A stretch of DNA of 64,000 nt. It comes from an uncultured Gilliamella sp. (GTDB lineage Bacteria; Pseudomonadota; Gammaproteobacteria; Enterobacterales; Orbaceae). Positions 1 to 64,000 of the stretch are shown here, piece after piece (the stretch's first letter is position 1; every line of letters begins with the position of its first letter). The notes beneath the pieces were generated by a model. That model searched no databases. It had not been told where the DNA came from and saw only the letters and a list, made by a program, of their open reading frames with translations. Made by a program: the position numbers and the translations under genes. Location of the stretch: assembly GCA_946482005.1 (NCBI GenBank), contig CAMLPV010000001.1, positions 186,001 through 250,000 of the forward strand, read 5' to 3'.

Positions 1-367
1 GCTGCCGTAAATCATTTAATAAACCATAACGCATTTCACCTTTCCAACCAGTGCGTTTAGGAATTTTAGCAAAGAAGGGAATAAGCGCAGATTTAAATGA
101 GTTGGGTAAAATGATTGCTTGATCGTATTGATTGTTACGTAACTCTTTGCCGAGCTGATAACGTTTAGCTAATGCAAACTCTCCATGACTAATTGGCATA
201 GCGATTGATTGATTAACTTCAGGCATTTTACTTAATAAAGCACGGCACCAAGCAGGTGCCATTACATCAATTTCCATGGTTGGTTGTAAATGTTTTAAGG
301 TGCGATATAAGCTTTGTGACATCATCATGTCACCCACCCAAGATGGACCAATAATCAGCGTTTTCAT
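1..367 (-). CDS. waaF: ADP-heptose--LPS heptosyltransferase II, N-terminal part (cut by window edge)
   Basis: The minus-strand reading starts at 367 and gives MKTLIIGPSWVGDMMMSQSL, the typical WaaF/RfaF N-terminus, followed by about 120 residues in the GT9 heptosyltransferase pattern. It leaves the window before its C-terminal nucleotide-binding half. A good AGGAG-type ribosome site lies just upstream (about 370-377). WaaF adds the second heptose to the LPS inner core in the cytoplasm. It follows hldD by 11 bases on the same strand, so the gene making the ADP-heptose donor and the transferase using it probably form one operon, as in enterobacteria. Confidence 0.9.
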   Translation of the reverse strand, partial: MKTLIIGPSWVGDMMMSQSLYRTLKHLQPTMEIDVMAPAWCRALLSKMPEVNQSIAMPISHGEFALAKRYQLGKELRNNQYDQAIILPNSFKSALIPFFAKIPKRTGWKGEMRYGLLNDLRQ

Positions 368-378
368 TGAAGCTCCTC

Positions 379-1305
379 TTATTGCTCGTTAAGCCATTTC
401 ATATATTCAGTTGTACCTTGGGCAACGGTTTTAAATTCAATTGGACATCCTGTTTTTCTAAAGTTAGTTAAATCTGCTTGAGTAAAGCTTTGATAACGTC
501 CTTTAAGATTATCTGGGAACGGAATATAATCAATCTCGCCTTTTCGGTGATAATTCAAAACAGCATCGGCTACAGATTGGAAAGATTCAGCTTGACCTGT
601 GCCACAGTTGAAAATACCGGAAATTTTATTTTTCCAGAACCATAAATTTACCTCAACAACGTCATCTACATAAATAAAATCACGTTTGAAGTTATCACTA
701 CCTACAAATAGTTTCGGTTTTTCACCTTGGTTAATTTGTTCATTTAAATGAAATGCCACGCTAGCCATGCTACCTTTATGTGATTCACGAGGTCCATAGA
801 CGTTAAAATAACGGAATCCACAGACTTGTGATTTTGCTGTAGGTAAAACTTGTCTAACATATTGGTCAAACAGAAATTTAGAATAACCATACACATTTAA
901 TGGTTTTTCATAAGCGCGATCTTCAATGAAATTATCACTGCGCCCGCCATAAGTAGCAGCCGAAGATGCATACAAAAATGGAATACCAAGATCTAAACAG
1001 CAATTTAACAAGTCTTTTGAATATTGATAATTGTTTTCCATCATAAATTTGCCATCCCATTCGGTGGTAGATGAGCAAGCTCCTTGATGAAAAATAACAT
1101 CAATATCCATATCTTCACCGGCTATAACTAATGAGATAAATTCGTCTTTATCCATATAGTCAGCGATCTCTAAATCAACTAAATTACTAAATTTAGTGCC
1201 GTCAGTTAAATCATCCACCACTACAATATCTTTATATCCTAGTTTATTTAAACCTTTGACGATATTACTTCCAATAAAACCAGCACCACCAGTAACAACG
1301 ATCAT
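379..1305 (-). CDS. hldD: ADP-L-glycero-D-manno-heptose 6-epimerase
   Basis: The 308-residue protein matches HldD (RfaD) almost end to end. It has the Rossmann motif GGAGFIGSN near the N-terminus, the SSAATYGG stretch, and the YGYSK catalytic Tyr/Lys pair of extended short-chain dehydrogenases. It epimerises ADP-D-glycero-D-manno-heptose to the L-glycero form used for the LPS inner core. I place the start at the ATG at 1305, giving MIVVTGGAG as in E. coli. The GTG at 1311 lies only two bases from the AAAGG ribosome site, whereas the ATG has normal spacing. waaF follows downstream. Confidence 0.95.
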
Positions 1306-1435
1306 AATCACAACCTTTAACTAATAAAATTAATGACACTATAATAGCGATTTATTGATAAATTTTCGAGTATTGATTTTGCCATGTAGTTTGGTTTTTG
1401 GTTATGGATGATTATACGATAAGCTTTGAGAGGAT

Positions 1436-2430
1436 TTAATGATATATATCAGTAATATGAATCATACCAATAAATTTGTTATTATCATCAATCACAGGTA
1501 ACACTGTTATTGGTCTTGGTTGGTGTTGTTGCATTATATTTAAAGCATCGGCAACGAATTTATGTGTTTCAATGGTTATTGGGCTGGATACCATTAATTG
1601 CGACACCTTGATATTTAACAAATTTGGATAATGATTTAATTGCCTTCGAATATCACCATCTGTAATAATTCCAAGTAATGTGTTTCCCTTATCGACTATT
1701 GCAACCACTCCTATCCCAGCATTCGTCATCACAAAAATAGTCTCGGCAATAGATTTTTCGGCAGTAATTGCTATCTGTCTCTCATAGTTTCTAACCAGTT
1801 GTTTAACGGTCATAAGACGTATTTGTCCTAGGCTTCCTCCCGGATGGTAAAAAGCAAAATCATCTTTGCTAAATTTTTTAGCCTGCATCACTGAGATGGC
1901 TAAAGCATCACCTAATGCTAATTGTACCGTTGTACTGGTAGTTGGCGCTAAATTTAGAGGCATGCTTCTTGGGTGATATGGGCATTTAAATTGTAGGTTG
2001 CGAAGCGAGCTAAGGTTGATAAGGGATTACCACAAATGGAGATTAACGCAATATTAATTTGTTTTATGGTCGGTAAAATATTAATAATTTCGGTTGTTTC
2101 GCCACTGTATGACCGGGCAATAATAGTGTCATCTTTGGTAATGCAACTTAAATCACCATGTATAGCTTCGGCTGGATGTAAATAAAAAGCCGGTGTGCCG
2201 GTACTCATCAATGTCGCTGAAAGTTTACGAGCTATATAGCCGGGTTTACCCATTCCAGTCACGATAACGCTTCCCTTGGTTTGTAAAATTAACTCCACAG
2301 CATTAAAAAAATTATCGTTAATTGTGCTAACAATAGCCATTATTGCCGAAGCTTCTTGCCTTAAAACTTGTTTGGCTAATTTTAACGTTTCACTTTGCAC
2401 CGGTCGAAGATCTGCTGATTTTGTGGTCAT
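1436..2430 (-). pseudogene. KdsD/GutQ-type arabinose-5-phosphate isomerase, broken by one frameshift
   Basis: Two adjacent reading frames together make one typical isomerase of about 331 residues. The first (2430 to about 1954) carries the SIS sugar-isomerase domain, with GMGKPGYIARK, the HGDL stretch and YSGETTEI. The second (from about 1963 to 1436) continues with PLNLAPTTSTT, the HPGGSLG motif and two CBS domains ending in HITDIYH. The break is at about 1960-1966, where GCATGCC would need one more C to keep EAC-PLNLAPTT in frame. The family converts ribulose-5-phosphate to arabinose-5-phosphate for Kdo synthesis; GutQ paralogues sit in sugar operons. It is divergent from the neighbouring DeoR gene. 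It may be a real pseudogene or a base lost in sequencing. Confidence 0.85.
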
Positions 2431-2670
2431 AGCTAAATTTTCCTTATTTATAAATTCGTTTCATTCGAATAACAACTCAATAAAGGTATTTAGAAATTGT
2501 AGTGATAAAACCAAAAGTAATGTTGACGATTCACAAAATAGTCATGAGGAAAAAGGGAAAGTTTGATTGGGATCACATTAGTTAAACACGGTTGTGAAAC
2601 TGTTAAAAGATTAACATTTTATCAATTATTTTATTACTACAATGCCGACAAATTAATCGAGAAATTAGCT

Positions 2671-3426
2671 ATGAAACAAGAACTACCGAGATATAAAAGA
2701 ATTTTAGAGTACTTAGATGAATATGATGTAGCCAACATCAATTCGTTATCTACTCTTTTTTCCGTTTCTCATATGAGTATTAGACGAGATTTAAAGCTTT
2801 TGCAAGAGAAAGGCTTAATAAAAGTCTCTTATGGCGGTGAAATAAAACGAGGTTTCTTAACTGGAACGCCGCTCTATAACATCAAACAAAATCGATGTTC
2901 CGAAGGTAAAAAGCAGGTAGGAAAAATTGCGGTTGGTTTATTGCAACCAGGAATGGTGATTTTTATCGATGCTGGGACAACGATGCGAGAGTTTGCTTTG
3001 AATATCAACCTGCCAGTTACCGTGATTACCCCAGATTTACATGTCGCGCTGGAATTATCTTCTCGTCCAGAAGTGAATACCATTATTTGTCCCGGAGAGA
3101 TACAAACATCCAGTGCTGCCGTTTATAACTCGCAAGCAATGAAATATCTATCAGAGCAAGTTATTGATTTAGCCTTTATTGGTGCAGATGGTTTTAATCT
3201 TGAAGATGGCGCGTTAACGACATCGCAAATTAAAGCTGATTGTAAATGGATGGCATTATCCAGATCGATTCAATCTTTTTTGCTAGTTGACAGCAGTAAA
3301 TTAGGTCTTAAATGTCGCTTTAAAATCTGTGATTTAAATCGATTTAATTACCTGATAACTGAAAAGCAATTTCCGAGTAATTTCGAAAAACAACTAAGCA
3401 AACAGGATATTAAATATATTTATTAA
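2671..3426 (+). CDS. DeoR-family transcriptional regulator
   Basis: The protein has about 251 residues from the ATG at 2671 (MKQELPRYKRILEYLDEYDV), the usual DeoR-family length. A longer frame opens at 2563, but the added residues match nothing in the family. The N-terminal winged helix-turn-helix includes SVSHMSIRRDLKLLQEKGLI. The C-terminal DeoRC effector domain shows FIDAGTTMREFA and AFIGADGFN, the sugar-phosphate-sensing fold. It lies 210 bases upstream of the DUF1537 kinase gene on the same strand and divergent from the isomerase gene, so local control of the acid-sugar cassette is likely. The effector cannot be read from the sequence. Confidence 0.85.
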   Translation: MKQELPRYKRILEYLDEYDVANINSLSTLFSVSHMSIRRDLKLLQEKGLIKVSYGGEIKRGFLTGTPLYNIKQNRCSEGKKQVGKIAVGLLQPGMVIFIDAGTTMREFALNINLPVTVITPDLHVALELSSRPEVNTIICPGEIQTSSAAVYNSQAMKYLSEQVIDLAFIGADGFNLEDGALTTSQIKADCKWMALSRSIQSFLLVDSSKLGLKCRFKICDLNRFNYLITEKQFPSNFEKQLSKQDIKYIY

Positions 3427-3451
3427 GCGATTTTATAAAAAGCAATTTAAC

Positions 3452-3496
3452 GAATAGTAAAGTAACAAATAGCAAAGTAACAAATAGCAAAGTAAC
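3452..3496 (+). repeat. 15-nt tandem repeat, three copies
   Basis: Three head-to-tail copies of a unit reading AAATAGCAAAGTAAC, the first with two or three changes, lie in the 210-base gap between the DeoR gene and the kinase gene. The rest of the gap is A-rich with no reading frame. The repeat could come from slippage or could separate regulator sites; nothing decides between these. Confidence 0.8.
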
Positions 3497-3636
3497 AAAA
3501 TCGTTGTAAGCAAAATCGGTGTCACAAAAAACGATGAAATAAAAAACATGAAAAAAACAATCATGAAACCAATGACCAATAGGAAGATGTAAAAAAGTTA
3601 ATTAATTGAACTTAATTTTTAAGAGGAAGCAAGATT

Positions 3637-4935
3637 ATGAAAGTAGCCGTTGTAGCTGATGATTTAACCGGTGCTAATGCCACATGTGCTTTATTAAGCA
3701 AGAAAGGGTTTAATGCAATAACTTGTTTAGAAAAATTAAATGAAGATCTTAGCAAATTTGATGTTATTTCCTTTGCCACAGATTCTCGATCAATACCTTA
3801 TAAAGAGGCTTATTCACGGGTTGTTGATTGTCTAAATCAATTTAGCAAGTATCAACCGTTAATTAGTAAACGTATTGATTCTACATTACGCGGAAATCTC
3901 GGTGCCGAGGTTGATGCAGTTATTGATAATGATCCTAACTTAATGGCGTTAGTTGTTCCCGTTTATCCATCAAGTGATCGCATCTGTGTAGGTGGTTCTT
4001 TGTTAGTTAATGGAGTGCCATTACAAAATACAGCTATGCGTAATGATCCTAAAAATCCGATGACTGAATCGTCCATTCTTGAATTGTTTCGTTGTCAATC
4101 TCGTTATCCTATTTCTCATATCGCACTCAAGGATGTTTTGGAGGGTAAGGATCGGATTGAACAGCGATTAAAACACATCTATCAACAAGGCGGACGAATT
4201 GTCATATTTGATGCCACAACCGATGCTGATATTAGCGTGATAGCCCAAGCTGCGAACAATGTTAATTTGCCAGTGTTTTGTGTTGATCCGGGACCATTCA
4301 CTGCGCAATTTGCTGATCTGCGTTATTCATCAGAACGAAAGATGGCCAACAAAGTTTTTGTTGCAATAGGCAGTGTTTCGGATCTTACTCAAAGACAAAT
4401 TAAAAAATTGAGATATGACCGAAAAGTTTGGTTAGAAACTGTATTAATAGATCAACTAATCGAGATTGCAACAGACACTAAAAAAGCGAAACCCATCGTC
4501 AACAAATTGCTAGAAAAAGTAGAACAATTTGATGTTATTGGTATTGATACCGTTGAAATGCCAGAACATGTTGGTGACTTAAGCAAATTAGCCGCTAACA
4601 ATAATATGAGTATAAGTGAAATTAGTAACAGGTTAAATCAAGCGATAGCAGAAATAACGGCGCAAGTACTATTCCATCCTGAATCCATTATACGAGGCAT
4701 TTATATCAGTGGCGGAGATGTTACGGTAAATGTGGTTAATCGATTAGGAAGCAGTGGATTTTTACTAAAAGATGAAGTGGAACCATTAACCGTTTATGGC
4801 CACCTAGTCGGCGGGAAATGTGATGGCTATTCGATTGTAACCAAAGGTGGATTTGTCGGTAATGATAATACGTTAGTTCATTGTATCGACTATTTGAGTA
4901 CCAAGATTTCATCACATGAAAGCTTGAAGCATTAA
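3637..4935 (+). CDS. DUF1537 four-carbon acid sugar kinase (D-threonate/erythronate kinase type)
   Basis: This 432-residue protein has the two-domain DUF1537 layout. The N-terminal domain starts VAVVADDLTGANATCALL, the family's acid-sugar-binding signature, and contains KRIDSTLRGNLG. The C-terminal nucleotide-binding domain has ISGGDVT and ends with a glycine-rich KCDGYSIVTKGGFVG-like stretch. Established family members phosphorylate D-threonate, D- or L-erythronate and related C4 acids at O4. An AGAGGAAG ribosome site precedes the ATG. A pdxA2 gene and a GntP permease follow directly, matching the known kinase, dehydrogenase and transporter cassette. D-threonate is the best substrate guess (DtnK), but stereochemistry cannot be judged from sequence. 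Confidence 0.85.
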   Translation: MKVAVVADDLTGANATCALLSKKGFNAITCLEKLNEDLSKFDVISFATDSRSIPYKEAYSRVVDCLNQFSKYQPLISKRIDSTLRGNLGAEVDAVIDNDPNLMALVVPVYPSSDRICVGGSLLVNGVPLQNTAMRNDPKNPMTESSILELFRCQSRYPISHIALKDVLEGKDRIEQRLKHIYQQGGRIVIFDATTDADISVIAQAANNVNLPVFCVDPGPFTAQFADLRYSSERKMANKVFVAIGSVSDLTQRQIKKLRYDRKVWLETVLIDQLIEIATDTKKAKPIVNKLLEKVEQFDVIGIDTVEMPEHVGDLSKLAANNNMSISEISNRLNQAIAEITAQVLFHPESIIRGIYISGGDVTVNVVNRLGSSGFLLKDEVEPLTVYGHLVGGKCDGYSIVTKGGFVGNDNTLVHCIDYLSTKISSHESLKH

Positions 4936-5010
4936 TACTTTGTAACTAGTTCAACTTAGATAAAACAACCTAAGTTGAGAAAATTTTGAATAATTTTAAA
5001 GGAGTAATAA

Positions 5011-6012
5011 ATGAAACGTCGTTGTTTAATCGGAGTACCTATGGGCGATCCAGCGGGAATAGGCCCTGAAATTGTTGTGAAAAGTATTGCAGCAGCAGAA
5101 ACCTATGAATATGGATGTGTAGTGGTAACTGGTGACAAAAAGATTTTAGCCGACGCCTGTCAATTCGCTAACATAAATTTGCACATTAATGAAATTACCG
5201 ATCTAACTCAAATACAAGATAAACCTAATGTTTTGAATCTTATTCAGTGTGGCGAGTTAAATTATGATACCTTTAAAATTGGCCAGATTGAAGGACAATG
5301 TGGTCAAGCGGCATTCCACTATATTAAAGTTATCACAGAGCTTGCTATGCAAAAAAAACTGGATGCTATAGCAACCACACCGATTAACAAAGAATCCCTT
5401 AAAGCTGGTAAGGTTAACTATATAGGTCATACCGAGATATTAGCCGACCTTACCGGTAGTCAAGACCCGCTCACTATGTTCCAAGTTCGAGATTTACGGG
5501 TGTTTTTCTTAACTCGTCATTTAGCACTGGTCAAAGCCATTGCTTCATTAACGCCAGAAAGAGTTTGTGATTATGCCATTCGTTGTAATGAAGCATTGAT
5601 TAAATTGGGTATTAATAAACCGAAAATGACGGTTGCCGGTATCAATCCTCATTGTGGTGAACATGGTCTTTTTGGTCATGAAGACGATGATGTACTATTA
5701 CCTGGTATTGAAATGGCTCAAAAACAAGGAATTGATATCAACGGTCCTAAACCTGCTGATAGTGTCTTCCATTTTGCGATGGGAGGAAGTTATGATGCCG
5801 TGTTATCGCCGTATCATGACCAAGGTCATATTGCAACGAAAATGGTTGATTTTCACCGTACTATTTCAATTACCAATGGCATGCCAATTCTGCGTACCTC
5901 AGTAGATCACGGTACAGCAAACGATATTGCCGGTAAGGGAATAGCAAATCCTGTAAGTTTGATTGAAGCAATTCGTTTAGCGGCGTTATACGCACCAAAT
6001 TTCAAGCGTTAA
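5011..6012 (+). CDS. pdxA2: 4-phospho-D-threonate/erythronate dehydrogenase, PdxA2 type
   Basis: The 333-residue protein has the PdxA fold: GDPAGIGPE at the N-terminus, the TTPINKE phosphate-binding stretch, GHTEILA, and metal-ligand histidines in INPHCGEHG and PYHDQGHIATKM. Classical PdxA makes pyridoxal phosphate precursor, but copies paired with a DUF1537 kinase oxidise the 4-phosphorylated acid sugar at C3. Decarboxylation then yields dihydroxyacetone phosphate for glycolysis. The position directly after the kinase gene, with its own AAAGGAG ribosome site, points to the catabolic role. A role in vitamin B6 synthesis is less likely but cannot be excluded without knowing whether another pdxA exists. 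Confidence 0.85.
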   Translation: MKRRCLIGVPMGDPAGIGPEIVVKSIAAAETYEYGCVVVTGDKKILADACQFANINLHINEITDLTQIQDKPNVLNLIQCGELNYDTFKIGQIEGQCGQAAFHYIKVITELAMQKKLDAIATTPINKESLKAGKVNYIGHTEILADLTGSQDPLTMFQVRDLRVFFLTRHLALVKAIASLTPERVCDYAIRCNEALIKLGINKPKMTVAGINPHCGEHGLFGHEDDDVLLPGIEMAQKQGIDINGPKPADSVFHFAMGGSYDAVLSPYHDQGHIATKMVDFHRTISITNGMPILRTSVDHGTANDIAGKGIANPVSLIEAIRLAALYAPNFKR

Positions 6013-6085
6013 CAAGTCGTTATTCATTTTTATAATTATCTTTTTTTTCGTTAGTGCCAAATTCACTATCGAAGGAGGTATCCTT

Positions 6086-7555
6086 ATGTCTAAAAAAGAA
6101 AATAAAAAATCACTTTATCCTTATGTTTTATTCAATGGTGTGATTTTAGTGGTTGTTGGATTGATTGTTTTTTATCTTGGCAGTCTACATAGCATAGAAA
6201 AAAGTAGCTGGCGAATGGTCGCCGGCTTACTTGTAGCAATTACCTTGTTACTCTTTATGATCTTAAAAACTCGAATTCAAGCATTTCCAGCGTTAATTAT
6301 ATCCGCTTTAATCACTGGTTCATTAGGCAGCATGCCCGGTGAATTCATGATCGCCACAATTAGTAAAGGTTTTGGTAATACACTGGGTAACATAGGAATT
6401 GTTATTGGGTTCGGCGTGATGATGGGGTCGGTTTTACAGCTCAGTGGAGCGGCACAAAAAATGGCTCAAGTCTTTATTAAACTACTGGGAAAAGGGCGGG
6501 AAGCCTTAGCGCTGGTCATCATCGGTTTATTAGTTAGCTTGGCAGTATTTTGTGACTCTGCATTTATAGTTTTATTACCGCTGGTTAAAGCTATATCCCG
6601 TAGTACTGGTAAATCAGTTGTCGGACTAGGATCGACATTAGCAATGGGGCTAGTGATTAGCCATAGTATGATTCCTCCAGCAGTTGGACCATTTGGTGTT
6701 GTATCGCAATTTGGTATTGGACTTGGTGAATATATGTTATGGGCAATGTTACTTGCTATTCCTATCACTTTTGCTGGTTTTATTTATACTCGCTATGTTG
6801 GGCGTAGTATTTATCAAATTCCAACAGAAGATGGTGAGAATTTTACCCGTGAACCTTTAACTGTGACTTCGAATAATATTGATGAAGATCAACACTTACC
6901 CAGTGCATTAGCATCATTTGCGCCGATCGTCACCCCGATCATACTGATATTAACTGCAACATTAGTTAATGAAATGAAATGGGATAATACCATTGCTATT
7001 ATGTTAAAAACCATGGGGCATCCGATTGTTGCTGTTGGTATTGGATTATTAATTTCCATAATGGCATTAACCAATTCATTTCCTCGAAAAGAAGTTGTAC
7101 ATCACATGGAAAACTCAATCCGATCTGCTGGTATCATATTGCTAGTTATTGGCGGTGGTGGCGCTTTAGGAATGGTGCTGCGTGACTCGGGAACCGGTCA
7201 AATTATTGCCGAATATATTGTTAAAATTGGTGTACCCGGTATTTTATTACCCTTAACTATCTCGACGTTGATTCGTTTAATCCAAGGTTCAGGTGTAGTA
7301 GCTATGATTACCGCAGCCAGTATTACTGCCCCAATGATTGGCACCTTAGGTGTAAATCCAATCATGGCAGGGTTAGGCTGCTCAATTGGTTCTTTTATGT
7401 TTTCTCACTTCAATGATGCTTATTTTTGGGTAGTTAATCGTTCATTAGGGGTAACGGAAGTTAAAGAACAAATTAAAGTTTGGAGTATTACTTCAACGGT
7501 ATTATGGGCGGCAGGAACTGTGTCATTATTAATTGTTAATGCAATTTTCTTCTAA
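6086..7555 (+). CDS. GntP-family gluconate/acid-sugar permease
   Basis: The 489-residue protein consists almost wholly of hydrophobic segments (about 12-14 predicted spans). GntP-like signatures include GFGVMMGSVLQLSGAA, FCDSAFIVLLPL, a short loop SHSMIPPAVGP and the late SHFNDAYFWVV. Family members import gluconate and related sugar acids with protons. It has a strong GAAGGAGG ribosome site and closes the cassette after pdxA2, so it presumably imports the C4 acid that the kinase uses. It is slightly longer than usual because of an extra N-terminal membrane region (about residues 10-60). Confidence 0.85.
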   Translation: MSKKENKKSLYPYVLFNGVILVVVGLIVFYLGSLHSIEKSSWRMVAGLLVAITLLLFMILKTRIQAFPALIISALITGSLGSMPGEFMIATISKGFGNTLGNIGIVIGFGVMMGSVLQLSGAAQKMAQVFIKLLGKGREALALVIIGLLVSLAVFCDSAFIVLLPLVKAISRSTGKSVVGLGSTLAMGLVISHSMIPPAVGPFGVVSQFGIGLGEYMLWAMLLAIPITFAGFIYTRYVGRSIYQIPTEDGENFTREPLTVTSNNIDEDQHLPSALASFAPIVTPIILILTATLVNEMKWDNTIAIMLKTMGHPIVAVGIGLLISIMALTNSFPRKEVVHHMENSIRSAGIILLVIGGGGALGMVLRDSGTGQIIAEYIVKIGVPGILLPLTISTLIRLIQGSGVVAMITAASITAPMIGTLGVNPIMAGLGCSIGSFMFSHFNDAYFWVVNRSLGVTEVKEQIKVWSITSTVLWAAGTVSLLIVNAIFF

Positions 7556-7575
7556 TATTTCTTCTAATATTAAAT

Positions 7576-7605
7576 AGGGATAGTGTTAAGCAATATACTA
7601 TCCCT
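7576..7605. terminator. Hairpin between the convergent GntP permease and cmoM genes
   Basis: AGGGATAGT pairs with ACTATCCCT across a 12-base loop, shortly after the permease stop. Three short repeats of TAATGTCTCCC-like sequence follow (about 7601-7633). There is no clean T-run on either side, so it is probably a terminator or 3'-end stabiliser. Confidence 0.5.
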
Positions 7606-7638
7606 AATGTCTCCCTAATGTCTCCCTAATCTCTTTTA

Positions 7639-8418
7639 TCAATTTGCATTTGATAATTTAGCTGTGACCAAAATATATCTTGCTAAGTTAATGTAGGGTT
7701 CGGTTTGGCAATACTGTTTTTCGATTGCTAATAACTCTGCGAAATGTGTTTCTGCTTTTGACTTATTGGTTAAATAGTCGTGAAAAACCCGAATCCCAGT
7801 TTTATCGATGATCTCAAAATTTTGTTGGTTTAACCATTGATACACGTGATTTGGATCGCGGGGATAATCAGGTGATAAGGTTTTCTTTTTGCGTTTGGCC
7901 AGTCCCGATTGAGTGTAACCAAAATTGCCTAATGTCACGGTTTTGAATAATAGCCCGTGGTAGTTATAAAACATTAAAGATAAATAGCCATCTTGTTTAA
8001 GATGTTTCTTTAAAGATTGGATTATTTGGATTGGCTCAGCTACCCATTCTAAAACTGCATGACAGATCACAATATCAAATTGCGTTTTAATAAATTGTTC
8101 GAGATCTTGAATAGGGCAGTGAATAAAATTTAACTGTAGATTTTCTTGTTCAGCTTGCTTTTTTGCTAATTCCAGCATTTGTTCGGAAATATCACAAACA
8201 GTAATCTCATGCCCTAATTTTGCTAGTCGACAAGCAATCTGACCTTGTCCACCGCCTGCATCTAAAATCGTTAATGGTTTATCCGCTCGATAGTTAGCTA
8301 AGATGTTTTCTAGCTCTTGCCAAACGATAGCTTCGCGAATCTTGCCTTTGTTTGTGCCATAAATATTTTTAGCAAATTTATGGCTGATATCATCAAAATT
8401 ACGATCGGTTTTAGTCAT
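7639..8418 (-). CDS. cmoM: tRNA 5-carboxymethoxyuridine methyltransferase
   Basis: The 259-residue protein matches CmoM (formerly SmtA) along its length: DRNFDDISHKFAKNIYGTNKG at the N-terminus, the SAM-binding motif DAGGGQGQIA, HAVLEWVA, FYNYHGL, and the lysine-rich KKKKTLSPDYPRDP segment. CmoM methylates cmo5U at the wobble position of several tRNAs to mcmo5U. The gene sits five bases downstream of the plsC-like gene on the same strand, so the two are probably cotranscribed. Confidence 0.92.
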   Translation of the reverse strand: MTKTDRNFDDISHKFAKNIYGTNKGKIREAIVWQELENILANYRADKPLTILDAGGGQGQIACRLAKLGHEITVCDISEQMLELAKKQAEQENLQLNFIHCPIQDLEQFIKTQFDIVICHAVLEWVAEPIQIIQSLKKHLKQDGYLSLMFYNYHGLLFKTVTLGNFGYTQSGLAKRKKKTLSPDYPRDPNHVYQWLNQQNFEIIDKTGIRVFHDYLTNKSKAETHFAELLAIEKQYCQTEPYINLARYILVTAKLSNAN

Positions 8419-8423
8419 AATGA

Positions 8424-9152
8424 TTACTGATTATTTAATTTAGTTACTTCCAAATTAATTTGCGCAATTTTTTCTGACATTTGTTGATAGCACTGTTCCA
8501 TTAAAGTTCTTGCATCTTCTTTGCTTAAATCTTTGGTCTCAATCGGCGGCAGCATCTCGACAATCATCTGACCATTATTAAGGCGATTTAACTTGATATT
8601 ATTCGTATCTGATACACAGATAGGCACAATAGGTACCCCCGCGGCAATAGCGGCCTTAAATGCCCCGGTTTTAAATGGCAATAAACCTCTCCCGCGACTA
8701 CGAGTACCTTCCGGGAACATCCAAATTGATATGCCACGTTTTTTTATCTCTTTAACGACGAAATTAATCGTATCTCGGGCTTTTGATTTATTGTTACGGT
8801 CAATTAAAATATTGCCGGTAAGATAATAAAGTTGCCCAAAGAAAGGGATCAGTGCCAGACTTTTTTTGCCGACAGTGACGGTTTTCGGTTGTACAATATC
8901 GGCAGCCACAACCATATCATAATTATTTTGGTGATTGGCGATAAATACACAGCTACCTAACTTTTCAATTCCAGGATATTTACGAGTATCAACCTTTACC
9001 CCTAATAATGGTTTAAAGAAAAAACTAAAAAGATGGGCAAATCTAGCCACATTTTTTGGATTGCGAGGATTGAATAAGCAAAATATAACCCCTAGCACAC
9101 AAGTTATAATGCCAATAAACAACACAAAGATTAAACGAAAAAGAAAAACCAT
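8424..9152 (-). CDS. plsC: 1-acyl-sn-glycerol-3-phosphate acyltransferase
   Basis: The 242-residue protein starts with a long hydrophobic segment (about residues 3-27) that would anchor it in the inner membrane. It has the catalytic NHQNNYD (HX4D, His74 and Asp79) and the substrate-binding FPEGTRS motif. PlsC adds the second acyl chain to lysophosphatidic acid to make phosphatidic acid, the precursor of all phospholipids. Length and motif order are normal for PlsC. It is the first gene of a two-gene unit with cmoM and is divergent from mnmD. Confidence 0.92.
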   Translation of the reverse strand: MVFLFRLIFVLFIGIITCVLGVIFCLFNPRNPKNVARFAHLFSFFFKPLLGVKVDTRKYPGIEKLGSCVFIANHQNNYDMVVAADIVQPKTVTVGKKSLALIPFFGQLYYLTGNILIDRNNKSKARDTINFVVKEIKKRGISIWMFPEGTRSRGRGLLPFKTGAFKAAIAAGVPIVPICVSDTNNIKLNRLNNGQMIVEMLPPIETKDLSKEDARTLMEQCYQQMSEKIAQINLEVTKLNNQ

Positions 9153-9238
9153 AATTTACCTCACAAGTTAACTTGGCGTATTATATACGTAATCTATATG
9201 AATATACAGTTTGTTAAATATCGCGTTAAAGGATGTTT

Positions 9239-9952
9239 ATGCACGAATCAACTATCATTTGGGATGACGATCAAATCCCAATTTCTCGCTTTTTTAATGA
9301 TGTTTATTTTAATACCAATGGTGCAATAGATGAAACTCGTTATGTTTTTATCGAAGGAAATCGTTTATTTGCGCGTTTTTTACAACATCAACAAGAGAGT
9401 TTTACTATAGGAGAAACTGGTTTTGGTTCCGGGTTAAGTTTTTTAATTGCTTGGCAGACCTTCAAACAATTTAGGCAGCAAAATCCCAATAGTGTGCTCA
9501 AACGATTAAATTTTTTTAGTGTCGAACGATACCCCTTATCAGAACTAGAAATGATAAAAATTCATAACAAGGTGATCAGCAGTCATGATTCTTTAAGTTC
9601 TCTCGCGCCAAAATTACGCGATTATTTACAAGGATCAGCTAATGAGACTTTAGATGATATTAATCTAGTTATTTGCTTTGACGATATCACTCATTTTCCT
9701 GATTTTTTACAACGACAAAATAGTTTAATTGATGTTTGGTTTTTTGACGGTTTTTCACCAGCAAAAAATCCAGATATGTGGTCAGCATCCCTATTTAAAC
9801 AGTGCTATAACTTAACCAATAAAGATGGAACTTTTGCCACGTTTACCGCGGCAGGTTTTGTTCGCCGTAATTTAATTAGTGCGGGTTTTAAGGTGGAAAA
9901 ACGTAAAGGATTTGGGATCAAGCGAGAGATGCTCATAGGCAGTAAATCTTAA
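9239..9952 (+). CDS. mnmD: Stand-alone MnmD-type tRNA (mnm5s2U34) methyltransferase
   Basis: About 237 residues correspond only to the N-terminal methyltransferase half of enterobacterial MnmC: SRFFNDVYFNTNGAIDETRY, the SAM motif ETGFGSGLSF, FFDGFSPAKNPDMW and FATFTAAGFVRRNL. The FAD oxidase half that would make the protein about 660 residues is absent: the frame ends and a terminator follows at once. Stand-alone MnmD enzymes methylate nm5U34 of tRNA to mnm5U34. The second ATG (9239) is chosen because AAAGGA lies at normal distance from it; the ATG at 9233 directly abuts that site. Confidence 0.85.
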   Translation: MHESTIIWDDDQIPISRFFNDVYFNTNGAIDETRYVFIEGNRLFARFLQHQQESFTIGETGFGSGLSFLIAWQTFKQFRQQNPNSVLKRLNFFSVERYPLSELEMIKIHNKVISSHDSLSSLAPKLRDYLQGSANETLDDINLVICFDDITHFPDFLQRQNSLIDVWFFDGFSPAKNPDMWSASLFKQCYNLTNKDGTFATFTAAGFVRRNLISAGFKVEKRKGFGIKREMLIGSKS

Positions 9953-9982
9953 TTTAGTCCGCCAATTTTGGCGAACTAAATT
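9951..9982. terminator. Bidirectional hairpin terminator between mnmD and tamB
   Basis: A long near-perfect palindrome: AATTTAGT, CCGCCAA and its complement TTGGCG, ACTAAATT. It overlaps the mnmD stop and lies 12 bases from the tamB stop on the other strand. A stem of about 15 pairs between convergent genes fits a shared terminator. Confidence 0.8.
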
Positions 9983-9993
9983 AAGAGCAAAAA

Positions 9994-12900
9994 TTAGTTG
10001 AACTCAAATTGATAAATAAAATCTAATGTTTGGGCTAAACCGGAGGCTGCTTCCACATAGAAATTGGGTAATAATCTATATCGCAGGGTAAAAGTTGCTA
10101 ATGAGTCGAAAATGCCCACCCCATATTTTAATTGCAGATGAGGTAAGATATAACCACTGACGACTACTTTTGAACTATTGCCGGCACCTTGGGTATCTAA
10201 AGTTAGGTTTTTAACGCCAAAAGCATTACCGATATCACCAATGTATTTTCCGGTTTTTGCTGTTCCGACACCGACTAAAAAGGCGGTCATCATATCATTA
10301 TCACTCTGATCAGAATTATCCAACCCTTGTCCACGGATCAAATAAGAGAGTGCTTCTTGCTGTGACATGGCTGGATCAGAGAAAATTTCAATTTTAGGAT
10401 CTTGTGTTGATCCTTTGACGCGAATGCCGGCGGTAATATTATTATTATCCATTGAATCAGGATTTCTTATTGCTTCTATATCTAAGATGGCTTGGTCAGT
10501 CGGCCCAGAAAAAGTGACTACGCCTTTTTTAATGACTAAGTCCTGGCCATAGGCATGGAACCGTCCGTTCGGAATTAGAACTTCACCATGTAAATCTAAA
10601 CCTTTATTGGTTTGGGTGGCGATTAATTTCCCTTTTAATGACGCGGTTAAACCAAATGCATCAACTGTGACCTTATCGCCAATATTGATCTCAATATGGC
10701 TATTAATTTTCATACCAAATTTTTGTGGTTGAATTTGTTTATAATTCTTATCCAACATTACTTCATCAGACGACACGTCCACACTTGAAGCCGGCAGTGA
10801 ATCCACAGTAATTTTTCCTTTTGGAATCGATACTTTACCCAGTAGTGTTAATTCATCTTGGGTTGCTTCAATCTTAATATCAGGAATGACAGACATGCTA
10901 ATCATAGGCGGAACAGTAACTTCCATCGCCGCCCCATTTACATAGATATTAGCTTGCCATTTTTCAAAGTTATTCCAACTCGCTTGGCCATTAATATTGA
11001 TATTTCCTGATTTAGTCGCTAATACGCCTTTTAAGGTTGATGATTTACCATTAAATTTAATATCGACCATAGCAGATTTAATATCAATTGGCAGTTGATA
11101 AGTTTTAATATCACTATGCCTTAAATTAATACCGCCATTTAAGATCGGATCCATTAATGAACCTGAAAAATTGACACTGCCATTAATGGCGCCCTTGGCA
11201 TATTCATCTTTACTGAGTAATGGATTAACAATGGCTAATGCTAAGTTATCAATGTTTAATTGACCGCTTAATACTTTGGTCGCGGTTGGATCTTTAACTA
11301 ATAAATTACCAGTTATTTTCCCTAACTTATTTAAACTAAAATGCCAATCTAATTTAGCTTGTTGCTCATTAAATTCTGCATTGATATTAAACAAATTAAA
11401 AGGAATTGGTAAAGCTTGATTGGTGATCATCTGTTTAACAAAAACTTTATTGCTGGTTATATTAGCTTTAATGTTAGGAATTTTGCTGCCGTCATTAAAT
11501 TTAATATCAGCTTTGCCATTGATAAAACCATCAATTTTAGTTTCACCATCATTAGGAATCGGTAGCTTAGCTAGATCAATATCTTTTAAACTAATTGAAG
11601 TCTCGTTATTTGGCGCAACAGCGAATGTTTTATCTAAACAGATACTGGAATTATTACTACGCCAACAATGGGCACCAATAGTCGGTATCTGATTAACGAT
11701 ATTATAAGTGAGACTTATCGGTTTTGCTAACTGCCAATGGCTAGCATCACCTAGCGTTAATAAGGCATGTGGTATACTTGCTGTCCATTTAGTATGTTGT
11801 TTATCAAGTTCTCCGCTTAACGAGGTTGTCATGGAAAGCGGGCTACCATTAAAATTGACGGCTAAAGTGTGGTGCGCTTCATTACCAGAAAGTTCGATAT
11901 TGGCGTTTTTAACACTTTGAGTTGCAATATCAATATTTTGAGCAACTAACTTTAATTGGCCACTGAGTTGATTGTTGTATTGAACTTTACCCGAAAAGTT
12001 AGCCTTGGCTACGGTAATATCTTCATAACTTAAGCCATTAATATTTAAATTGGTATCAATCACCGGTGCAGCACTATTGCCAGTCATTTTTATATTACCA
12101 ACAACATCACCATTAAGGTTATCAAGCAATAATGATAGCGCGCTCAAATTTAGTTGAGCATTTAAATTGCCTTTATCGCTAGAACCATTGATATTGATCT
12201 GGTTTTTACCCCAAACCATTGCCAGATTATTGGCTGATAGTTTATGGTTAGAATCGACAAATAGGTTGCCATTTGCTGAAAAGCTTGCCTGTTTAATATT
12301 GCCGTTTAATTGCATGTCAGGAATATTCAATTGCCATGCTTCACCATCGATTGACCCAGTGGTTTTTAATTGCCCGGTTAAACGGATAGGATAGCTAGGT
12401 AATTCTTTGGTGAGATCAACATTATTGAGTTTAACACTGGTATCCCATTTGAGTGCTTTTTGCCAATCCAACTGGCCAGAAATATTAATATCACCTTGAG
12501 GGAATTTGATATTAGCATACTCAAAAGATGCAGATTGATTAGTTCCATTGCCAACCATATCCAGACTGGTCTCTGGCAAATCTTTACCTTTAATAGTCCC
12601 TTTGGCTAACATATTGTATTTTTCAACATTGCCATCTAAAGTGAAATCAAAATTGTCTAATTGATATTGTGGTTTTCCTTCAATTGGCCATTGAATGTGT
12701 TTTCCATCCACTTTTGCCATCAATGGTAGATATTTTTCAATAAAATTAATTTGCCCTTCAACCGTAATCTGATTTAATCCGCTAACATTGGTATAAGTGA
12801 ATAATTGGCCTAATAATTTTCCCGAAAATTGTCCGTTAAGATGATTATTGTCGTTATCCGCTTTGATTAAGGCAAAAATAGGCCAATCATCTCCTAACGT

Positions 12901-13797
12901 AATCTGTCCAGATACAGAAGCGTGGGCATTGCCATATGGCGTTATGGCATCAGTTTCGACTCGTTTTACAGTAATATAATTATTAATCATATTCGTTTTA
13001 ATATTAACTCGATTAAAACGATAATCTTGGCCACCAATATGCAATAGCCAATTGTTGCCGGTCAAACTGCTAACATCAATATCTAATGGAATATTCACCT
13101 GTGGAAGTGATTTAATTAAGGGTTGATTAAATAATTGGTTAATCTTTTGATTTACCGGTAGGTCATCATCAGAAGTATTAGGTTTATTGGTATTGGCGTC
13201 AGTATCGGCAAAGATTGCTTGTAGATCCATGGCAACTGCAGGGTAGACATAAATCTTTTCATTTACCCATCTGGCTTTTCCGCTAAAATCAGACATAGCA
13301 AACTGCATATCATTCACTTTTACTGTGACATTAGTAATATGGGTTTGCTGAAGGTCGATCGGCAGAGGGGTCTTAATCGTAGTTCGTTGTTCTGAAATCG
13401 GTTCATCAGGTGAAGGTTGAAGTTGATCGGTATTAACAACCACGCTCACGCCATCGGCGTCAAATTTATCAACACAAATTTTGGTTTGGATCAAACATGA
13501 ACCAGCCAATTCCAATTTAGCATCTTTTACTTGTAGGTTGACACCGGGTAATTCAAGCGAAAGTCCTGTAACGTGTAGGTTATGAAAGGTACCGGTTACT
13601 TGTTCTATTTTTAATTCCGGTAAAAATTTATTAAGAACATACATTGTTAGCTTGACACCTAAACTGGTGTAGATCATTAAAATAATAAAAGTGATAACCA
13701 AAACAAAAATAGATAACACAGCAATGCTACGTTTCTTCCATTTTCGTATTCGCTTAATTTTTTTAGCTTTTTTTACATTATTTGGATTTTTTGCCAT
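9994..13797 (-). CDS. tamB: Translocation and assembly module subunit TamB
   Basis: This very large protein (1267 residues) has a basic N-terminus, one membrane anchor (AVLSIFVLVITFIILMIY, about residues 27-46), a long region of repeated beta-strands and the conserved C-terminal DUF490/TamB domain ending in YQFEFN. TamB spans the periplasm from the inner membrane to TamA and works in outer-membrane protein assembly or phospholipid transport. I start it at the ATG at 13797 (MAKNPNNVKKAKK), one base after the tamA stop. The longer frame opening at 13857 overlaps tamA and adds 20 residues that match nothing. The spacing suggests translational coupling with tamA. Confidence 0.93.
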   Translation of the reverse strand: MAKNPNNVKKAKKIKRIRKWKKRSIAVLSIFVLVITFIILMIYTSLGVKLTMYVLNKFLPELKIEQVTGTFHNLHVTGLSLELPGVNLQVKDAKLELAGSCLIQTKICVDKFDADGVSVVVNTDQLQPSPDEPISEQRTTIKTPLPIDLQQTHITNVTVKVNDMQFAMSDFSGKARWVNEKIYVYPAVAMDLQAIFADTDANTNKPNTSDDDLPVNQKINQLFNQPLIKSLPQVNIPLDIDVSSLTGNNWLLHIGGQDYRFNRVNIKTNMINNYITVKRVETDAITPYGNAHASVSGQITLGDDWPIFALIKADNDNNHLNGQFSGKLLGQLFTYTNVSGLNQITVEGQINFIEKYLPLMAKVDGKHIQWPIEGKPQYQLDNFDFTLDGNVEKYNMLAKGTIKGKDLPETSLDMVGNGTNQSASFEYANIKFPQGDINISGQLDWQKALKWDTSVKLNNVDLTKELPSYPIRLTGQLKTTGSIDGEAWQLNIPDMQLNGNIKQASFSANGNLFVDSNHKLSANNLAMVWGKNQININGSSDKGNLNAQLNLSALSLLLDNLNGDVVGNIKMTGNSAAPVIDTNLNINGLSYEDITVAKANFSGKVQYNNQLSGQLKLVAQNIDIATQSVKNANIELSGNEAHHTLAVNFNGSPLSMTTSLSGELDKQHTKWTASIPHALLTLGDASHWQLAKPISLTYNIVNQIPTIGAHCWRSNNSSICLDKTFAVAPNNETSISLKDIDLAKLPIPNDGETKIDGFINGKADIKFNDGSKIPNIKANITSNKVFVKQMITNQALPIPFNLFNINAEFNEQQAKLDWHFSLNKLGKITGNLLVKDPTATKVLSGQLNIDNLALAIVNPLLSKDEYAKGAINGSVNFSGSLMDPILNGGINLRHSDIKTYQLPIDIKSAMVDIKFNGKSSTLKGVLATKSGNININGQASWNNFEKWQANIYVNGAAMEVTVPPMISMSVIPDIKIEATQDELTLLGKVSIPKGKITVDSLPASSVDVSSDEVMLDKNYKQIQPQKFGMKINSHIEINIGDKVTVDAFGLTASLKGKLIATQTNKGLDLHGEVLIPNGRFHAYGQDLVIKKGVVTFSGPTDQAILDIEAIRNPDSMDNNNITAGIRVKGSTQDPKIEIFSDPAMSQQEALSYLIRGQGLDNSDQSDNDMMTAFLVGVGTAKTGKYIGDIGNAFGVKNLTLDTQGAGNSSKVVVSGYILPHLQLKYGVGIFDSLATFTLRYRLLPNFYVEAASGLAQTLDFIYQFEFN

Positions 13798-13798
13798 A

Positions 13799-15517
13799 TT
13801 ATAATTCGCTTCCCAAACCAATATATAGATGTATAGAGCCTTTATCTTTTCGGTCAAGAGGTGTTGCTAGATCGAATTTAATTGGACCAACAGGTGAAGC
13901 CCAACGAATACCTAAACCGGTACCCGTATAAAATTTAGTCTTATCGACTTTATCTATCGCTTCACCGGTATCAATAAATGCTGCTCCCCACCAAGAACCG
14001 GTGACATTATATTGATATTCAGCCGAACCAGTTATCAGCTTTGAAGCCCCTTTTAATTTGCCTTTTTTATCTTTTGGCGATATTGATTGGTAGCTATATC
14101 CTCGAATACTGCGATCACCACCAGCAAAAAATCTAAAAGAGGGCGGAACCCGTTCAAAATTACTTGCTTGAATAATGCCGAAAGTACCGCGAGCTATAAA
14201 ACGATGTGAATGGCTAATTGAACGAATCCAAGTTTGTTGAGTTTGAAAACGCACTAAATTAATATCTGATCCTAAAGCACGAGCCGCCCCTTCAACCGAA
14301 TAACGTTGAGAATCACCCCACATAGGTAATAAGTTACCGTCATTACGGATACGGGTGATACTAAGTGAAGGATAATATAAGAAAGTTTTGAAACTGTCGT
14401 CACCTTGCGTAAAGTCATCGCGTAATACATTAAAACCTAGCGCGGTTTGCCAACCGTCAAAGTTATCCCAATTACGAAGTACACCTAAAGTATAGGACCG
14501 TGAATCAGTATCGTTGTTATCAATTTTTTTATAACCGCTTTGGATGGTGTAATACTGTTCAATAGGGGCTTTTTTTAATGGTATTTTATAACTCATGGTA
14601 ATAATTTGTTCCGGCGATGAGAGAGAAAGGCTACTTTGAAAACTCTGACCGCGACTATTAATCCAAGGTTTGCTCCAGCCAATTTTACCATGCACCCCAT
14701 TATCGGTAGAAAACCCCAAACCTAAGTCCATTGCATTTTTTTTGCGAGGGGTGGTCACCACTTCGATGGGTAATGCTTTGTCTTCAGTTAGATTAGGAAA
14801 GTCTGGGGTAACCACAACGGAATTAAACCAGTTAGTTGAGCTCAGGCGACGATTTAACAGTGATAAATCATCAGCCGAATATTCATCTCCTTCTTTAAAC
14901 GGTACAATATTTTGCAGATAATCCTTACGGATTTTTACATTTGGAAATTTAACTATACTAAATTTATAACGCTTGCCGGTATTGAAGTCTATATTCCAAA
15001 AGGCTTGATGCACAAATTGCGCAACGGCTAATTGATGTACTGGCATATCAGCATCAAAATATCCTTTTTTTAGTGATATATTTTCTAAGTCCTTTTTAAA
15101 GTTCTCATAAATGCCATGATTTAAAATATCGCCAATTTTAGGTAACTGTGTGGTTAGCAATTCTTGAAAATCTTTATCTTCTTTACCTTCGCCATTGAGA
15201 TTAATATTTAATTCTTTAATTCTAATGGGTTCACCAGGTAACACGGTCACCACTAACACTTTTGGATCTGTTTCATCATATTCAAAAGTAGGGGAATAAT
15301 AGCCTAACGCACGAAGTGCTTTTCCGGTTTCACTTTCAAAATAGCGTTTGAAATTTGGCGTAGTATTAACCTTATCAGGGGTAATCAATGAAAGACGAGC
15401 GTCAACATTTTCAGCAAGTTTGCCTGACAATCCTTTAATGGATAACTTCATTTCGGCATAAGTTGATGCCGTCGTTACCATTAGAAGTAAGCATAATGAA
15501 CGCGAAAATCGTGACAC
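13799..15517 (-). CDS. tamA: Outer-membrane assembly factor TamA (Omp85 family)
   Basis: The 572-residue protein starts with a signal peptide (SRSLCLLLMVTTASTYA, cut near residue 21), followed by three POTRA-like domains (about residues 25-270) and a 16-stranded Omp85 barrel. The hallmark FFAGGDRSIRGYSYQSISP loop (the RGF/Y lid motif) lies near residues 460-480, and the last strand ends IHLYIGLGSEL. It forms a complex with TamB, whose gene follows after one base. Length and gene order match enterobacterial tamAB. Confidence 0.95.
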   Translation of the reverse strand: MSRFSRSLCLLLMVTTASTYAEMKLSIKGLSGKLAENVDARLSLITPDKVNTTPNFKRYFESETGKALRALGYYSPTFEYDETDPKVLVVTVLPGEPIRIKELNINLNGEGKEDKDFQELLTTQLPKIGDILNHGIYENFKKDLENISLKKGYFDADMPVHQLAVAQFVHQAFWNIDFNTGKRYKFSIVKFPNVKIRKDYLQNIVPFKEGDEYSADDLSLLNRRLSSTNWFNSVVVTPDFPNLTEDKALPIEVVTTPRKKNAMDLGLGFSTDNGVHGKIGWSKPWINSRGQSFQSSLSLSSPEQIITMSYKIPLKKAPIEQYYTIQSGYKKIDNNDTDSRSYTLGVLRNWDNFDGWQTALGFNVLRDDFTQGDDSFKTFLYYPSLSITRIRNDGNLLPMWGDSQRYSVEGAARALGSDINLVRFQTQQTWIRSISHSHRFIARGTFGIIQASNFERVPPSFRFFAGGDRSIRGYSYQSISPKDKKGKLKGASKLITGSAEYQYNVTGSWWGAAFIDTGEAIDKVDKTKFYTGTGLGIRWASPVGPIKFDLATPLDRKDKGSIHLYIGLGSEL

Positions 15518-15649
15518 ATATACCTCGATAATTTTTTAGAAATTGTTATGGGAGCGATTATAGGTTTGTTATTGTTTGTCAATCTAACATATCTGCTCTT
15601 TTACCGTCTATGATACGATCTGTAAAATAACGTTAATTCTCATCGAATA

Positions 15650-16102
15650 TTATTTTCGAGGAGGATACTTTTCGATCCATTGTTTTAGATTTTCTAGTAT
15701 CGCTATAAAGTTAGATTCAGCTAACTGAAAAACGATTGTTCCATCATTGTGTAATTCATAGGGATCATCAAAACAAAAATCCGGTTTAAGTTCACAACTA
15801 AGTTTAATAGAGATTGTGACTTTTTGGTTTTTGCTAGCAATGAAAGCAAGTGAAAAGCAAGGTTCAGTAAACCATAACTCAGCATGACTAGGTAATCGAC
15901 TTTTCGATAGATCATCAAACCAATTATACAGAGTGTGTAAATCAGCGATCTCTAAAGCCGGATCGGTTTTTTCAAACCGATTATTATTTTGTTGTACGAT
16001 AACTTTTAGTAAACACCAATTATCTTTACTATCAGGGAACTGATAACCGACGATAGCAAATTGAAAATTTATTGTATTGGTAATATCTGTTAACTCGATC
16101 AT
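15650..16102 (-). CDS. Hypothetical protein, WapI-like (possible orphan immunity-type protein)
   Basis: The 150-residue soluble protein has no signal or membrane segment. Its alternating strands, FAIVGYQFPDSKDNWCLLKV near the N-terminus, a W-rich middle and a short C-terminal helix resemble WapI-type immunity proteins and related small standalone proteins. That assignment comes from memory of the pattern and is tentative. It lies between tamA and hpt on the same strand with its own start, and no toxin gene is nearby. If it is an immunity protein it is orphaned here. Confidence 0.5.
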   Translation of the reverse strand: MIELTDITNTINFQFAIVGYQFPDSKDNWCLLKVIVQQNNNRFEKTDPALEIADLHTLYNWFDDLSKSRLPSHAELWFTEPCFSLAFIASKNQKVTISIKLSCELKPDFCFDDPYELHNDGTIVFQLAESNFIAILENLKQWIEKYPPRK

Positions 16103-16153
16103 TTATTCGTCCTTACTTGCCATATGTTTTAAATTTTTTCAATGAAGCTTTAA

Positions 16154-16693
16154 TTAAGATTCAAGTAATGTTACATGACCAATATAAGGTAAGTGACGAT
16201 AGTGCTGGGCATAGTCAATACCATAGCCCACCACAAACTCATCAGGAATTGAAAATCCAATATATTTTACCGGTACAGCTACTTCACGACGCGATGGCTT
16301 ATCTAATAAGGTACAAATTTCAATACTACGTGGATGACGCAGTTTTAATATCGCCATCACTTTACTTAGTGTATTGCCGGTATCAATAATATCTTCGACA
16401 ATTAATACATCTTTATCCCGGATATCTTCATCTAAATCTTTTAATATTTTGACATCTCGATTGCTTACCACTGCATTGCCATAACTTGAAGCTGTCATAA
16501 AATCGACTTCGTGACCGACGGTAATAGAACGGCTTAGATCAGCCATAAAGATAAAAGAACCTCTTAACAAACCAACTAATATAAGTTCATTTTGACTATT
16601 TGCATAATCTTGACTAATTTGTTGACCTAATGCCTTAATTCGGGTTTGGATCTCCTCCGCCGATATCATAGTTTCTAATGTGTGCTTTTTCAT
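16154..16693 (-). CDS. hpt: Hypoxanthine phosphoribosyltransferase
   Basis: The 179-residue protein matches Hpt throughout: [24 protein letters not shown], the PRPP-binding loop [25 protein letters not shown] and the C-terminal [20 protein letters not shown]. It salvages hypoxanthine (and less well guanine) to IMP/GMP using PRPP in the cytoplasm. The start [11 protein letters not shown] agrees with family N-termini. A 133-base AT-rich gap separates it from tadA upstream. Confidence 0.95.
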
Positions 16694-16826
16694 TAATAAT
16701 GCTCAATGTACTTTTTAAAAAACAAAGTGAGATTTTAGCAATTTTCATAATTAAAAAAAATAACTAAACTAAAACTTTATCAAATAATTAAGAAATGATT
16801 TAAAGAATTTGTGCTTAAATATGAAA

Positions 16827-17327
<501 letters not shown>

Positions 17328-17333
17328 TTAATA

Positions 17334-18173
<840 letters not shown>

Positions 18174-18283
18174 TCATTGAATATTTATTAATAATTATTA
18201 TAGCGGAAAACTTTTAAGTTATATACCTAAACAAGATGATATACTTTTCAAGTTGTTAATATTAAGACTAATAGGAAATTGAA

Positions 18284-19477
18284 GTGCATAGTCGATGGTA
18301 TTTTGGCTGGAATATTGTTATAGCAGCCGCATTTTTAACCTTACTTTCTAGTGGATTACGGATGAGTATGGGGGTCTTTTTTCTGCCTATAGCTAACGAT
18401 CTCCATTTCAGCCGAAGTGCCTTGTCGAGTATTATTGCTATAGGAATGCTATTTTCCGGTATCGCCATGCCGATAGCAGGATACTTAGTCAACAAATATA
18501 GCACTCGATTTGTATTACTGTTAGGTTCAATTATCATTATTATCTCAACTATTTGGGCCGCTAATGTAAACGGTTATTGGAACTTTTTCTTATCTTTTGG
18601 GGTAGCTTTATCCTTTGGTACCTCATTTGTCGGCTCTGTCAGTTTTACCCCTATTGTGGTTCGTTGGTTTAGCAAACATAGAGGCTTGGCACTATTTATT
18701 CTGTCGAGTGGCAGTATGGCGGGGATTGCAGTTATGCTACCGGTATTTGCTTATTTTATTCCGCTGTATGGATGGCAAACCACGTTAGTCGGATTTTCTC
18801 TGCTTTTTATGCTACTAGCTCTGCCTATCGCTATTTTTATTATGAAAGATAATCATATTGAGACAGCGACAACAGAAGTTCAGGAAAATCTAAAAAATGT
18901 TATAACTTTAAAACAGGTGTTAAAAACACGGCCTTTCTGGTTGCTTAGTTTTGGCTTATTTACTTGTGGGTTTAGCATGAATTTACTTGGTACACATGGT
19001 GTTCCTATGTTAATCGATCACGGTTTCGACGCAATTACTAGTTCTTCTGGAATAGGTTTAATCGGATTAGTGGCTATTTTTAGTACCTTGGTACTCGGTA
19101 TTATCTCCGATATAGTGCAACGAAAATTAGTATTAGCAATGATCTTCTTAGTTCGAGGGCTTGGTTTTATCGCATTAGTCATTGCTTCAACTAAATGGCA
19201 ACTCTATGGCATTGCATTAGTTGGGGGATTAGTTTGGGCAGGTGCTTTATCTTTATCTAGTGCTATTAGTGCTGATATTTATGGCGTGAAAATTGTAGGC
19301 CTACTCTCAGGATTAACTTACCTTGGACATCAAATTGGCGCAATGGTTGGTTCATGGTTAGGAGGATGGGCATATGACAATTGGCATACTCACTATATTG
19401 CTTTTGGCGCTGCTAGTGTTTTACTCCTAATGGCTGCCTTTGGCTCATGTTTTTTACCGAAAATAATTAATGAGTAA
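18284..19477 (+). CDS. MFS transporter, substrate unknown
   Basis: The 397-residue protein has 12 hydrophobic segments, in two sets of six around a soluble loop near residues 188-210. It begins YFGWNIVIAAAFLTLL with GLRMSMGVFFLP, the pattern of the monocarboxylate/oxalate-like and related MFS subgroup. A GTG start is used, supported by AGGAA seven bases upstream and by the YFGW start matching family N-termini. No neighbouring pathway gene indicates the substrate. Confidence 0.85.
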   Translation: MHSRWYFGWNIVIAAAFLTLLSSGLRMSMGVFFLPIANDLHFSRSALSSIIAIGMLFSGIAMPIAGYLVNKYSTRFVLLLGSIIIIISTIWAANVNGYWNFFLSFGVALSFGTSFVGSVSFTPIVVRWFSKHRGLALFILSSGSMAGIAVMLPVFAYFIPLYGWQTTLVGFSLLFMLLALPIAIFIMKDNHIETATTEVQENLKNVITLKQVLKTRPFWLLSFGLFTCGFSMNLLGTHGVPMLIDHGFDAITSSSGIGLIGLVAIFSTLVLGIISDIVQRKLVLAMIFLVRGLGFIALVIASTKWQLYGIALVGGLVWAGALSLSSAISADIYGVKIVGLLSGLTYLGHQIGAMVGSWLGGWAYDNWHTHYIAFGAASVLLLMAAFGSCFLPKIINE

Positions 19478-19487
19478 ATACCAAATA

Positions 19488-19507
19488 ATGGACGCGAATG
19501 CGTCCAT
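19488..19507. terminator. Hairpin between convergent MFS and fklB genes
   Basis: ATGGACGC, loop GAAT, GCGTCCAT: a perfect eight-pair stem just after the MFS stop and ten bases from the fklB stop. It is suitable as a shared terminator, although T-runs on either side are weak. Confidence 0.65.
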
Positions 19508-19516
19508 ATATAATAC

Positions 19517-20128
19517 TTATAGGACTTTTAATAATTCGACATCGAAAATCAGTGCACTATAAGGTGGAATAGAAGCGCCGGCGCCTTGTGAACCATAAGC
19601 GAGTTCTTGAGGAATGTATAGACGCCATTTTGAACCTTCCGACATTAATTGTAATGCTTCAACCCAACCACGGATGACACCATTAACCGGGAATTCAGCT
19701 GGTTGCCCACGTTCAACTGAACTATCAAATACCGTACCATCGATTAATTGTCCGGTATAATGAACTCGAACACGATCGGTTGCTTTAGGAAATGCGCCAT
19801 CACCTTGTTTAATGATTTCATATTGCAGACCAGATTCCGTCGATTTTATGCCCTCTTTTTTTAGATTTTCAGCTAAAAAGTCTTGACCTGCTTGGGCAAT
19901 TTTTTCAGCTTGTTTGGCTTTTTGTTTCGCTGCTTCTTCGTGAACATGACGAAGGGCATCGTGTAACTCTTGTAAAGGTAATGCGGGTTGATTACCGCTC
20001 AAAACATCTTCCATCGCTAATTTTAATGCATTAAGCTCTAAATTATTTAAGCCAGATTCTTTTAATTGTTGGCCAATTTGCAGCCCAATCGCATAACTTG
20101 CTTTTTGTTCAATCGTTTCTAATTTCAT
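19517..20128 (-). CDS. fklB: FKBP-type peptidyl-prolyl cis-trans isomerase
   Basis: The 203-residue protein has an N-terminal helical dimerisation region ([17 protein letters not shown] onward, about residues 1-105) and a C-terminal FKBP domain ([46 protein letters not shown]). There is no signal peptide, which separates FklB from the periplasmic FkpA. It catalyses proline isomerisation in the cytoplasm. Length is within three residues of E. coli FklB. Confidence 0.92.
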
Positions 20129-20336
20129 TTTTTACCTGTCATTGCTTGATAATAGTTTTTCATTATAGAGTATTAAGATTAGATTTAAGAAGTAATTTAT
20201 TAAAATTTGCTGATAATTGTCAGTATAACAATGCTTTTTATAACACAATTCCTAAAGATTTTATTATTTTATCTAGCGCTTAGTGAAAATATCAGCGATA
20301 ATATGCGCTATTATTATTTTAAATGGATAAATTTAG

Positions 20337-20756
20337 ATGCAGTATCGTAAACTTATTCCGCTTATAATTGTGTCAGCTATGATGTTAACTGGTTGTTCAT
20401 TTACAGACCGCCTAGTTTATAGGCCAGATATCAATCAAGGTAACTATATTACCCAAGAGGCAATTGAATTATTAAAAGTCGGTCAAACCAAAGAACAGGT
20501 GGCTTTCATCATGGGTTCACCAATGTTAACTTCCTCTTTTGGTGGTAACGTTTGGTATTATGTCTTTCGTCAACAACCACAACATGGCAAAGTAAGCCAA
20601 ATTAATTATGCGATTTATTTTGATAACAGAGGCGTGGTGACTGATATCAAAACATCAACTTTAGAGGGTTCTTTATCATTGGAAGAGATGAACCAACAAC
20701 GTATCTCAGATCCAATTAATACGGATTCTGATGATGATCAAGATAATAACCCATAA
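20337..20756 (+). CDS. bamE: Outer-membrane protein assembly factor BamE
   Basis: The 139-residue lipoprotein has a signal peptide ending in the lipobox LTGC (Cys20) and the SmpA/OmlA domain: VYRPDINQGNYI, LLKVGQTKEQVAFIMGSPML and the WYYVFRQ strand. BamE is a subunit of the BAM complex that inserts outer-membrane beta-barrels. The C-terminal tail is acidic (DSDDDQDNN). A single gene with terminator-like inverted repeat sequence about 50 bases downstream. Confidence 0.95.
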   Translation: MQYRKLIPLIIVSAMMLTGCSFTDRLVYRPDINQGNYITQEAIELLKVGQTKEQVAFIMGSPMLTSSFGGNVWYYVFRQQPQHGKVSQINYAIYFDNRGVVTDIKTSTLEGSLSLEEMNQQRISDPINTDSDDDQDNNP

Positions 20757-20789
20757 ACCCCTAAAGCAAAACAATCGAATATAATCTTT

Positions 20790-20849
20790 AAAAAAACTCG
20801 AATATGAAGTGATCCCCAATAGTTGGACAACCAATTACTGGGGTTTTTA
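20790..20849 (+). repeat. Left arm of long inverted repeat flanking the metallo-hydrolase island
   Basis: This stretch reads A-run, ACTCG, TGAAGTG, then CCCCAATAGTTGGACAACC and AATTACTGGGG followed by T5. Its reverse complement recurs at 22636-22697 with few changes. The core is also a hairpin in itself (CCCCAATAGTTGG pairs with CCAATTACTGGGG, two G-T or mismatched positions) and could act as the bamE terminator. The TGAAGTG..CCCCA..AGTTGGACA wording resembles terminal repeats of IS3-family elements, but no transposase lies between the arms. Confidence 0.75.
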
Positions 20850-21216
20850 TATTTCTCATAGCGAATATTTAATTAAGCTCATTACTACTTTATATTGATT
20901 TTCAACCTTTCTAGCTTATTACTTCATCTACTAATTTTAGATGTTTCTATCTGATTATTTGGAAAAATTTATTCAATAGGCAATTTATGGATTAGTATAT
21001 TTAAATATTTTGCTACATAACTTTGCGTTTTTATAAATATCATATTTACCCTAAATGTTATAAGATAAATCATTATCAATGAGATATTTTAAAAATTTAG
21101 TAATAAGATACCCAACTGTAGTATAAATGATGCATAAAATTGATTGAATAGTGGATAGAATTATTTTAAATGACAATAATTAAACATTATTGTGATACTA
21201 AAAAGGTTTTGAGACA

Positions 21217-22590
21217 ATGAAAATATTTTTAAAAAGAGTATTTCACCCAGTTGGCCAAGGCGCTTTTTATTCAGAGCAAATTTATTCAGGCAACAATGTT
21301 TTCGAAATGGTCTTTGACTGTGGTAATGATCGAGGACATAACAAAAAAAAACTTAAAGAATATAGCCCTAAATTATTTGATTATTTTGAACATCGAATAA
21401 TCAACAATAAAGATAAAGTTTGGAAAATAGATTTGCTATTTATATCTCATTTCCATGCAGATCATATTAGTTTTTTGATAACCTATAAAGGGCAATATCA
21501 AGTTAAAAATTTGATTATTCCTGTGCTGAGCGAGGAACAAAAAAGTTTATTATTGATAGATGTATTACTAAAAAAAATTGATATCGATTTTCAGGCTTAT
21601 TATCAACTCTTGACAGATACCCCAAAATTTTTTGGTGAGGATTGTCATATTATTAAAATAAATACCGATGAATCAAATACCGATGAAGATAAAAATAAAA
21701 ACAGAGATTTAGTTATAGTTACAAATGAGGGTAAAGTTGAAAGTAGAGGAGAACTGTTAAAAACATTTAATCCCATTTTTAAATTACAATATTATGATAA
21801 CAAATTGATTATTTATCATCCTGATCCTCAATCTCATTATTATTTTCCTATATGGTTATATCTACCTTATGACTTTATAAAATATTTTTGTTGTTCGGAT
21901 TATAAGAGAAAAATTTCTACTTTCTTTATAAAAACGAAGTTAACGTCCGAGCTATTAATGGATGTTAAAGATATAACAGAAATACTTAAACATATAGAAA
22001 AAAAACTTAAAAATATAGAAAAAAAACTTAAAAATAAAAATAAAAATATCGATATCAAGCCATTAAATTATTTGAAAGCTCAATATATGAAAATTAATAG
22101 AGATTTAAATAAAATTTGTTTAGGTGTTTTTTCTGGTCCAGTTCCCTTTCATTTATATTCTTATTTGCGAAATTTAGACTTAAAAAAATATAATAAAATT
22201 TTTAAGAAACAGAGTTGCCTATATACAGGGGATATTCCTTTTAAAGCTACTAAAGAGATAAATTGCGTAGAAGAAGTTAGGAAACTTATTATCAAATCTT
22301 ATGCATCATTGAGCAAACTTTATTTTGAATCTAAGGATTACGATTTTGAAAATAACTTTGATTGGCATATAGGAACCTTGCAAATACCTCATCATGGAAG
22401 TGGTGACAATTATTCTGACGATTTTTTTAAACTAAAATTTATTAATGCGGTTATCTGTTTTGGTTCAAACAATAAATATTCCCATCCTAATGGCGAATTA
22501 TTGTTAAAACTCTTAGAAAAAAATAAAATTATCAGAGATGTTAGTAATAATTATACTAAAAAGTATGCGAGGAGATTTAAGATTTACTAA
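21217..22590 (+). CDS. Metallo-beta-lactamase-fold hydrolase, ComEC/Rec2-like domain, function unknown
   Basis: The 457-residue soluble protein has the MBL zinc motif SHFHADH (His78, His80, Asp82, His83) and the late QIPHHGSGDN and SHPNGELL motifs found in the C-terminal nuclease-like domain of ComEC and its standalone relatives. Between them is a large insertion rich in lysine and asparagine, with a repeated KHIEKKLKNIEKKLKN coiled-coil stretch near residues 258-280. Codons are strikingly AT-rich compared with bamE and dusA. The gene is alone between a pair of inverted repeats (20790-20849 and 22636-22697), which suggests acquisition. Standalone proteins of this kind occur in defence contexts, but no partner is seen here. 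Confidence 0.75.
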   Translation: MKIFLKRVFHPVGQGAFYSEQIYSGNNVFEMVFDCGNDRGHNKKKLKEYSPKLFDYFEHRIINNKDKVWKIDLLFISHFHADHISFLITYKGQYQVKNLIIPVLSEEQKSLLLIDVLLKKIDIDFQAYYQLLTDTPKFFGEDCHIIKINTDESNTDEDKNKNRDLVIVTNEGKVESRGELLKTFNPIFKLQYYDNKLIIYHPDPQSHYYFPIWLYLPYDFIKYFCCSDYKRKISTFFIKTKLTSELLMDVKDITEILKHIEKKLKNIEKKLKNKNKNIDIKPLNYLKAQYMKINRDLNKICLGVFSGPVPFHLYSYLRNLDLKKYNKIFKKQSCLYTGDIPFKATKEINCVEEVRKLIIKSYASLSKLYFESKDYDFENNFDWHIGTLQIPHHGSGDNYSDDFFKLKFINAVICFGSNNKYSHPNGELLLKLLEKNKIIRDVSNNYTKKYARRFKIY

Positions 22591-22635
22591 TGAGTGGATA
22601 GCGTTATCTATCTATTGAGCGGCGATATTTTGACA

Positions 22636-22697
22636 TAAAAAGCCCCCCAGTAATTGGTTGTCCAGCTATTGGGGGCACTTCAATAACGAGTTTTTTT
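22636..22697 (-). repeat. Right arm of long inverted repeat flanking the metallo-hydrolase island
   Basis: The reverse complement reads A-run, ACTCG, TTAT, TGAAGTG, then CCCCCAATAGCTGGACAACC and AATTACTGGGG, i.e. the left arm at 20790-20849 with one core substitution and a few flanking changes. It is itself a hairpin and may end transcription of the metallo-hydrolase gene. Similarity continues about 15 bases outside TGAAGTG in both arms, so a simple target-site duplication is not seen. Confidence 0.75.
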
Positions 22698-22730
22698 CTT
22701 TATGTCAATCTAAGTAAAATAGGCAGGTTG

Positions 22731-23114
22731 CTAACGATGAGCTGCACCAAAAATTATTACAGCTACAAATAAAATATAAAGTAGCAGAAAGAGTATTAAA
22801 ACTATGTAACTAATTAATGTAAATTTCCAATACCCATGTAAGTTATTAATAGCTTTGATATAGTCCTCTTCTCTATTAAGCGCTGAAGCCATACTAAATG
22901 CCCCTCCTGATTTGAAAAGCTTAACTCCAGCAATGATTAATGGAATACCTATAAATGCAGTAAGGATACCTAGGCAGTAAAATGTACCGCCAATAATATT
23001 TAATACCCCAAAGATCTGTTGCATAATCGCAATAAATTTCATTTTTTCTTTTAATAGTTCATTTGATTGTTCATTTGATTTAGTTGAAATAATAGTTGTT
23101 TGATTGTTAAACAT
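22731..23114 (-). CDS. Small membrane protein, DUF5362-like
   Basis: The 127-residue protein has two hydrophobic regions (about residues 35-65 and 99-125). The first contains FGVLNIIGGTFYCLG and IPLIIAGVKLFKSG, a layout I associate with DUF5362 proteins of unknown role. The ATG at 23114 is used because AAGGA has normal spacing to it; the ATG at 23120 abuts it. It lies alone between the metallo-hydrolase island and dusA, on the opposite strand to both. Confidence 0.6.
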   Translation of the reverse strand: MFNNQTTIISTKSNEQSNELLKEKMKFIAIMQQIFGVLNIIGGTFYCLGILTAFIGIPLIIAGVKLFKSGGAFSMASALNREEDYIKAINNLHGYWKFTLISYIVLILFLLLYILFVAVIIFGAAHR

Positions 23115-23197
23115 CCTCATTCCTTATGTTATAAATAGTTGTACTATAAAAAAATCAAAGCTAGAATATCACTTTATCAAGGTATGTCGAGGTAAAT

Positions 23198-24166
23198 TTG
23201 TATAAAAAATCCACATTAAACCGCTTTTCTATTGCCCCCATGCTCGATTGGACTGACAGACATTGTCGTTATTTTCATCGTATATTGACCAAACAAACCT
23301 TACTCTATACCGAAATGGTTACTACCGGCGCAATTTTGTATGGTAAAGGGGATTATCTTGCTTTTAATAGTCAGGAACAGCCGGTGAGTTTACAATTAGG
23401 TGGCAGTGATCCCATTGCATTGGCTAAATGTGCAAATTTAGCTGAGCAACGAGGATATGCTGAGATTAATCTTAATGTGGGGTGTCCATCGGATCGTGTT
23501 CAAAATGGTATGTTTGGTGCTTGTTTAATGGCTAAAGCTGATTTAGTGGCAAATTGTGTTGCAGCTATGCAACAAGAGGTCAATATACCTGTGACGGTAA
23601 AAACTCGCATTGGTATTGATAACCAAGATAGTTATGCATTTTTATGTGAATTTATTGAAAAAGTCATGCCATATACCGCAACATTTATTGTGCATGCTCG
23701 CAAAGCATGGCTTTCAGGACTCAGTCCCAAAGAGAATCGAGAAGTGCCACCTATTGATTATGAACGAGTCTATCAGCTAAAACGTGATTATCCGCAGTTA
23801 ACTATTGCCATAAATGGTGGCATTAAAACCATTGAAGAGATCAAACAGCATTTAAATTATGTTGATGGTGTGATGGTAGGACGAGAAGCTTACCAAAATC
23901 CGATGCTCTTAACCCAGATTGATCAGCAAATTTTTGGCGATGATACGCCAATTATTGATCCGATTGCGGCAATACAAGCACTTTATCCTTATATCGAAAC
24001 GCAACTTAGTCAAGGCGGACAGCTTAATCATATTATGCGACATACCCTAGGTATCTTTAATGGTAGAAAAGGGGCAAAACAGTGGCGACGTTACCTTAGT
24101 GAAAATGCACATAAACCAGGAGCAGGAATTGAAGTTGTTGAACAAGCGTTGACTTTCATTCAATAG
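23198..24166 (+). CDS. dusA: tRNA-dihydrouridine(20/20a) synthase
   Basis: The 322-residue flavoenzyme matches Dus[28 protein letters not shown], the [19 protein letters not shown] segment with the catalytic cysteine, VKTRIGID and the FMN-binding NGGI and [11 protein letters not shown]. It reduces U20 and U20a in the tRNA D-loop. The start is TTG, chosen because GAGG lies six bases upstream and the family needs the residues ahead of the first internal Met (MLDWTD). Confidence 0.93.
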
Positions 24167-24263
24167 AGCTCGAGTTTTTATTTTTAATGCTACTACCTCT
24201 GATTGAACATGATGGATAAATCAGTATATACTAGCGAACAATTTTACTTAGGGTTCATTTTCT

Positions 24264-26279
24264 GTGCGTTTAAATTCAAGCCAACAACAAGCAGTGGAGT
24301 ATGTCTCGGGGCCTTGCCTGGTATTGGCTGGTGCGGGTTCGGGCAAAACTCGGGTAATCATTAATAAAATCGCTTATCTCATTCGAGTTAAGGAGTATTT
24401 GCCTCGTCATATTGTTGCCGTGACTTTTACTAATAAAGCTGCGCGAGAAATGAAAGAACGTATTGCCCATTCGTTAAGCAAACAAGAGGCCAGAGGGCTG
24501 AAAATTTCCACTTTTCATACGTTAGGTTTAGATATTGTTCGCCGCGAATATAAACATCTGGGAATAAAATCTAATTTTTCACTATTTGATGATCATGACC
24601 AATTTGCTCTGCTTAAGGAGCTCACTCAACAATGGTTTGAAGGTGACAAAGACCTTATTAACCAATTACGCGCTACCATCTCAAATTGGAAGAATGATAT
24701 TATCGATTCAACTATAGCGATGGCTCGAGCACAAACCAATAAAGAAAAATTATTTGCCCACTGCTATCAACTTTACGAAAAACAACTTAAAGCTTGTAGT
24801 ATTTTAGATTTTGATGATCTGATTTTATTACCCACCTTATTACTGAAAACCAATGAAGAAGTTAGAGAAAAATGGCAAAACCGTATTCGCTATCTACTCG
24901 TGGATGAATATCAAGATACCAATACCAGTCAGTATGAATTTATTAAATTATTGGTAGGAAGCCGAGCTAAATTTACGGTGGTTGGTGATGATGATCAGTC
25001 AATTTATTCCTGGCGGGGTGCCCGTCCCAAAAATTTAATCTTACTAAAACAGGACTTTCCGAAGCTAGAAGTGATTAAGTTAGAACAAAATTATCGTTCA
25101 TCAGGAAGAATACTAAAAGTTGCCAATATTTTAATTGAAAACAACCCGCATATCTTTGAAAAAAAATTGTTTTCAGAGTTGGGTTATGGTGAACATTTAA
25201 AAGTGATCTCTGCCGATAACGAAGAGCACGAAGCTGAAAAGGTGGTTAACGATCTAATCGGCCATCGCTTTGCCAATAATAGCCAATATGGTCAATATGC
25301 TATTTTATATCGGGGAAATCACCAATCTCGCTTAATTGAAAAAATGCTTATGCAATATCGAATTCCTTATCGAATTTCTGGAGGAACATCATTCTTTGCG
25401 CGCATTGAAATTAAAGATCTAATGGCTTATCTCCGTTTATTAACCAATCCAGATGATGATAACGCGTTCATCCGCATTATCAATACGCCAAAACGCGAAA
25501 TAGGGCCGGCAACTATCCAAAAATTAGGTGAATGGGCCAATCAGCGTGGAGTGAGCCTATATCATGCAAGCCATGATATGGGATTAACGGAATTACTCTC
25601 CGGTAAACGTTTAGAAACATTGCATACTTTTATTCACTGGTTCGATTCTCTTATTGAAAAATCACACACTGAGCCAATGGAAACTATACATGAGCTACTA
25701 CATGGCATGCACTATGAAAGTTGGATCTATGAAACGTCAACATCACCCACCGCGGGACAGATGCGAATGCGAAACGTTGAACAATTAGTGACCTGGTTAC
25801 AAGAAATGTTACAGGGTGACGAAATCGATGAAGCATTGACGCTAGAGCAGGCTGTAGCCAGATTTACGTTACGCGATATGTTAGAACGTAATAAAACAGA
25901 AGAAGAGCTCGATCAGGTGCAATTAATGACCTTGCATGCCTCAAAAGGCCTTGAATTTCCGTATGTTTATCTGGTTGGCATGTCGGAGGGGTTATTGCCG
26001 CATCAAACAAGTATCGATGAAGATAACATTGAAGAGGAGCGACGACTTGCTTATGTCGGTATCACTCGGGCTCAACAAGAGTTAACCTTTTCATTTAGCC
26101 GCCAAAGAAAACAATTTGGTGAAACCGTTTATGTTGAACCAAGCCGCTTTTTACTCGAACTGCCACAAGATGATTTAGCTTGGCAAGATCAACGTAATGA
26201 ATTATCACCCGAGAAAAAAATGCAACAAGGCCAAAGCCGCTTAGCTATGCTAAAAGCGCAAATCGCTAACGCCAAATAA
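24264..26279 (+). CDS. rep: ATP-dependent DNA helicase Rep
   Basis: The 671-residue UvrD-like SF1A helicase is within two residues of E. coli Rep and similar throughout. It has Walker [13 protein letters not shown] near residue 25, FTNKAAREM, the DEYQDTN Walker [39 protein letters not shown] and [10 protein letters not shown]. Rep is a 3'-5' translocase that clears proteins from ahead of the replication fork. A GTG start gives [14 protein letters not shown], exactly the family N-terminus. Confidence 0.97.
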
Positions 26280-26394
26280 CTTATCAGCATATTAAATATT
26301 ATCAAGCGGGGATTCACTTACCCGACTAGGCCATAATTCACAACAATCGAGGACCGAGGTTGTTGCGATGAGGAACGCGGTTTTTGATATTATA

Positions 26395-26640
26395 AAAAAA
26401 ACTAAATTTATCTTAAAAAAACTATGAAAAGTGATAAATCGAATTCATTCTAATTTGTCTTACTCCATCTAAATCCAATTAAATTTAGATAAATAGAAAA
26501 AATTGACGAATGAGGTTTTTGCGGTTATGAAAAGCAGCAAATTTATCCTAAAAAAGATTATAAAAGTAATAAATCGTAAAATCGGATTTATCTCAATTTG
26601 TCTTATTGCTACTAAAAGTTATTTAATCCAAATTGCAAAA
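26395..26640 (+). repeat. Diverged tandem duplication of about 110 nt downstream of rep
   Basis: Shared blocks appear in the same order twice: AAATTTATC-TAAAAAA, ATAAATCG, AATTTGTCTTA and AATCCAA-TT, at about 26402-26478 and again at about 26530-26640. The 570-base gap between rep and tRNA-Arg otherwise holds no gene I can support; the frame opening with TTG at 26503 only reads through the second copy. Confidence 0.5.
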
Positions 26641-26851
26641 AAGTGGAGCAATAGGGGGGATGAGGTAAAAATAAATAATTTCCCATTATTAATTAGTATG
26701 GCATTTATGGTTATGAACTTTAATCTCAACTTGATTATCTCGTTAAATTGACGATATTTTGTCTATATAGATGAATAAACCATTAAAAAGCATTGACGGA
26801 TCAAAATAGCTTTATATAATACTCAACGATTATTTAATAAATCCAATCTTT

Positions 26852-26928
26852 GTCTCCTTAGCTCAGCTGGATAGAGCAACGGCCTTCTAAGCCGTAGGTC
26901 ACAGGTTCGAATCCTGTAGGGGACGCCA
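26852..26928 (+). tRNA. tRNA-Arg (anticodon UCU)
   Basis: A complete 77-base cloverleaf: acceptor GTCTCCT pairs with AGGGGAC, D-arm GCTC-AGCTGGATA-GAGC, anticodon stem ACGGC/GCCGT around loop CTTCTAA (anticodon TCT at 26886-26888), T-arm CAGG-TTCGAAT-CCTG and an encoded CCA. It reads AGA codons, important in an AT-rich genome. Its 3' end borders a decayed region that leads into the phage-derived element. tRNA 3' ends are frequent integration sites, but no integrase or second copy of this end is in the window. Confidence 0.97.
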
Positions 26929-27746
26929 TAAAATTCTATTATTATCATTTAGTTACTATCAATAAGTCTAATTACTAATTATATTTTTTTCATCTTGTGA
27001 CCAATTGTAAACTAGTTGAAAATAGGCTTAACTGTAGGCATTCAAATGGGTTATTTTTCCATAATTTCTAAGGGTATTGTGTTGTTTGCCACTTAATTCT
27101 TTTAAGGTTAATAAAGCCTTTCTTCTCTCAACATATAAAGTTTTTTATCTGTGCCCAAGTCAAAAAGCATAGAGTCATTAATGATGCCTTATTCAGTAGA
27201 TTATTTAAATATTTAACAGCCGAGATGTTTAAGTGAATTGCTTTTTAAATTAACAAAATATAGGTTTTACTAATTAACCTGTTGTTTTCAATAATGCAAC
27301 CATCTTATCGTTTAATGGTAATAATCTTATATGGTTATTTTTGTTATATTATCATTAGCAATTGCTATTTTTTAATCAGTCATTCTCTATATCTTAAATA
27401 AAATTTGGTTTAGCTAGCTTACTGTTGGCTTTGTGAAGAAAGTACTAGCATCTATTTATTTAAATGATAATTTTACGCGATCACGGTTAAGCAAGTTTTT
27501 TATGAGTTACCTAACTTTAAACTTTTTTAGGTGAGCGACTTATAGGAAAGTACTCATCTAATTATGTTTATTAACCAAACGGTCTAAATGATCGTTAGTT
27601 TTGTTTTTTACTTCTGATAATAGCGATACACATTGAATAGACAACGTTACAAAGTAATTTAAATTAATCGGACAAGACAATTAAATTAATAGCATTATTT
27701 TTTATATGCTATAGTTACTACTCATAGTCGTGAATTGAGAATTCTT
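26929..27746. other. Gene-poor AT-rich stretch after tRNA-Arg
   Basis: About 820 bases with no reading frame longer than a few dozen codons on either strand, and no clear promoter or repeat apart from AT-rich tracts just before the gene at 27747. It looks like decayed sequence at a former insertion site. I cannot name its origin. Confidence 0.5.
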
Positions 27747-28190
27747 ATGAAGTTTGAAAAAATCAGATATTGGTTAGCGGTTATTATTTTTTCGGTAGCC
27801 GTTTTCTTTTTTGTAGATCAATTTGATCTGTTTAATAAAAGAGGCATTGAAAATGGATTGCTTTCTCTTTCAAAAGAGATAAATAAAAAGACTCCATATC
27901 CGTTAGATCAGTTCACTATTTTAAATACAACTATTGCGCATAAAAATAAGTTAGTTTACAAAATGACAATTGTTAATCTTGATATCGAAGATAAAGAATT
28001 AGATTTTGATAAGAAAAGGCTTTTTATAAATATAAGAAATCAACTTTGTACTAAAGAAGACACCAAAAAAGTAATATCTCAAGGTGCAATTTTTGAATAC
28101 ATGTATAGTGAAGAAAATGGTAAATATTTATTTTCTATTACTATCGACAATAACGAATGTTTAGGGATGTTAAAAAATGATTTAAAATAA
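27747..28190 (+). CDS. Hypothetical membrane-anchored protein
   Basis: This 147-residue protein has one N-terminal hydrophobic segment (YWLAVIIFSVAVFFFVDQF, about residues 8-26). A mainly periplasmic polar domain rich in Lys, Asp and Ile follows, with two cysteines (near LCTKED and NECLGM) that could form a disulphide. I do not recognise the family. The ATG at 27747 is preferred over TTG at 27735 because GAGAA lies at normal spacing. It stands alone between decayed sequences, which suggests horizontally acquired cargo. Confidence 0.55.
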   Translation: MKFEKIRYWLAVIIFSVAVFFFVDQFDLFNKRGIENGLLSLSKEINKKTPYPLDQFTILNTTIAHKNKLVYKMTIVNLDIEDKELDFDKKRLFINIRNQLCTKEDTKKVISQGAIFEYMYSEENGKYLFSITIDNNECLGMLKNDLK

Positions 28191-29627
28191 GAATTCTTTA
28201 GTAACTCTAAAATATCATCATAAAATTCTTTGATGATTCAGTTATTCTAGATTGTGATTGTTGTTCTATTTGTCTATTTTGTTTAAATTTCTTCGCTAAC
28301 TGAATTTACTCAACTATGATTGAAGGCTATAATCGTTTATCGATATCACTTTCCCTTCTTCCTTGATGTTGTCAGCGCTAACAGTTATTTGGTCACCTTT
28401 CTTAATGTATTGAAAGAATCCTTTCGCCTTATTTCCAATCATTCGATAATTTAAACAAGAAGTTTTAGCCTATTCCTATATCTTTGTATAACAGTCGTAC
28501 TTAAGCTTACTATATTTTTGCTATTCTAAATCACAGTTAATTTTTTTATTTCTTTTCATTATTACCCATCAATGTAATTGGATTAATTGCTCTAAGTTAC
28601 TCTCTTTTTATGTTGCAACTACACAAAAGTAGCATCTAAAATCATTGCATTATGCTGGCCAATTTCAGTTTCGGCTTTCTTATTGAAAATAACCGATTGT
28701 TGTATTTCTATTGCTACCACAACCGGTTGATATTTAAATTGCTTTCTGTTAACTTTTTCTAGTCATTTCTTTTCGCTGAGTTTTGCGTAGATTATTATCT
28801 CAAGTCTTAGTTTGCTTGTGCATTGATTCAATGTGATTCAATGTTATCATTCTAAATAGGAGACCTTTATTTTAAATCGTCCAACCGCATAAACCAAAAA
28901 TAGTTAAGGATAACTCATCGGCTTTTGGTTGGAGTTTTACATCTTGAGTTAAGCCATATTGATAATGAAAATTGCCACTTGCTGATCATTCTAACTGATA
29001 TACTATTTAATCGAATTAATTGCCTGGCTAAGTTAATCATCTCTCGATAACTAATAATCAATTGAACGTTTGATTTACCTTCTTTAAATATATCACGACC
29101 AAAGGATAATAAACTTGTTTAGCGTTACATTGGATTCTAAATCTAATAGCAAGTATTGCACTATAGTAGCTAAAACCTCTGTATATTCGCCTTGCTAGTG
29201 CTGATGTCAGATTAATTATCACTATGGAATTTTTGCCAAGCGCTCCGAACTTATGTGTATAGGGTACATTATGAGCGTTGATTGTTAATCTTGACTAAGT
29301 TAATTAGTTTCACTAATGTGATGATTTTCTATAAATTTGTTTTGTAATGCTAGGTGATTGACTACTTCAGTGTATTTTTCTTTGGCCATTTTAATTAATC
29401 TATTTATTGATCGGCTAACTGAAAAGTCCTCTGGCAATTCATCCGGTTGTGATAATCAGCAAGCAACATCCAAGCTGAAGTTTTATATTGTTATCTTATT
29501 GGTATAAACAGGGTAATTTACTTACAGCTAGAGTCAGGACATCCTTCTATACAACCTAGTTGTGATTTGCTGAGGTTTTTACCGTAGTGATAATTTTTAT
29601 GAGATATGGCGTAATAAATGCCAGGGC
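28191..29627. other. Decayed region without intact genes; possible transposase relic
   Basis: About 1.4 kb with stops in all frames. On the minus strand near 28619-28682 a short frame reads ETEIGQHNAMILDATFV, reminiscent of the IVDAT region of IS5-type transposases; nearby pieces are too damaged to join. The rest is AT-rich filler. It may be the wreck of an insertion sequence and the left end of the phage element, where an integrase gene would be expected but is not found. Confidence 0.35.
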
Positions 29628-29900
29628 TCATTTGTACTTGGTCTCGAATTGATACTTAGCCTGTGAATAGCAGATATCAACAATAAATTGGTTATAGATA
29701 TCATTATCAATAGTTTTACTTTCTAGCTTGATTTTTAGTAGTTCAACAATTTGCCAATCATTGTCATTACCGAAATTTCTGATTAGCTCTTCTGCCCGAT
29801 CTTCAATCCAACTATCACGAGCATCTTGCATTTCAGCATCATTCATCATTTTGCAATATGCTCTTTGGTAATGATTTTCTACCGCTCTTTGTAACGACAT
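29628..29900 (-). CDS. Small hypothetical protein of the phage left operon
   Basis: The 90-residue soluble, charged, largely helical protein reads SWIEDRAEELIRNFGNDNDWQIVELLKIKLESK in pieces. I recognise no family. It lies three bases after the small membrane protein gene at 29904 on the same strand, downstream of the operator-controlled leftward promoter at 30380. That is where lambdoid phages carry early accessory proteins. Confidence 0.6.
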   Translation of the reverse strand: MSLQRAVENHYQRAYCKMMNDAEMQDARDSWIEDRAEELIRNFGNDNDWQIVELLKIKLESKTIDNDIYNQFIVDICYSQAKYQFETKYK

Positions 29901-29903
29901 AAA

Positions 29904-30068
29904 TCACCTCGTTGCTACCGATAAAGTCATATAAAATAGGCCCAATATGACACTCAATAAAACCATCGCGGTACAAAATAGGGCAAACTTAACTTCACTA
30001 TCAGTTAGTCGATAGTCATTGTGAAACCTATCTTTAGTTTTTATTTTGACAAAATCCTTATTAGCCAT
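29904..30068 (-). CDS. Small single-span membrane protein of the phage left operon
   Basis: The 54-residue protein has a charged N-terminus (MANKDFVKIKTKDRFHNDY) and one C-terminal membrane span (FALFCTAMVLLSVILGLFYM). The start at 30068 is preferred over an upstream frame because GAGG precedes it. It is the first gene after the leftward promoter and operators at 30380-30421, about 310 bases away, so it should be repressed in the lysogen. Its function is unknown. Confidence 0.55.
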   Translation of the reverse strand: MANKDFVKIKTKDRFHNDYRLTDSEVKFALFCTAMVLLSVILGLFYMTLSVATR

Positions 30069-30379
30069 AATTACCTCGAATAAAGCCCGATTACTGCGAC
30101 AAATGGATGTAGAAACTGTTGTCTCACCTGTTGTTATTAATCCACTCAACAAAAGTCCACTTTTATACTAGTTTTTGATTTGAATACTTATTAGCAATCT
30201 GTTTCCTAAACGATTTGTATTTAACAAGCTTCTCGAAAGGCCGAGAGTGATTACCTCGTACATCCGATTTGCTATCAAAACTGTAGTATATTCATATATT
30301 TCTACTACAAATCATATCACCGGATTGAAAACTTCTAGTCATGCCAGTTTTTGATGAGTTGATTTGTTTTGATGAAATG

Positions 30380-30421
30380 ATTATACAGATGAAACTGTTT
30401 AAAGTAAACAGTTAAAACTGT
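30380..30421 (-). promoter_or_regulatory. Left operator/promoter region (OL/PL-like)
   Basis: Two 14-base operator-like sites, ACAGATGAAACTGT (30385-30398) and ACAGTTAAAACTGT (30408-30421), are centred 23 bases apart. Both share the ACAG-N6-CTGT form of the three sites between cI and cro. On the minus strand TTTACT, a 17-base gap and TATAAT (30380-30385) make a leftward promoter overlapped by the operators. By analogy with lambda, CI should repress leftward early transcription here. Confidence 0.75.
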
Positions 30422-30496
30422 ATTTTATTGGGTGAGGTGTTTTTTCACTACCTAGATTAATGTTTAAATTTAATAAGTGGAAATTTAAGAAATAAA

Positions 30497-30516
30497 AAAG
30501 CCCTGAGTAGGGCTTT
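30497..30516. terminator. Bidirectional terminator
   Basis: AAAGCCCT, loop GAGT, AGGGCTTT, with T-rich runs on both strands. It lies 14 bases after the stop of the minus-strand gene at 30531 and separates it from the left operator region. Confidence 0.85.
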
Positions 30517-30530
30517 ATTTTTTTATTTTA

Positions 30531-30806
30531 CTAAGCTGCTTTGGCTATAGATAATGCAAATTCATATCCTTCATTATATGCTGCAAAAGCATCTTTATGA
30601 CGAACATGACCGGCTTGACTATATGGAATATTAGCTAATACAGAATCATTTGTTGCTTTAGGTATTCCATTAATTGCATGGAAATAACCTAATTCATACG
30701 CACAACCAGCACATTTGTGTCGGCTGAATGTTCCTTGATACTCTGGTAATGATTCAAATAAAATATCGTATCGATGAGGTTTTTTACAGATTGGTAAATA
30801 AGCCAT
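30531..30806 (-). CDS. Small hypothetical phage-region protein with CxxC motif
   Basis: The 91-residue protein begins AYLPICKKPHRYD and contains HKCAGCAYELGYFHA (a CxxC pair) and an ending AFAAYNEGYEFALSIAKAA. A third cysteine in PICKKP could help bind metal. The family is not known to me. The ATG at 30806 has better spacing from AAGGA than the one at 30812. It ends at a strong terminator and lies downstream of the rex-like genes, so it may be the last gene of the repressor transcript. Confidence 0.55.
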   Translation of the reverse strand: MAYLPICKKPHRYDILFESLPEYQGTFSRHKCAGCAYELGYFHAINGIPKATNDSVLANIPYSQAGHVRHKDAFAAYNEGYEFALSIAKAA

Positions 30807-31212
30807 ATACATGTTCCTTATTATAGCAAGCATTAAATAGGGCTTTACTTAAAAAGAAAACGAATATAGAATTACCTTCGAGATCTCGCAATAAAGCCCA
30901 AAATGCTTTATTTTTTACATTAGCCCGATATTGGCGTATCGGGCTTCCCCATATCTAGTAGTATCCTAAATATTCCACCACTAAATATAGATCAAAGTTT
31001 ATACGATAAAAGAAAAATTTTCAATAAAAGATCAACTTAAAACCGCATAAAATTAAAAATAAGGCAATTTTTTTGATTTGGAGTATTTTGTATGATTATA
31101 CTTTGAAAGTTCGCTTAGATTGCTATTGACGAATAAATAGGCGCATGTAAAAAAATACAGTAGATATATAATAGAAGCCACCGAAGAGGGTTCTTATAGG
31201 TGTATTTATCAA
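30807..31212. other. Intergenic region with one hairpin
   Basis: About 400 AT-rich bases without a supported gene. A stem AGCCCGATA/TATCGGGCT (30922-30945) could be a terminator or attenuator for the rex-like transcript, though it lacks a good T-run. A short GGGCTTTA element near 30840 and 30893 repeats the tail of the neighbouring terminator. Confidence 0.45.
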
Positions 31213-31651
31213 TTATTCGTCTAAATTTTCTATATCATCATTGAGTTTTTGTATAGCGATAAAATTAGTAATATAATAAAACATCGAAACAATAATTGTG
31301 ATTAAAGAAAGAAATGATAAATTCAATGAGATATTTACAAAGTTAGTGTTAATTGACAAGTAAAAATCTTTATTTTCTGAGCATAAAATAAATATAGTAG
31401 TAGAAATAGCAAAATAAAAGAAAAAAGAGTTTCTAACTGTTAATACGCTTTTTTTATCTCTCTTCTGTAAATTGGATGTTTAACATTTCCTAATTTAAAC
31501 GTAACCACTAAACCTATTCCTACGGAAAATAAAATACCACTAACTGTATAAAGTATCTCTATTAAATTCAATGACAAGCTATCACCATAAAAAAAGATGA
31601 TAATAGCAAGCTTAAACCTAATATTAATAATATATTAATGATTTTGTTCAT
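31213..31651 (-). pseudogene. RexB-like four-span membrane protein, two frameshifts as read
   Basis: Joining three frames gives a compact protein of about 145 residues with four membrane spans and the ending NFIAIQKLNDDIENLDE. The segments are MNKIINILLILGLSLLLSS; then YGDSLSLNLIEILYTVSGILF with FSVGIGLVVTFKLG; then SVLTVRNSFFFYFAISTTIF and SLITIIVSMFYYITNF. Each break falls in a homopolymer (T7 at about 31589, A7 at about 31450) and is repaired by one extra base. Size, four spans and position after a RexA-like gene downstream of CI match lambda RexB, an ion-channel protein in superinfection exclusion. Its start overlaps the preceding stop by 17 bases, suggesting coupling. Confidence 0.6.
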
Positions 31652-32617
31652 TTTCTAGTTCGATTAAAAAAGTGACCATTTCTTGATACAGATCTTGTTC
31701 TATGATATCATTTCGATCCGTTTTTTCAATAAAAACAGCTTTTTCTCTAAGAAGTTTATCTCCGCTTAGTTTTTTATTGTTTGGACCTCTAATTTCCACA
31801 TCGGATGCGTCATCTACATATTTTAAAGTTAACTCTGCCATTCTTTTCATATGTTCTTCATTAGAGATATTTTTGGGTTTTTGAAAACCCAAGATCAGCT
31901 GAACTGAAACCATATCAGCAAGTTCTTTATCTGTAAAAAATCTGATTTGTTTGTTGTAACTGATTCTATCTTTAATAAAGTTAATTACTTCTTTAGGATT
32001 TAACAATATACTTTTACTAAATTTTTTTACATCATTATTTTCAGTTTCCTTTTCATTTTCATTTTGAATGTTTAACGGGCAATTATTCAAAGCAATCTTT
32101 TTTATATTTTCGAAGCTAATGGATTTTTTCTCTTCTAAAACAGGAGTTAGGTTGCAACAAGTTGAATTAGTCAGATAATTAATATACGTTTGTATTCTTT
32201 TGGAGGAAGTTTTTAAGTTAGTAACTAAAAAGTTTTTACTTATAGCGATATAATAATGCTCTTTATATACAATGCCAGTTTCAACTATTGAGTTTTTTAA
32301 ATCATTAATTGCAAATTTTGTTTTTCAAAAAATGACTCATCAATTGTTGGTTGTGTATCTTCTTCAGAGGATCTTAATAATGTACCGACTATATGCTCAT
32401 CATTATTCATGAAATTATAATCAGATAAAGAATCGTTTTCTTTCTTGGGATCATCTTTATTTAAATACATTTTTCTAGTTGAAACTGGAAAGTTTTCTTT
32501 TAAAACTGTTTTTATTTTACCAAATACTTCGCTGCTAGATTTTTTTACATCTTGATTTTCAAATTTAAACGCTTTTAGAGTTATTTTTTGTGGCTTAGGA
32601 GCTTGTTCTTTATCCAT
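31635..32617 (-). pseudogene. RexA-like exclusion protein, one frameshift as read
   Basis: The frame starts at 32617 (MDKEQAPKPQKITLKAFKFE) and runs to about 32297. After one missing A in a run near 32318-32325 it continues KFAINDLKNSIVETGIVYKE and on to 31635, ending ELENEQNH: about 327 residues. The C-terminal part (VKKFSKSILLNPKEV ... LYQEMVTFLIELENEQ) resembles RexA in pattern (IKKVAKDIIFNP in lambda), but overall similarity is weak and the call rests mainly on context. In lambda RexA senses infection by other phages and activates RexB. The gene follows cI on the same strand and would be expressed in the lysogen. Confidence 0.55.
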
Positions 32618-32814
32618 TGTTTTTTTCCTTAGTTTTATATAAATACGATTTAATATGTTATTATTTGAAAATCTCAACAGTACTTATTTAAAGATATCTT
32701 TTCTATCCTTATTTCCTCAAAATCATCGTTTTATTAAACACTTGAAATTTGACTTGCTAAAATTAACGATTTGGGTTTATTTAAAACCACCGATGCGACT
32801 TAATTATAATATAA

Positions 32815-33459
32815 CTATCTTTTTCTCCTAAATATCCGATGCTCAACCATAGTACCAATTACTCTAATCTGTTGTTTTAACGAACTCATCGTTGTGTAGT
32901 CAGGATTAAGCGGGATAAGCTCGAATTGCATTCTTTCGTGTTCATCATGTCCTAATTCCCGATATTTTTTAAACGTAGCGTCCTCTTCACCATTTACCGC
33001 TACAACAAATTCACCTGGCATTGGTTTAATAGCAGGATCAATAATAACCACATCACCTTCTTTAAACTCAGGTTCCATTGAATCGCCTTTAATCTTTAAT
33101 GCAAATGCTTCATCTGATAATTCTAATGATGTCATAATATACTCAAATCCAGTTGAATCTCTAAGTTCACATGACTCTGTCCATAATCCTGCCTGTACAT
33201 AGCTTATTAATGGAACTTGATAAGTTTTAAAGTCTATAACTTCTACATTTTTTACATCTTTATCTTTACCGCTTAATAGCCACGCCATATCACATTGTAA
33301 AGCGACTGAAATTTCGTATAAATGGCGAGGTTTTTTAACACTACCACTTTCTATAGCTTGATAGGATTGTTGTTTAATTCCTACTTGTTGCGCAACTTGT
33401 TCTTGAGTTAATCCCAATTCTTCGCGTCTGGCTCTAATTCTTTGACCGAGATTGTTCAT
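32815..33459 (-). CDS. CI-type phage repressor (XRE HTH plus S24 peptidase)
   Basis: The 214-residue protein has an N-terminal helix-turn-helix (LTQEQVAQQVGIKQQSYQAIESG) and a C-terminal LexA-like self-cleavage domain. Its cut site is Ala90-Gly91 in SYVQAGLW, the catalytic serine is Ser127 in KGDSMEPEF, and the lysine is about residue 164, 37 positions on as in LexA. It should hold the element quiescent by binding the ACAG-N6-CTGT sites and be inactivated by RecA during SOS. The gene is divergent from cro. Confidence 0.93.
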   Translation of the reverse strand: MNNLGQRIRARREELGLTQEQVAQQVGIKQQSYQAIESGSVKKPRHLYEISVALQCDMAWLLSGKDKDVKNVEVIDFKTYQVPLISYVQAGLWTESCELRDSTGFEYIMTSLELSDEAFALKIKGDSMEPEFKEGDVVIIDPAIKPMPGEFVVAVNGEEDATFKKYRELGHDEHERMQFELIPLNPDYTTMSSLKQQIRVIGTMVEHRIFRRKR

Positions 33460-33488
33460 TTTAAAAATCCTCTTTGATGATTATTAAA

Positions 33489-33552
33489 ATAATACAGATA
33501 AATCTGTAATTGACAAACAGAATAAACTGTTATTTAATACAGTTATAACTGT
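33489..33552 (+). promoter_or_regulatory. Right operators (three sites) with divergent PR and PRM-like promoters
   Basis: Three operators: ACAGATAAATCTGT (33494-33507), ACAGAATAAACTGT (33517-33530) and the perfect palindrome ACAGTTATAACTGT (33539-33552), 22-23 bases apart. Rightward promoter: TTGACA (33510-33515), 17 bases, TTTAAT (33533-33538). Leftward promoter for cI: TTGTCA (33516-33511), 16 bases, TATTAT (33494-33489). The layout mirrors lambda OR, with cro starting 20 bases beyond the last site. Confidence 0.85.
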
Positions 33553-33571
33553 AAAACATATTGAGGTCCAA

Positions 33572-33775
33572 ATGACAATAGGGGAACGAGTTAAAAATAA
33601 ACGCATCGAACTTAATATTAGCCAAGCGTCATTGGCTGAATTAGTCGGAATGAAACAACAGTCAATTAGTGATTTAGAAGCTGGACATATTGAAAAGCCA
33701 AGAAATATTGTAGAGATAGCTAAAGCGCTGAATTGCTCGGTTGAGTGGTTGTATTACGGAACTACTGAGCATTAG
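33572..33775 (+). CDS. Cro-type regulator
   Basis: The 67-residue single-domain helix-turn-helix protein reads LNISQASLAELVGMKQQSIS followed by DLEAGHIEKPRNIVEIAKAL, and resembles the N-terminal domain of the divergent CI (both share the KQQS recognition region and KPR turn). It therefore probably binds the same ACAG-N6-CTGT operators. It is the first gene of the rightward early transcript, with GAGG seven bases before the ATG. Confidence 0.88.
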   Translation: MTIGERVKNKRIELNISQASLAELVGMKQQSISDLEAGHIEKPRNIVEIAKALNCSVEWLYYGTTEH

Positions 33776-33997
33776 GCAAGCAAAAATACGTTAAAAACCT
33801 AATATACAAAATCAGTACAAACGGCTGTTAACTCATTTGTAGCGCAGAATTATTAATCCAATCAGGTATTGAATTTCTGCGTTTGCTGAGGATAAGGCGT
33901 TCGTTTTTACGACCTTAAAAAACTGGATTTAACTTAATAGCCGTTTGATTGGCGAAAACGGTGTTCAATACGCTAAGTATTCGATGAGAGGTGTAAA

Positions 33998-34774
33998 TTG
34001 AAAGCAACAGAATATCTTCTAACCATGGGCAAACCCATTGCCTATTATCCCAAGTTAGCTAAACCTTTAGGCGGTGTTAGTTCTGCCATTCTATTTTCAC
34101 AATTATTTTATTGGCAGGATAAAGCAACTTCTGAGTTAGGCGTATATAAAACGCGTGATGAATTAGAAGATGAAACCGGTCTAAGCCATAACGAACAGCG
34201 AACGGCAATAAAAAAACTTAGTGATAGAGGTGTGTTAATTGTCACTGAAAAGCGCTTGGTCCATAAAACGTATTACAAAATTGATAATGAAACAGTGAAT
34301 AAAGTTTTAAGTGATTTCGCCAAATCTATGATTGAGTTATCACGGGATATAAAAAGTATGCAACCCGAACTCAACATTGTAGATGCCGTGATGGCGACAA
34401 AATCAAGTTCGTTAGATCAAGAGATTACTACAGAAATTACTACAAGTAATAACAGGTCATCTTGCGATGACAAGCGTAATCCTAAAAAGAACCATATTAT
34501 TGATTTTGATCTAATTATTGATGCATATAACGACGCAGTGGAAGATAAATTACCTAAAGTTGTAAAAATGACCACAGCAAGAAAAAACGCCGTTAAAAAA
34601 TTACTCAAAGAATTTGATGCTCCGACTTTTCAGAACCTAGCAAATTATTTTTATGACTTCGCTGAAAAAGCCAACCGTTTTTATTTTGGTGAAAATGATA
34701 GAGGATGGCGTGCTGATTTTGATTACATTGTAAAAACAACGACATATTTAAAATTTATCGAGGGCTCGTTATGA
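33998..34774 (+). CDS. Phage replication initiation-type protein (winged-helix, O-like)
   Basis: The 258-residue protein has an N-terminal winged-helix region (GGVSSAILFSQLFYWQDKAT, TRDELEDETGLSHNEQRTAIKKLSDRG). A linker follows, then a C-terminal domain (VVKMTTARKNAVKKLLKEFD ... WRADFDYIVKTTTYLKFIEG) typical of phage replisome-organiser proteins. A TTG start is used with GAGAGG upstream. It overlaps the next gene, a DnaB-like helicase, by ATGA. This is the lambda O/P position, so the pair should load replication at a phage origin, possibly inside this gene. Confidence 0.75.
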   Translation: MKATEYLLTMGKPIAYYPKLAKPLGGVSSAILFSQLFYWQDKATSELGVYKTRDELEDETGLSHNEQRTAIKKLSDRGVLIVTEKRLVHKTYYKIDNETVNKVLSDFAKSMIELSRDIKSMQPELNIVDAVMATKSSSLDQEITTEITTSNNRSSCDDKRNPKKNHIIDFDLIIDAYNDAVEDKLPKVVKMTTARKNAVKKLLKEFDAPTFQNLANYFYDFAEKANRFYFGENDRGWRADFDYIVKTTTYLKFIEGSL

Positions 34775-36177
34775 ATATTACTCCTCACGATTTAGTCGCA
34801 GAGCAAGCAGTACTAGGTACGATGATGTTGGACTTCGATTCAGAACGCTGCCAAAAGGCGATCCGCCAGTTAAAAGTAGATTCATTCTATAGTAGGCATC
34901 ATCAGATAATTTTTAATCAGATTATCGAACTAAACAGAAAGAATCATCCTGTTGATCTAATTACCGTATCAGACAGTATGGAGGCCAAAGGCACCTTGAA
35001 AGAATGTGGTGGTTTCGCTTATTTGGCTGAGCTAGCGAAAAACACCCCGTCAATGGTAAATGTTATCGCCTATGCTGGAATTGTTCGTGATAAAGCGGTC
35101 GAACGTTACACTTTAAAAAAATTAAATGATTGCAGCGCAATGATTTTTGAAAAATCCAATTTATCAACTAACGAGAAGTTATCAGCCATTCAAATGTTAT
35201 TTACGCAAATTGACGACTATAACAAAACCGGTAAAACGCTAGGGCTTAAATCACTCACAAGTATTGGTGAAAAATGGAAAGCGACACTGGAAAAACGATT
35301 GGTTAATTCGGATAACGCCAGAGGCTTGTCAACTGGGATTAAAGCATTAGACGAAAAACTTGCGCCAAAAGGATTATTAAGAGGTTCACTATTGGTCGTT
35401 GGTGCTCGTCCTAAAATGGGTAAAACCACGTTTGAAATCAATATGGCTCGCCATTGTGCGATGATTGAAAAGTTACCTGTACTTATGTTCTCACTTGAAA
35501 TGCAAGACGAACAAATGCTCGAAAACATTTTGGCACAGGAATCTGGTGTAAATAGCAATATTTTTTATGACGATGGTTTAGCTACCAATAAAGAGTTTGC
35601 TCGAGTTATAGGTCATCTTAAAGCGTTAACTGATACGGATAATATTTATATTGATGATACACCGGCAATCACGCTATCACACATTCGATCTGAATCAAGA
35701 AGAATAGCAAAAGCTAAAGGACAGATTGGCATGATCATGGTGGATTACCTCACGCTGATGGATAAAGAGAAAGGTGATGAACAACGTAATGATTTAGCTT
35801 ATGCCGCGATAACTAAAGGGCTTAAAGCGCTGGCTAAAGAATTAAATTGTGTAGTTGTTTTATTAACACAACTAAACCGTAATCTTGAATCGCGAGCCGA
35901 TAAACGACCTGTACCAAGCGATAGCCGAGATACCGGACAAATTGAACAGGATTGTGACTATTGGCTCGGTATTTATCGTGATTCGGTTTACAACGATCTG
36001 GCAAATAAAAACCTAATGGAGATCATCGTGGCGTTGAATCGCCATGGTATCGGTAATTTTACTGTATATGCTGGAATTAAACATGCTCGAATTTATGAGA
36101 TAAATCAAGCTGAAGCATACGCACAATCAAACCCTAAGCCAGTAAAAAAAGAGCGTAAATATGCCAGAGCTAGTTAA
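34771..36177 (+). CDS. DnaB-type replicative helicase (phage)
   Basis: The 468-residue protein has the N-terminal DnaB domain (PHDLVAEQAVLGTMMLDF) and a RecA-like motor with Walker A GARPKMGKTT (Lys218), Walker B MIMVDYLTLM and an ending motif SRDTGQIEQDCDYWLGIYR. It unwinds DNA at the fork. Phages of this type carry their own DnaB rather than a lambda P loader. The start overlaps the preceding replication gene. The gene appears intact. Confidence 0.92.
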   Translation: MNITPHDLVAEQAVLGTMMLDFDSERCQKAIRQLKVDSFYSRHHQIIFNQIIELNRKNHPVDLITVSDSMEAKGTLKECGGFAYLAELAKNTPSMVNVIAYAGIVRDKAVERYTLKKLNDCSAMIFEKSNLSTNEKLSAIQMLFTQIDDYNKTGKTLGLKSLTSIGEKWKATLEKRLVNSDNARGLSTGIKALDEKLAPKGLLRGSLLVVGARPKMGKTTFEINMARHCAMIEKLPVLMFSLEMQDEQMLENILAQESGVNSNIFYDDGLATNKEFARVIGHLKALTDTDNIYIDDTPAITLSHIRSESRRIAKAKGQIGMIMVDYLTLMDKEKGDEQRNDLAYAAITKGLKALAKELNCVVVLLTQLNRNLESRADKRPVPSDSRDTGQIEQDCDYWLGIYRDSVYNDLANKNLMEIIVALNRHGIGNFTVYAGIKHARIYEINQAEAYAQSNPKPVKKERKYARAS

Positions 36178-36587
36178 TCACTGCTCAGGTCAGAATCGCC
36201 TGCTAAACAAAATAGTGTGATCTCTGCCAAGACATCCACTATGCGAGAAGCAAATGTAGCCAGGGAGGATGCTCGGAATTGATTTCCAGTTTTCCCAATA
36301 TTTAAAAAAGTCACAGCGAGCAAATGGAATAACGGTTTAAGTTTGTGAAATTAAAAATCATTTAAGCTGACAGGGAGGCATAATTTATTGATTTTATGGT
36401 GATTAATAAAGGTGGGGGTGATTGATCCGCAGCAGTAAAAGGACATTGAACAGCTGACGTAAGAGTAACAATAGCAATCATCGCTGATATTTAACCATTT
36501 ACGTTCCTAGTAATTAAAAAGCGAACTAAATATCGAATTAAAAACAGAGTAGTGTCAGGAAATTGAAAAAATTTAAGGGTGAAAATA
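36178..36587. other. Region between helicase and antiterminator genes without intact genes
   Basis: About 400 bases where lambdoid phages keep nin-region genes. No frame is long enough to call and I recognise no family; it probably results from deletion of that region. The Q ribosome site AAGGGTG lies at its end (36575-36581). Confidence 0.5.
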
Positions 36588-37196
36588 GTGACAGAGTATA
36601 AATATAAAGAAGATGAAAAACCAAAAACAGCGGATAAGTCTATCGCAAAAGTGAGATTTAAAGCTGATTATGATATTACTGATGTATGTATGCGTTTTGG
36701 CAATTGGTCAAGAAAAAACCTTTATTTAAAACAAAATACACTATTATATTACCATTCACAGCCAAAAAAACTTAAAGAAGTCTGTTCTGATAATGATGCA
36801 ATGCTAATTAACGATGCACTTTTGGCTATCTTATCTTTGAACATACCTCAATCCAAAGATATATATAATACCTTGATACTCTATTATTGGGGTGAAAAAC
36901 AAGAGGTTACTGACTATATAGCTGTGGATGGCTGTGTTAAAGAGGAATGGAAAAGACAAGCGCAAGGTTTTCATGATTTGCCAAATTCTAAAAAAATTGC
37001 CCGAGGTATCAGAGAGGAGAAACTCTACATGGTTAAACCATTATCGATTGTTGATATTGCCAAAAGATTTAAAACCAATTGGAATGCAATTGATAAACTG
37101 AAAAAAAGTGGTGAGGATTTTTTAACAGGGTATTTTGCCGCAATAAAAAGCAGTTCCGGGATTGAATTAGAGATGTTGAAAAATAAATTTTTATAA
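36588..37196 (+). CDS. Antitermination protein Q-like
   Basis: A protein of about 202 residues whose middle, DNDAMLINDALLAILSL followed by IYNTLILYYWG, matches the DDAMIID...YYV.G pattern of phage Q antiterminators. A C-terminal helix-turn-helix (SIVDIAKRFKTNWNAIDKLKKSGEDFL) fits DNA binding at the late promoter. GTG at 36588 is chosen for its spacing to AAGGGTG; the GTG at 36579 overlaps that site. Q lets RNA polymerase read through terminators into late genes. A damaged second copy of the C-terminal half lies at 46440-46797. Confidence 0.7.
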   Translation: MTEYKYKEDEKPKTADKSIAKVRFKADYDITDVCMRFGNWSRKNLYLKQNTLLYYHSQPKKLKEVCSDNDAMLINDALLAILSLNIPQSKDIYNTLILYYWGEKQEVTDYIAVDGCVKEEWKRQAQGFHDLPNSKKIARGIREEKLYMVKPLSIVDIAKRFKTNWNAIDKLKKSGEDFLTGYFAAIKSSSGIELEMLKNKFL

Positions 37197-37311
37197 AAAA
37201 ATTGATTTCTTAAGAGTGGTGTGGTATAAAGTACACAGAATGGAATAGTTGTATATAAAGCTCTGAAAAACAGCTTTTTTATTATCTAACTTGTTAGCTA
37301 ATTAGAAAAAT

Positions 37312-37530
37312 ATGAGAACAAGAGCATATAGACGACATCAGATTAAACGATGTTTAGATAATAGAAAGAATGACTTTTATGGTGCTACTTCAAGAAAGGC
37401 TCTAAAAAGACATGTAGTAACACCCGCAGCTTGTTCTTGTTGGATGTGTGGTAACCCAAGAAAACATCTAAATGAAATCACTCTACAAGAACAACGTTCA
37501 ATATTGAATTACCAAGAAAGCCTCTTATGA
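37312..37530 (+). CDS. Small Arg/Cys-rich protein of unknown function, copy 1
   Basis: The 72-residue basic protein begins MRTRAYRRHQIKRCLDNRKN and contains the conserved core CSCWMCGNPRKHLNE, a CxCxxC cluster suited to metal or RNA binding. Small proteins with CSCWMCGNPR are widespread in bacteria and phages, but I know no established function. The copy at 46913 encodes the identical protein. Its end overlaps the convergent 37525 gene by six bases within a shared hairpin. Confidence 0.7.
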   Translation: MRTRAYRRHQIKRCLDNRKNDFYGATSRKALKRHVVTPAACSCWMCGNPRKHLNEITLQEQRSILNYQESLL

Positions 37531-37542
37531 GGCTTTTTTATT
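37518..37542. terminator. Bidirectional terminator shared by convergent small genes, copy 1
   Basis: AAGCCTC, loop TTAT, GAGGCTT followed by T-run spans both stop codons. The same hairpin occurs at 47119-47143. Confidence 0.8.
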
Positions 37543-37713
37543 GTCTTTATAGAATTTAATAGCTTCTACTACTAGTTTTGCTTCTGACATATTTAAATCT
37601 ATAGCAGTTTGTTTAATCATTGCTATATCGTTTATATTTAATTTAAATGCTTTATTTTTTATACCACGTTTTTCGTTACTACGCTCATTAATTTCAGTTC
37701 TAGTTAACGCCAT
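37525..37713 (-). CDS. Small ribbon-helix-helix-like protein, copy 1
   Basis: A 62-residue protein from the ATG at 37713 (MALTRTEINERSNEKRG). FKLNINDIAMIKQTAIDLNM followed by SEAKLVVEAIKFYKD has the strand-helix-helix pattern of CopG/Arc-type DNA-binding proteins or antitoxins. An upstream ATG at 37722 is GTG in the copy at 47323, while the AAGGTG ribosome site there favours the MAL start in both copies. No partner toxin is visible. Confidence 0.6.
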   Translation of the reverse strand: MALTRTEINERSNEKRGIKNKAFKLNINDIAMIKQTAIDLNMSEAKLVVEAIKFYKDNKKAS

Positions 37714-37812
37714 ACTATTCATCTTGATTTTTTAAATCTACAATCATTTTTTTAAGGTTATTTAATAGGTTACCTAAAATTTAAACTACTATAGAATGCC
37801 GGCGAGCTTATC

Positions 37813-38098
37813 AATGTTTTGAAGATGAATAAACTGCAAAACAGAAAATGACTGAATTATCTCCACAGATGCAACAATTACAGCAAACTATCGAGAGAAA
37901 TAATCAGATTATTGCCGCTACGAACAATCAAAACGTGAGCTAGAAAATCAATCTATTTCACGTCAGAAGCAGATCCAAGAACAACTTAAAAATAATGACT
38001 GTGCTAGTCAGTTCGTGCCTATGTCTATCTCTGGTAGCCTGTACAACCGAGCGAAAAGTCTACGTGAATCAGCCAATTCCAGCAAATCTGCTCAGTAA
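37813..38098 (+). pseudogene. Rz-like i-spanin remnant, copy 1
   Basis: This stretch aligns base for base with 50096-50386 of the intact Rz gene but lacks the N-terminal membrane segment. It has a CAA to TAA stop early (GAA TAA ACT versus GAA CAA ACA) and a lost A near 37919. It is therefore a true remnant, joined to foreign sequence on the left at about 37813. The nested Rz1-like frame survives. Confidence 0.85.
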
Positions 38099-38225
38099 TT
38101 GCATAGCAAATTTACCGCCACAAAAAATGACGTTCGGCGATAGCATCAGATACAAGGAGCATTTATTCAATGTTATTGAAATGTGTAATCAAATTAAAAA
38201 GGCTATTAAGGAGATAATTAAATGA
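37995..38225 (+). CDS. Rz1-like o-spanin lipoprotein, copy 1
   Basis: This 76-residue lipoprotein has signal peptide VSSCLCLSLVAC with lipobox cysteine Cys16, then TTERKVYVNQPIPANLLSNC, a proline-containing periplasmic part as in Rz1. It lies in the +1 frame of the Rz remnant, the classical nested arrangement, and its stop overlaps the start of the tailspike gene (ATGA). The Rz partner here is broken, so the intact pair at 50018-50522 probably does the work. Confidence 0.75.
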   Translation: MTVLVSSCLCLSLVACTTERKVYVNQPIPANLLSNCIANLPPQKMTFGDSIRYKEHLFNVIEMCNQIKKAIKEIIK

Positions 38226-40252
38226 ATTCATCGCAAGAGTATGATAAAAAATCAAATATTTTTTCAGTTAAAGAGTTCGGAGCCGTAGGGGATGGGCTAC
38301 AGGATGACACCTTAGCCATTACTAAAGCAATTGATGAAACGTATAAAAATGGTGGAATTTTATTATTCCCGAGCGGCACTTATATTATTTCGTCAGATAT
38401 TGAATTAAAAAGAGAATTTATTTCCACAGGCGCTGTTTCTTTTAAGGCTCCTGACAATGGAGATCTTTCTCCTAGTGTGGTTTTTTATATTGGGCGTAGA
38501 ATGAATGTTTCAAATGTAACATTTAATAATCTGGTAGTGAAAATTGCGCCAAAAGATAATGAACAAATCTATACTCCGGTTGCGTTAAACGGTGTGAATT
38601 TTTTACATTCGAGCCTGCAAATTGGTCAATCGCGGACGATAACAAGTGGATATTCTATTCGTTGTTGTAAATTTACTTCGATTAAGAGTCGAGCATTCAA
38701 TGGATTAACTGTTCTAAATGCTAATCACGTATTAATCGACAATTGTGAATTTCAAGAGTTCCTAAATGGGATTTATATTGAACCAACAATGTCATTTGCT
38801 GCTAGTGAAATTCGTATCCTAAATACCCGTATAGCAAATTGTGTCGCTTCTAGTATATCTTTAATTGGTACGAGTACCGCAAGATTATCTAAAATAATTT
38901 TAGATAATTTGGTTATTACAGGTTCATTGCGTGATAAGGAGATGTTAAAGCATGGTGGGATTAGAGCATACTTTTGTAATGGTCTTATGATTAATAATAT
39001 TACAGCCAGTACCATAACAGATACAATAAAATTAGAGGCATGTACGGATGTAAAAGTTCACAATTCAAATCTAACTTCTAACGAAAAAGCTTGTAATATT
39101 AGGGCAACCGGATGTGTTAATGTTGATTTATTCAATTGTGTATTTGATCGAGCTGTTAAAACAGGTTATGCAATTATTATTGGTGATGCCAATTTAAATG
39201 CACAAACAAGAGGAAATACCTACCCAAGTAAATTCTGGCGAATACATGATTGTAGTTTTCATTGTTTATCATCAGGTATAAAAATTGAATACACTGATAG
39301 TATTTCTGTTTTTAATAATAAATTTTACACAGACGTTACACAAACAAATACAGGATTATTATGGTTTAGTAAAGAGGTAACAAATGGCCAATACTTTAAC
39401 AATGAATTTTATGCCCCTGGAGAAATAAAAACCATTAGAAATGATTCTTCTGCTGATGTAACAAATACTTATAATGAACAAAAATTAAATATTATTAAAC
39501 CGTCAATCAATGATTATATTTCAGAGCCAATTATAAAAGAGCATGATTCAGATCTAAATGAGGCAACCTCATACCTTATTGAATTTCGAGTCAATGATTA
39601 TCGAAAAATACAACAAGCAGCTAATACTAACGATTTTAAAACACTATCTGACTGGATGAAATCTATTGATAATGCAACCTTAGCATGGAATAGCAGTGCT
39701 TGGCATGTTCCAAGTAAAAAACTTGGTGATATCGTCGTCAATGGAACTGTATATGATACATATGGAACAGAAAACTTTTGGTGGGCACGCAGCATGCTTG
39801 TCATTGATAGATACAATAGCTTAACATGTCGCGATTTTTCAACACCTAGTTATAGTTCCAATAACCCTTTGATGATTGCCTCAGCTAGTATTGCTGAAAA
39901 CGCATGGCAAACAGCAATATTTCGAGCCCCACTTGTTGTAGATGGTGAGGTATATGATCCAGTTCCAAATAAATTGTTAGATTATAATGGTTGGGTTGGA
40001 TATTTATCCGCTAGAATGTGTTTAGGACAGAAAAAAGATGGAAGTTATATTTTGCTTGCTGTTGATGGTAAATCTGGATTTGCTGGTTGTACAATGGAGC
40101 AAGTAGCTAGAAAAATGAAAGATCTTGGTTGCATTCATGCGTTTAATCTTGATGGCGGTGGTAGTGCATCATTGTGGTACAAAGGGAAAATTATAAATAA
40201 TCCTAGTTTAGGTGAAGGAGAAAGAAAAATACCTGCAATCATGTATATTTAA
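38222..40252 (+). CDS. Tailspike-like protein: pectate-lyase beta-helix fused to phosphodiester glycosidase
   Basis: In this 676-residue protein, residues 10-380 form a right-handed beta-helix opening with SVKEFGAVGDGLQDDT, the pectate-lyase-superfamily start common in phage tailspikes. Residues about 440-676 resemble the NAGPA/DUF2233 phosphodiester glycosidase domain, with the hallmark FNLDGGGSASLWY. It probably binds and trims a surface glycan. The gene begins in the overlap with Rz1 copy 1, far from J, an unusual place for a receptor-binding protein. Codon use is AT-rich like the rest of the element. Confidence 0.75.
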   Translation: MNSSQEYDKKSNIFSVKEFGAVGDGLQDDTLAITKAIDETYKNGGILLFPSGTYIISSDIELKREFISTGAVSFKAPDNGDLSPSVVFYIGRRMNVSNVTFNNLVVKIAPKDNEQIYTPVALNGVNFLHSSLQIGQSRTITSGYSIRCCKFTSIKSRAFNGLTVLNANHVLIDNCEFQEFLNGIYIEPTMSFAASEIRILNTRIANCVASSISLIGTSTARLSKIILDNLVITGSLRDKEMLKHGGIRAYFCNGLMINNITASTITDTIKLEACTDVKVHNSNLTSNEKACNIRATGCVNVDLFNCVFDRAVKTGYAIIIGDANLNAQTRGNTYPSKFWRIHDCSFHCLSSGIKIEYTDSISVFNNKFYTDVTQTNTGLLWFSKEVTNGQYFNNEFYAPGEIKTIRNDSSADVTNTYNEQKLNIIKPSINDYISEPIIKEHDSDLNEATSYLIEFRVNDYRKIQQAANTNDFKTLSDWMKSIDNATLAWNSSAWHVPSKKLGDIVVNGTVYDTYGTENFWWARSMLVIDRYNSLTCRDFSTPSYSSNNPLMIASASIAENAWQTAIFRAPLVVDGEVYDPVPNKLLDYNGWVGYLSARMCLGQKKDGSYILLAVDGKSGFAGCTMEQVARKMKDLGCIHAFNLDGGGSASLWYKGKIINNPSLGEGERKIPAIMYI

Positions 40253-40271
40253 GTTAATTAAAGGAAAGATT

Positions 40272-40455
40272 ATGAAAAAGGGTGATAAGAAAAAAATAGG
40301 TCACCCAAGTCAACTATCTGAATGGTTAATAAAGGTTTAAACGGCGAGTTTAAGTCTATTATTGCAAAGCTAATGCTTGCTAATCATGGCTATAGCGAAA
40401 AACAAGAAATCGATCATCAATTATCAATTGTCAAACGACAGTATGTTTCCTAAAC
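40272..40455 (+). pseudogene. Terminase small subunit-like relic
   Basis: The frame MKKGDKKKIGHPSQLSEWLI then breaks, and a second frame reads FKSIIAKLMLANHGYSEKQE followed by IDHQLSIVKRQYVS. The LANHGYxEKxEID wording resembles phage terminase small subunits. The following TerL relic makes this more likely. It is short and interrupted, clearly non-functional. Confidence 0.45.
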
Positions 40456-40475
40456 AATTAGGGTGGAGTTAGTTT

Positions 40476-40665
40476 TATCAGACGAGTAAATTATGATAAC
40501 AGCACAAATACAATTACAAAAAAACTTATATCTGTATTTGTTGCCGAGAACGTCAGATATTGTGGCGCTCATGCTGGTCGAGGTGGCGCTAAAACTCGTT
40601 CATTCGCATTGATGACAGCAGTAAAAGATTGCTAGTTTGCTGAGGCAAGAATAGGCGTAGCTATT
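40476..40665 (+). pseudogene. Terminase large subunit relic (N-terminus only)
   Basis: An open stretch reads TITKKLISVFVAENVRYCGA then HAGRGGAKTRSFALMTAVK. This is the N-terminus of phage TerL around the Walker A site (normally GGRGSGKTRSFALMTAVK), followed by a stop and FAEARIGV, the next TerL segment. After about 60 codons it ends. No portal or capsid gene follows. This is direct evidence that a DNA-packaging and head module was once here and was lost. Confidence 0.75.
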
Positions 40666-40722
40666 TAAAATCAAAACACTTTCAAAAAAATAATACAATA
40701 TGAATATGAAAGGAGATAAATA

Positions 40723-42927
40723 GTGTCAGTCACTAAGCAACTAACCAAATTTGAATATATAGCCGATGGTAGTACTGCTGTTTTCCCATTTTTCTGCCAA
40801 ATAGTCAATGCATCAAATCTTATTGTAAAGATTAAAGGTATTCAGGTTAACAATTATCACATTGAGGGTTTAAATAACCCATTAGGCGTTAAAATAGTAT
40901 TTAATAACGCTCCAATTAAAGGTAGTCAGGTAATATTAGAGCACGTCACTCAATCAAATTTAAGTAATATTAGTAATGATGTAATAGATGATACCAACAT
41001 TATGGTAAAACATTCATTTCCTGACGCAATTGTTAGAACACTACATGATAAAAACGCTGATAATATTTCTGTTAAAGATTTTGGCGCTATTGGTGATGGT
41101 TTAACAAATGAAGATAAAGTATTCCGTAAGATTGAAGAAACTTTAAAAGATAAACTTATTGATTTATGCGGTTTGACATATTTTGTCACTAAGGTTTATA
41201 CGGGTAATAAATATTGTAATGGTTTCTTTCGTAGAAAAGATGGTACTTTAATCCCTGCGTTGTATCATTCGATGTCTATTCGGTCGGGAAGATATATACA
41301 AGCTATTGGTCAGGATGCGTTGAGTAAAATAGAAGAAACACCAAATGGCGCAATAGGTACAAATCTAATAGCAATTGGGCCGAGAGCTATGTTTAATGCT
41401 GTTAATGTTAAAAATAACTACGCAATCGGATATCAAGCACTCTATTCAATGGAGAACGGTGTTTATAATACCGCTTTTGGTTTTGAAAGTTTATTTAGTA
41501 ATAACGGCACTGGAGATAATGTAACTGGTAGTCGCAATGCAGCTTTTGGTGATAATACCATGCGTTATAATACAACAGGGTATAACAATATTGCCATAGG
41601 TAGAAATGCAGGGCAAACTAATGTAACTGGAAATAGTAATATTCATATTGGTGTAGCATCAGGGGCTGGTGATTGCCCTGTCAATTTTGATAAAAAAATA
41701 ATTAATACTTTCCCAACGGATAAAAATAACTGTGTAGCAGTGGGTGCATCAACACTATTTTATACACATTCAGATGGGCATACTGCATTAGGTGATAAAT
41801 CTTTACAATACCTCAAAAGAGGATTGAATAATACAGCTGTAGGTTTTTGTGCTGGTAGATTATTAGAGTCCAATGTCAGTCCGACAGGGAAAGAGTTAAC
41901 AAGTGAAAAAGCAAATGGTAAATATACTGTTGCAAATGGCATAATTTCTATTACACAACCAAATCATGGTTATACTTCTGGTTTTACAGTTAAAATTTTA
42001 TTTAAAACGGGAATATTAAATTCTATAACTGCAGATTATCTCTGGTTAGTTATAAACGTTATCGATGAAAATACATATACTTGTACTGCTCCTGAAAATA
42101 TTGTTGGTGAAGGAACAACGTTAGTCGTTAATTATTTTTCAGAAATCGATTCAACTACTAATTGCAATTACAATACAATTGTTGGATATAACGCTTTAGC
42201 ATCTGGTACGACAGCAAAAAATAGCACAGTTGTTGGAGCAGGAGCATTAACTAGTGGTGGTAAATCTGATAATACAGCTATAGGTTTTCGTGCTCTAAAC
42301 TTTCTGGGTGAAAATGGCAATCAAATAAGAAATACAGCAATTGGCTCTAGAGCAATGGAGTTTATGATAGATGGTTCAGAATGTACTAATGTTTATAATT
42401 CAACAGCAATAGGATATAAATCATCAGTAAAAGGCAGTAATGAAATTCAACTAGGTAATTCATTCACAACACCTTATGCCTATCAATCATTACAATTACG
42501 TTCTGACATTAGGGATAAAACTGATATTAGAGATTGTGATTTAGGTCTAGATTTTATTTTAGGTTTACGCCCCGTTCGTGGAAAATGGAATATAAGAGAT
42601 GATTATTTTGATGATCATAAAACTCAAATTGGCTTAGATGAAAATAAACAACCAATCTATAAAACAAAACTAGAGTTTAATGAGGCTGATTATTTAGCAA
42701 AAACTAAAAAACGCACTCGTGAACACGAATGGTTTATAGCTCAAGAAGTAGAAGCTCTTTGTAAACAAATGGGAGTTGATTTTTCAGGATTACACCATGC
42801 CTCAGTTAAAGGAGGAAGTGATGTTTATTCATTGAGCTACGATTCATTTATTCCTCCGATTGTAAAAGCGATACAGGAATTATCAAAAGAAATTGAAACG
42901 TTAAAAAAACTAACAAACAATAAATAA
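40723..42927 (+). CDS. Phage tail fibre/spike with C-terminal S74 intramolecular chaperone
   Basis: This 734-residue protein has an N-terminal attachment region (KFEYIADGSTAVFPFFCQI) and a short beta-helix opener (SVKDFGAIGDGLTNED). A long run of repeats of the type NTAIG/NIAIGRNAGQ, like YadA-type head strands, follows at about residues 220-580. The end is a Peptidase_S74 domain with the Ser-Lys dyad in RSDIRDKTDI (Ser594, Lys599) and EHEWFIAQEVEAL. The S74 domain trimerises the fibre and then cuts itself off. A GTG start follows AGGAG. A terminator lies right after it. Confidence 0.85.
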   Translation: MSVTKQLTKFEYIADGSTAVFPFFCQIVNASNLIVKIKGIQVNNYHIEGLNNPLGVKIVFNNAPIKGSQVILEHVTQSNLSNISNDVIDDTNIMVKHSFPDAIVRTLHDKNADNISVKDFGAIGDGLTNEDKVFRKIEETLKDKLIDLCGLTYFVTKVYTGNKYCNGFFRRKDGTLIPALYHSMSIRSGRYIQAIGQDALSKIEETPNGAIGTNLIAIGPRAMFNAVNVKNNYAIGYQALYSMENGVYNTAFGFESLFSNNGTGDNVTGSRNAAFGDNTMRYNTTGYNNIAIGRNAGQTNVTGNSNIHIGVASGAGDCPVNFDKKIINTFPTDKNNCVAVGASTLFYTHSDGHTALGDKSLQYLKRGLNNTAVGFCAGRLLESNVSPTGKELTSEKANGKYTVANGIISITQPNHGYTSGFTVKILFKTGILNSITADYLWLVINVIDENTYTCTAPENIVGEGTTLVVNYFSEIDSTTNCNYNTIVGYNALASGTTAKNSTVVGAGALTSGGKSDNTAIGFRALNFLGENGNQIRNTAIGSRAMEFMIDGSECTNVYNSTAIGYKSSVKGSNEIQLGNSFTTPYAYQSLQLRSDIRDKTDIRDCDLGLDFILGLRPVRGKWNIRDDYFDDHKTQIGLDENKQPIYKTKLEFNEADYLAKTKKRTREHEWFIAQEVEALCKQMGVDFSGLHHASVKGGSDVYSLSYDSFIPPIVKAIQELSKEIETLKKLTNNK

Positions 42928-42950
42928 CCGCCGCCTAGAGCGGTTTTTTT
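42926..42950 (+). terminator. Rho-independent terminator
   Basis: AACCGC, loop CGCCTAGA, GCGGTT followed by a run of T, overlapping the stop of the S74 fibre gene. Confidence 0.85.
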
Positions 42951-43052
42951 GTGCCTAAAATTTAGCAAATTTAACTTCAATCGGTGCGAAAACGCACTGC
43001 AACCAATTCTACAATCACAATACCAATCTCACGGCAGATATTAAAGGAAATT

Positions 43053-43415
43053 TTACTGAATCAGTTTAATAAGAACGTATAAATATGCATCTTCTTCTGG
43101 ATTAGGGAAATCTATTAAATCGTATAACTTTCCCACAATTGAAACACTCTTAAGAAAGTTAATCCATTTAATAATATCATTAATCTCAAGATTAAGTCTT
43201 GAATTAAATGTAGCAAATATTACTAAAGGTCCCACAATTACAACTATCACATCTCTTTTGGGGTAAGTAAATATTTTAAACAGATCAGAACTTGAGATGC
43301 TCTTACCTTTCTGTAGAAGGTTCATAATATCCTGAGTATTAAACAAAAAACGATTTGCAAACATCTGTCTAAGTGAAGTTTTACCATTACTGGTTTCAAG
43401 GATACCGAAATACAA
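43053..43415 (-). CDS. Hypothetical protein, possibly 5'-truncated
   Basis: A frame of about 120 residues (TTG at 43415) reads LYFGILETSNGKTSLRQMFA through SDLFKIFTYPKRDVIVVIVG to DAYLYVLIKLIQ. The same frame is open about 20 codons further upstream (to a stop near 43473) without a good start, so the true start is unclear or lost. I recognise no family. It is the only minus-strand gene among the tail fibre genes and lies between fibre remnants, so it looks like inserted cargo. Confidence 0.4.
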   Translation of the reverse strand: MYFGILETSNGKTSLRQMFANRFLFNTQDIMNLLQKGKSISSSDLFKIFTYPKRDVIVVIVGPLVIFATFNSRLNLEINDIIKWINFLKSVSIVGKLYDLIDFPNPEEDAYLYVLIKLIQ

Positions 43416-43555
43416 GCAAGTTTTTTCAGAGGAGCTAATATTTTTAAGTAGAATTGAACGCCACTCATCTTACGACAGGTTCGGCAGACTACAGAGAACG
43501 ATACATAAAATGTAACGTGACTTTGATAATAAATTTTATATCATTTAATTATATA

Positions 43556-43783
43556 GCAATGATAATTCGTGGTATCGTATTTATTCTGACGGATTTATAG
43601 AGCAATCTGATGTCCAATTTATAGAGACACCAATTAAAAACACGGTTTATACAACATTTATTAACTTGCTAAAACCAATGAAATTATGTAGATATGGGAA
43701 AAGTATTGATAAAGTAGACAATGGTTGATGGGCTCAAACTGAATTTGCATATACTAATCTCGAACTTCACGAATTTTGAATAA
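43556..43783 (+). pseudogene. Tail fibre C-terminal relic
   Basis: One frame reads WYRIYSDGFIEQSDVQFIET, the WYRxYSDGxIEQ ending common to many prophage tail fibres. A few degraded codons surround it. It directly precedes a tail fibre assembly gene, the usual order, so the fibre gene it belonged to has been deleted. Confidence 0.55.
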
Positions 43784-43846
43784 TATCATTTACACCCAGC
43801 TTTCCGGATAGAATTTTAGCTCGTTGGACAATACGAGGATATTAAT

Positions 43847-44184
43847 ATGATAATTACAAATCAAGAATATGCTGAAATGGCTATCAAAGCTAATAAAAAG
43901 GGGAAAGAGTTAAAATGTGAAAATGGTAAATTAGTTCTTGTTAATCCTGAAACAATGGGGTTTACGGACGAGCAAATAATTTTCAAAATCAGCAAATTAA
44001 AGAATCGTTATTGAATGAAGCTAACAACGAAATAGATATATTCATCGATAAAATAGAGTTCGACCAGACGACTGATAAAGATGTAACAATGTTAAAAAAA
44101 TGGAAACTATATCGAATTAGTCTAAAAAAATTAGACGCATTGGATATCAATGTTATTTTTCCAACAAAACCAGAATTGAGTTAA
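43847..44184 (+). pseudogene. Tail fibre assembly protein, one frameshift as read
   Basis: The frame from ATG 43847 (MIITNQEYAEMAIKANKKGK) runs to about 43980. Adding one A at the AAATAATTTT run lets it continue NFQNQQIKESLLNEANNEID and FDQTTDKDVTMLKKWKLYRI to the stop at 44184, about 112 residues. The LKKWKLYRISLKKLD segment matches the caudoviral tail fibre assembly family (TfaE type), chaperones for fibre trimerisation. The upstream fibre is a relic, so this may be a leftover or may serve another fibre. Confidence 0.7.
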
Positions 44185-44498
44185 CAATCATCGCAACGAA
44201 CTTCAATCTTCAATCTTCAATACTCAACAACATAAGACAACATCACAAAATCGGCGATATCAAACATGTCATCATCATTTTGATAGAAAACGTAGTTATG
44301 ATCGTCGTGACTGTTAATTATGTAGCTTATCGCCTGCTAATTCTAAATCGTAATCGTCGGGCATTATTCTAATATAAAAAGATTGAGAAACAGATCGAAT
44401 AAATTCAAAAAATTTTACGGTATTTAATTTGTTCTTTATCTTTATTTTTCAAATAATTAATAAATTAAGTACTATAATAAAATCCTAACGAGGTAAAA

Positions 44499-46289
44499 AT
44501 GTCAGAGTTTAACACACCACTTGGAATCGACAACAAAGGTAAACTAAATTATTGGATTGCTCAGATGGCTGCGGGTCAAACAGTAAAAATCGCATGTTAT
44601 GGTGATTCAACAACAGATGGGCATGCGACTACTGGATGGACGCGAAATAAATTTGGTACAAATCACAGCGATAATGCCCCAAATTCTTGGCCTGTGATAT
44701 TACAAGCGATATTACGGACAATGTACAATAATGACAATATCCATGTTTATAACGCGGGGTATTCAGGTAAACGACTGGATGACGGTTGGGCAGTGCAAAA
44801 TTTTGAAAATGCGATAACTAATAATCCTCATTATGGCAAAGTCGATATTGTAATGTTTGGATTTGGCATTAACGATGCTGGTCATAACAAAGGAGACTTA
44901 TTGGCGGATACATTACAGCAAACAAATTTATTAATTGATAAAATAGAAAAGATTGGCGCCTTACCTATTATATTGACGTGCAACGTTGTCCGTTTAAAAT
45001 CAACGGGGGATATGGATAGCAAACCCTTTAAGATCGAACGCATAAATAGTATGAAAAGGTACATTGCGTGTACTCGAAATATTCCCTTGTTAGACCTAGA
45101 CGCCGAGATGAAAAAGTGGATGTCAAATACAAATGAGTATAACTACGCAGATCTCCAACCAGATAATACACACTGGTTGGATTTGGGACATTCGTTTCAG
45201 GCATGCTGGATTGCCAATCTATTTTATAATCGCATTGTTAAAATTAACGACAGCAACACGTATGAAAGCGTACACTTTTTAGATGATAGGGGGAATTCAC
45301 CTATAGGTGTTAATACTTCATCTACGACAACAAGTTGTAAATATGGTGTTAATCCTTATGTTAATCCCCAAAAATTTGATTGCAAAAACAAAGTACTGCT
45401 CGATATTTGGGTTTGGTGTGAACATTCTAACGCTTCCATTGTTTACCGCCGGATGTTGGGGGATGCCAGAACATCGAGCATTAAAGTAACGGATGTGCTA
45501 ACGGGTAATAGTGAATCAAAAATCGTAGGTTCGATGTTGTGGTATGGTGAGTACTCGGCGGTGGATACCCCAGAATACATTAAAGATCTGAAATATGGGT
45601 TAAATAGAATTCAATTAATAGGAGATATGAGCCTGACAAATAGTGTGTTCTTTGGCCATTTCGATTTTATTGTGAACTATCAAGCTAAACTTACAACTAA
45701 AGATTTGCTAAAAAATTATAGAACGTTTAGGGATCAGCAAGACCTAGTTGCACCGGCTGATGAACCATTTATAGAAACTAGTTTTTGCCGCACATCAGAT
45801 ATTTACGATAGATACGGAGAGAACGTTGTACAACTGTTCACTCGAGATAAAAATACTCATATTATACTAGAAGGGCTTTTCGATGACGGTTCGGGTGTGT
45901 TCTTATGTCAAGCACCTGGTAGATATAAGAACACCATTAACGGCATTATGTTGTATTTTTTCTCTGGATACATATCAATATATATACATACATTTGATAC
46001 TTTAAATAATGTTAATCGCTATGAAAAAGTGGGCTACCTAAATATTAAAAAATCGGACTCGCGGTATAGTGTAAGTTTAACGTCATTCATTGACAATCGA
46101 GGTTACGCGAATATACAAATAGAAAGCGAAGGTGCAATCGCAACAATGTCATTTGAGAGAGTTTTACCTAACGTAGAGCCCGTTACCTCAGGTGTTGCGG
46201 GCAATGTTTACCGAAGAATCGATAAAGGTGAGGCTAAAACGATGCGCGTTGAAATTACTCGATTTGAATGTTGGTATACCAATAAATAA
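44499..46289 (+). CDS. SGNH/GDSL hydrolase, probable tail-associated esterase
   Basis: This 596-residue protein has an SGNH hydrolase domain in residues 25-245: block I CYGDSTTDG (Ser37), block III GFGINDAG (Asn125) and block V PDNTHW (Asp222, His225), a complete catalytic set. The remaining 350 residues are strand-rich and probably form a binding or trimerisation region. Such domains on phage tails remove acetyl groups from capsules or LPS. No signal peptide is present, fitting a virion protein. It stands alone with AACGAGG upstream. Confidence 0.75.
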   Translation: MSEFNTPLGIDNKGKLNYWIAQMAAGQTVKIACYGDSTTDGHATTGWTRNKFGTNHSDNAPNSWPVILQAILRTMYNNDNIHVYNAGYSGKRLDDGWAVQNFENAITNNPHYGKVDIVMFGFGINDAGHNKGDLLADTLQQTNLLIDKIEKIGALPIILTCNVVRLKSTGDMDSKPFKIERINSMKRYIACTRNIPLLDLDAEMKKWMSNTNEYNYADLQPDNTHWLDLGHSFQACWIANLFYNRIVKINDSNTYESVHFLDDRGNSPIGVNTSSTTTSCKYGVNPYVNPQKFDCKNKVLLDIWVWCEHSNASIVYRRMLGDARTSSIKVTDVLTGNSESKIVGSMLWYGEYSAVDTPEYIKDLKYGLNRIQLIGDMSLTNSVFFGHFDFIVNYQAKLTTKDLLKNYRTFRDQQDLVAPADEPFIETSFCRTSDIYDRYGENVVQLFTRDKNTHIILEGLFDDGSGVFLCQAPGRYKNTINGIMLYFFSGYISIYIHTFDTLNNVNRYEKVGYLNIKKSDSRYSVSLTSFIDNRGYANIQIESEGAIATMSFERVLPNVEPVTSGVAGNVYRRIDKGEAKTMRVEITRFECWYTNK

Positions 46290-46439
46290 AACGGTATTTT
46301 TTACGGTATTTTTATTTTATTTTTTAACCCTACTAATCAATTGGTTGTTTTTTATTTTTAATCTTGTAGGCGACGGCATTAACAAGTACACGAAAATTCA
46401 AATTATACCAATGCAGATGCCTACATCTGACTATCTTAT

Positions 46440-46797
46440 CGCTGAAAATGCTTCAATCCAAAGATATATATAACACTTTGACACTTTATTATTTTTTGAA
46501 AAAACAATATGTTAATGACTATATAGCTGTGGCTGGATGCATTAAAGCGGAAGGAAAAGACAAGCGCAAGGTTTTGATGATTTGCCAATTTTTAAAAAAT
46601 TGCCCGAGGTATCAGAGAGGAGAAAGTCTACATGGTTAAACGATTACCACTGTTGATATTGCCAAAAAATTTAAAACCAATTGGAATGCAATTGATAAAC
46701 TCAAAAAAGTGGTGAGGATTTTTTAATAGGGCAGTTTGCCGCAATAAAAAGCAGTTCTGGGATTGAATTAGAGATGTTAAAAAATAAATTTTTATAA
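46440..46797 (+). pseudogene. Q antiterminator 3' relic, copy 2
   Basis: It aligns with about 36840-37196 of the intact Q-like gene but has at least three single-base losses and several substitutions, so no continuous frame remains. Only the C-terminal half is present; the left join is at about 46440. It forms the left end of the duplicated block. Confidence 0.85.
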
Positions 46798-46912
46798 AAA
46801 AGTTGATTTCTTAAGAGAGGTGTGGTATAAAGTACACAGAATGGAATAGTTGTATATAAAGCTCTAAAAAAGAGCTTTTTTATTATCTAACTTGTTAGTT
46901 AATTAGAAAAAT

Positions 46913-47131
46913 ATGAGAACAAGAGCATATAGACGACATCAGATTAAACGATGTTTAGATAATAGAAAGAATGACTTTTATGGTGCTACTTCAAGAAAGG
47001 CTCTAAAAAGACATGTAGTAACACCCGCAGCTTGTTCTTGTTGGATGTGTGGTAACCCAAGAAAACATCTAAATGAAATCACTCTACAAGAACAACGTTC
47101 AATATTGAATTACCAAGAAAGCCTCTTATGA
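46913..47131 (+). CDS. Small Arg/Cys-rich protein of unknown function, copy 2
   Basis: Encodes the same 72 residues as the gene at 37312, including the CSCWMCGNPRK core. It is intact although the Q copy just upstream is destroyed. Confidence 0.7.
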   Translation: MRTRAYRRHQIKRCLDNRKNDFYGATSRKALKRHVVTPAACSCWMCGNPRKHLNEITLQEQRSILNYQESLL

Positions 47132-47314
47132 GGCTTTTTTATTGTCTTTATAGAATTTAATAGCTTCTACTACTAGTTTTGCTTCTGACATATTTAAATC
47201 TATAGCAGTTTGTTTAATCATTGCTATATCGTTTATATTTAATTTAAATGCTTTATTTTTTATACCACGTTTTTCGTTACTACGCTCATTAATTTCAGTT
47301 CTAGTTAACGCCAT
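47126..47314 (-). CDS. Small ribbon-helix-helix-like protein, copy 2
   Basis: Same 62-residue protein as at 37525-37713. The AAGGTG ribosome site upstream of the ATG at 47314 supports the MALTRTEINE start; the further-upstream codon is GTG here. Confidence 0.6.
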   Translation of the reverse strand: MALTRTEINERSNEKRGIKNKAFKLNINDIAMIKQTAIDLNMSEAKLVVEAIKFYKDNKKAS

Positions 47315-47337
47315 ACTATTCACCTTGATTTTTTAAA

Positions 47338-48309
47338 TATACAATCTTTTTTTAATTTTATTCAATGATTTATATTTTATTTCTACTATTGAATATTGGC
47401 GAGCTTATCAAAGTAGCAGAATTAAAATGCGTATTTTACCTGTTATTTTACTTCTCTTTAAGTCCTAGTATTAGGTCGATAGGAGCTTATCAGCGTTCTA
47501 TTGATGGTTATCATTGTGAGTTAACTTATAATAAAGCTCAAACGCTTAATCAAAAATAATTTAATTATTTTTAGTTGTTAATGAAATAGATTTCTTAAAA
47601 AATTACCTTGCTCATCTTTTGTATAATTTTTATAACTATATTCGTAAAACTTAAATAATGCTAAAAATTATCTAGTTAACTTTATAATTTCACTCCTGAA
47701 CCAACCTCCTTTTGTTGTAGTGCAAGTTTTCACTTATAAAAAAATATTGTTGAATTTACTAAGAGGAGTTTTACAACAAGAAAAATTAAACAAAGATAGA
47801 AAGTGTAAAAAAAGAATATTAATACTTGTCGAGAATTTTGTAAGGCATCTACTCATACAGATGAGATTGCAGTAAAAAATTGATAAAAATGTGATGTAAA
47901 ATGTAATTGCACGTGACTAGTACCATCATTCTCTATCTATTGGTGAGATAAACAGCTACAGATCAAATCACCATTATTCATCATTTATGAAACAATTTAA
48001 CCAATACGGTTAATGCTAATCAGTAGTTGATTTTAAGTCTTTTATTTTCAAACAAAATAGGCGGTTAGTGATATAACGGAACACATTTATTTTTATTTGA
48101 AATATAAATTTATCTGATTATGGAAATTAGTTGATGAAAGCTAATAATGATATGTATCCATCTGAACGTTGGGAATGTGATAGAAATCCACACAAAGAGA
48201 GTGAATTAAAGGTAATAACAACTAGTATTACAGTGAAATGTATTAATTAAATTTGATTATTTTGTATCTAAATTATATCCTCAAATTATTAACGGAGGAT
48301 ATAATTACA
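47338..48309. other. AT-rich region between duplicated block and membrane cargo gene
   Basis: Nearly 1 kb with no gene I can support firmly. A 38-codon frame at 48134-48250 (MKANNDMYPSERWECDRNPH) is the best candidate for a small peptide, and a 64-codon frame at 47365 has no ribosome site. The GCGAGCTTATCAA words near 47399 repeat 37802 and mark the end of similarity to copy 1. Confidence 0.45.
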
Positions 48310-48999
48310 ATGAATGATTTATTGATCGAATCTATAAAAACGCTACCATTTGCAATACAGCCAATATTTATATTATTACTTTTTATGCCGTCGTTTGTCA
48401 CAAAAACGATAATGCCTATCACATCGTTTTTTTCAAAGAAAATATTTAATAGAACTAAAAATAGATTATCTGAAATTATTTCAAATAAAGATTTGGATAA
48501 AGCTTTGATTTCAGAATCTGAGAAAGAATTATCGGTTATAAGTAAAATGAATTTAACTGAATCACGAGATAGATGGTTAGCACTTTATTTTTATGAATTA
48601 ACTAATATTTCTAAGCATATTATATCCTATAATCAATTTAAGAAATTGTATAAGTACTTATCTTTTGAAGGTAAGAATATCTTTATAGATAAAAATAAAA
48701 TGAAAAGATTAACAATATATAATTGTCTTTTGATGATTTATTGTTTCTTATTAACAATCCTTTTGTTATATGTCTGTTTTTCGGCAGAGAAGCTCAATAA
48801 TTTTACTGATTATCAATATCTATTTTGTGGTAGTAGTGCTCTATTTTTCGAATTTTTAACGCTTTTTTTCTATGACTCTCTAATTAAGAAAAAGGAAAAG
48901 CATCAATTTGTTAACATTAAAGATCTTTATCATAAAAGAGTTATAACTAACTTAACGATACAATTTGGAAATGATTATTTTTTAGGGAAAAATAACTAA
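48310..48999 (+). CDS. Hypothetical three-span membrane protein, probable cargo (moron)
   Basis: The 229-residue protein has hydrophobic segments near residues 15-38 (FAIQPIFILLLFMPSFV), 135-155 (IYNCLLMIYCFLLTILLLYV) and 168-190. A charged cytoplasmic-type loop with ISNKDLDKALISESEKELSV lies between the first two. GGAGGA precedes the ATG at 48310. It is followed at once by a strong terminator and sits upstream of holin, where accessory genes are often inserted. I recognise no family; a lysogenic conversion or exclusion role is speculation. Confidence 0.55.
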   Translation: MNDLLIESIKTLPFAIQPIFILLLFMPSFVTKTIMPITSFFSKKIFNRTKNRLSEIISNKDLDKALISESEKELSVISKMNLTESRDRWLALYFYELTNISKHIISYNQFKKLYKYLSFEGKNIFIDKNKMKRLTIYNCLLMIYCFLLTILLLYVCFSAEKLNNFTDYQYLFCGSSALFFEFLTLFFYDSLIKKKEKHQFVNIKDLYHKRVITNLTIQFGNDYFLGKNN

Positions 49000-49015
49000 T
49001 TCAAAATACTAGATT

Positions 49016-49038
49016 AACCGCTTAATTGCGGTTTTTTT
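49016..49038 (+). terminator. Rho-independent terminator
   Basis: AACCGC, loop TTAATT, GCGGTT followed by T-run, 17 bases after the membrane protein stop. The CCGC-TTAATT-GCGG core recurs at 50770 before the tail tube gene. Confidence 0.9.
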
Positions 49039-49269
49039 ATGCTTGTTTATAGACAATTAACCTTAATTTTAATTCATGGTAGACACTATATTTCCGCTAA
49101 TTTTCTATTTTAAATAAAGTTTCTCTCATCACTTCTACTAATTTTTGACATAGTCAAAACTAGATACCTTAGTGAAGAGCTACAGCATCGACAGCAACGC
49201 TAGACACACACACTACTAATCATTAGCTAGTACGCTGTCATTTCTATTAACTAACATAAAGATTTTATC

Positions 49270-49578
49270 ATGCCAATAAAAGACCCAGACAACGTCAACT
49301 GGACGGTTGTTGTATACCTATTTATTATTACTTCGCTCGGTTCATTAGCAAGCTATTCTTATCATGTTATAAATGGTGGTAAATTCAGAGTTGGTACGTT
49401 GATAGGTCAGATATGTGTATCAACTTTTGCTGGTTCTCTTGTGGTTCTTGCTGCTAGTTATTTTAACTGGGATTTTGAACTAGCAGGCGGTATAGCTGGG
49501 TTAGCAGGTTGGTCGGGCGCAACACTAATTAAAGCGCTGGAAGAAAGACTGATTAAAAAAGCCAAAGGAGATAACTAA
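49270..49578 (+). CDS. Phage holin
   Basis: The 102-residue protein has three hydrophobic segments (about residues 12-30, 43-62 and 68-85) and a charged C-terminus (KALEERLIKKAKGDN), the class I holin layout. It begins MPIKDPDNVNWTVVVYLFI. Its stop overlaps the endolysin start by one base. Holins open the inner membrane to time lysis. Function is inferred from topology and position before the endolysin. Confidence 0.82.
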   Translation: MPIKDPDNVNWTVVVYLFIITSLGSLASYSYHVINGGKFRVGTLIGQICVSTFAGSLVVLAASYFNWDFELAGGIAGLAGWSGATLIKALEERLIKKAKGDN

Positions 49579-50018
49579 TGCAACTAACCGAACATTTTAC
49601 GCTTGAGGAATTTACCCGCTCAACCACAGGCGAGAGAGCCAAAATAAACAATTCTCTACCAGCTCAATTAATGCCCAATATCAAGCTAACTGCCAATAAA
49701 TTGGAGTGTGTAAGAAAAGTTTTAGGTTTCCCGATTATTATCACATCAGGCTATCGTTGTCCGGCTCTCAATACTCAAGTAGGCGGTTCACCAACTAGCG
49801 CGCACACCAAAGGGCTTGCCGTTGATTTTCATTGTGCATATGGGACGCCGAAAGCGATTTGCCAACGTTTAATTGATGCCGGTGTGCAGTTTGACAAATT
49901 AATTCAGGAGCACAACCAGTGGGTTCATATTGGATTTAGTCCGAGCAATAACCGCCAAATCGTGTTAACTGCGGTTAAACAGGGCGGTAAAACAGTTTAC
50001 GTCAATGGGTTAGTCTGA
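49578..50018 (+). CDS. Endolysin, M15-family L-alanyl-D-glutamate/D,D-peptidase
   Basis: The 146-residue protein is a single Peptidase_M15 domain, with zinc ligands in SAHTKGLAVDF (His76, Asp83) and WVHIGF (His117), and the TSGYRCPALN substrate stretch. It cuts peptide cross-links in peptidoglycan. It has no signal sequence, so it depends on the holin. It is chained to holin and Rz by one-base overlaps. Confidence 0.9.
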   Translation: MQLTEHFTLEEFTRSTTGERAKINNSLPAQLMPNIKLTANKLECVRKVLGFPIIITSGYRCPALNTQVGGSPTSAHTKGLAVDFHCAYGTPKAICQRLIDAGVQFDKLIQEHNQWVHIGFSPSNNRQIVLTAVKQGGKTVYVNGLV

Positions 50019-50386
50019 TGGATAAATTAAAACTACTTTATAAGCTGTCTCCGATAATATTATTAATTATTGTTATTTTTAGCATTTATTTTGCTTATCA
50101 ATGTTTTGAAGATGAACAAACAGCAAAACAGAAAATGACTGAATTATCTTCACAGATGCAACAATTACAGCAAACTATCGAGAGAAATAATCAGATTATT
50201 GCCGCTAACGAACAATCAAAACGTGAGCTAGAAAATCAATCTATTTCACGTCAGGAGCAGATCAATGAACAACTCAAAGATAATGATTGCGCTAATCAGT
50301 TCGTGCCTATGTCTATCTCTGGTAGCCTGTACAACCGAGCGAAAAGTTTACGTGAATCAGCCAATTCCAGCAAATCTGCTCAGTGA
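50018..50386 (+). CDS. Rz-like i-spanin
   Basis: The 122-residue protein has an N-terminal membrane anchor (LSPIILLIIVIFSIYFAYQC, about residues 10-29) followed by a long coiled coil (KQKMTELSSQMQQLQQTIER), as in inner-membrane spanins. With Rz1 it bridges both membranes and fuses the outer membrane at lysis. It starts in the overlap with the endolysin stop. A broken copy of its 3' part is at 37813. Confidence 0.85.
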   Translation: MDKLKLLYKLSPIILLIIVIFSIYFAYQCFEDEQTAKQKMTELSSQMQQLQQTIERNNQIIAANEQSKRELENQSISRQEQINEQLKDNDCANQFVPMSISGSLYNRAKSLRESANSSKSAQ

Positions 50387-50522
50387 TTGCATAGCAAATT
50401 TACCACCACAAAAAATGACATTTGGCGATAGTGTTAGCTATAACGAGCATCTCTTGAATGTTATTGAGATGTGCAATCAAGATAAAAGAGCAATAAAAAA
50501 AATAATTAGCGTAATCAATTAA
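50265..50522 (+). CDS. Rz1-like o-spanin lipoprotein (nested in Rz)
   Basis: The 85-residue lipoprotein starts inside Rz in another frame and extends 136 bases past its end. Signal peptide MIALISSCLCLSLVAC has the lipobox cysteine at residue 22 counted from the ATG at 50265, which is preceded by GGAGC; an internal ATG at 50283 is also possible. The mature part contains VNQPIPANLL. It is anchored in the outer membrane and pairs with Rz. Confidence 0.85.
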   Translation: MNNSKIMIALISSCLCLSLVACTTERKVYVNQPIPANLLSDCIANLPPQKMTFGDSVSYNEHLLNVIEMCNQDKRAIKKIISVIN

Positions 50523-50809
50523 ATAGAGCTTAGTTTTTAACTTTCACTCTATACAAATAAACCATGTTTATATAATTTAACTATTTGATTTGCATAATGA
50601 TATTTATAGATTTTTAATCTATAGGAAAGACAGATGCAATAATATACTAATAACAATTGAAACCTTTCAATGTTAAAAGTCACCCTAACCACGAATTAAA
50701 TATATAACTCTATCGAGCATCATAAGAGCTATACCTTTAATAATCAGTAAGTAAAAATTAACCTATTTGCCGCTTAATTGCGGTTTTTTTTATTTTTGGA
50801 GAAACTAAC
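50523..50809 (+). other. Gap between lysis cassette and tail module; head genes absent
   Basis: These 287 bases hold no gene. In lambda-like phages, terminase, portal, protease, capsid and head-tail joining genes would lie here. A terminator-like hairpin, CCGC-TTAATT-GCGG plus T8 (50770-50790), ends 20 bases before the tail tube start, so tail expression would need antitermination or a promoter inside the hairpin-to-start interval. Confidence 0.7.
50770..50790 (+). terminator. Rho-independent terminator just upstream of tail tube gene
   Basis: CCGC, loop TTAATT, GCGG followed by eight T. It repeats the core of the terminator at 49016. GGAG of the tail tube ribosome site follows directly. Confidence 0.85.
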
Positions 50810-51280
50810 ATGACTGAAGTACAAAAATCACAAAGCGAATATACCAAAACTAGAGATATCGGTGTATTTATTAGTAAAGATCCTTCAACAAAATTCATCA
50901 CTGATACCACCCCAAAATTAAGTTTAGAGTGTACGGTAACCGACTATTCCATGACATCACCAGAAGGTGAAGAGATTGATGTATCAACACTTTCCTCTCG
51001 TACCAAAGAAACCATTAGTGGATTGCCGGCTGAACCAACTGTATCAATGAACGTTAATTTTGTTATAGCAAATGATGGTCAAAAAGCTTTAAGAGAATCC
51101 TATGAGTCAGGTAATAATTACGCATTTAAAATCCAACATGAGGATGGTAGTTCTGTTGACTGGATTGCGCGCGTTACCAATTTTGAGTTTAAAGGTGAAA
51201 AGAATGGCATTTTAACTGGTTCATTCGCATTCAAAGTAAAAGGCTCATTTGTGTTTAATGAACCGACTCCAGCTAATTAA
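50810..51280 (+). CDS. Major tail tube protein (lambda V-like)
   Basis: The 156-residue strand-rich protein reads FITDTTPKLSLECTVTDYSM then ISGLPAEPTVSMNVNFVIAN and ends TGSFAFKVKGSFVF. Size, composition and position directly before a G/GT chaperone pair and tape measure identify it as the tube protein of a flexible siphophage-type tail. It is the first gene of the tail module, whereas lambda has Z and U before it. Confidence 0.8.
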   Translation: MTEVQKSQSEYTKTRDIGVFISKDPSTKFITDTTPKLSLECTVTDYSMTSPEGEEIDVSTLSSRTKETISGLPAEPTVSMNVNFVIANDGQKALRESYESGNNYAFKIQHEDGSSVDWIARVTNFEFKGEKNGILTGSFAFKVKGSFVFNEPTPAN

Positions 51281-51300
51281 TTTGTGGAGAAAACATCATA

Positions 51301-51684
51301 ATGAATTTAAAGAAAATTATCACTGCTAAAAATTCAGGCTTTCGCACTAAAGAGTTTCAGGTGGCAGAATGGAATACAACAATTTGTGTTCGAGAACCGT
51401 TACATATTGATTTTTATCGTTATGTAAAATCCATTGAAAAAACGTCAAAAGATGACTCATTAACTGAGCAAGAAAAAGACTTACTTAATATCAAAGCTGA
51501 AACTTTATTATTTGCTGCAACCGTAATTGATAAAAACGGTAATCTTATTTTCAATAGTAATGACAGTAAAGAAATGGAGGCGTTAGTAGAAAGTTATGGT
51601 CCTGTTCATACTCGAGTACTGAATAAAGCCCTCGAATTGATAGAGTTAAATAACGATCCTCTCAAAGAGGCTGAAAAAAAGTAG
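51301..51684 (+). CDS. Tail assembly chaperone G
   Basis: The 127-residue, mostly helical protein begins MNLKKIITAKNSGFRTKEFQ and lies between tube and tape measure, as gpG does in lambda. It ends GAA AAA AAG TAG, where a slippery site allows a -1 shift into the T extension. G keeps the tape measure soluble during tail assembly. Confidence 0.8.
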   Translation: MNLKKIITAKNSGFRTKEFQVAEWNTTICVREPLHIDFYRYVKSIEKTSKDDSLTEQEKDLLNIKAETLLFAATVIDKNGNLIFNSNDSKEMEALVESYGPVHTRVLNKALELIELNNDPLKEAEKK

Positions 51685-51977
51685 AAAATGAACCAGAGCT
51701 TTTCTTTAAATTAAAGCTAGCATTAAGGCTTGGTAAAACACTAGCTGAACTTGAGCAATCACTTTCAGCTAGTGAATTTTACTACTGGGTCGCATTTGAT
51801 AAATTAAATCCTATCAGTGACGAGCGAAATGACTGGCATGCAGCTCAAATTTCTTCATCTATATACCGCTCACAAGGTGGAAAAGTCTCTTTCGACGACT
51901 GTTTAATTAAATTTAGAGAAGAGAAAAAGCAACCAGTCACTTTATTCGACGCATTATCTAACTTAATTGGAAAATAA
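51301..51977 (+). CDS. Tail assembly chaperone GT fusion by -1 frameshift
   Basis: The heptamer A AAA AAG at 51675-51681 sits directly before the G stop and fits X XXY YYZ in the G frame. A -1 slip continues KVENEPELFFKLKLALRLGK and on to SNLIGK, adding about 98 codons up to TAA at 51975-51977, two bases from the tape measure start. The extension has the length and position of lambda T, which recruits tube protein to the tape measure. Expected output is mostly G with a small share of GT. Confidence 0.85.
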
Positions 51978-51978
51978 T

Positions 51979-54900
51979 ATGGCTATACCGCGAGAATTGG
52001 TGATACGACTCAGTGCAAATTCAGAATCGTATCAACGAGAAATTAAAAGAGCAACCCGTCTTGGTAATGATTATTACAAAACAATGGAGAAATATTCACG
52101 GCGTTTTGATCAACACATTGCCAACAATAAGAAATCAATTCAAGCAATCAATGCGCATTTAAGTAAGTTAAAAATTTCAGCCTCCGGGATGCCCAAAACA
52201 CTTGGAGTTGATTTTTCAATTACTGGTATTTTGAAAATGGCCGATGACTATGGGCAAATGGCCAATCGCGTCAAAATGGCAATAGATTCAGTTGGCGGAT
52301 CTGCTGATGATTATCAATTAGTTCAAGACAGGTTACTTGCAATAAGCAACAGAAATGGTAAAGCGATTTCAGATTCCCAAAAGTTATATATTGCGACTGC
52401 TTCATCAATGTCTGATTTAGGTTACAGTACTAATGAAACGGTCGATTTTATCGAGGCGATGTCAAATAGTTATAAAATAAATGCGACATCAGCAACTGAC
52501 GTATCGACAAGTATAAAAGCAATCAATGAATCACTGCTTACGGGTAAAGTAAGCGGTGATGATTTTAAAAAAATATTGTCATCAACATCTAATGTTGCTA
52601 CTGCATTATCTGACTCCATGGGAGAATCTGAAGCTACCATTATCCAACTCGGTATGTCTGGTAAAATTTCAATGCGTCAACTTTCTGAAGCGATGATTAA
52701 CGCCAAAGATAAAACGGGTAAAATGGCAGATGCCATGGGTAATACTCTTCAAGGTGGCTTTAATGCATTATCTAATGATTTTGGACAATTAGTTAACGAA
52801 TTAAATAATAGTCTTGGATTAACTAATAATATATCGAAAGCTTTAAAAATTTTAGCTGATAATATTGGATTAGTTTCCGTTGCTGGAGCGGCAGTTGTAT
52901 CGGCCAAATTTAGCAATTATCTAAATGGTGCATATACATCATTAAAAAAAGTTTCAGCTGAAATAGTAGATCAAATTAATAAAACCAGAAATCTTGCACT
53001 AGCCCAAAAATATCTTGCTGAGTCTGAGCTGCAAAAAATAGCAGTTGAAAAACAATCTATTGCAAGCACCAAACAGGCGGCAATTGCTAGATTGCAAAAT
53101 ATTTCCGGTATTAGTTCTAGCATATATGTACGAAGAGCTGTCTTAGCACTTGAAGCTCAAGAAATTGCTCTAACTGAAAGGGAAACGCAGGCTAAAAATG
53201 GACTTAGGGCAGCAAATGAGAGGCTTAAGTTATCAAGTAGCGCAATGACTATTTTAACTCGTGCCGGTAGTACCTTGTTAGGAGTACTTGGTGGTCCATT
53301 AGGATTAGCGATGACAGCCATTGCTGTTGGGACGGCTTTTTTCTCAATGAGAGATGGCGCGAATAGTGCTAAAAAACCAATCGAAGATCTGCAATTACCT
53401 GTTGATCAATTGATAGCAAAATACAAGGAACTTGATAAAGCACGTCAAGCCGTGTATAAAGATGATACCAATTCAAAGGTTAAAGATAAAGAAAAAGAAG
53501 TTGATGAAAATATCTCTGTTCTTAAACAAGATATAACAAAAGCATTAACTATAATTAAGCCAACTGGACATGACTACCCTAAAGTTCAAAGTGTATTACC
53601 TTCTGGAAACGCAGCAGCGATTGATACATATATAGAAAAAATAATAACTTTGTATGACCAAGTTAAAAATGGAACATTGCTAGATTATGGTTTTGGTGAA
53701 GAGTTATATGAAGCTAACAATCAATTAAATGAAGCAACACTTAATAATGAACAGTTTGGATCATCATTAGTCCAAATGACTAGTAAATTACTAAACAATG
53801 TAAATGTATTAGCTCAGGAAAAAGAAAAGCTGGATGCCATGAATAAAGCATCTGAAGTTGCCCAAAATGGTCTTAAAAAGCTTGACGTAGCAGATTTTCC
53901 AAACCTCGGTTACCAACTTCGTATATTAAACCAAGATCTAGAAACAAACAGTCAAAAAACAGGATTATCCGCGGAACAGGTTTACATATTAGCCGGTTTA
54001 CAAAAAGCAGCGGGTAATGCAGCATTGGCACATTCAAAAGACCTTATTGCTTTAGTGACCAATCAGGAACTATCAGCAGAAATGTCAGATGAATTAGCTG
54101 AAAAATTGAAAGAGTACATTGAGAAGTTACGAAAGTCTTATCAAGAACAAGAGAAGCTAAAGCGTAGTAGTTTGGATAAAAATCCAACTAATCTTTATCA
54201 ATCCCAACTTGGAAAACTTAACGATCAAATTAATGCCTATAAAGATATCACTGAACTTCAAAAAATCAGACGTCAATTAGCAGAGGGTGAATTAAAAGTA
54301 TTATCTAGTGAGCAAAAAAAAGCTTTAGAAAATAAAGCCATTGAGATTGATCAACTTAATGCCCAAAAAGAATACAAATCTATTCTTGATTCAATGCGTA
54401 GTCCTACCGAACAACAATTTGATAGTTACAAACAAAATTTGTCAGTTCTTGAAAAAAGTAACGTTTCCTTGCAAGAACGTGAAGAGTTGCTTAAAAAAAT
54501 GAATCAAAAAATGATTCAATCAGCGCCTACGTTAAGTATTCAAAATTCTTATAATGGACCAGGTAGTGAGCTAATCAAAGTTGCTGAAGATGAAAAAAAC
54601 CTCAAAGATTGGCAGCAACAACAGTTAGCAATTCAAACTGATTTGCTAAATGCTAAGTTAATAAATCATCAAGAATATGCTGACGCAGTTTTGAGCATCG
54701 AGGAAACTATGCAGAATAAGCAACAAGAGTTGCAATCTGCATATACAATGGCGGCGTTAGGTACATTTTCAACACTAACTGGTTCAATTGCTGATATGTT
54801 CAAACAAACAGCTGGTGAATCATCAGCTGCATATAAAGTGATGTTTTTAGCTAGTAAGGCTTCTGCTATTGCTCAAGCTATTATTAGTACAGAAGTTGCA

Positions 54901-55290
54901 GCATCAAAAGCGCTTGAACTTGGCCCTATTTTTGGTATTTCCGCTGCAAGTTGGATCAGAGGATTAGGTTATGCTTCAGTCGGATTGATTGCAGCTCAAA
55001 CCATTTCAGGTATGGCGCATAGTGGTATCGATAGTATTCCTCGCGAAGGAACTTGGTTACTCGATAAAGGCGAGAGAGTTGTTGATGCGCGCACAAATGC
55101 TGATTTAAAAAATTTCCTTGATACATCTAAATCATCTGGCGGCAGTATTACTGTAAATGTACCAGTCAATGTTGGCGGAGGTGATATTAGCGAGGAAGAC
55201 GGCAAAGAAATCGGTATAATGATAAAACAATCAGTGTTATCAATACTAGACGAACAAATGCGACCTGGTGGTAAATTAAATCGTCGTTGA
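51979..55290 (+). CDS. Tail tape measure protein
   Basis: The 1103-residue protein starts MAIPRELVIRLSANSESYQR and is largely helical with long coiled coils (about residues 330-420, 490-560 and 690-870). It has a hydrophobic stretch near residues 430-455 (LTRAGSTLLGVLGGPLGLAM) and a second near 960-1015. It sets tail length, implying a tail roughly as long as those of mid-size siphophages. I start at ATG 51979, just after the GT stop; the in-frame TTG at 51967 is less likely. The gene is intact. Confidence 0.88.
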   Translation: MAIPRELVIRLSANSESYQREIKRATRLGNDYYKTMEKYSRRFDQHIANNKKSIQAINAHLSKLKISASGMPKTLGVDFSITGILKMADDYGQMANRVKMAIDSVGGSADDYQLVQDRLLAISNRNGKAISDSQKLYIATASSMSDLGYSTNETVDFIEAMSNSYKINATSATDVSTSIKAINESLLTGKVSGDDFKKILSSTSNVATALSDSMGESEATIIQLGMSGKISMRQLSEAMINAKDKTGKMADAMGNTLQGGFNALSNDFGQLVNELNNSLGLTNNISKALKILADNIGLVSVAGAAVVSAKFSNYLNGAYTSLKKVSAEIVDQINKTRNLALAQKYLAESELQKIAVEKQSIASTKQAAIARLQNISGISSSIYVRRAVLALEAQEIALTERETQAKNGLRAANERLKLSSSAMTILTRAGSTLLGVLGGPLGLAMTAIAVGTAFFSMRDGANSAKKPIEDLQLPVDQLIAKYKELDKARQAVYKDDTNSKVKDKEKEVDENISVLKQDITKALTIIKPTGHDYPKVQSVLPSGNAAAIDTYIEKIITLYDQVKNGTLLDYGFGEELYEANNQLNEATLNNEQFGSSLVQMTSKLLNNVNVLAQEKEKLDAMNKASEVAQNGLKKLDVADFPNLGYQLRILNQDLETNSQKTGLSAEQVYILAGLQKAAGNAALAHSKDLIALVTNQELSAEMSDELAEKLKEYIEKLRKSYQEQEKLKRSSLDKNPTNLYQSQLGKLNDQINAYKDITELQKIRRQLAEGELKVLSSEQKKALENKAIEIDQLNAQKEYKSILDSMRSPTEQQFDSYKQNLSVLEKSNVSLQEREELLKKMNQKMIQSAPTLSIQNSYNGPGSELIKVAEDEKNLKDWQQQQLAIQTDLLNAKLINHQEYADAVLSIEETMQNKQQELQSAYTMAALGTFSTLTGSIADMFKQTAGESSAAYKVMFLASKASAIAQAIISTEVAASKALELGPIFGISAASWIRGLGYASVGLIAAQTISGMAHSGIDSIPREGTWLLDKGERVVDARTNADLKNFLDTSKSSGGSITVNVPVNVGGGDISEEDGKEIGIMIKQSVLSILDEQMRPGGKLNRR

Positions 55291-55301
55291 TTTAATAACT
55301 A

Positions 55302-55351
55302 AAATTTCATACCATTCATTATATATTAGTGACATAAGGATGAATGGAATG
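55302..55351 (+). promoter_or_regulatory. Shared 5' leader of cargo gene 1
   Basis: AAATTTCATACCATT, then about 20 variable bases, then ACATAAGGATGAATGGAATGAAA in part. The same arrangement occurs at 57418-57464 ahead of the second cargo gene (AAATTTCATACCATT ... ACATTAGGATGG). It probably holds a promoter and ribosome site. Confidence 0.55.
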
Positions 55352-55903
55352 AAATGGTTTATCATATCAATTTTGGTTGTAGGTACATTAGTATCAACAT
55401 TTTTAATATATGTACATGAAAGTGTTAGCTATGATGATGTTTTTTTATATGACTTGAAGCAAAGATGTTCCTTTGCAACTAAAGAACGTATGGTGGCGCC
55501 ATCGTCGTATAAAATTCTAGAATTATCCTTGACTAGTAAGAAAAACTGGAGCCAAGATAGAATTGATAATTACTTTTCAAGAAATCGAATATATTCATCA
55601 TTAAAAGAAAAGTATAATGATCCCAAAAATTTCTACAACACAACTGCTTTGGTTAAATTTTCATCCAAAAACCGAATGGGTGTTGATTTAGTCGGTTATT
55701 CTTCATGCGAATATTATATTGACAACACTCGTGAACCAAGAGTTGATGAAATTGGAGAAATAGATATTGATGGACATAATTACAAAAAAGATAGCTTGGA
55801 TTATATTTATGCTGAATTAACATTGAATAAACATGGGATAAAATATTCGTTAATAGACAAGATAAAAACCTTAATGAATATAGAGTTTGAGTATAAACGA
55901 TAA
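55349..55903 (+). CDS. Cargo protein 1 in tail module: membrane-anchored, unknown function
   Basis: The 184-residue protein has one N-terminal membrane segment (WFIISILVVGTLVSTFLIYV) and a periplasmic-side domain with cysteines in LKQRCSFATK and YSSCEYY, able to form a disulphide. The family is not known to me. ATG 55349 is at proper distance from AAGGA; the ATG at 55340 overlaps it. It lies between tape measure and the CRISPR array and shares its leader with the gene at 57462, so it appears to be an independently transcribed cargo gene rather than a virion protein. Confidence 0.6.
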   Translation: MKWFIISILVVGTLVSTFLIYVHESVSYDDVFLYDLKQRCSFATKERMVAPSSYKILELSLTSKKNWSQDRIDNYFSRNRIYSSLKEKYNDPKNFYNTTALVKFSSKNRMGVDLVGYSSCEYYIDNTREPRVDEIGEIDIDGHNYKKDSLDYIYAELTLNKHGIKYSLIDKIKTLMNIEFEYKR

Positions 55904-55943
55904 ATATAACCAACTAAATTAATTGTAGATCTCCAACTTTTAT

Positions 55944-55965
55944 TTCCCGATCATAAGATCGGGAA
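55944..55965. terminator. Hairpin after cargo gene 1
   Basis: TTCCCGATC, loop ATAA, GATCGGGAA: a perfect nine-pair stem about 40 bases after the stop. There is no T-run on the plus strand. Confidence 0.6.
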
Positions 55966-56085
55966 TGCGTCTAACACAATACCCATATGAGAGAATACGT
56001 TCGCTATCTCGTTACAGTTTTGTGCTCCAGATCTCCTTTTGAGTAATTTAAGGCGTAGTTATGATGCGGCGAGTGGTGTAAAACA

Positions 56086-56114
56086 GTGTTGCCTGTATTC
56101 ACTGGGATTAATCA
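56086..56114 (+). repeat. Degenerate CRISPR repeat relic upstream of the array
   Basis: GTGTTGCCTGTATTCACTGG and the following GATTAATCA match the array repeat at 23 of 29 positions. It lies 385 bases before the first intact repeat, with a decayed 41-codon frame (56124-56249) between. It may mark an older array end or leader. Confidence 0.55.
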
Positions 56115-56470
56115 ATAATAGAGATGAATTTTGACCCTATTGAGTTACAGTTGTTTAGTATTTGTAAACAAACATTAGTCACTGCTATCAATCCGTTGAA
56201 TGATTTGCGAGAAAAAATAGAATCGTCAGCGTTAAAATGTCACCATTAAAGAATTACAGGGCGTGCAAATGTGGTTCGTCAAATCGCTTACTTGATCAGA
56301 TACCCGCTTATAGCCAAGTTACATAAGCAAATAACCTAAAAAATAGAGTCATTTTGCTAATAATAAATCACTAAAAACATCTCAATAAAATCATGCCAAA
56401 AAACAGTAAAAAAGTTGGTGGAAATTTATCGCTTAGTATTTTAACTAATAAACAATAAGTTATAATAAGA
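56115..56470 (+). promoter_or_regulatory. Presumed CRISPR leader region
   Basis: This AT-rich stretch ends ATAATAAGA directly at repeat 1 and is the side opposite the degenerate last repeat, so it should be the leader side from which the array is transcribed and extended. Its left half holds a short frame, MNFDPIELQLFSICKQTLVT, probably a leftover phage gene. Confidence 0.5.
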
Positions 56471-57354
56471 GTGTTCCCTGTATACACAGGGATAGACCGC
56501 TCTCTTTATGTTGACGTAACCATGTGCCCTGGTGTTCCCTGTATACACAGGGATAGACCGGAACATGTCAATAAATAAATGAGTGTTTTTGTGTGTTCCC
56601 TGTATACACAGGGATAGACCGCTGACAGTAGCCTCAAAAATAAAAAACGAAACGTGTTCCCTGTATACACAGGGATAGACCGTTTACAAAGATGGGAAAG
56701 ACTTCATCGGTATTGTGTTCCCTGTATACACAGGGATAGACCGGTTTGCCAATTGAGTTAGACTGGGCTATAGAGGTGTTCCCTGTATACACAGGGATAG
56801 ACCGGGCGCGTTTACAAATTCACTTAATCAATGGAAGTGTTCCCTGTATACACAGGGATAGACCGCACCGGCTCGACGTCAACAATTGAAGTTATAAGTG
56901 TTCCCTGTATACACAGGGATAGACCGTGATGGGGTAATTGATAAACTATATAAACGAGGTGTTCCCTGTATACACAGGGATAGACCGGGTTATTTAATGA
57001 AGTAAAAGCGTTTGGTGATGTGTTCCCTGTATACACAGGGATAGACCGCCGATCAAACCAATTTTTACTAATAATTTTTCGTGTTCCCTGTATACACAGG
57101 GATAGACCGTCTTTTTTTATCGAGCGCGATTAGTCGATAAAAGTGTTCCCTGTATACACAGGGATAGACCGTGAAATTTTACGGAAAAATCATTGGTGAT
57201 GAAGTGTTCCCTGTATACACAGGGATAAACCGGACAATGGATTAAAGCTCGCCGACAAGAGCTAGTGTTCCCTGTATACACAGGGATAAACCGGTTTTTA
57301 TGAGGGAGCTAATCGGCGTTTATTAGTGTACCCTTTATGTACTGGGATAATAGG
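56471..57354 (+). CRISPR. Type I-E-like CRISPR array, 14 intact repeats and one degenerate
   Basis: 29-base repeats beginning GTGTTCCCTGTATACACAGG and ending GATAGACCG start at 56471 and recur every 61 bases (spacers 32, one of 33) up to 57265; a degraded 15th repeat lies at 57326-57354. The CCCTGT-ATAC-ACAGGG stem gives the crRNA hairpin. The repeat matches the class of E. coli type I-E (G-GTTCCCC...GGGGATAAACCG). Repeats 13 and 14 end GATAAACCG, the others GATAGACCG. There are 14 different spacers. No cas gene is in the window, so the array would rely on Cas proteins encoded elsewhere. It lies inside the tail module between tape measure and minor tail protein M. Confidence 0.97.
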
Positions 57355-57417
57355 TGCACAGTTACAAAAAGAATAACGAATAGAAGAATTACTAAAAGTT
57401 TATTGATTTAACTGTCG

Positions 57418-57464
57418 AAATTTCATACCATTTAAAAAATGAACACATTAGGATGGATAGTATG
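57418..57464 (+). promoter_or_regulatory. Shared 5' leader of cargo gene 2
   Basis: Repeats the AAATTTCATACCATT and AGGATG-AT--ATGAAA elements seen at 55302-55351, ahead of an unrelated coding sequence. Confidence 0.55.
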
Positions 57465-57959
57465 AAAAGGATTTTGTTTTGTTTATTGTTTTTCCCTTTT
57501 CTAGTTAGCGCAAATTCGAATTTAACCGAAAATGATATATCTACATATTTAGCTGACATATGCAAGTCAACTCCTTATTATTTCACACAACAAATGAATG
57601 GATTAATCATAAAGGATAATAGCCAAAGTACTATCGGGAAAATTTCACGTGAAGATATAAACAAATACAAATTAATAGAAAAATATAAAAACCTTGGTGA
57701 TGATGCGTTCAAAAGTTATGCAACAATAATTGACATGACTGGTGAAATAAATATCAAGAATATTCACTCTGAAACCAGAATTGCGGGTGTGTGTTTAGTT
57801 TTAGTCGCTCAAGATGACATAATGAGTGTAACTGCTGACTATGTGATGGCGCATAGTGAGGGTATTTCAAAATTACCCATTGCAATCATGGAAACCCTAG
57901 TAAATAAAAACGTAAATGAACTTGAAACGTTGTTAGAGAAAATAAAAAAATTTAACTAG
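57462..57959 (+). CDS. Cargo protein 2 in tail module: secreted, unknown function
   Basis: The 165-residue protein has a signal peptide (MKRILFCLLFFPFLVSA, cut before NSN). The mature part is helical, with cysteines in LADICKST and RIAGVCLVLV and an ending ELETLLEKIKKFN. The family is not known to me. The ATG at 57462 is chosen for spacing to AGGATGG. It follows the CRISPR array and precedes a terminator and the M gene. Shared leader but no sequence similarity with the 55349 protein suggests interchangeable cargo. Confidence 0.6.
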   Translation: MKRILFCLLFFPFLVSANSNLTENDISTYLADICKSTPYYFTQQMNGLIIKDNSQSTIGKISREDINKYKLIEKYKNLGDDAFKSYATIIDMTGEINIKNIHSETRIAGVCLVLVAQDDIMSVTADYVMAHSEGISKLPIAIMETLVNKNVNELETLLEKIKKFN

Positions 57960-58079
57960 TAAAGTTGTACCTAGAGGGGAGCATTGCCGTGTAGGTCGTT
58001 TAGAAATCTAGAGGACGACAATACATCATTGATTTATACCGTATAGGTAACTAAAAATTCACAATTAAAATTCACACAT

Positions 58080-58100
58080 ACCGCCTGTTGGCGGTTTTTT
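58080..58100 (+). terminator. Rho-independent terminator before tail gene M
   Basis: ACCGCC, loop TGTT, GGCGGT followed by T6, ending 16 bases before the M start. It closes the cargo/CRISPR insertion. Confidence 0.85.
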
Positions 58101-58116
58101 ATTGTCTGGAGAAAAT

Positions 58117-58446
58117 ATGGAAACATTCAGTTGGGAGCTTGCTCCAGGTTTAACAGTTAAAGCTGAACCAAGGGTCAAACTTATCAAATTTGGTGATGGT
58201 TACGAACAACGCGTTAGAGATGGGATTAATAACGATCTACGTTTATATGACGTAAGTTTGAATGTTCCTAGAGATGATGCTGCTATGATTGATGACTTTC
58301 TAACACGGCATGGTGGTGTTCATGCCTTCAAATGGCGAGAGCCAAACACCAATCGATTAATCACAGTTAAATGTCCATCATGGTCAACAAATGTTAAACA
58401 TACAGTAATATCAATTACTGCAACATTTGAGGAGGTTGTAGTATGA
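58117..58446 (+). CDS. Minor tail protein M-like
   Basis: The 109-residue protein matches the phage minor tail family: TFSWELAPGLTVKAEPRVKL, KFGDGYEQRV, GGVHAFKWREPN and TFEEVVV. In lambda, M is part of the tail tip. Its stop overlaps the L start (ATGA). ATG 58117 follows CTGGAGAAA; the TTG upstream adds residues not seen in the family. Confidence 0.88.
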   Translation: METFSWELAPGLTVKAEPRVKLIKFGDGYEQRVRDGINNDLRLYDVSLNVPRDDAAMIDDFLTRHGGVHAFKWREPNTNRLITVKCPSWSTNVKHTVISITATFEEVVV

Positions 58447-59147
58447 TACCGCAAAAAATGCTACTCGATATAACTAAAATAGCACAAGATGCGATTGTTG
58501 ATTTGTATGAAGTTGATTTAACTAAAATTGTCGGCAACAAAACAATATTTCGATTTCACAATGGATTAAATGAGCTGAGACGACCGATAACGTGGCAATG
58601 TAATATCTATGAACCTTATCCCATAAAAGTTGAAGGTTTTGAAAAGAATGGACAGGGTGTGAGTAACCGTCCAACAATGAGTGTTAGTAATGCGATGGGC
58701 TTTATCAATGGTCTAATTGCTGATTTTGACGGTTTACTTGGTGCAATTGTCACCCGTCATGAAGTGCCTGTCAAATATCTAGATGCGGTGAATTTTGAGA
58801 ACGGTAATCAATATGCCGATCCGTTTTGCGAAATTATCTCAAATTATGTGATTGAGCAGGTAAAACAACAAAATTCAATGGTTGTTACATTTGAATTAGC
58901 ATTGCCATGTGAGTCCGACGGTGCATTAATTCCGGCTCGTGTCATTGTTGCTAACACTTGCAATTGGATATATCGCTCGTCGGAATGTGGTTATACAGGC
59001 GGTGCAGTAGCGGATGAATTCGACAAACCAACAAACGACATCACTAAAGATAAATGTAGCCGATGTTTAACTGGTTGTAAACTTCGTCATGGCCAATATG
59101 GTATTCTACCATTTGGTGGTTTTCCTACTGCTGCAAAATTATCCTAG
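58443..59147 (+). CDS. Minor tail protein L-like (Fe-S type)
   Basis: The 234-residue protein has the four conserved cysteines of gpL near its C-terminus, in ANTCNWIYRSSECGYTG and DKCSRCLTGCKLRHG, which bind an iron-sulphur cluster in lambda. It ends in the RHGQYGILPFGGFP motif. It is part of the tail tip, linking M and the hub, and overlaps M by four bases. Confidence 0.92.
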   Translation: MIPQKMLLDITKIAQDAIVDLYEVDLTKIVGNKTIFRFHNGLNELRRPITWQCNIYEPYPIKVEGFEKNGQGVSNRPTMSVSNAMGFINGLIADFDGLLGAIVTRHEVPVKYLDAVNFENGNQYADPFCEIISNYVIEQVKQQNSMVVTFELALPCESDGALIPARVIVANTCNWIYRSSECGYTGGAVADEFDKPTNDITKDKCSRCLTGCKLRHGQYGILPFGGFPTAAKLS

Positions 59148-59209
59148 TTAAAACTCAACGATTAAAAACCTATTTCCCCCTCAAATATACCTAAAAATCA
59201 GGTTAAATA

Positions 59210-59929
59210 ATGAAAAAAGAGATACTCAATCATGCTAAACAATGCGGTGAGGCTGAATGCTGCGGTTTTGTTATTGATAATAAAATCTATATGCCATGCA
59301 ACAATATATCAGCAACACCGACAAAAACATTTGAAATATCCCCCGATGATTGGATAAAAGCTGAAGAGAAGGGTGAGATTACAGCAGTTGTACATTCTCA
59401 TCCTGACGGTGAGCCAATTCTTAGTGAGGCTGATCAAATTTATCAACAGTTTACAGGTTTAGATTGGTGGCTGCTATGTGATAACCAAATTCATAAATTT
59501 AGATATATAAAACCATTATTAGGTCGAGAGTTTCAACACGGAAAAATCGATTGCCTAACAATAGTACGTGACGCCTATATGCTTGCTGGTATTGAACTAC
59601 CTGACTATGAACGTCAGGACGATTGGTGGCACAACGGTCAAAACCTCTATCTAGATTTACTGCCCCAAAACGGGTTTGTGCAAGTTGATGCGCAAGAACT
59701 GCAAGAAGGCGATATCATCATCATTTGTCTTGGCTCATCAACACCTAACCATGCAGCCATCTACATTGGCAACCAACAAATCTTACATCACTGTCCAAAT
59801 CGTCTATCTAAACGAGATATGTATGGCGGTTTTTGGATGGACTATACGCATTCAATATGGAGACATAAAAAATGGCAAAAATTCGGCTTTATGGCGATCT
59901 TAAACAATATGGCGATAAGTTCAATATGA
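59210..59929 (+). CDS. Tail tip protein K-like (JAB/MPN and NlpC/P60 domains)
   Basis: This 239-residue protein has two enzyme domains. The N-terminal JAMM metalloprotease fold has HSH-x7-S-x2-D (His62, His64, Asp75) and Glu16. The C-terminal NlpC/P60 peptidase has Cys115 in GKIDCLTIVRDAY and His181 in PNHAAIYIG. Lambda K has the same order and is needed for tail-tip assembly; the NlpC domain may cut peptidoglycan. It overlaps the I gene by 58 bases. Confidence 0.92.
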   Translation: MKKEILNHAKQCGEAECCGFVIDNKIYMPCNNISATPTKTFEISPDDWIKAEEKGEITAVVHSHPDGEPILSEADQIYQQFTGLDWWLLCDNQIHKFRYIKPLLGREFQHGKIDCLTIVRDAYMLAGIELPDYERQDDWWHNGQNLYLDLLPQNGFVQVDAQELQEGDIIIICLGSSTPNHAAIYIGNQQILHHCPNRLSKRDMYGGFWMDYTHSIWRHKKWQKFGFMAILNNMAISSI

Positions 59930-60429
59930 ACGTTGAAACAGCAGCAGAAGCATTAAATGGTTTGTATTGTCAGATAAAAGGCTTAAAAAAGCAAATTATG
60001 GACGGTTTTTTTCGCGTACGAATTAATGGTGTAGATATGAATGAGGGCAATTTACAGTTTGGGTTGCATAGCCGAATTCCTCAAAATGCCGTGATTCATA
60101 TTGTACCCAAAACAGAAGGTGCAAAAGGTGGGGCATTCAGCTTTATCGCAGGTGCTGTAATGTTTGTTGTTGGGGCTATTTTTTACTGGACGCCAATGGG
60201 TTATCCATTGATGGCAACAGGTGTGGGCTTAATGATCGGTGGTGTAGCCATGATGCTAACCAAGCTACCCAAAACCGAGAAATTAGCCGATGGAGGTACT
60301 AATAAAAACACCTCTTTTTCTAATCTGGACAACACGATAGCACAGGGTGCACCAGTACCACTTTGCTACGGATTAACAAAAATAGGCTCTAAAGTTTTAT
60401 CACAGGGGTTGGAAACAATAGATGGGTAA
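59872..60429 (+). CDS. Tail assembly protein I-like
   Basis: The 185-residue protein begins MAKIRLYGDLKQYGDKFNMN (ubiquitin-like strand) and has a central hydrophobic region (FSFIAGAVMFVVGAIFYWTP and GVGLMIGGVAMML). It ends with NTIAQGAPVPLCYG, the gpI family signature. It is required for tail-tip assembly in lambda and is not in the finished virion. It overlaps K upstream and J by eight bases. Confidence 0.9.
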   Translation: MAKIRLYGDLKQYGDKFNMNVETAAEALNGLYCQIKGLKKQIMDGFFRVRINGVDMNEGNLQFGLHSRIPQNAVIHIVPKTEGAKGGAFSFIAGAVMFVVGAIFYWTPMGYPLMATGVGLMIGGVAMMLTKLPKTEKLADGGTNKNTSFSNLDNTIAQGAPVPLCYGLTKIGSKVLSQGLETIDG

Positions 60430-63400
60430 AGGTAAAAAAAAGGCTAAAACGCCCACAGAGGCGCAAGATAACTTAAAATCAAATCAGCAACTGAGTATTA
60501 TTGATTTGTTGTGTGAAGGACAGATAGAAGGACCAGTGAATGGCCTACAAAGCGTTTTTTTAAACGATACGCCAATTCAAGCACCAAACGGTTCATACAA
60601 CTTCAAGGGAGTTGAAGTCGAATGGACGGCTGGCGTTCAGTCACAAGCACCGCTTGAGAGTTTTCTAGCAACGGAAAACGAAGTGCCTGTTAATCTTGAG
60701 GTAAAGGCATCAACCCCGATTGTACGAACCATTACCGACCCCAATATTGACAGAGTTCGGGTTACAGTTGGTGTACAGTCATTAAGCTCAACGGACAAAA
60801 AAGGCAACATTAACCGAACATCGGTGTCAATGGCAATTCAAATCGGTACGGGCCACATGTGGGAAACGGTAAAAACTGTTGATTTAATCGATAAAAAAAC
60901 CCGCTCACAGTATTTAACATCGGTTATTTTAGATGATTTACCTCCGAAACCGTTTAACATTCGAGTAGTGCGCAGAACGCAAGATAGCACGTCATCATTA
61001 TTAGCTAATAATACGCTGTGGAGTTCGTACACAGAAATTTATGATACCAAATTTTCATATCCAAATACTGCGGTAGTTGGACTAAAATTCGATTCATCGC
61101 AATTTAGTGGTGTACCTCGCCGAAACTATTTAATCAAAGGTATGATAGTTAAAGTGCCTGACAATTACGACCCTGAGACGAGAGAATATAAAGGTTTTTG
61201 GTCAGGAAATTTCAAGCTTGCTTGGGCAAATAACCCAGCTTGGATATTTTACGATATTTTGACTAACACACGTTACGGTATGGGGAATCGCATCAGTCAA
61301 TTCGGTGTTGATAAATTTGCGTTATATACCATTTCTCAATATTGTGATCAGTTAGTCGATGACGGTTTCGGTGGCAAAGAGCCAAGATTTACCTGTAATT
61401 GCTATATTACCGAGCAACGACAGGCGTATGAGGTTATTCATGATTTATGCTCGATATTTCGGGGGATGCCGATTTGGGACGGTACACAATATACAGCCGT
61501 TATGGATAGACCAAGTGACCCTGTGGCGATTTATTCAAATGCGAACGTTGTCGATGGTCAATTCAACTACACGTCAGCCGCGCAAAAATCACGGCATACA
61601 GCTGTGCACGTACGTTATATTGACCCCAATAATAACTGGGAGACCACAACCGAATACGTTGCTGATGATGAGTTAATTAAACGATTCGGGTTGAATGTTG
61701 CTCAAGTCGATGCATTTGGCTGTACATCGAGAGGGCAGGCACATAGAGTTGGGAAATGGCTAATTCAAACCGAAAAATTAGAGACACAAACCGTTACATT
61801 CAATGTAGGACGTGAAGGTATTAGACATTTGCCTGGGGATATTATTGGTATTACTGATAATGATTTTGCAGGTACGACTATCGGTGGACGAATTTTAGAG
61901 GCAAATGGTAGTACTATTAAGTTAGACCGTGATATTGACATTAAAAATATGAAAAATGCGTATTTAAGTGTAACTGATACCAATATGCAACTACATAAAA
62001 TTAAAATTCAAGCACAAGTCAAACCCAATCAGCTTGTTTTGGTAAATAGTGTTAGTGTTGATGATTATTCTGTTTGGGGACTATATGACAATAAAATCAA
62101 GCCACGATTATTCAAAGCTCTTTCCATTACAGAAAACAGTGATGGCACTTACTCTATCACTGCGCTAGAACATGAAACTAGGAAAGAGGAAATTGTTGAT
62201 AACGGCGCTAAATTTGAAGAGGAAAGCGGTTCTATTTTTAGTTGGTTAATTCCGCCTGTAGAGCAGCTGCAGACTGAAATTATCCCTGAATCTGATCTCT
62301 ATCAAGCACGATTATCATGGTCTACACCTCGCACGATTCAAAACTTGAGATTCGAAGTAAAAATCTATCGTGATGATAAACTAATTAGTCGTGAAACTGT
62401 TAATAATACTGAATATTACCTATCAGACTTGCAACAAGGTAAATTCAATGCAACAGTCAGAGGAGTGGCAGAAGATGGGCGATTGGGTGATGAAAGAACT
62501 ATCGCATTTTCAATATTACCACCAGCAAAACCTTCAGGATTAGTATTAACGCCAAGTGCATTTAATATTGCAGTTCGCCCCGTTATGACAGCAACATCTA
62601 GCTTAGGTACTCAGTTCGAGTTTTATAAAGGCACCACCAAAGCAGAGGTCGAGGCACAGACCAACTACTTGGGTCGCGCGATGTCATTAACAGATGTTGA
62701 CTGCACTCCAGATACCGAATATTGGTATGGTGTAAATGCGGTTAATGTTGTTGGGCGTTCAGATATGTATATCGCTAACACTCGAACATTAGTTGCAGAA
62801 AATGGCGCCGGTGGTCTATTTAGAATTCAAACAGATGATGGCAAATTTCCTGATAATGATACAGCAACACAAATGTTTTATCGTGAATTCGGCTTTTATC
62901 CCGCTCGTGATACAACATTAATCATTTACTCACTAGCTGCTGACGGTAAAGTTTCTCACTCGGAAGCTAGGCTATACAACGGTGCACAGTGGATAGAGCC
63001 GAAAATGTTCATTGACGGTGATTTAATTGCAACAGGAACAATGCGTGGTGATAGGTTAATTGCTGGTACTGAAATCAAAGCGCCGTTAATAACCGGCGGG
63101 CAAATGATTGCCGGTAGTGTAATAAGTGCAGGGACACCACCAGCATTTGAGTTACTGCCAGACGGTACTGTACATGCTCGTAAAGCCGTTATATCAGGTG
63201 ATATATATGCGAAATCAGGACAATTGAATAACGTTATTATCAATGAAAACTGTCAAATTAAAGGTACTTTAAATGTAAATCAAATAAAAGGAAATGTCCT
63301 TTCGGCAAGGATTTTTAATAAAAACATTCGTCTCAAAGGTAAGCATCCAAATGAGAAAATTCATGTGATGAGTGTTGAGGCATCAGGAGAATGGCAAACA

Positions 63401-63712
63401 CTTTGTTTTACCGAGACAATAGGTGTCCACGGTGGAAGGAACATAATAGGTTTGCCAAGAGAGGATGAGAAAATATACGGAAGGATGTGTTTTTTATTCA
63501 ATGATCAATACGCCTACGAAGTTAATCAATTTCACATAGTAGGTATAGGATTTCGTAATTTAATTTTGCCTATTCCACCATTCTCTAATGGTGAACGAGT
63601 GGAAATATCAGTAACGATTAATAATCCCATGTCTGAGACTTGTATTTATAATTTGTCTTTTAACTCCCTAGTTTTTCTAATGAAAAACTCAAACGGTTTT
63701 CTACCTGACTAA
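60422..63712 (+). CDS. Tip attachment protein J-like (central tail hub/fibre)
   Basis: The 1096-residue protein begins KKKAKTPTEAQDNLKSNQQL, continues SIIDLLCEGQIEGP and FLNDTPIQAPNG, contains GVQSLSSTDKKGNI and WANNPAWIFYDILTNTRYG, and has fibronectin-like repeats from about residue 620. A variable C-terminus follows from about 850. J contacts the host receptor in lambda. The gene is intact and complete in the window. Confidence 0.93.
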   Translation: MGKGKKKAKTPTEAQDNLKSNQQLSIIDLLCEGQIEGPVNGLQSVFLNDTPIQAPNGSYNFKGVEVEWTAGVQSQAPLESFLATENEVPVNLEVKASTPIVRTITDPNIDRVRVTVGVQSLSSTDKKGNINRTSVSMAIQIGTGHMWETVKTVDLIDKKTRSQYLTSVILDDLPPKPFNIRVVRRTQDSTSSLLANNTLWSSYTEIYDTKFSYPNTAVVGLKFDSSQFSGVPRRNYLIKGMIVKVPDNYDPETREYKGFWSGNFKLAWANNPAWIFYDILTNTRYGMGNRISQFGVDKFALYTISQYCDQLVDDGFGGKEPRFTCNCYITEQRQAYEVIHDLCSIFRGMPIWDGTQYTAVMDRPSDPVAIYSNANVVDGQFNYTSAAQKSRHTAVHVRYIDPNNNWETTTEYVADDELIKRFGLNVAQVDAFGCTSRGQAHRVGKWLIQTEKLETQTVTFNVGREGIRHLPGDIIGITDNDFAGTTIGGRILEANGSTIKLDRDIDIKNMKNAYLSVTDTNMQLHKIKIQAQVKPNQLVLVNSVSVDDYSVWGLYDNKIKPRLFKALSITENSDGTYSITALEHETRKEEIVDNGAKFEEESGSIFSWLIPPVEQLQTEIIPESDLYQARLSWSTPRTIQNLRFEVKIYRDDKLISRETVNNTEYYLSDLQQGKFNATVRGVAEDGRLGDERTIAFSILPPAKPSGLVLTPSAFNIAVRPVMTATSSLGTQFEFYKGTTKAEVEAQTNYLGRAMSLTDVDCTPDTEYWYGVNAVNVVGRSDMYIANTRTLVAENGAGGLFRIQTDDGKFPDNDTATQMFYREFGFYPARDTTLIIYSLAADGKVSHSEARLYNGAQWIEPKMFIDGDLIATGTMRGDRLIAGTEIKAPLITGGQMIAGSVISAGTPPAFELLPDGTVHARKAVISGDIYAKSGQLNNVIINENCQIKGTLNVNQIKGNVLSARIFNKNIRLKGKHPNEKIHVMSVEASGEWQTLCFTETIGVHGGRNIIGLPREDEKIYGRMCFLFNDQYAYEVNQFHIVGIGFRNLILPIPPFSNGERVEISVTINNPMSETCIYNLSFNSLVFLMKNSNGFLPD

Positions 63713-63773
63713 ACGATTAATAACAATTATGACATTAAACACCTAAATGTCATTATACAAATGAGAGGAAAAC

Positions 63774-64000
63774 ATGGCAAAAATATCAGGAATTTTAACT
63801 GATGGTGCAGGTCAAATTATCAATGACTGCACTATAGAACTATATGCAAAGAAAACGACTAACAAAGTATTAACTCAAACGCAAACATTTCAAGTGTCTG
63901 AGAACGGCAAATATTCAATGAATGTATTGCCATGTGAATATGAAGTTAGCTTAATCATTAACGGTTTCCCCAAAAAGCGACTTGGAAAAATCAATGTTTA
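63774..64000 (+). CDS. Side tail fibre, N-terminal part (cut by window edge)
   Basis: The frame from ATG 63774 reads MAKISGILTDGAGQIINDCT, then IELYAKKTTNKVL and ends in NGFPKKRLGKINV at the edge. This is the conserved N-terminal domain of prophage side tail fibres (Stf type), which attaches the fibre to the tail. A GAGAGGAAAAC ribosome site precedes it. The receptor-binding part lies outside the window. Confidence 0.85.
   Translation, partial: MAKISGILTDGAGQIINDCTIELYAKKTTNKVLTQTQTFQVSENGKYSMNVLPCEYEVSLIINGFPKKRLGKINV

Follow-up and report, generated by a model that had tools for sequence, protein, structure and literature searches.

CRISPR arrays carried by prophages of Clostridioides difficile belong to type I-B. 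In the part of the C. difficile report that deals with these arrays, their spacers match other phages, the cas genes lie elsewhere in the genome, and the arrays were reported to be expressed and processed (PMC4524475). Viral CRISPR mini-arrays, as described in the relevant sections of a second article, contain one or two spacers between repeats identical to those of the host, are directed against related viruses and are linked to inter-virus competition, and the same sections present the RNA anti-CRISPR as a solitary repeat unit carried by a virus (PMC11656645). F-type tailocins, or lambdoid tail-like bacteriocins, combine a repressor, an antiterminator, lysis genes and a complete tail without a head (a definition drawn in part from PMC10870725).

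The locus analyzed here lies in a window of 64,000 nucleotides (the whole stretch of DNA under analysis) from an uncultured Gilliamella sp. The best explanation, with a probability of roughly 0.74, is that a leader-bearing and recently growing type I-E array without cas genes of its own is served by the host and occupies the cargo slot of a head-less, tailocin-like lambdoid cluster. The surrounding element was annotated by PHROG scans of the window ORFs, which gave the gene order CI, O, DnaB, Q, spikes and fibre, holin-endolysin-Rz, V, G, H, then orf187, the array and orf168, and finally M, L, K, I and J. The features are as follows.

26852..26928, + strand: tRNA-Arg(TCT), chromosomal; phage-derived clusters adjoin it in several congeners
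32815..33459, - strand: CI-like repressor (phrog_4)
33998..36177, + strand: replication genes, O-like initiator and DnaB-like helicase
36579..37196, + strand: Q-like antiterminator (phrog_79)
38222..46289, + strand: two tail-spike-like genes (38222-40252, 40723-42927) and a tail-fibre-like gene (44499-46289)
49270..50386, + strand: lysis cassette of holin, endolysin and Rz spanin, with tail genes directly after it
50810..51684, + strand: major tail protein V (50810-51280) and tail assembly chaperone G (51301-51684)
51967..55290, + strand: tail tape measure protein H, 1107 aa (phrog_339, E 3.9e-146)
55340..55903, + strand: orf187, cargo gene 3' of the tape measure gene (PHROG 20018)
56086..56114, + strand: degenerate repeat-like relic upstream of the leader (at most 6 mismatches to the repeat)
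56386..56470, + strand: leader of the dispersed-array class, AAAAAAGTTGGT...AAACAATAAGTTATAATAAGA (leader scan of 26 loci, a few lines of which are not leaders)
56471..57354, + strand: type I-E-like CRISPR array of 14 intact 29-nt repeats, 14 spacers and a degenerate end repeat
57453..57959, + strand: orf168, cargo gene 3' of the array, with an N-terminus that looks signal-peptide-like by eye
58080..58095, + strand: terminator-like hairpin before M (2 in the region vs 1.8 expected)
58102..63712, + strand: minor tail proteins M, L, K and I and central fiber J, frames open

The lysis genes of this element lead directly to V. A tblastn search with 18 head-side queries gave no match in the window or in the downstream stretches L034 and L151, and two tail-control queries did match the window. 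Thirteen of the queries represented terminase, portal, protease or capsid of three prophage modules together with three large putative ORFs, and five more were taken from the prophage of G016. Tail and lysis genes without head or packaging genes are a mark of F-type tailocins, and the element, described earlier as prophage-derived, shows this combination as far as these queries reach and looks like a tailocin-like, head-less lambdoid cluster. As a prophage of G034 (L145) pairs the same tail type (60-81% identity) with a head module, the window element appears to derive from such a phage by loss of the head. No integrase was found among the larger window ORFs, those scanned with PHROGs, and a second copy of the tRNA end that might mark the element boundary was not found. 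The tRNA-Arg(TCT) site is common to clusters in G003, G004 and G035. The same gene order was observed in G039, where most tail and lysis proteins are 97-100% identical, H is 90% and J 94% identical. Downstream of the window element, the same genome contains a contractile-tail element (L151, L153) with sheath, tape measure and baseplate wedge genes, which is possibly a Mu-like prophage by its gene sizes.

Comparison with L067, a fragment that ends inside the array and covers its right side, gave dN/dS values of 0.06-0.12 for M, L, K, I and J, those of M, L, I and J being rough because dS (1.5-3.0) is near saturation. K showed a dS of 0.19, and orf168 a dS of 0.06 with a dN/dS of 0.71. Since dS differs so sharply between K and orf168 on one side and M, L, I and J on the other, divergence is mosaic along the tail genes, which would fit recombination around the array. 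The slot between tape measure and M was also seen to hold varying cargo in related loci (L145, L146, L147, L148, L149 and L150), including Fic, Bro-N, KilA-N and anti-repressor domains or uncharacterised genes, and is likely a moron site.

The array itself consists of 14 perfect 29-nt repeats at 56471-57293 with a period of 61 nt, located between the tape measure gene and M just as the preliminary description had placed them; it is flanked by H and orf187 on one side and by orf168 and M (58102-58446) on the other. Spacers are 32 nt long in 13 of 14 cases, and spacer 11 has 33 nt. Twelve repeats read GTGTTCCCTGTATACACAGGGATAGACCG and the two at the far end ...GATAAACCG; the last intact repeat is followed by spacer 14 and a degenerate terminal repeat (57326-57354). 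As RNA, the first repeat forms a hairpin of -10.9 kcal/mol (z -2.9), and the terminal repeat folded no better than shuffled sequences. A partly palindromic 29-nt repeat with 32-nt spacers is the type I-E format, and the repeat resembles that of E. coli type I-E. A conserved leader, also typical of type I-E, lies at the growing end, the polarity being taken from the repeat variants. A leader of about 80 nt is common to many dispersed arrays (L073, L075, L128, L137, L140, L141, L142, L143). The relic at 56086-56114 ends in ATTAATCA, like a terminal repeat in L036; it lies 385 nt upstream of the array and is perhaps the end of an older one. Neither orf187 nor orf168 had a family match in Pfam or PADLOC. 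A search of the genome contig collection found no relatives of orf168, and a 73% relative was met later in G026 (L169:2119-2616), near the tRNA-Arg flank gene and without recognised tail genes. At three or fewer mismatches, the repeat pattern occurs at 33 sites of the window's own genome (reversed control 0), on contigs C1 (the window array), C4, C5 and C20, and all 19 stretches of the genome collection with the exact repeat are titled Gilliamella.

The host genome encodes a type I-E cas set on contig C4, with cse1, cse2, cas7, cas5, cas6 (cas6e), cas1 and cas2 in this order; cas3 lies on the opposite strand, roughly 9 kb upstream of them. The cas genes are free of stops; cas3 encodes 904-910 aa with GAGKT and DEVH motifs, and its score of 447 bits is below the NCBIfam cut-off of 569. 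A short array adjoins cas2; its repeat is the same as in the two oldest copies of the window array and one base off the other 12. The type I-E-like assignment and the expectation of a cas operon with the same repeat (0-1 base differences) were thus both borne out, and the view of the array as an orphan inside a tail module stands, the searches of the own genome with cse1 and cas3 matching contig C4 only.

Growth of the array in place is suggested by a sister cluster, L070 (also L091), which is accompanied in IMG/VR by a record of equal length (L071; 72,158 bases) that may be the same isolate deposited twice. DNA identity between sister and window is about 95-97% over the whole cluster, and the flanks of the array agree at 1124 of 1129 positions upstream and at 1154 of 1157 downstream; nevertheless, every spacer but the oldest, spacer 14, differs between the two arrays. 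The leader and terminal repeat are homologous in L070, L071 and L067, and the last spacer is found in L070 and L071 but not in L067. Within the window array, ATAGACCG is the handle of the 12 repeats on the leader side, and ATAAACCG that of the two oldest; the substitution shared by the 12 falls in the predicted 5' handle of the crRNA (AUAGACCG, comparison handle AUAAACCG), whose position we take from E. coli. Of 664 repeats scanned, 12 have the variant; these all belong to the window array, and no other scanned array of the genus has it. In type I-E systems new repeats copy the first repeat. If this applies here, at least 11 spacers were added after the handle change because 12 leader-side repeats share it, and these were probably acquired in place.

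The native window array was searched against 35 genomes of the genus, and, among the matches listed, nucleotide-level protospacers in prophages of congeners were found for at least two of the 14 spacers (6 and 11). Spacer 6 matched a head maturation protease gene in G021 with 2 mismatches and AAG, a kind of gene not found in the window element, and a relative of this target in G034 showed 5 mismatches and AAA. Spacer 11 matched J genes, with 3 mismatches and AAG in G016 and with 4 mismatches and AAA in G011. In a codon-degenerate IMG/VR scan of four of the 14 spacers (4, 5, 8 and 9), spacer 4 had a codon-level match, with 7 mismatches and AGG, in a tail-tube gene, whereas spacers 5, 8 and 9, tentatively proposed earlier as coding targets from their open peptides, had no codon-level match. 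Collections of phage and plasmid records contained no convincing protospacer for the window spacers. Four Vibrio phage rows for spacer 10 reached only E 0.3 and were rejected as protospacers, and two rows from the record collections resemble other arrays and were set aside. Concerning self-targeting, seven of eight matches in the own genome, those listed, all fell in the genome's own arrays, and no match at five or fewer mismatches was detected in the own-genome stretches examined.

A broader spacer survey covered 98 loci (1.64 Mb) at five or fewer mismatches, leaving out repeated and short pattern loci, and identified a protospacer for 79 of 585 spacers, compared with 0 of 585 reversed controls. 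AAG precedes 42 of the 79 best hits, the type of motif expected beside type I-E protospacers. When L081-L083, which had been fetched as targets of the window array, were left out, 75 spacers had a protospacer and AAG preceded 39 of them (background 1.7%, p 1.5e-48), and 68 of the 75 best hits were located in loci hand-listed as phage regions (591 of 1589 kb). The proposal that competing phages are targeted via host Cas, together with the checks of protospacers and adjacent motif suggested for it, thus gained support, with the AAG protospacers in congeneric prophages pointing to such targeting. Eight of the nine arrays on phage-derived elements had at least one match at five or fewer mismatches, and the ninth (L084) had one at six. 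In the sister array, spacer 5 has a perfect match with AAG in L153, the contractile-tail element of the window's own genome, and spacer 2 matches the G014 prophage beside the same tRNA-Arg (3 mismatches, AAG). Two spacers of the array in the G016 prophage match that prophage's own tape-measure gene, with 4 and 5 mismatches, and these self-matches sit awkwardly with simple rival targeting. Spacers of element-borne and other arrays with phage protospacers amounted to 11 of 51 and 64 of 534, respectively (without L081-L083); because p was 0.075, a phage preference of element-borne spacers is not claimed.

Among 64 surveyed arrays with at least three good repeats, nine were placed on phage elements, 10 beside cas genes and 45 elsewhere, the surroundings of the last group having been compared with labelled proteins only; five of the nine came from IMG/VR, where they were fetched for holding the repeat. 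The exact repeat was present in seven IMG/VR contigs, one of which (L068) is too short for placement. Within the 35 genomes, phage elements bearing arrays were found in G000, G003 (of the G038 type), G014 and G016, and head genes are present in the prophages of the last two. No head genes were detected in the contractile clusters of G038 and G041, and G035 has a cluster with a different siphovirus-type tail; in all three, the array directly follows Q. A contractile head-less cluster at tRNA-Arg(TCT) in G004 has no array, and in the other 10 genomes with a relative of M, no array was found within 1.5 kb of that gene (11 loci, one incomplete). The window-type leader accompanies most dispersed surveyed arrays, and the cas-adjacent arrays have a slightly different one; from the sequences, leader and repeat look as though they spread from place to place in genomes as one unit. 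In L036:7668-13354, L073, L075, L076 and L128, arrays were also seen flanked by small ORFs in the neighbourhood of PAAR-DUF4225 or DUF7079 genes (called with Pfam in L036 and L076 and by similarity or ORF size in the others), which are possibly effector and immunity loci, often with several arrays each.

Under the preferred reading of a host-served array, Cas1-Cas2 encoded on contig C4 would add spacers to the window array in trans, Cas6 would process its transcript to crRNAs, and Cascade-Cas3 would use these against temperate phages of the same genus. Array growth alone does not prove interference. The position of the array would most likely reflect hitchhiking by one of many dispersed arrays, and therefore immunity would travel and recombine with the tail cluster. 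The earlier idea that immunity spreads with the element is compatible with the same-spot arrays in related clusters and with the mosaic divergence, both of which fit exchange, but transfer as such is not proven by them.

The location may be incidental, as arrays are widely dispersed in the genus, or it may be functional, the Q-antiterminated late operon reading the array so that crRNA rises upon cluster induction, when rival prophages wake. All nine phage-element arrays are indeed read in the late-gene direction, at four kinds of position (after Q, between H and M, before the tape measure gene and after it), and the perfect AAG match of the sister array L091 lies in the contractile-tail element of the window's own genome. 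Probably about four independent insertions underlie this co-orientation, however, which makes it weak evidence; the leader may hold a promoter of its own, a terminator-like hairpin precedes M (itself weak, because two were found against 1.8 expected), and for 55 of the 64 surveyed arrays no placement on a phage element was made, 10 of them adjoining cas and 45 lying elsewhere. A functional location is thus considered unlikely, and the fuller scenario, in which the late operon of Gilliamella tail clusters drives the array, crRNAs silence rival prophages woken by the same stress and strain exchange moves weapon and memory together, is likewise unlikely. Another possibility is that the array does not function, the handle substitution making its crRNAs useless or turning them into competing decoys for Cascade. 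The substitution could weaken Cascade loading, no other scanned array has the ATAGACCG handle and few window spacers match known phages. Yet the leader is kept and the repeats are otherwise perfect, where drift would be expected after decay, and the change was probably followed by at least 11 acquisitions, so that loss of function is improbable.

The element might also be a decaying prophage rather than a tailocin, with head genes lost and tail genes on the way out. O and DnaB persist in it, the tailocin reading is drawn from gene content, and a prophage with a head module and a homologous tail does exist (L145). Decay rather than domestication would also be compatible with a broken small-terminase relic in the sister cluster (L092:3312-3849; 62-79% identity in three pieces), located between spike and fibre genes. 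A 64-aa head-morphogenesis relic with 69% identity was found in the G035 cluster (L088:15031-15219), where it separates Rz from the first of the tail genes, and one of the three large putative head-query ORFs weakly matched 64 aa of L088. These relics add some weight to the decay reading and slightly lower the confidence in the preferred one. On the other hand, every annotated tail and lysis frame is open, with the low dN/dS noted above (0.06-0.12), which could be inherited from phage ancestors; the same order recurs in G039, and head-less clusters with other tail types occur (G003/G038/G041, G004 and G035). Ongoing decay therefore appears rather unlikely. Misassembly joining a chromosomal array to a prophage, named in the preliminary description as grounds for doubt, would be conceivable in a draft of 34 contigs, but the left and right junctions both recur in L070 and L071, which may be a single isolate, and L067, from another data set, has the right one as well; this leaves an artefact with a negligible chance. 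The other ground for doubt named there, a lack of compatible cas genes, is contradicted by the set on C4.

The host-served reading of the array implies that phage-derived tail clusters may be a place where adaptive immunity is kept and updated, some of the stored spacers matching genes of phages from the same genus; the sister pair, with flanks more than 99% identical and every spacer but the oldest different, illustrates such updating. This compact natural system raises three questions: whether elements themselves profit from the CRISPR memory that they carry, whether crRNA production is driven by late transcription, and whether memory is passed from strain to strain along with a weapon locus. 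It also adds phage-host links for bee-gut communities. In literature on tailocins, Gilliamella and CRISPR outside subscription journals, no title or abstract opening among those listed named an array in a tailocin cluster, and no paper combining Gilliamella and tailocins was found. Prophage-borne arrays are already known, and an array in a tailocin-like cluster looks new.

Like the prophage arrays of C. difficile, the window array is borne on a phage element, has spacers matching phages and depends on cas genes located elsewhere; unlike those expressed arrays in prophages, it is of type I-E, lies in a head-less tail cluster and is known from sequence alone. It differs from viral mini-arrays, which have one or two spacers in the sections consulted here, in having 14 that seemingly accumulated in place, and its 14 tandem repeats likewise set it apart from the solitary repeat unit given there for RNA anti-CRISPRs. 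The element shares a repressor, an antiterminator, a lysis cassette and a full tail with F-type tailocins, with no head found, but, known here by its genes, it additionally carries a CRISPR array and replication genes. Finally, the array agrees with orphan chromosomal type I-E arrays with remote cas genes, many of which occur in Gilliamella, in repeat, leader, PAM and host cas genes, and it is distinguished from them by its position inside a phage-derived late gene cluster.
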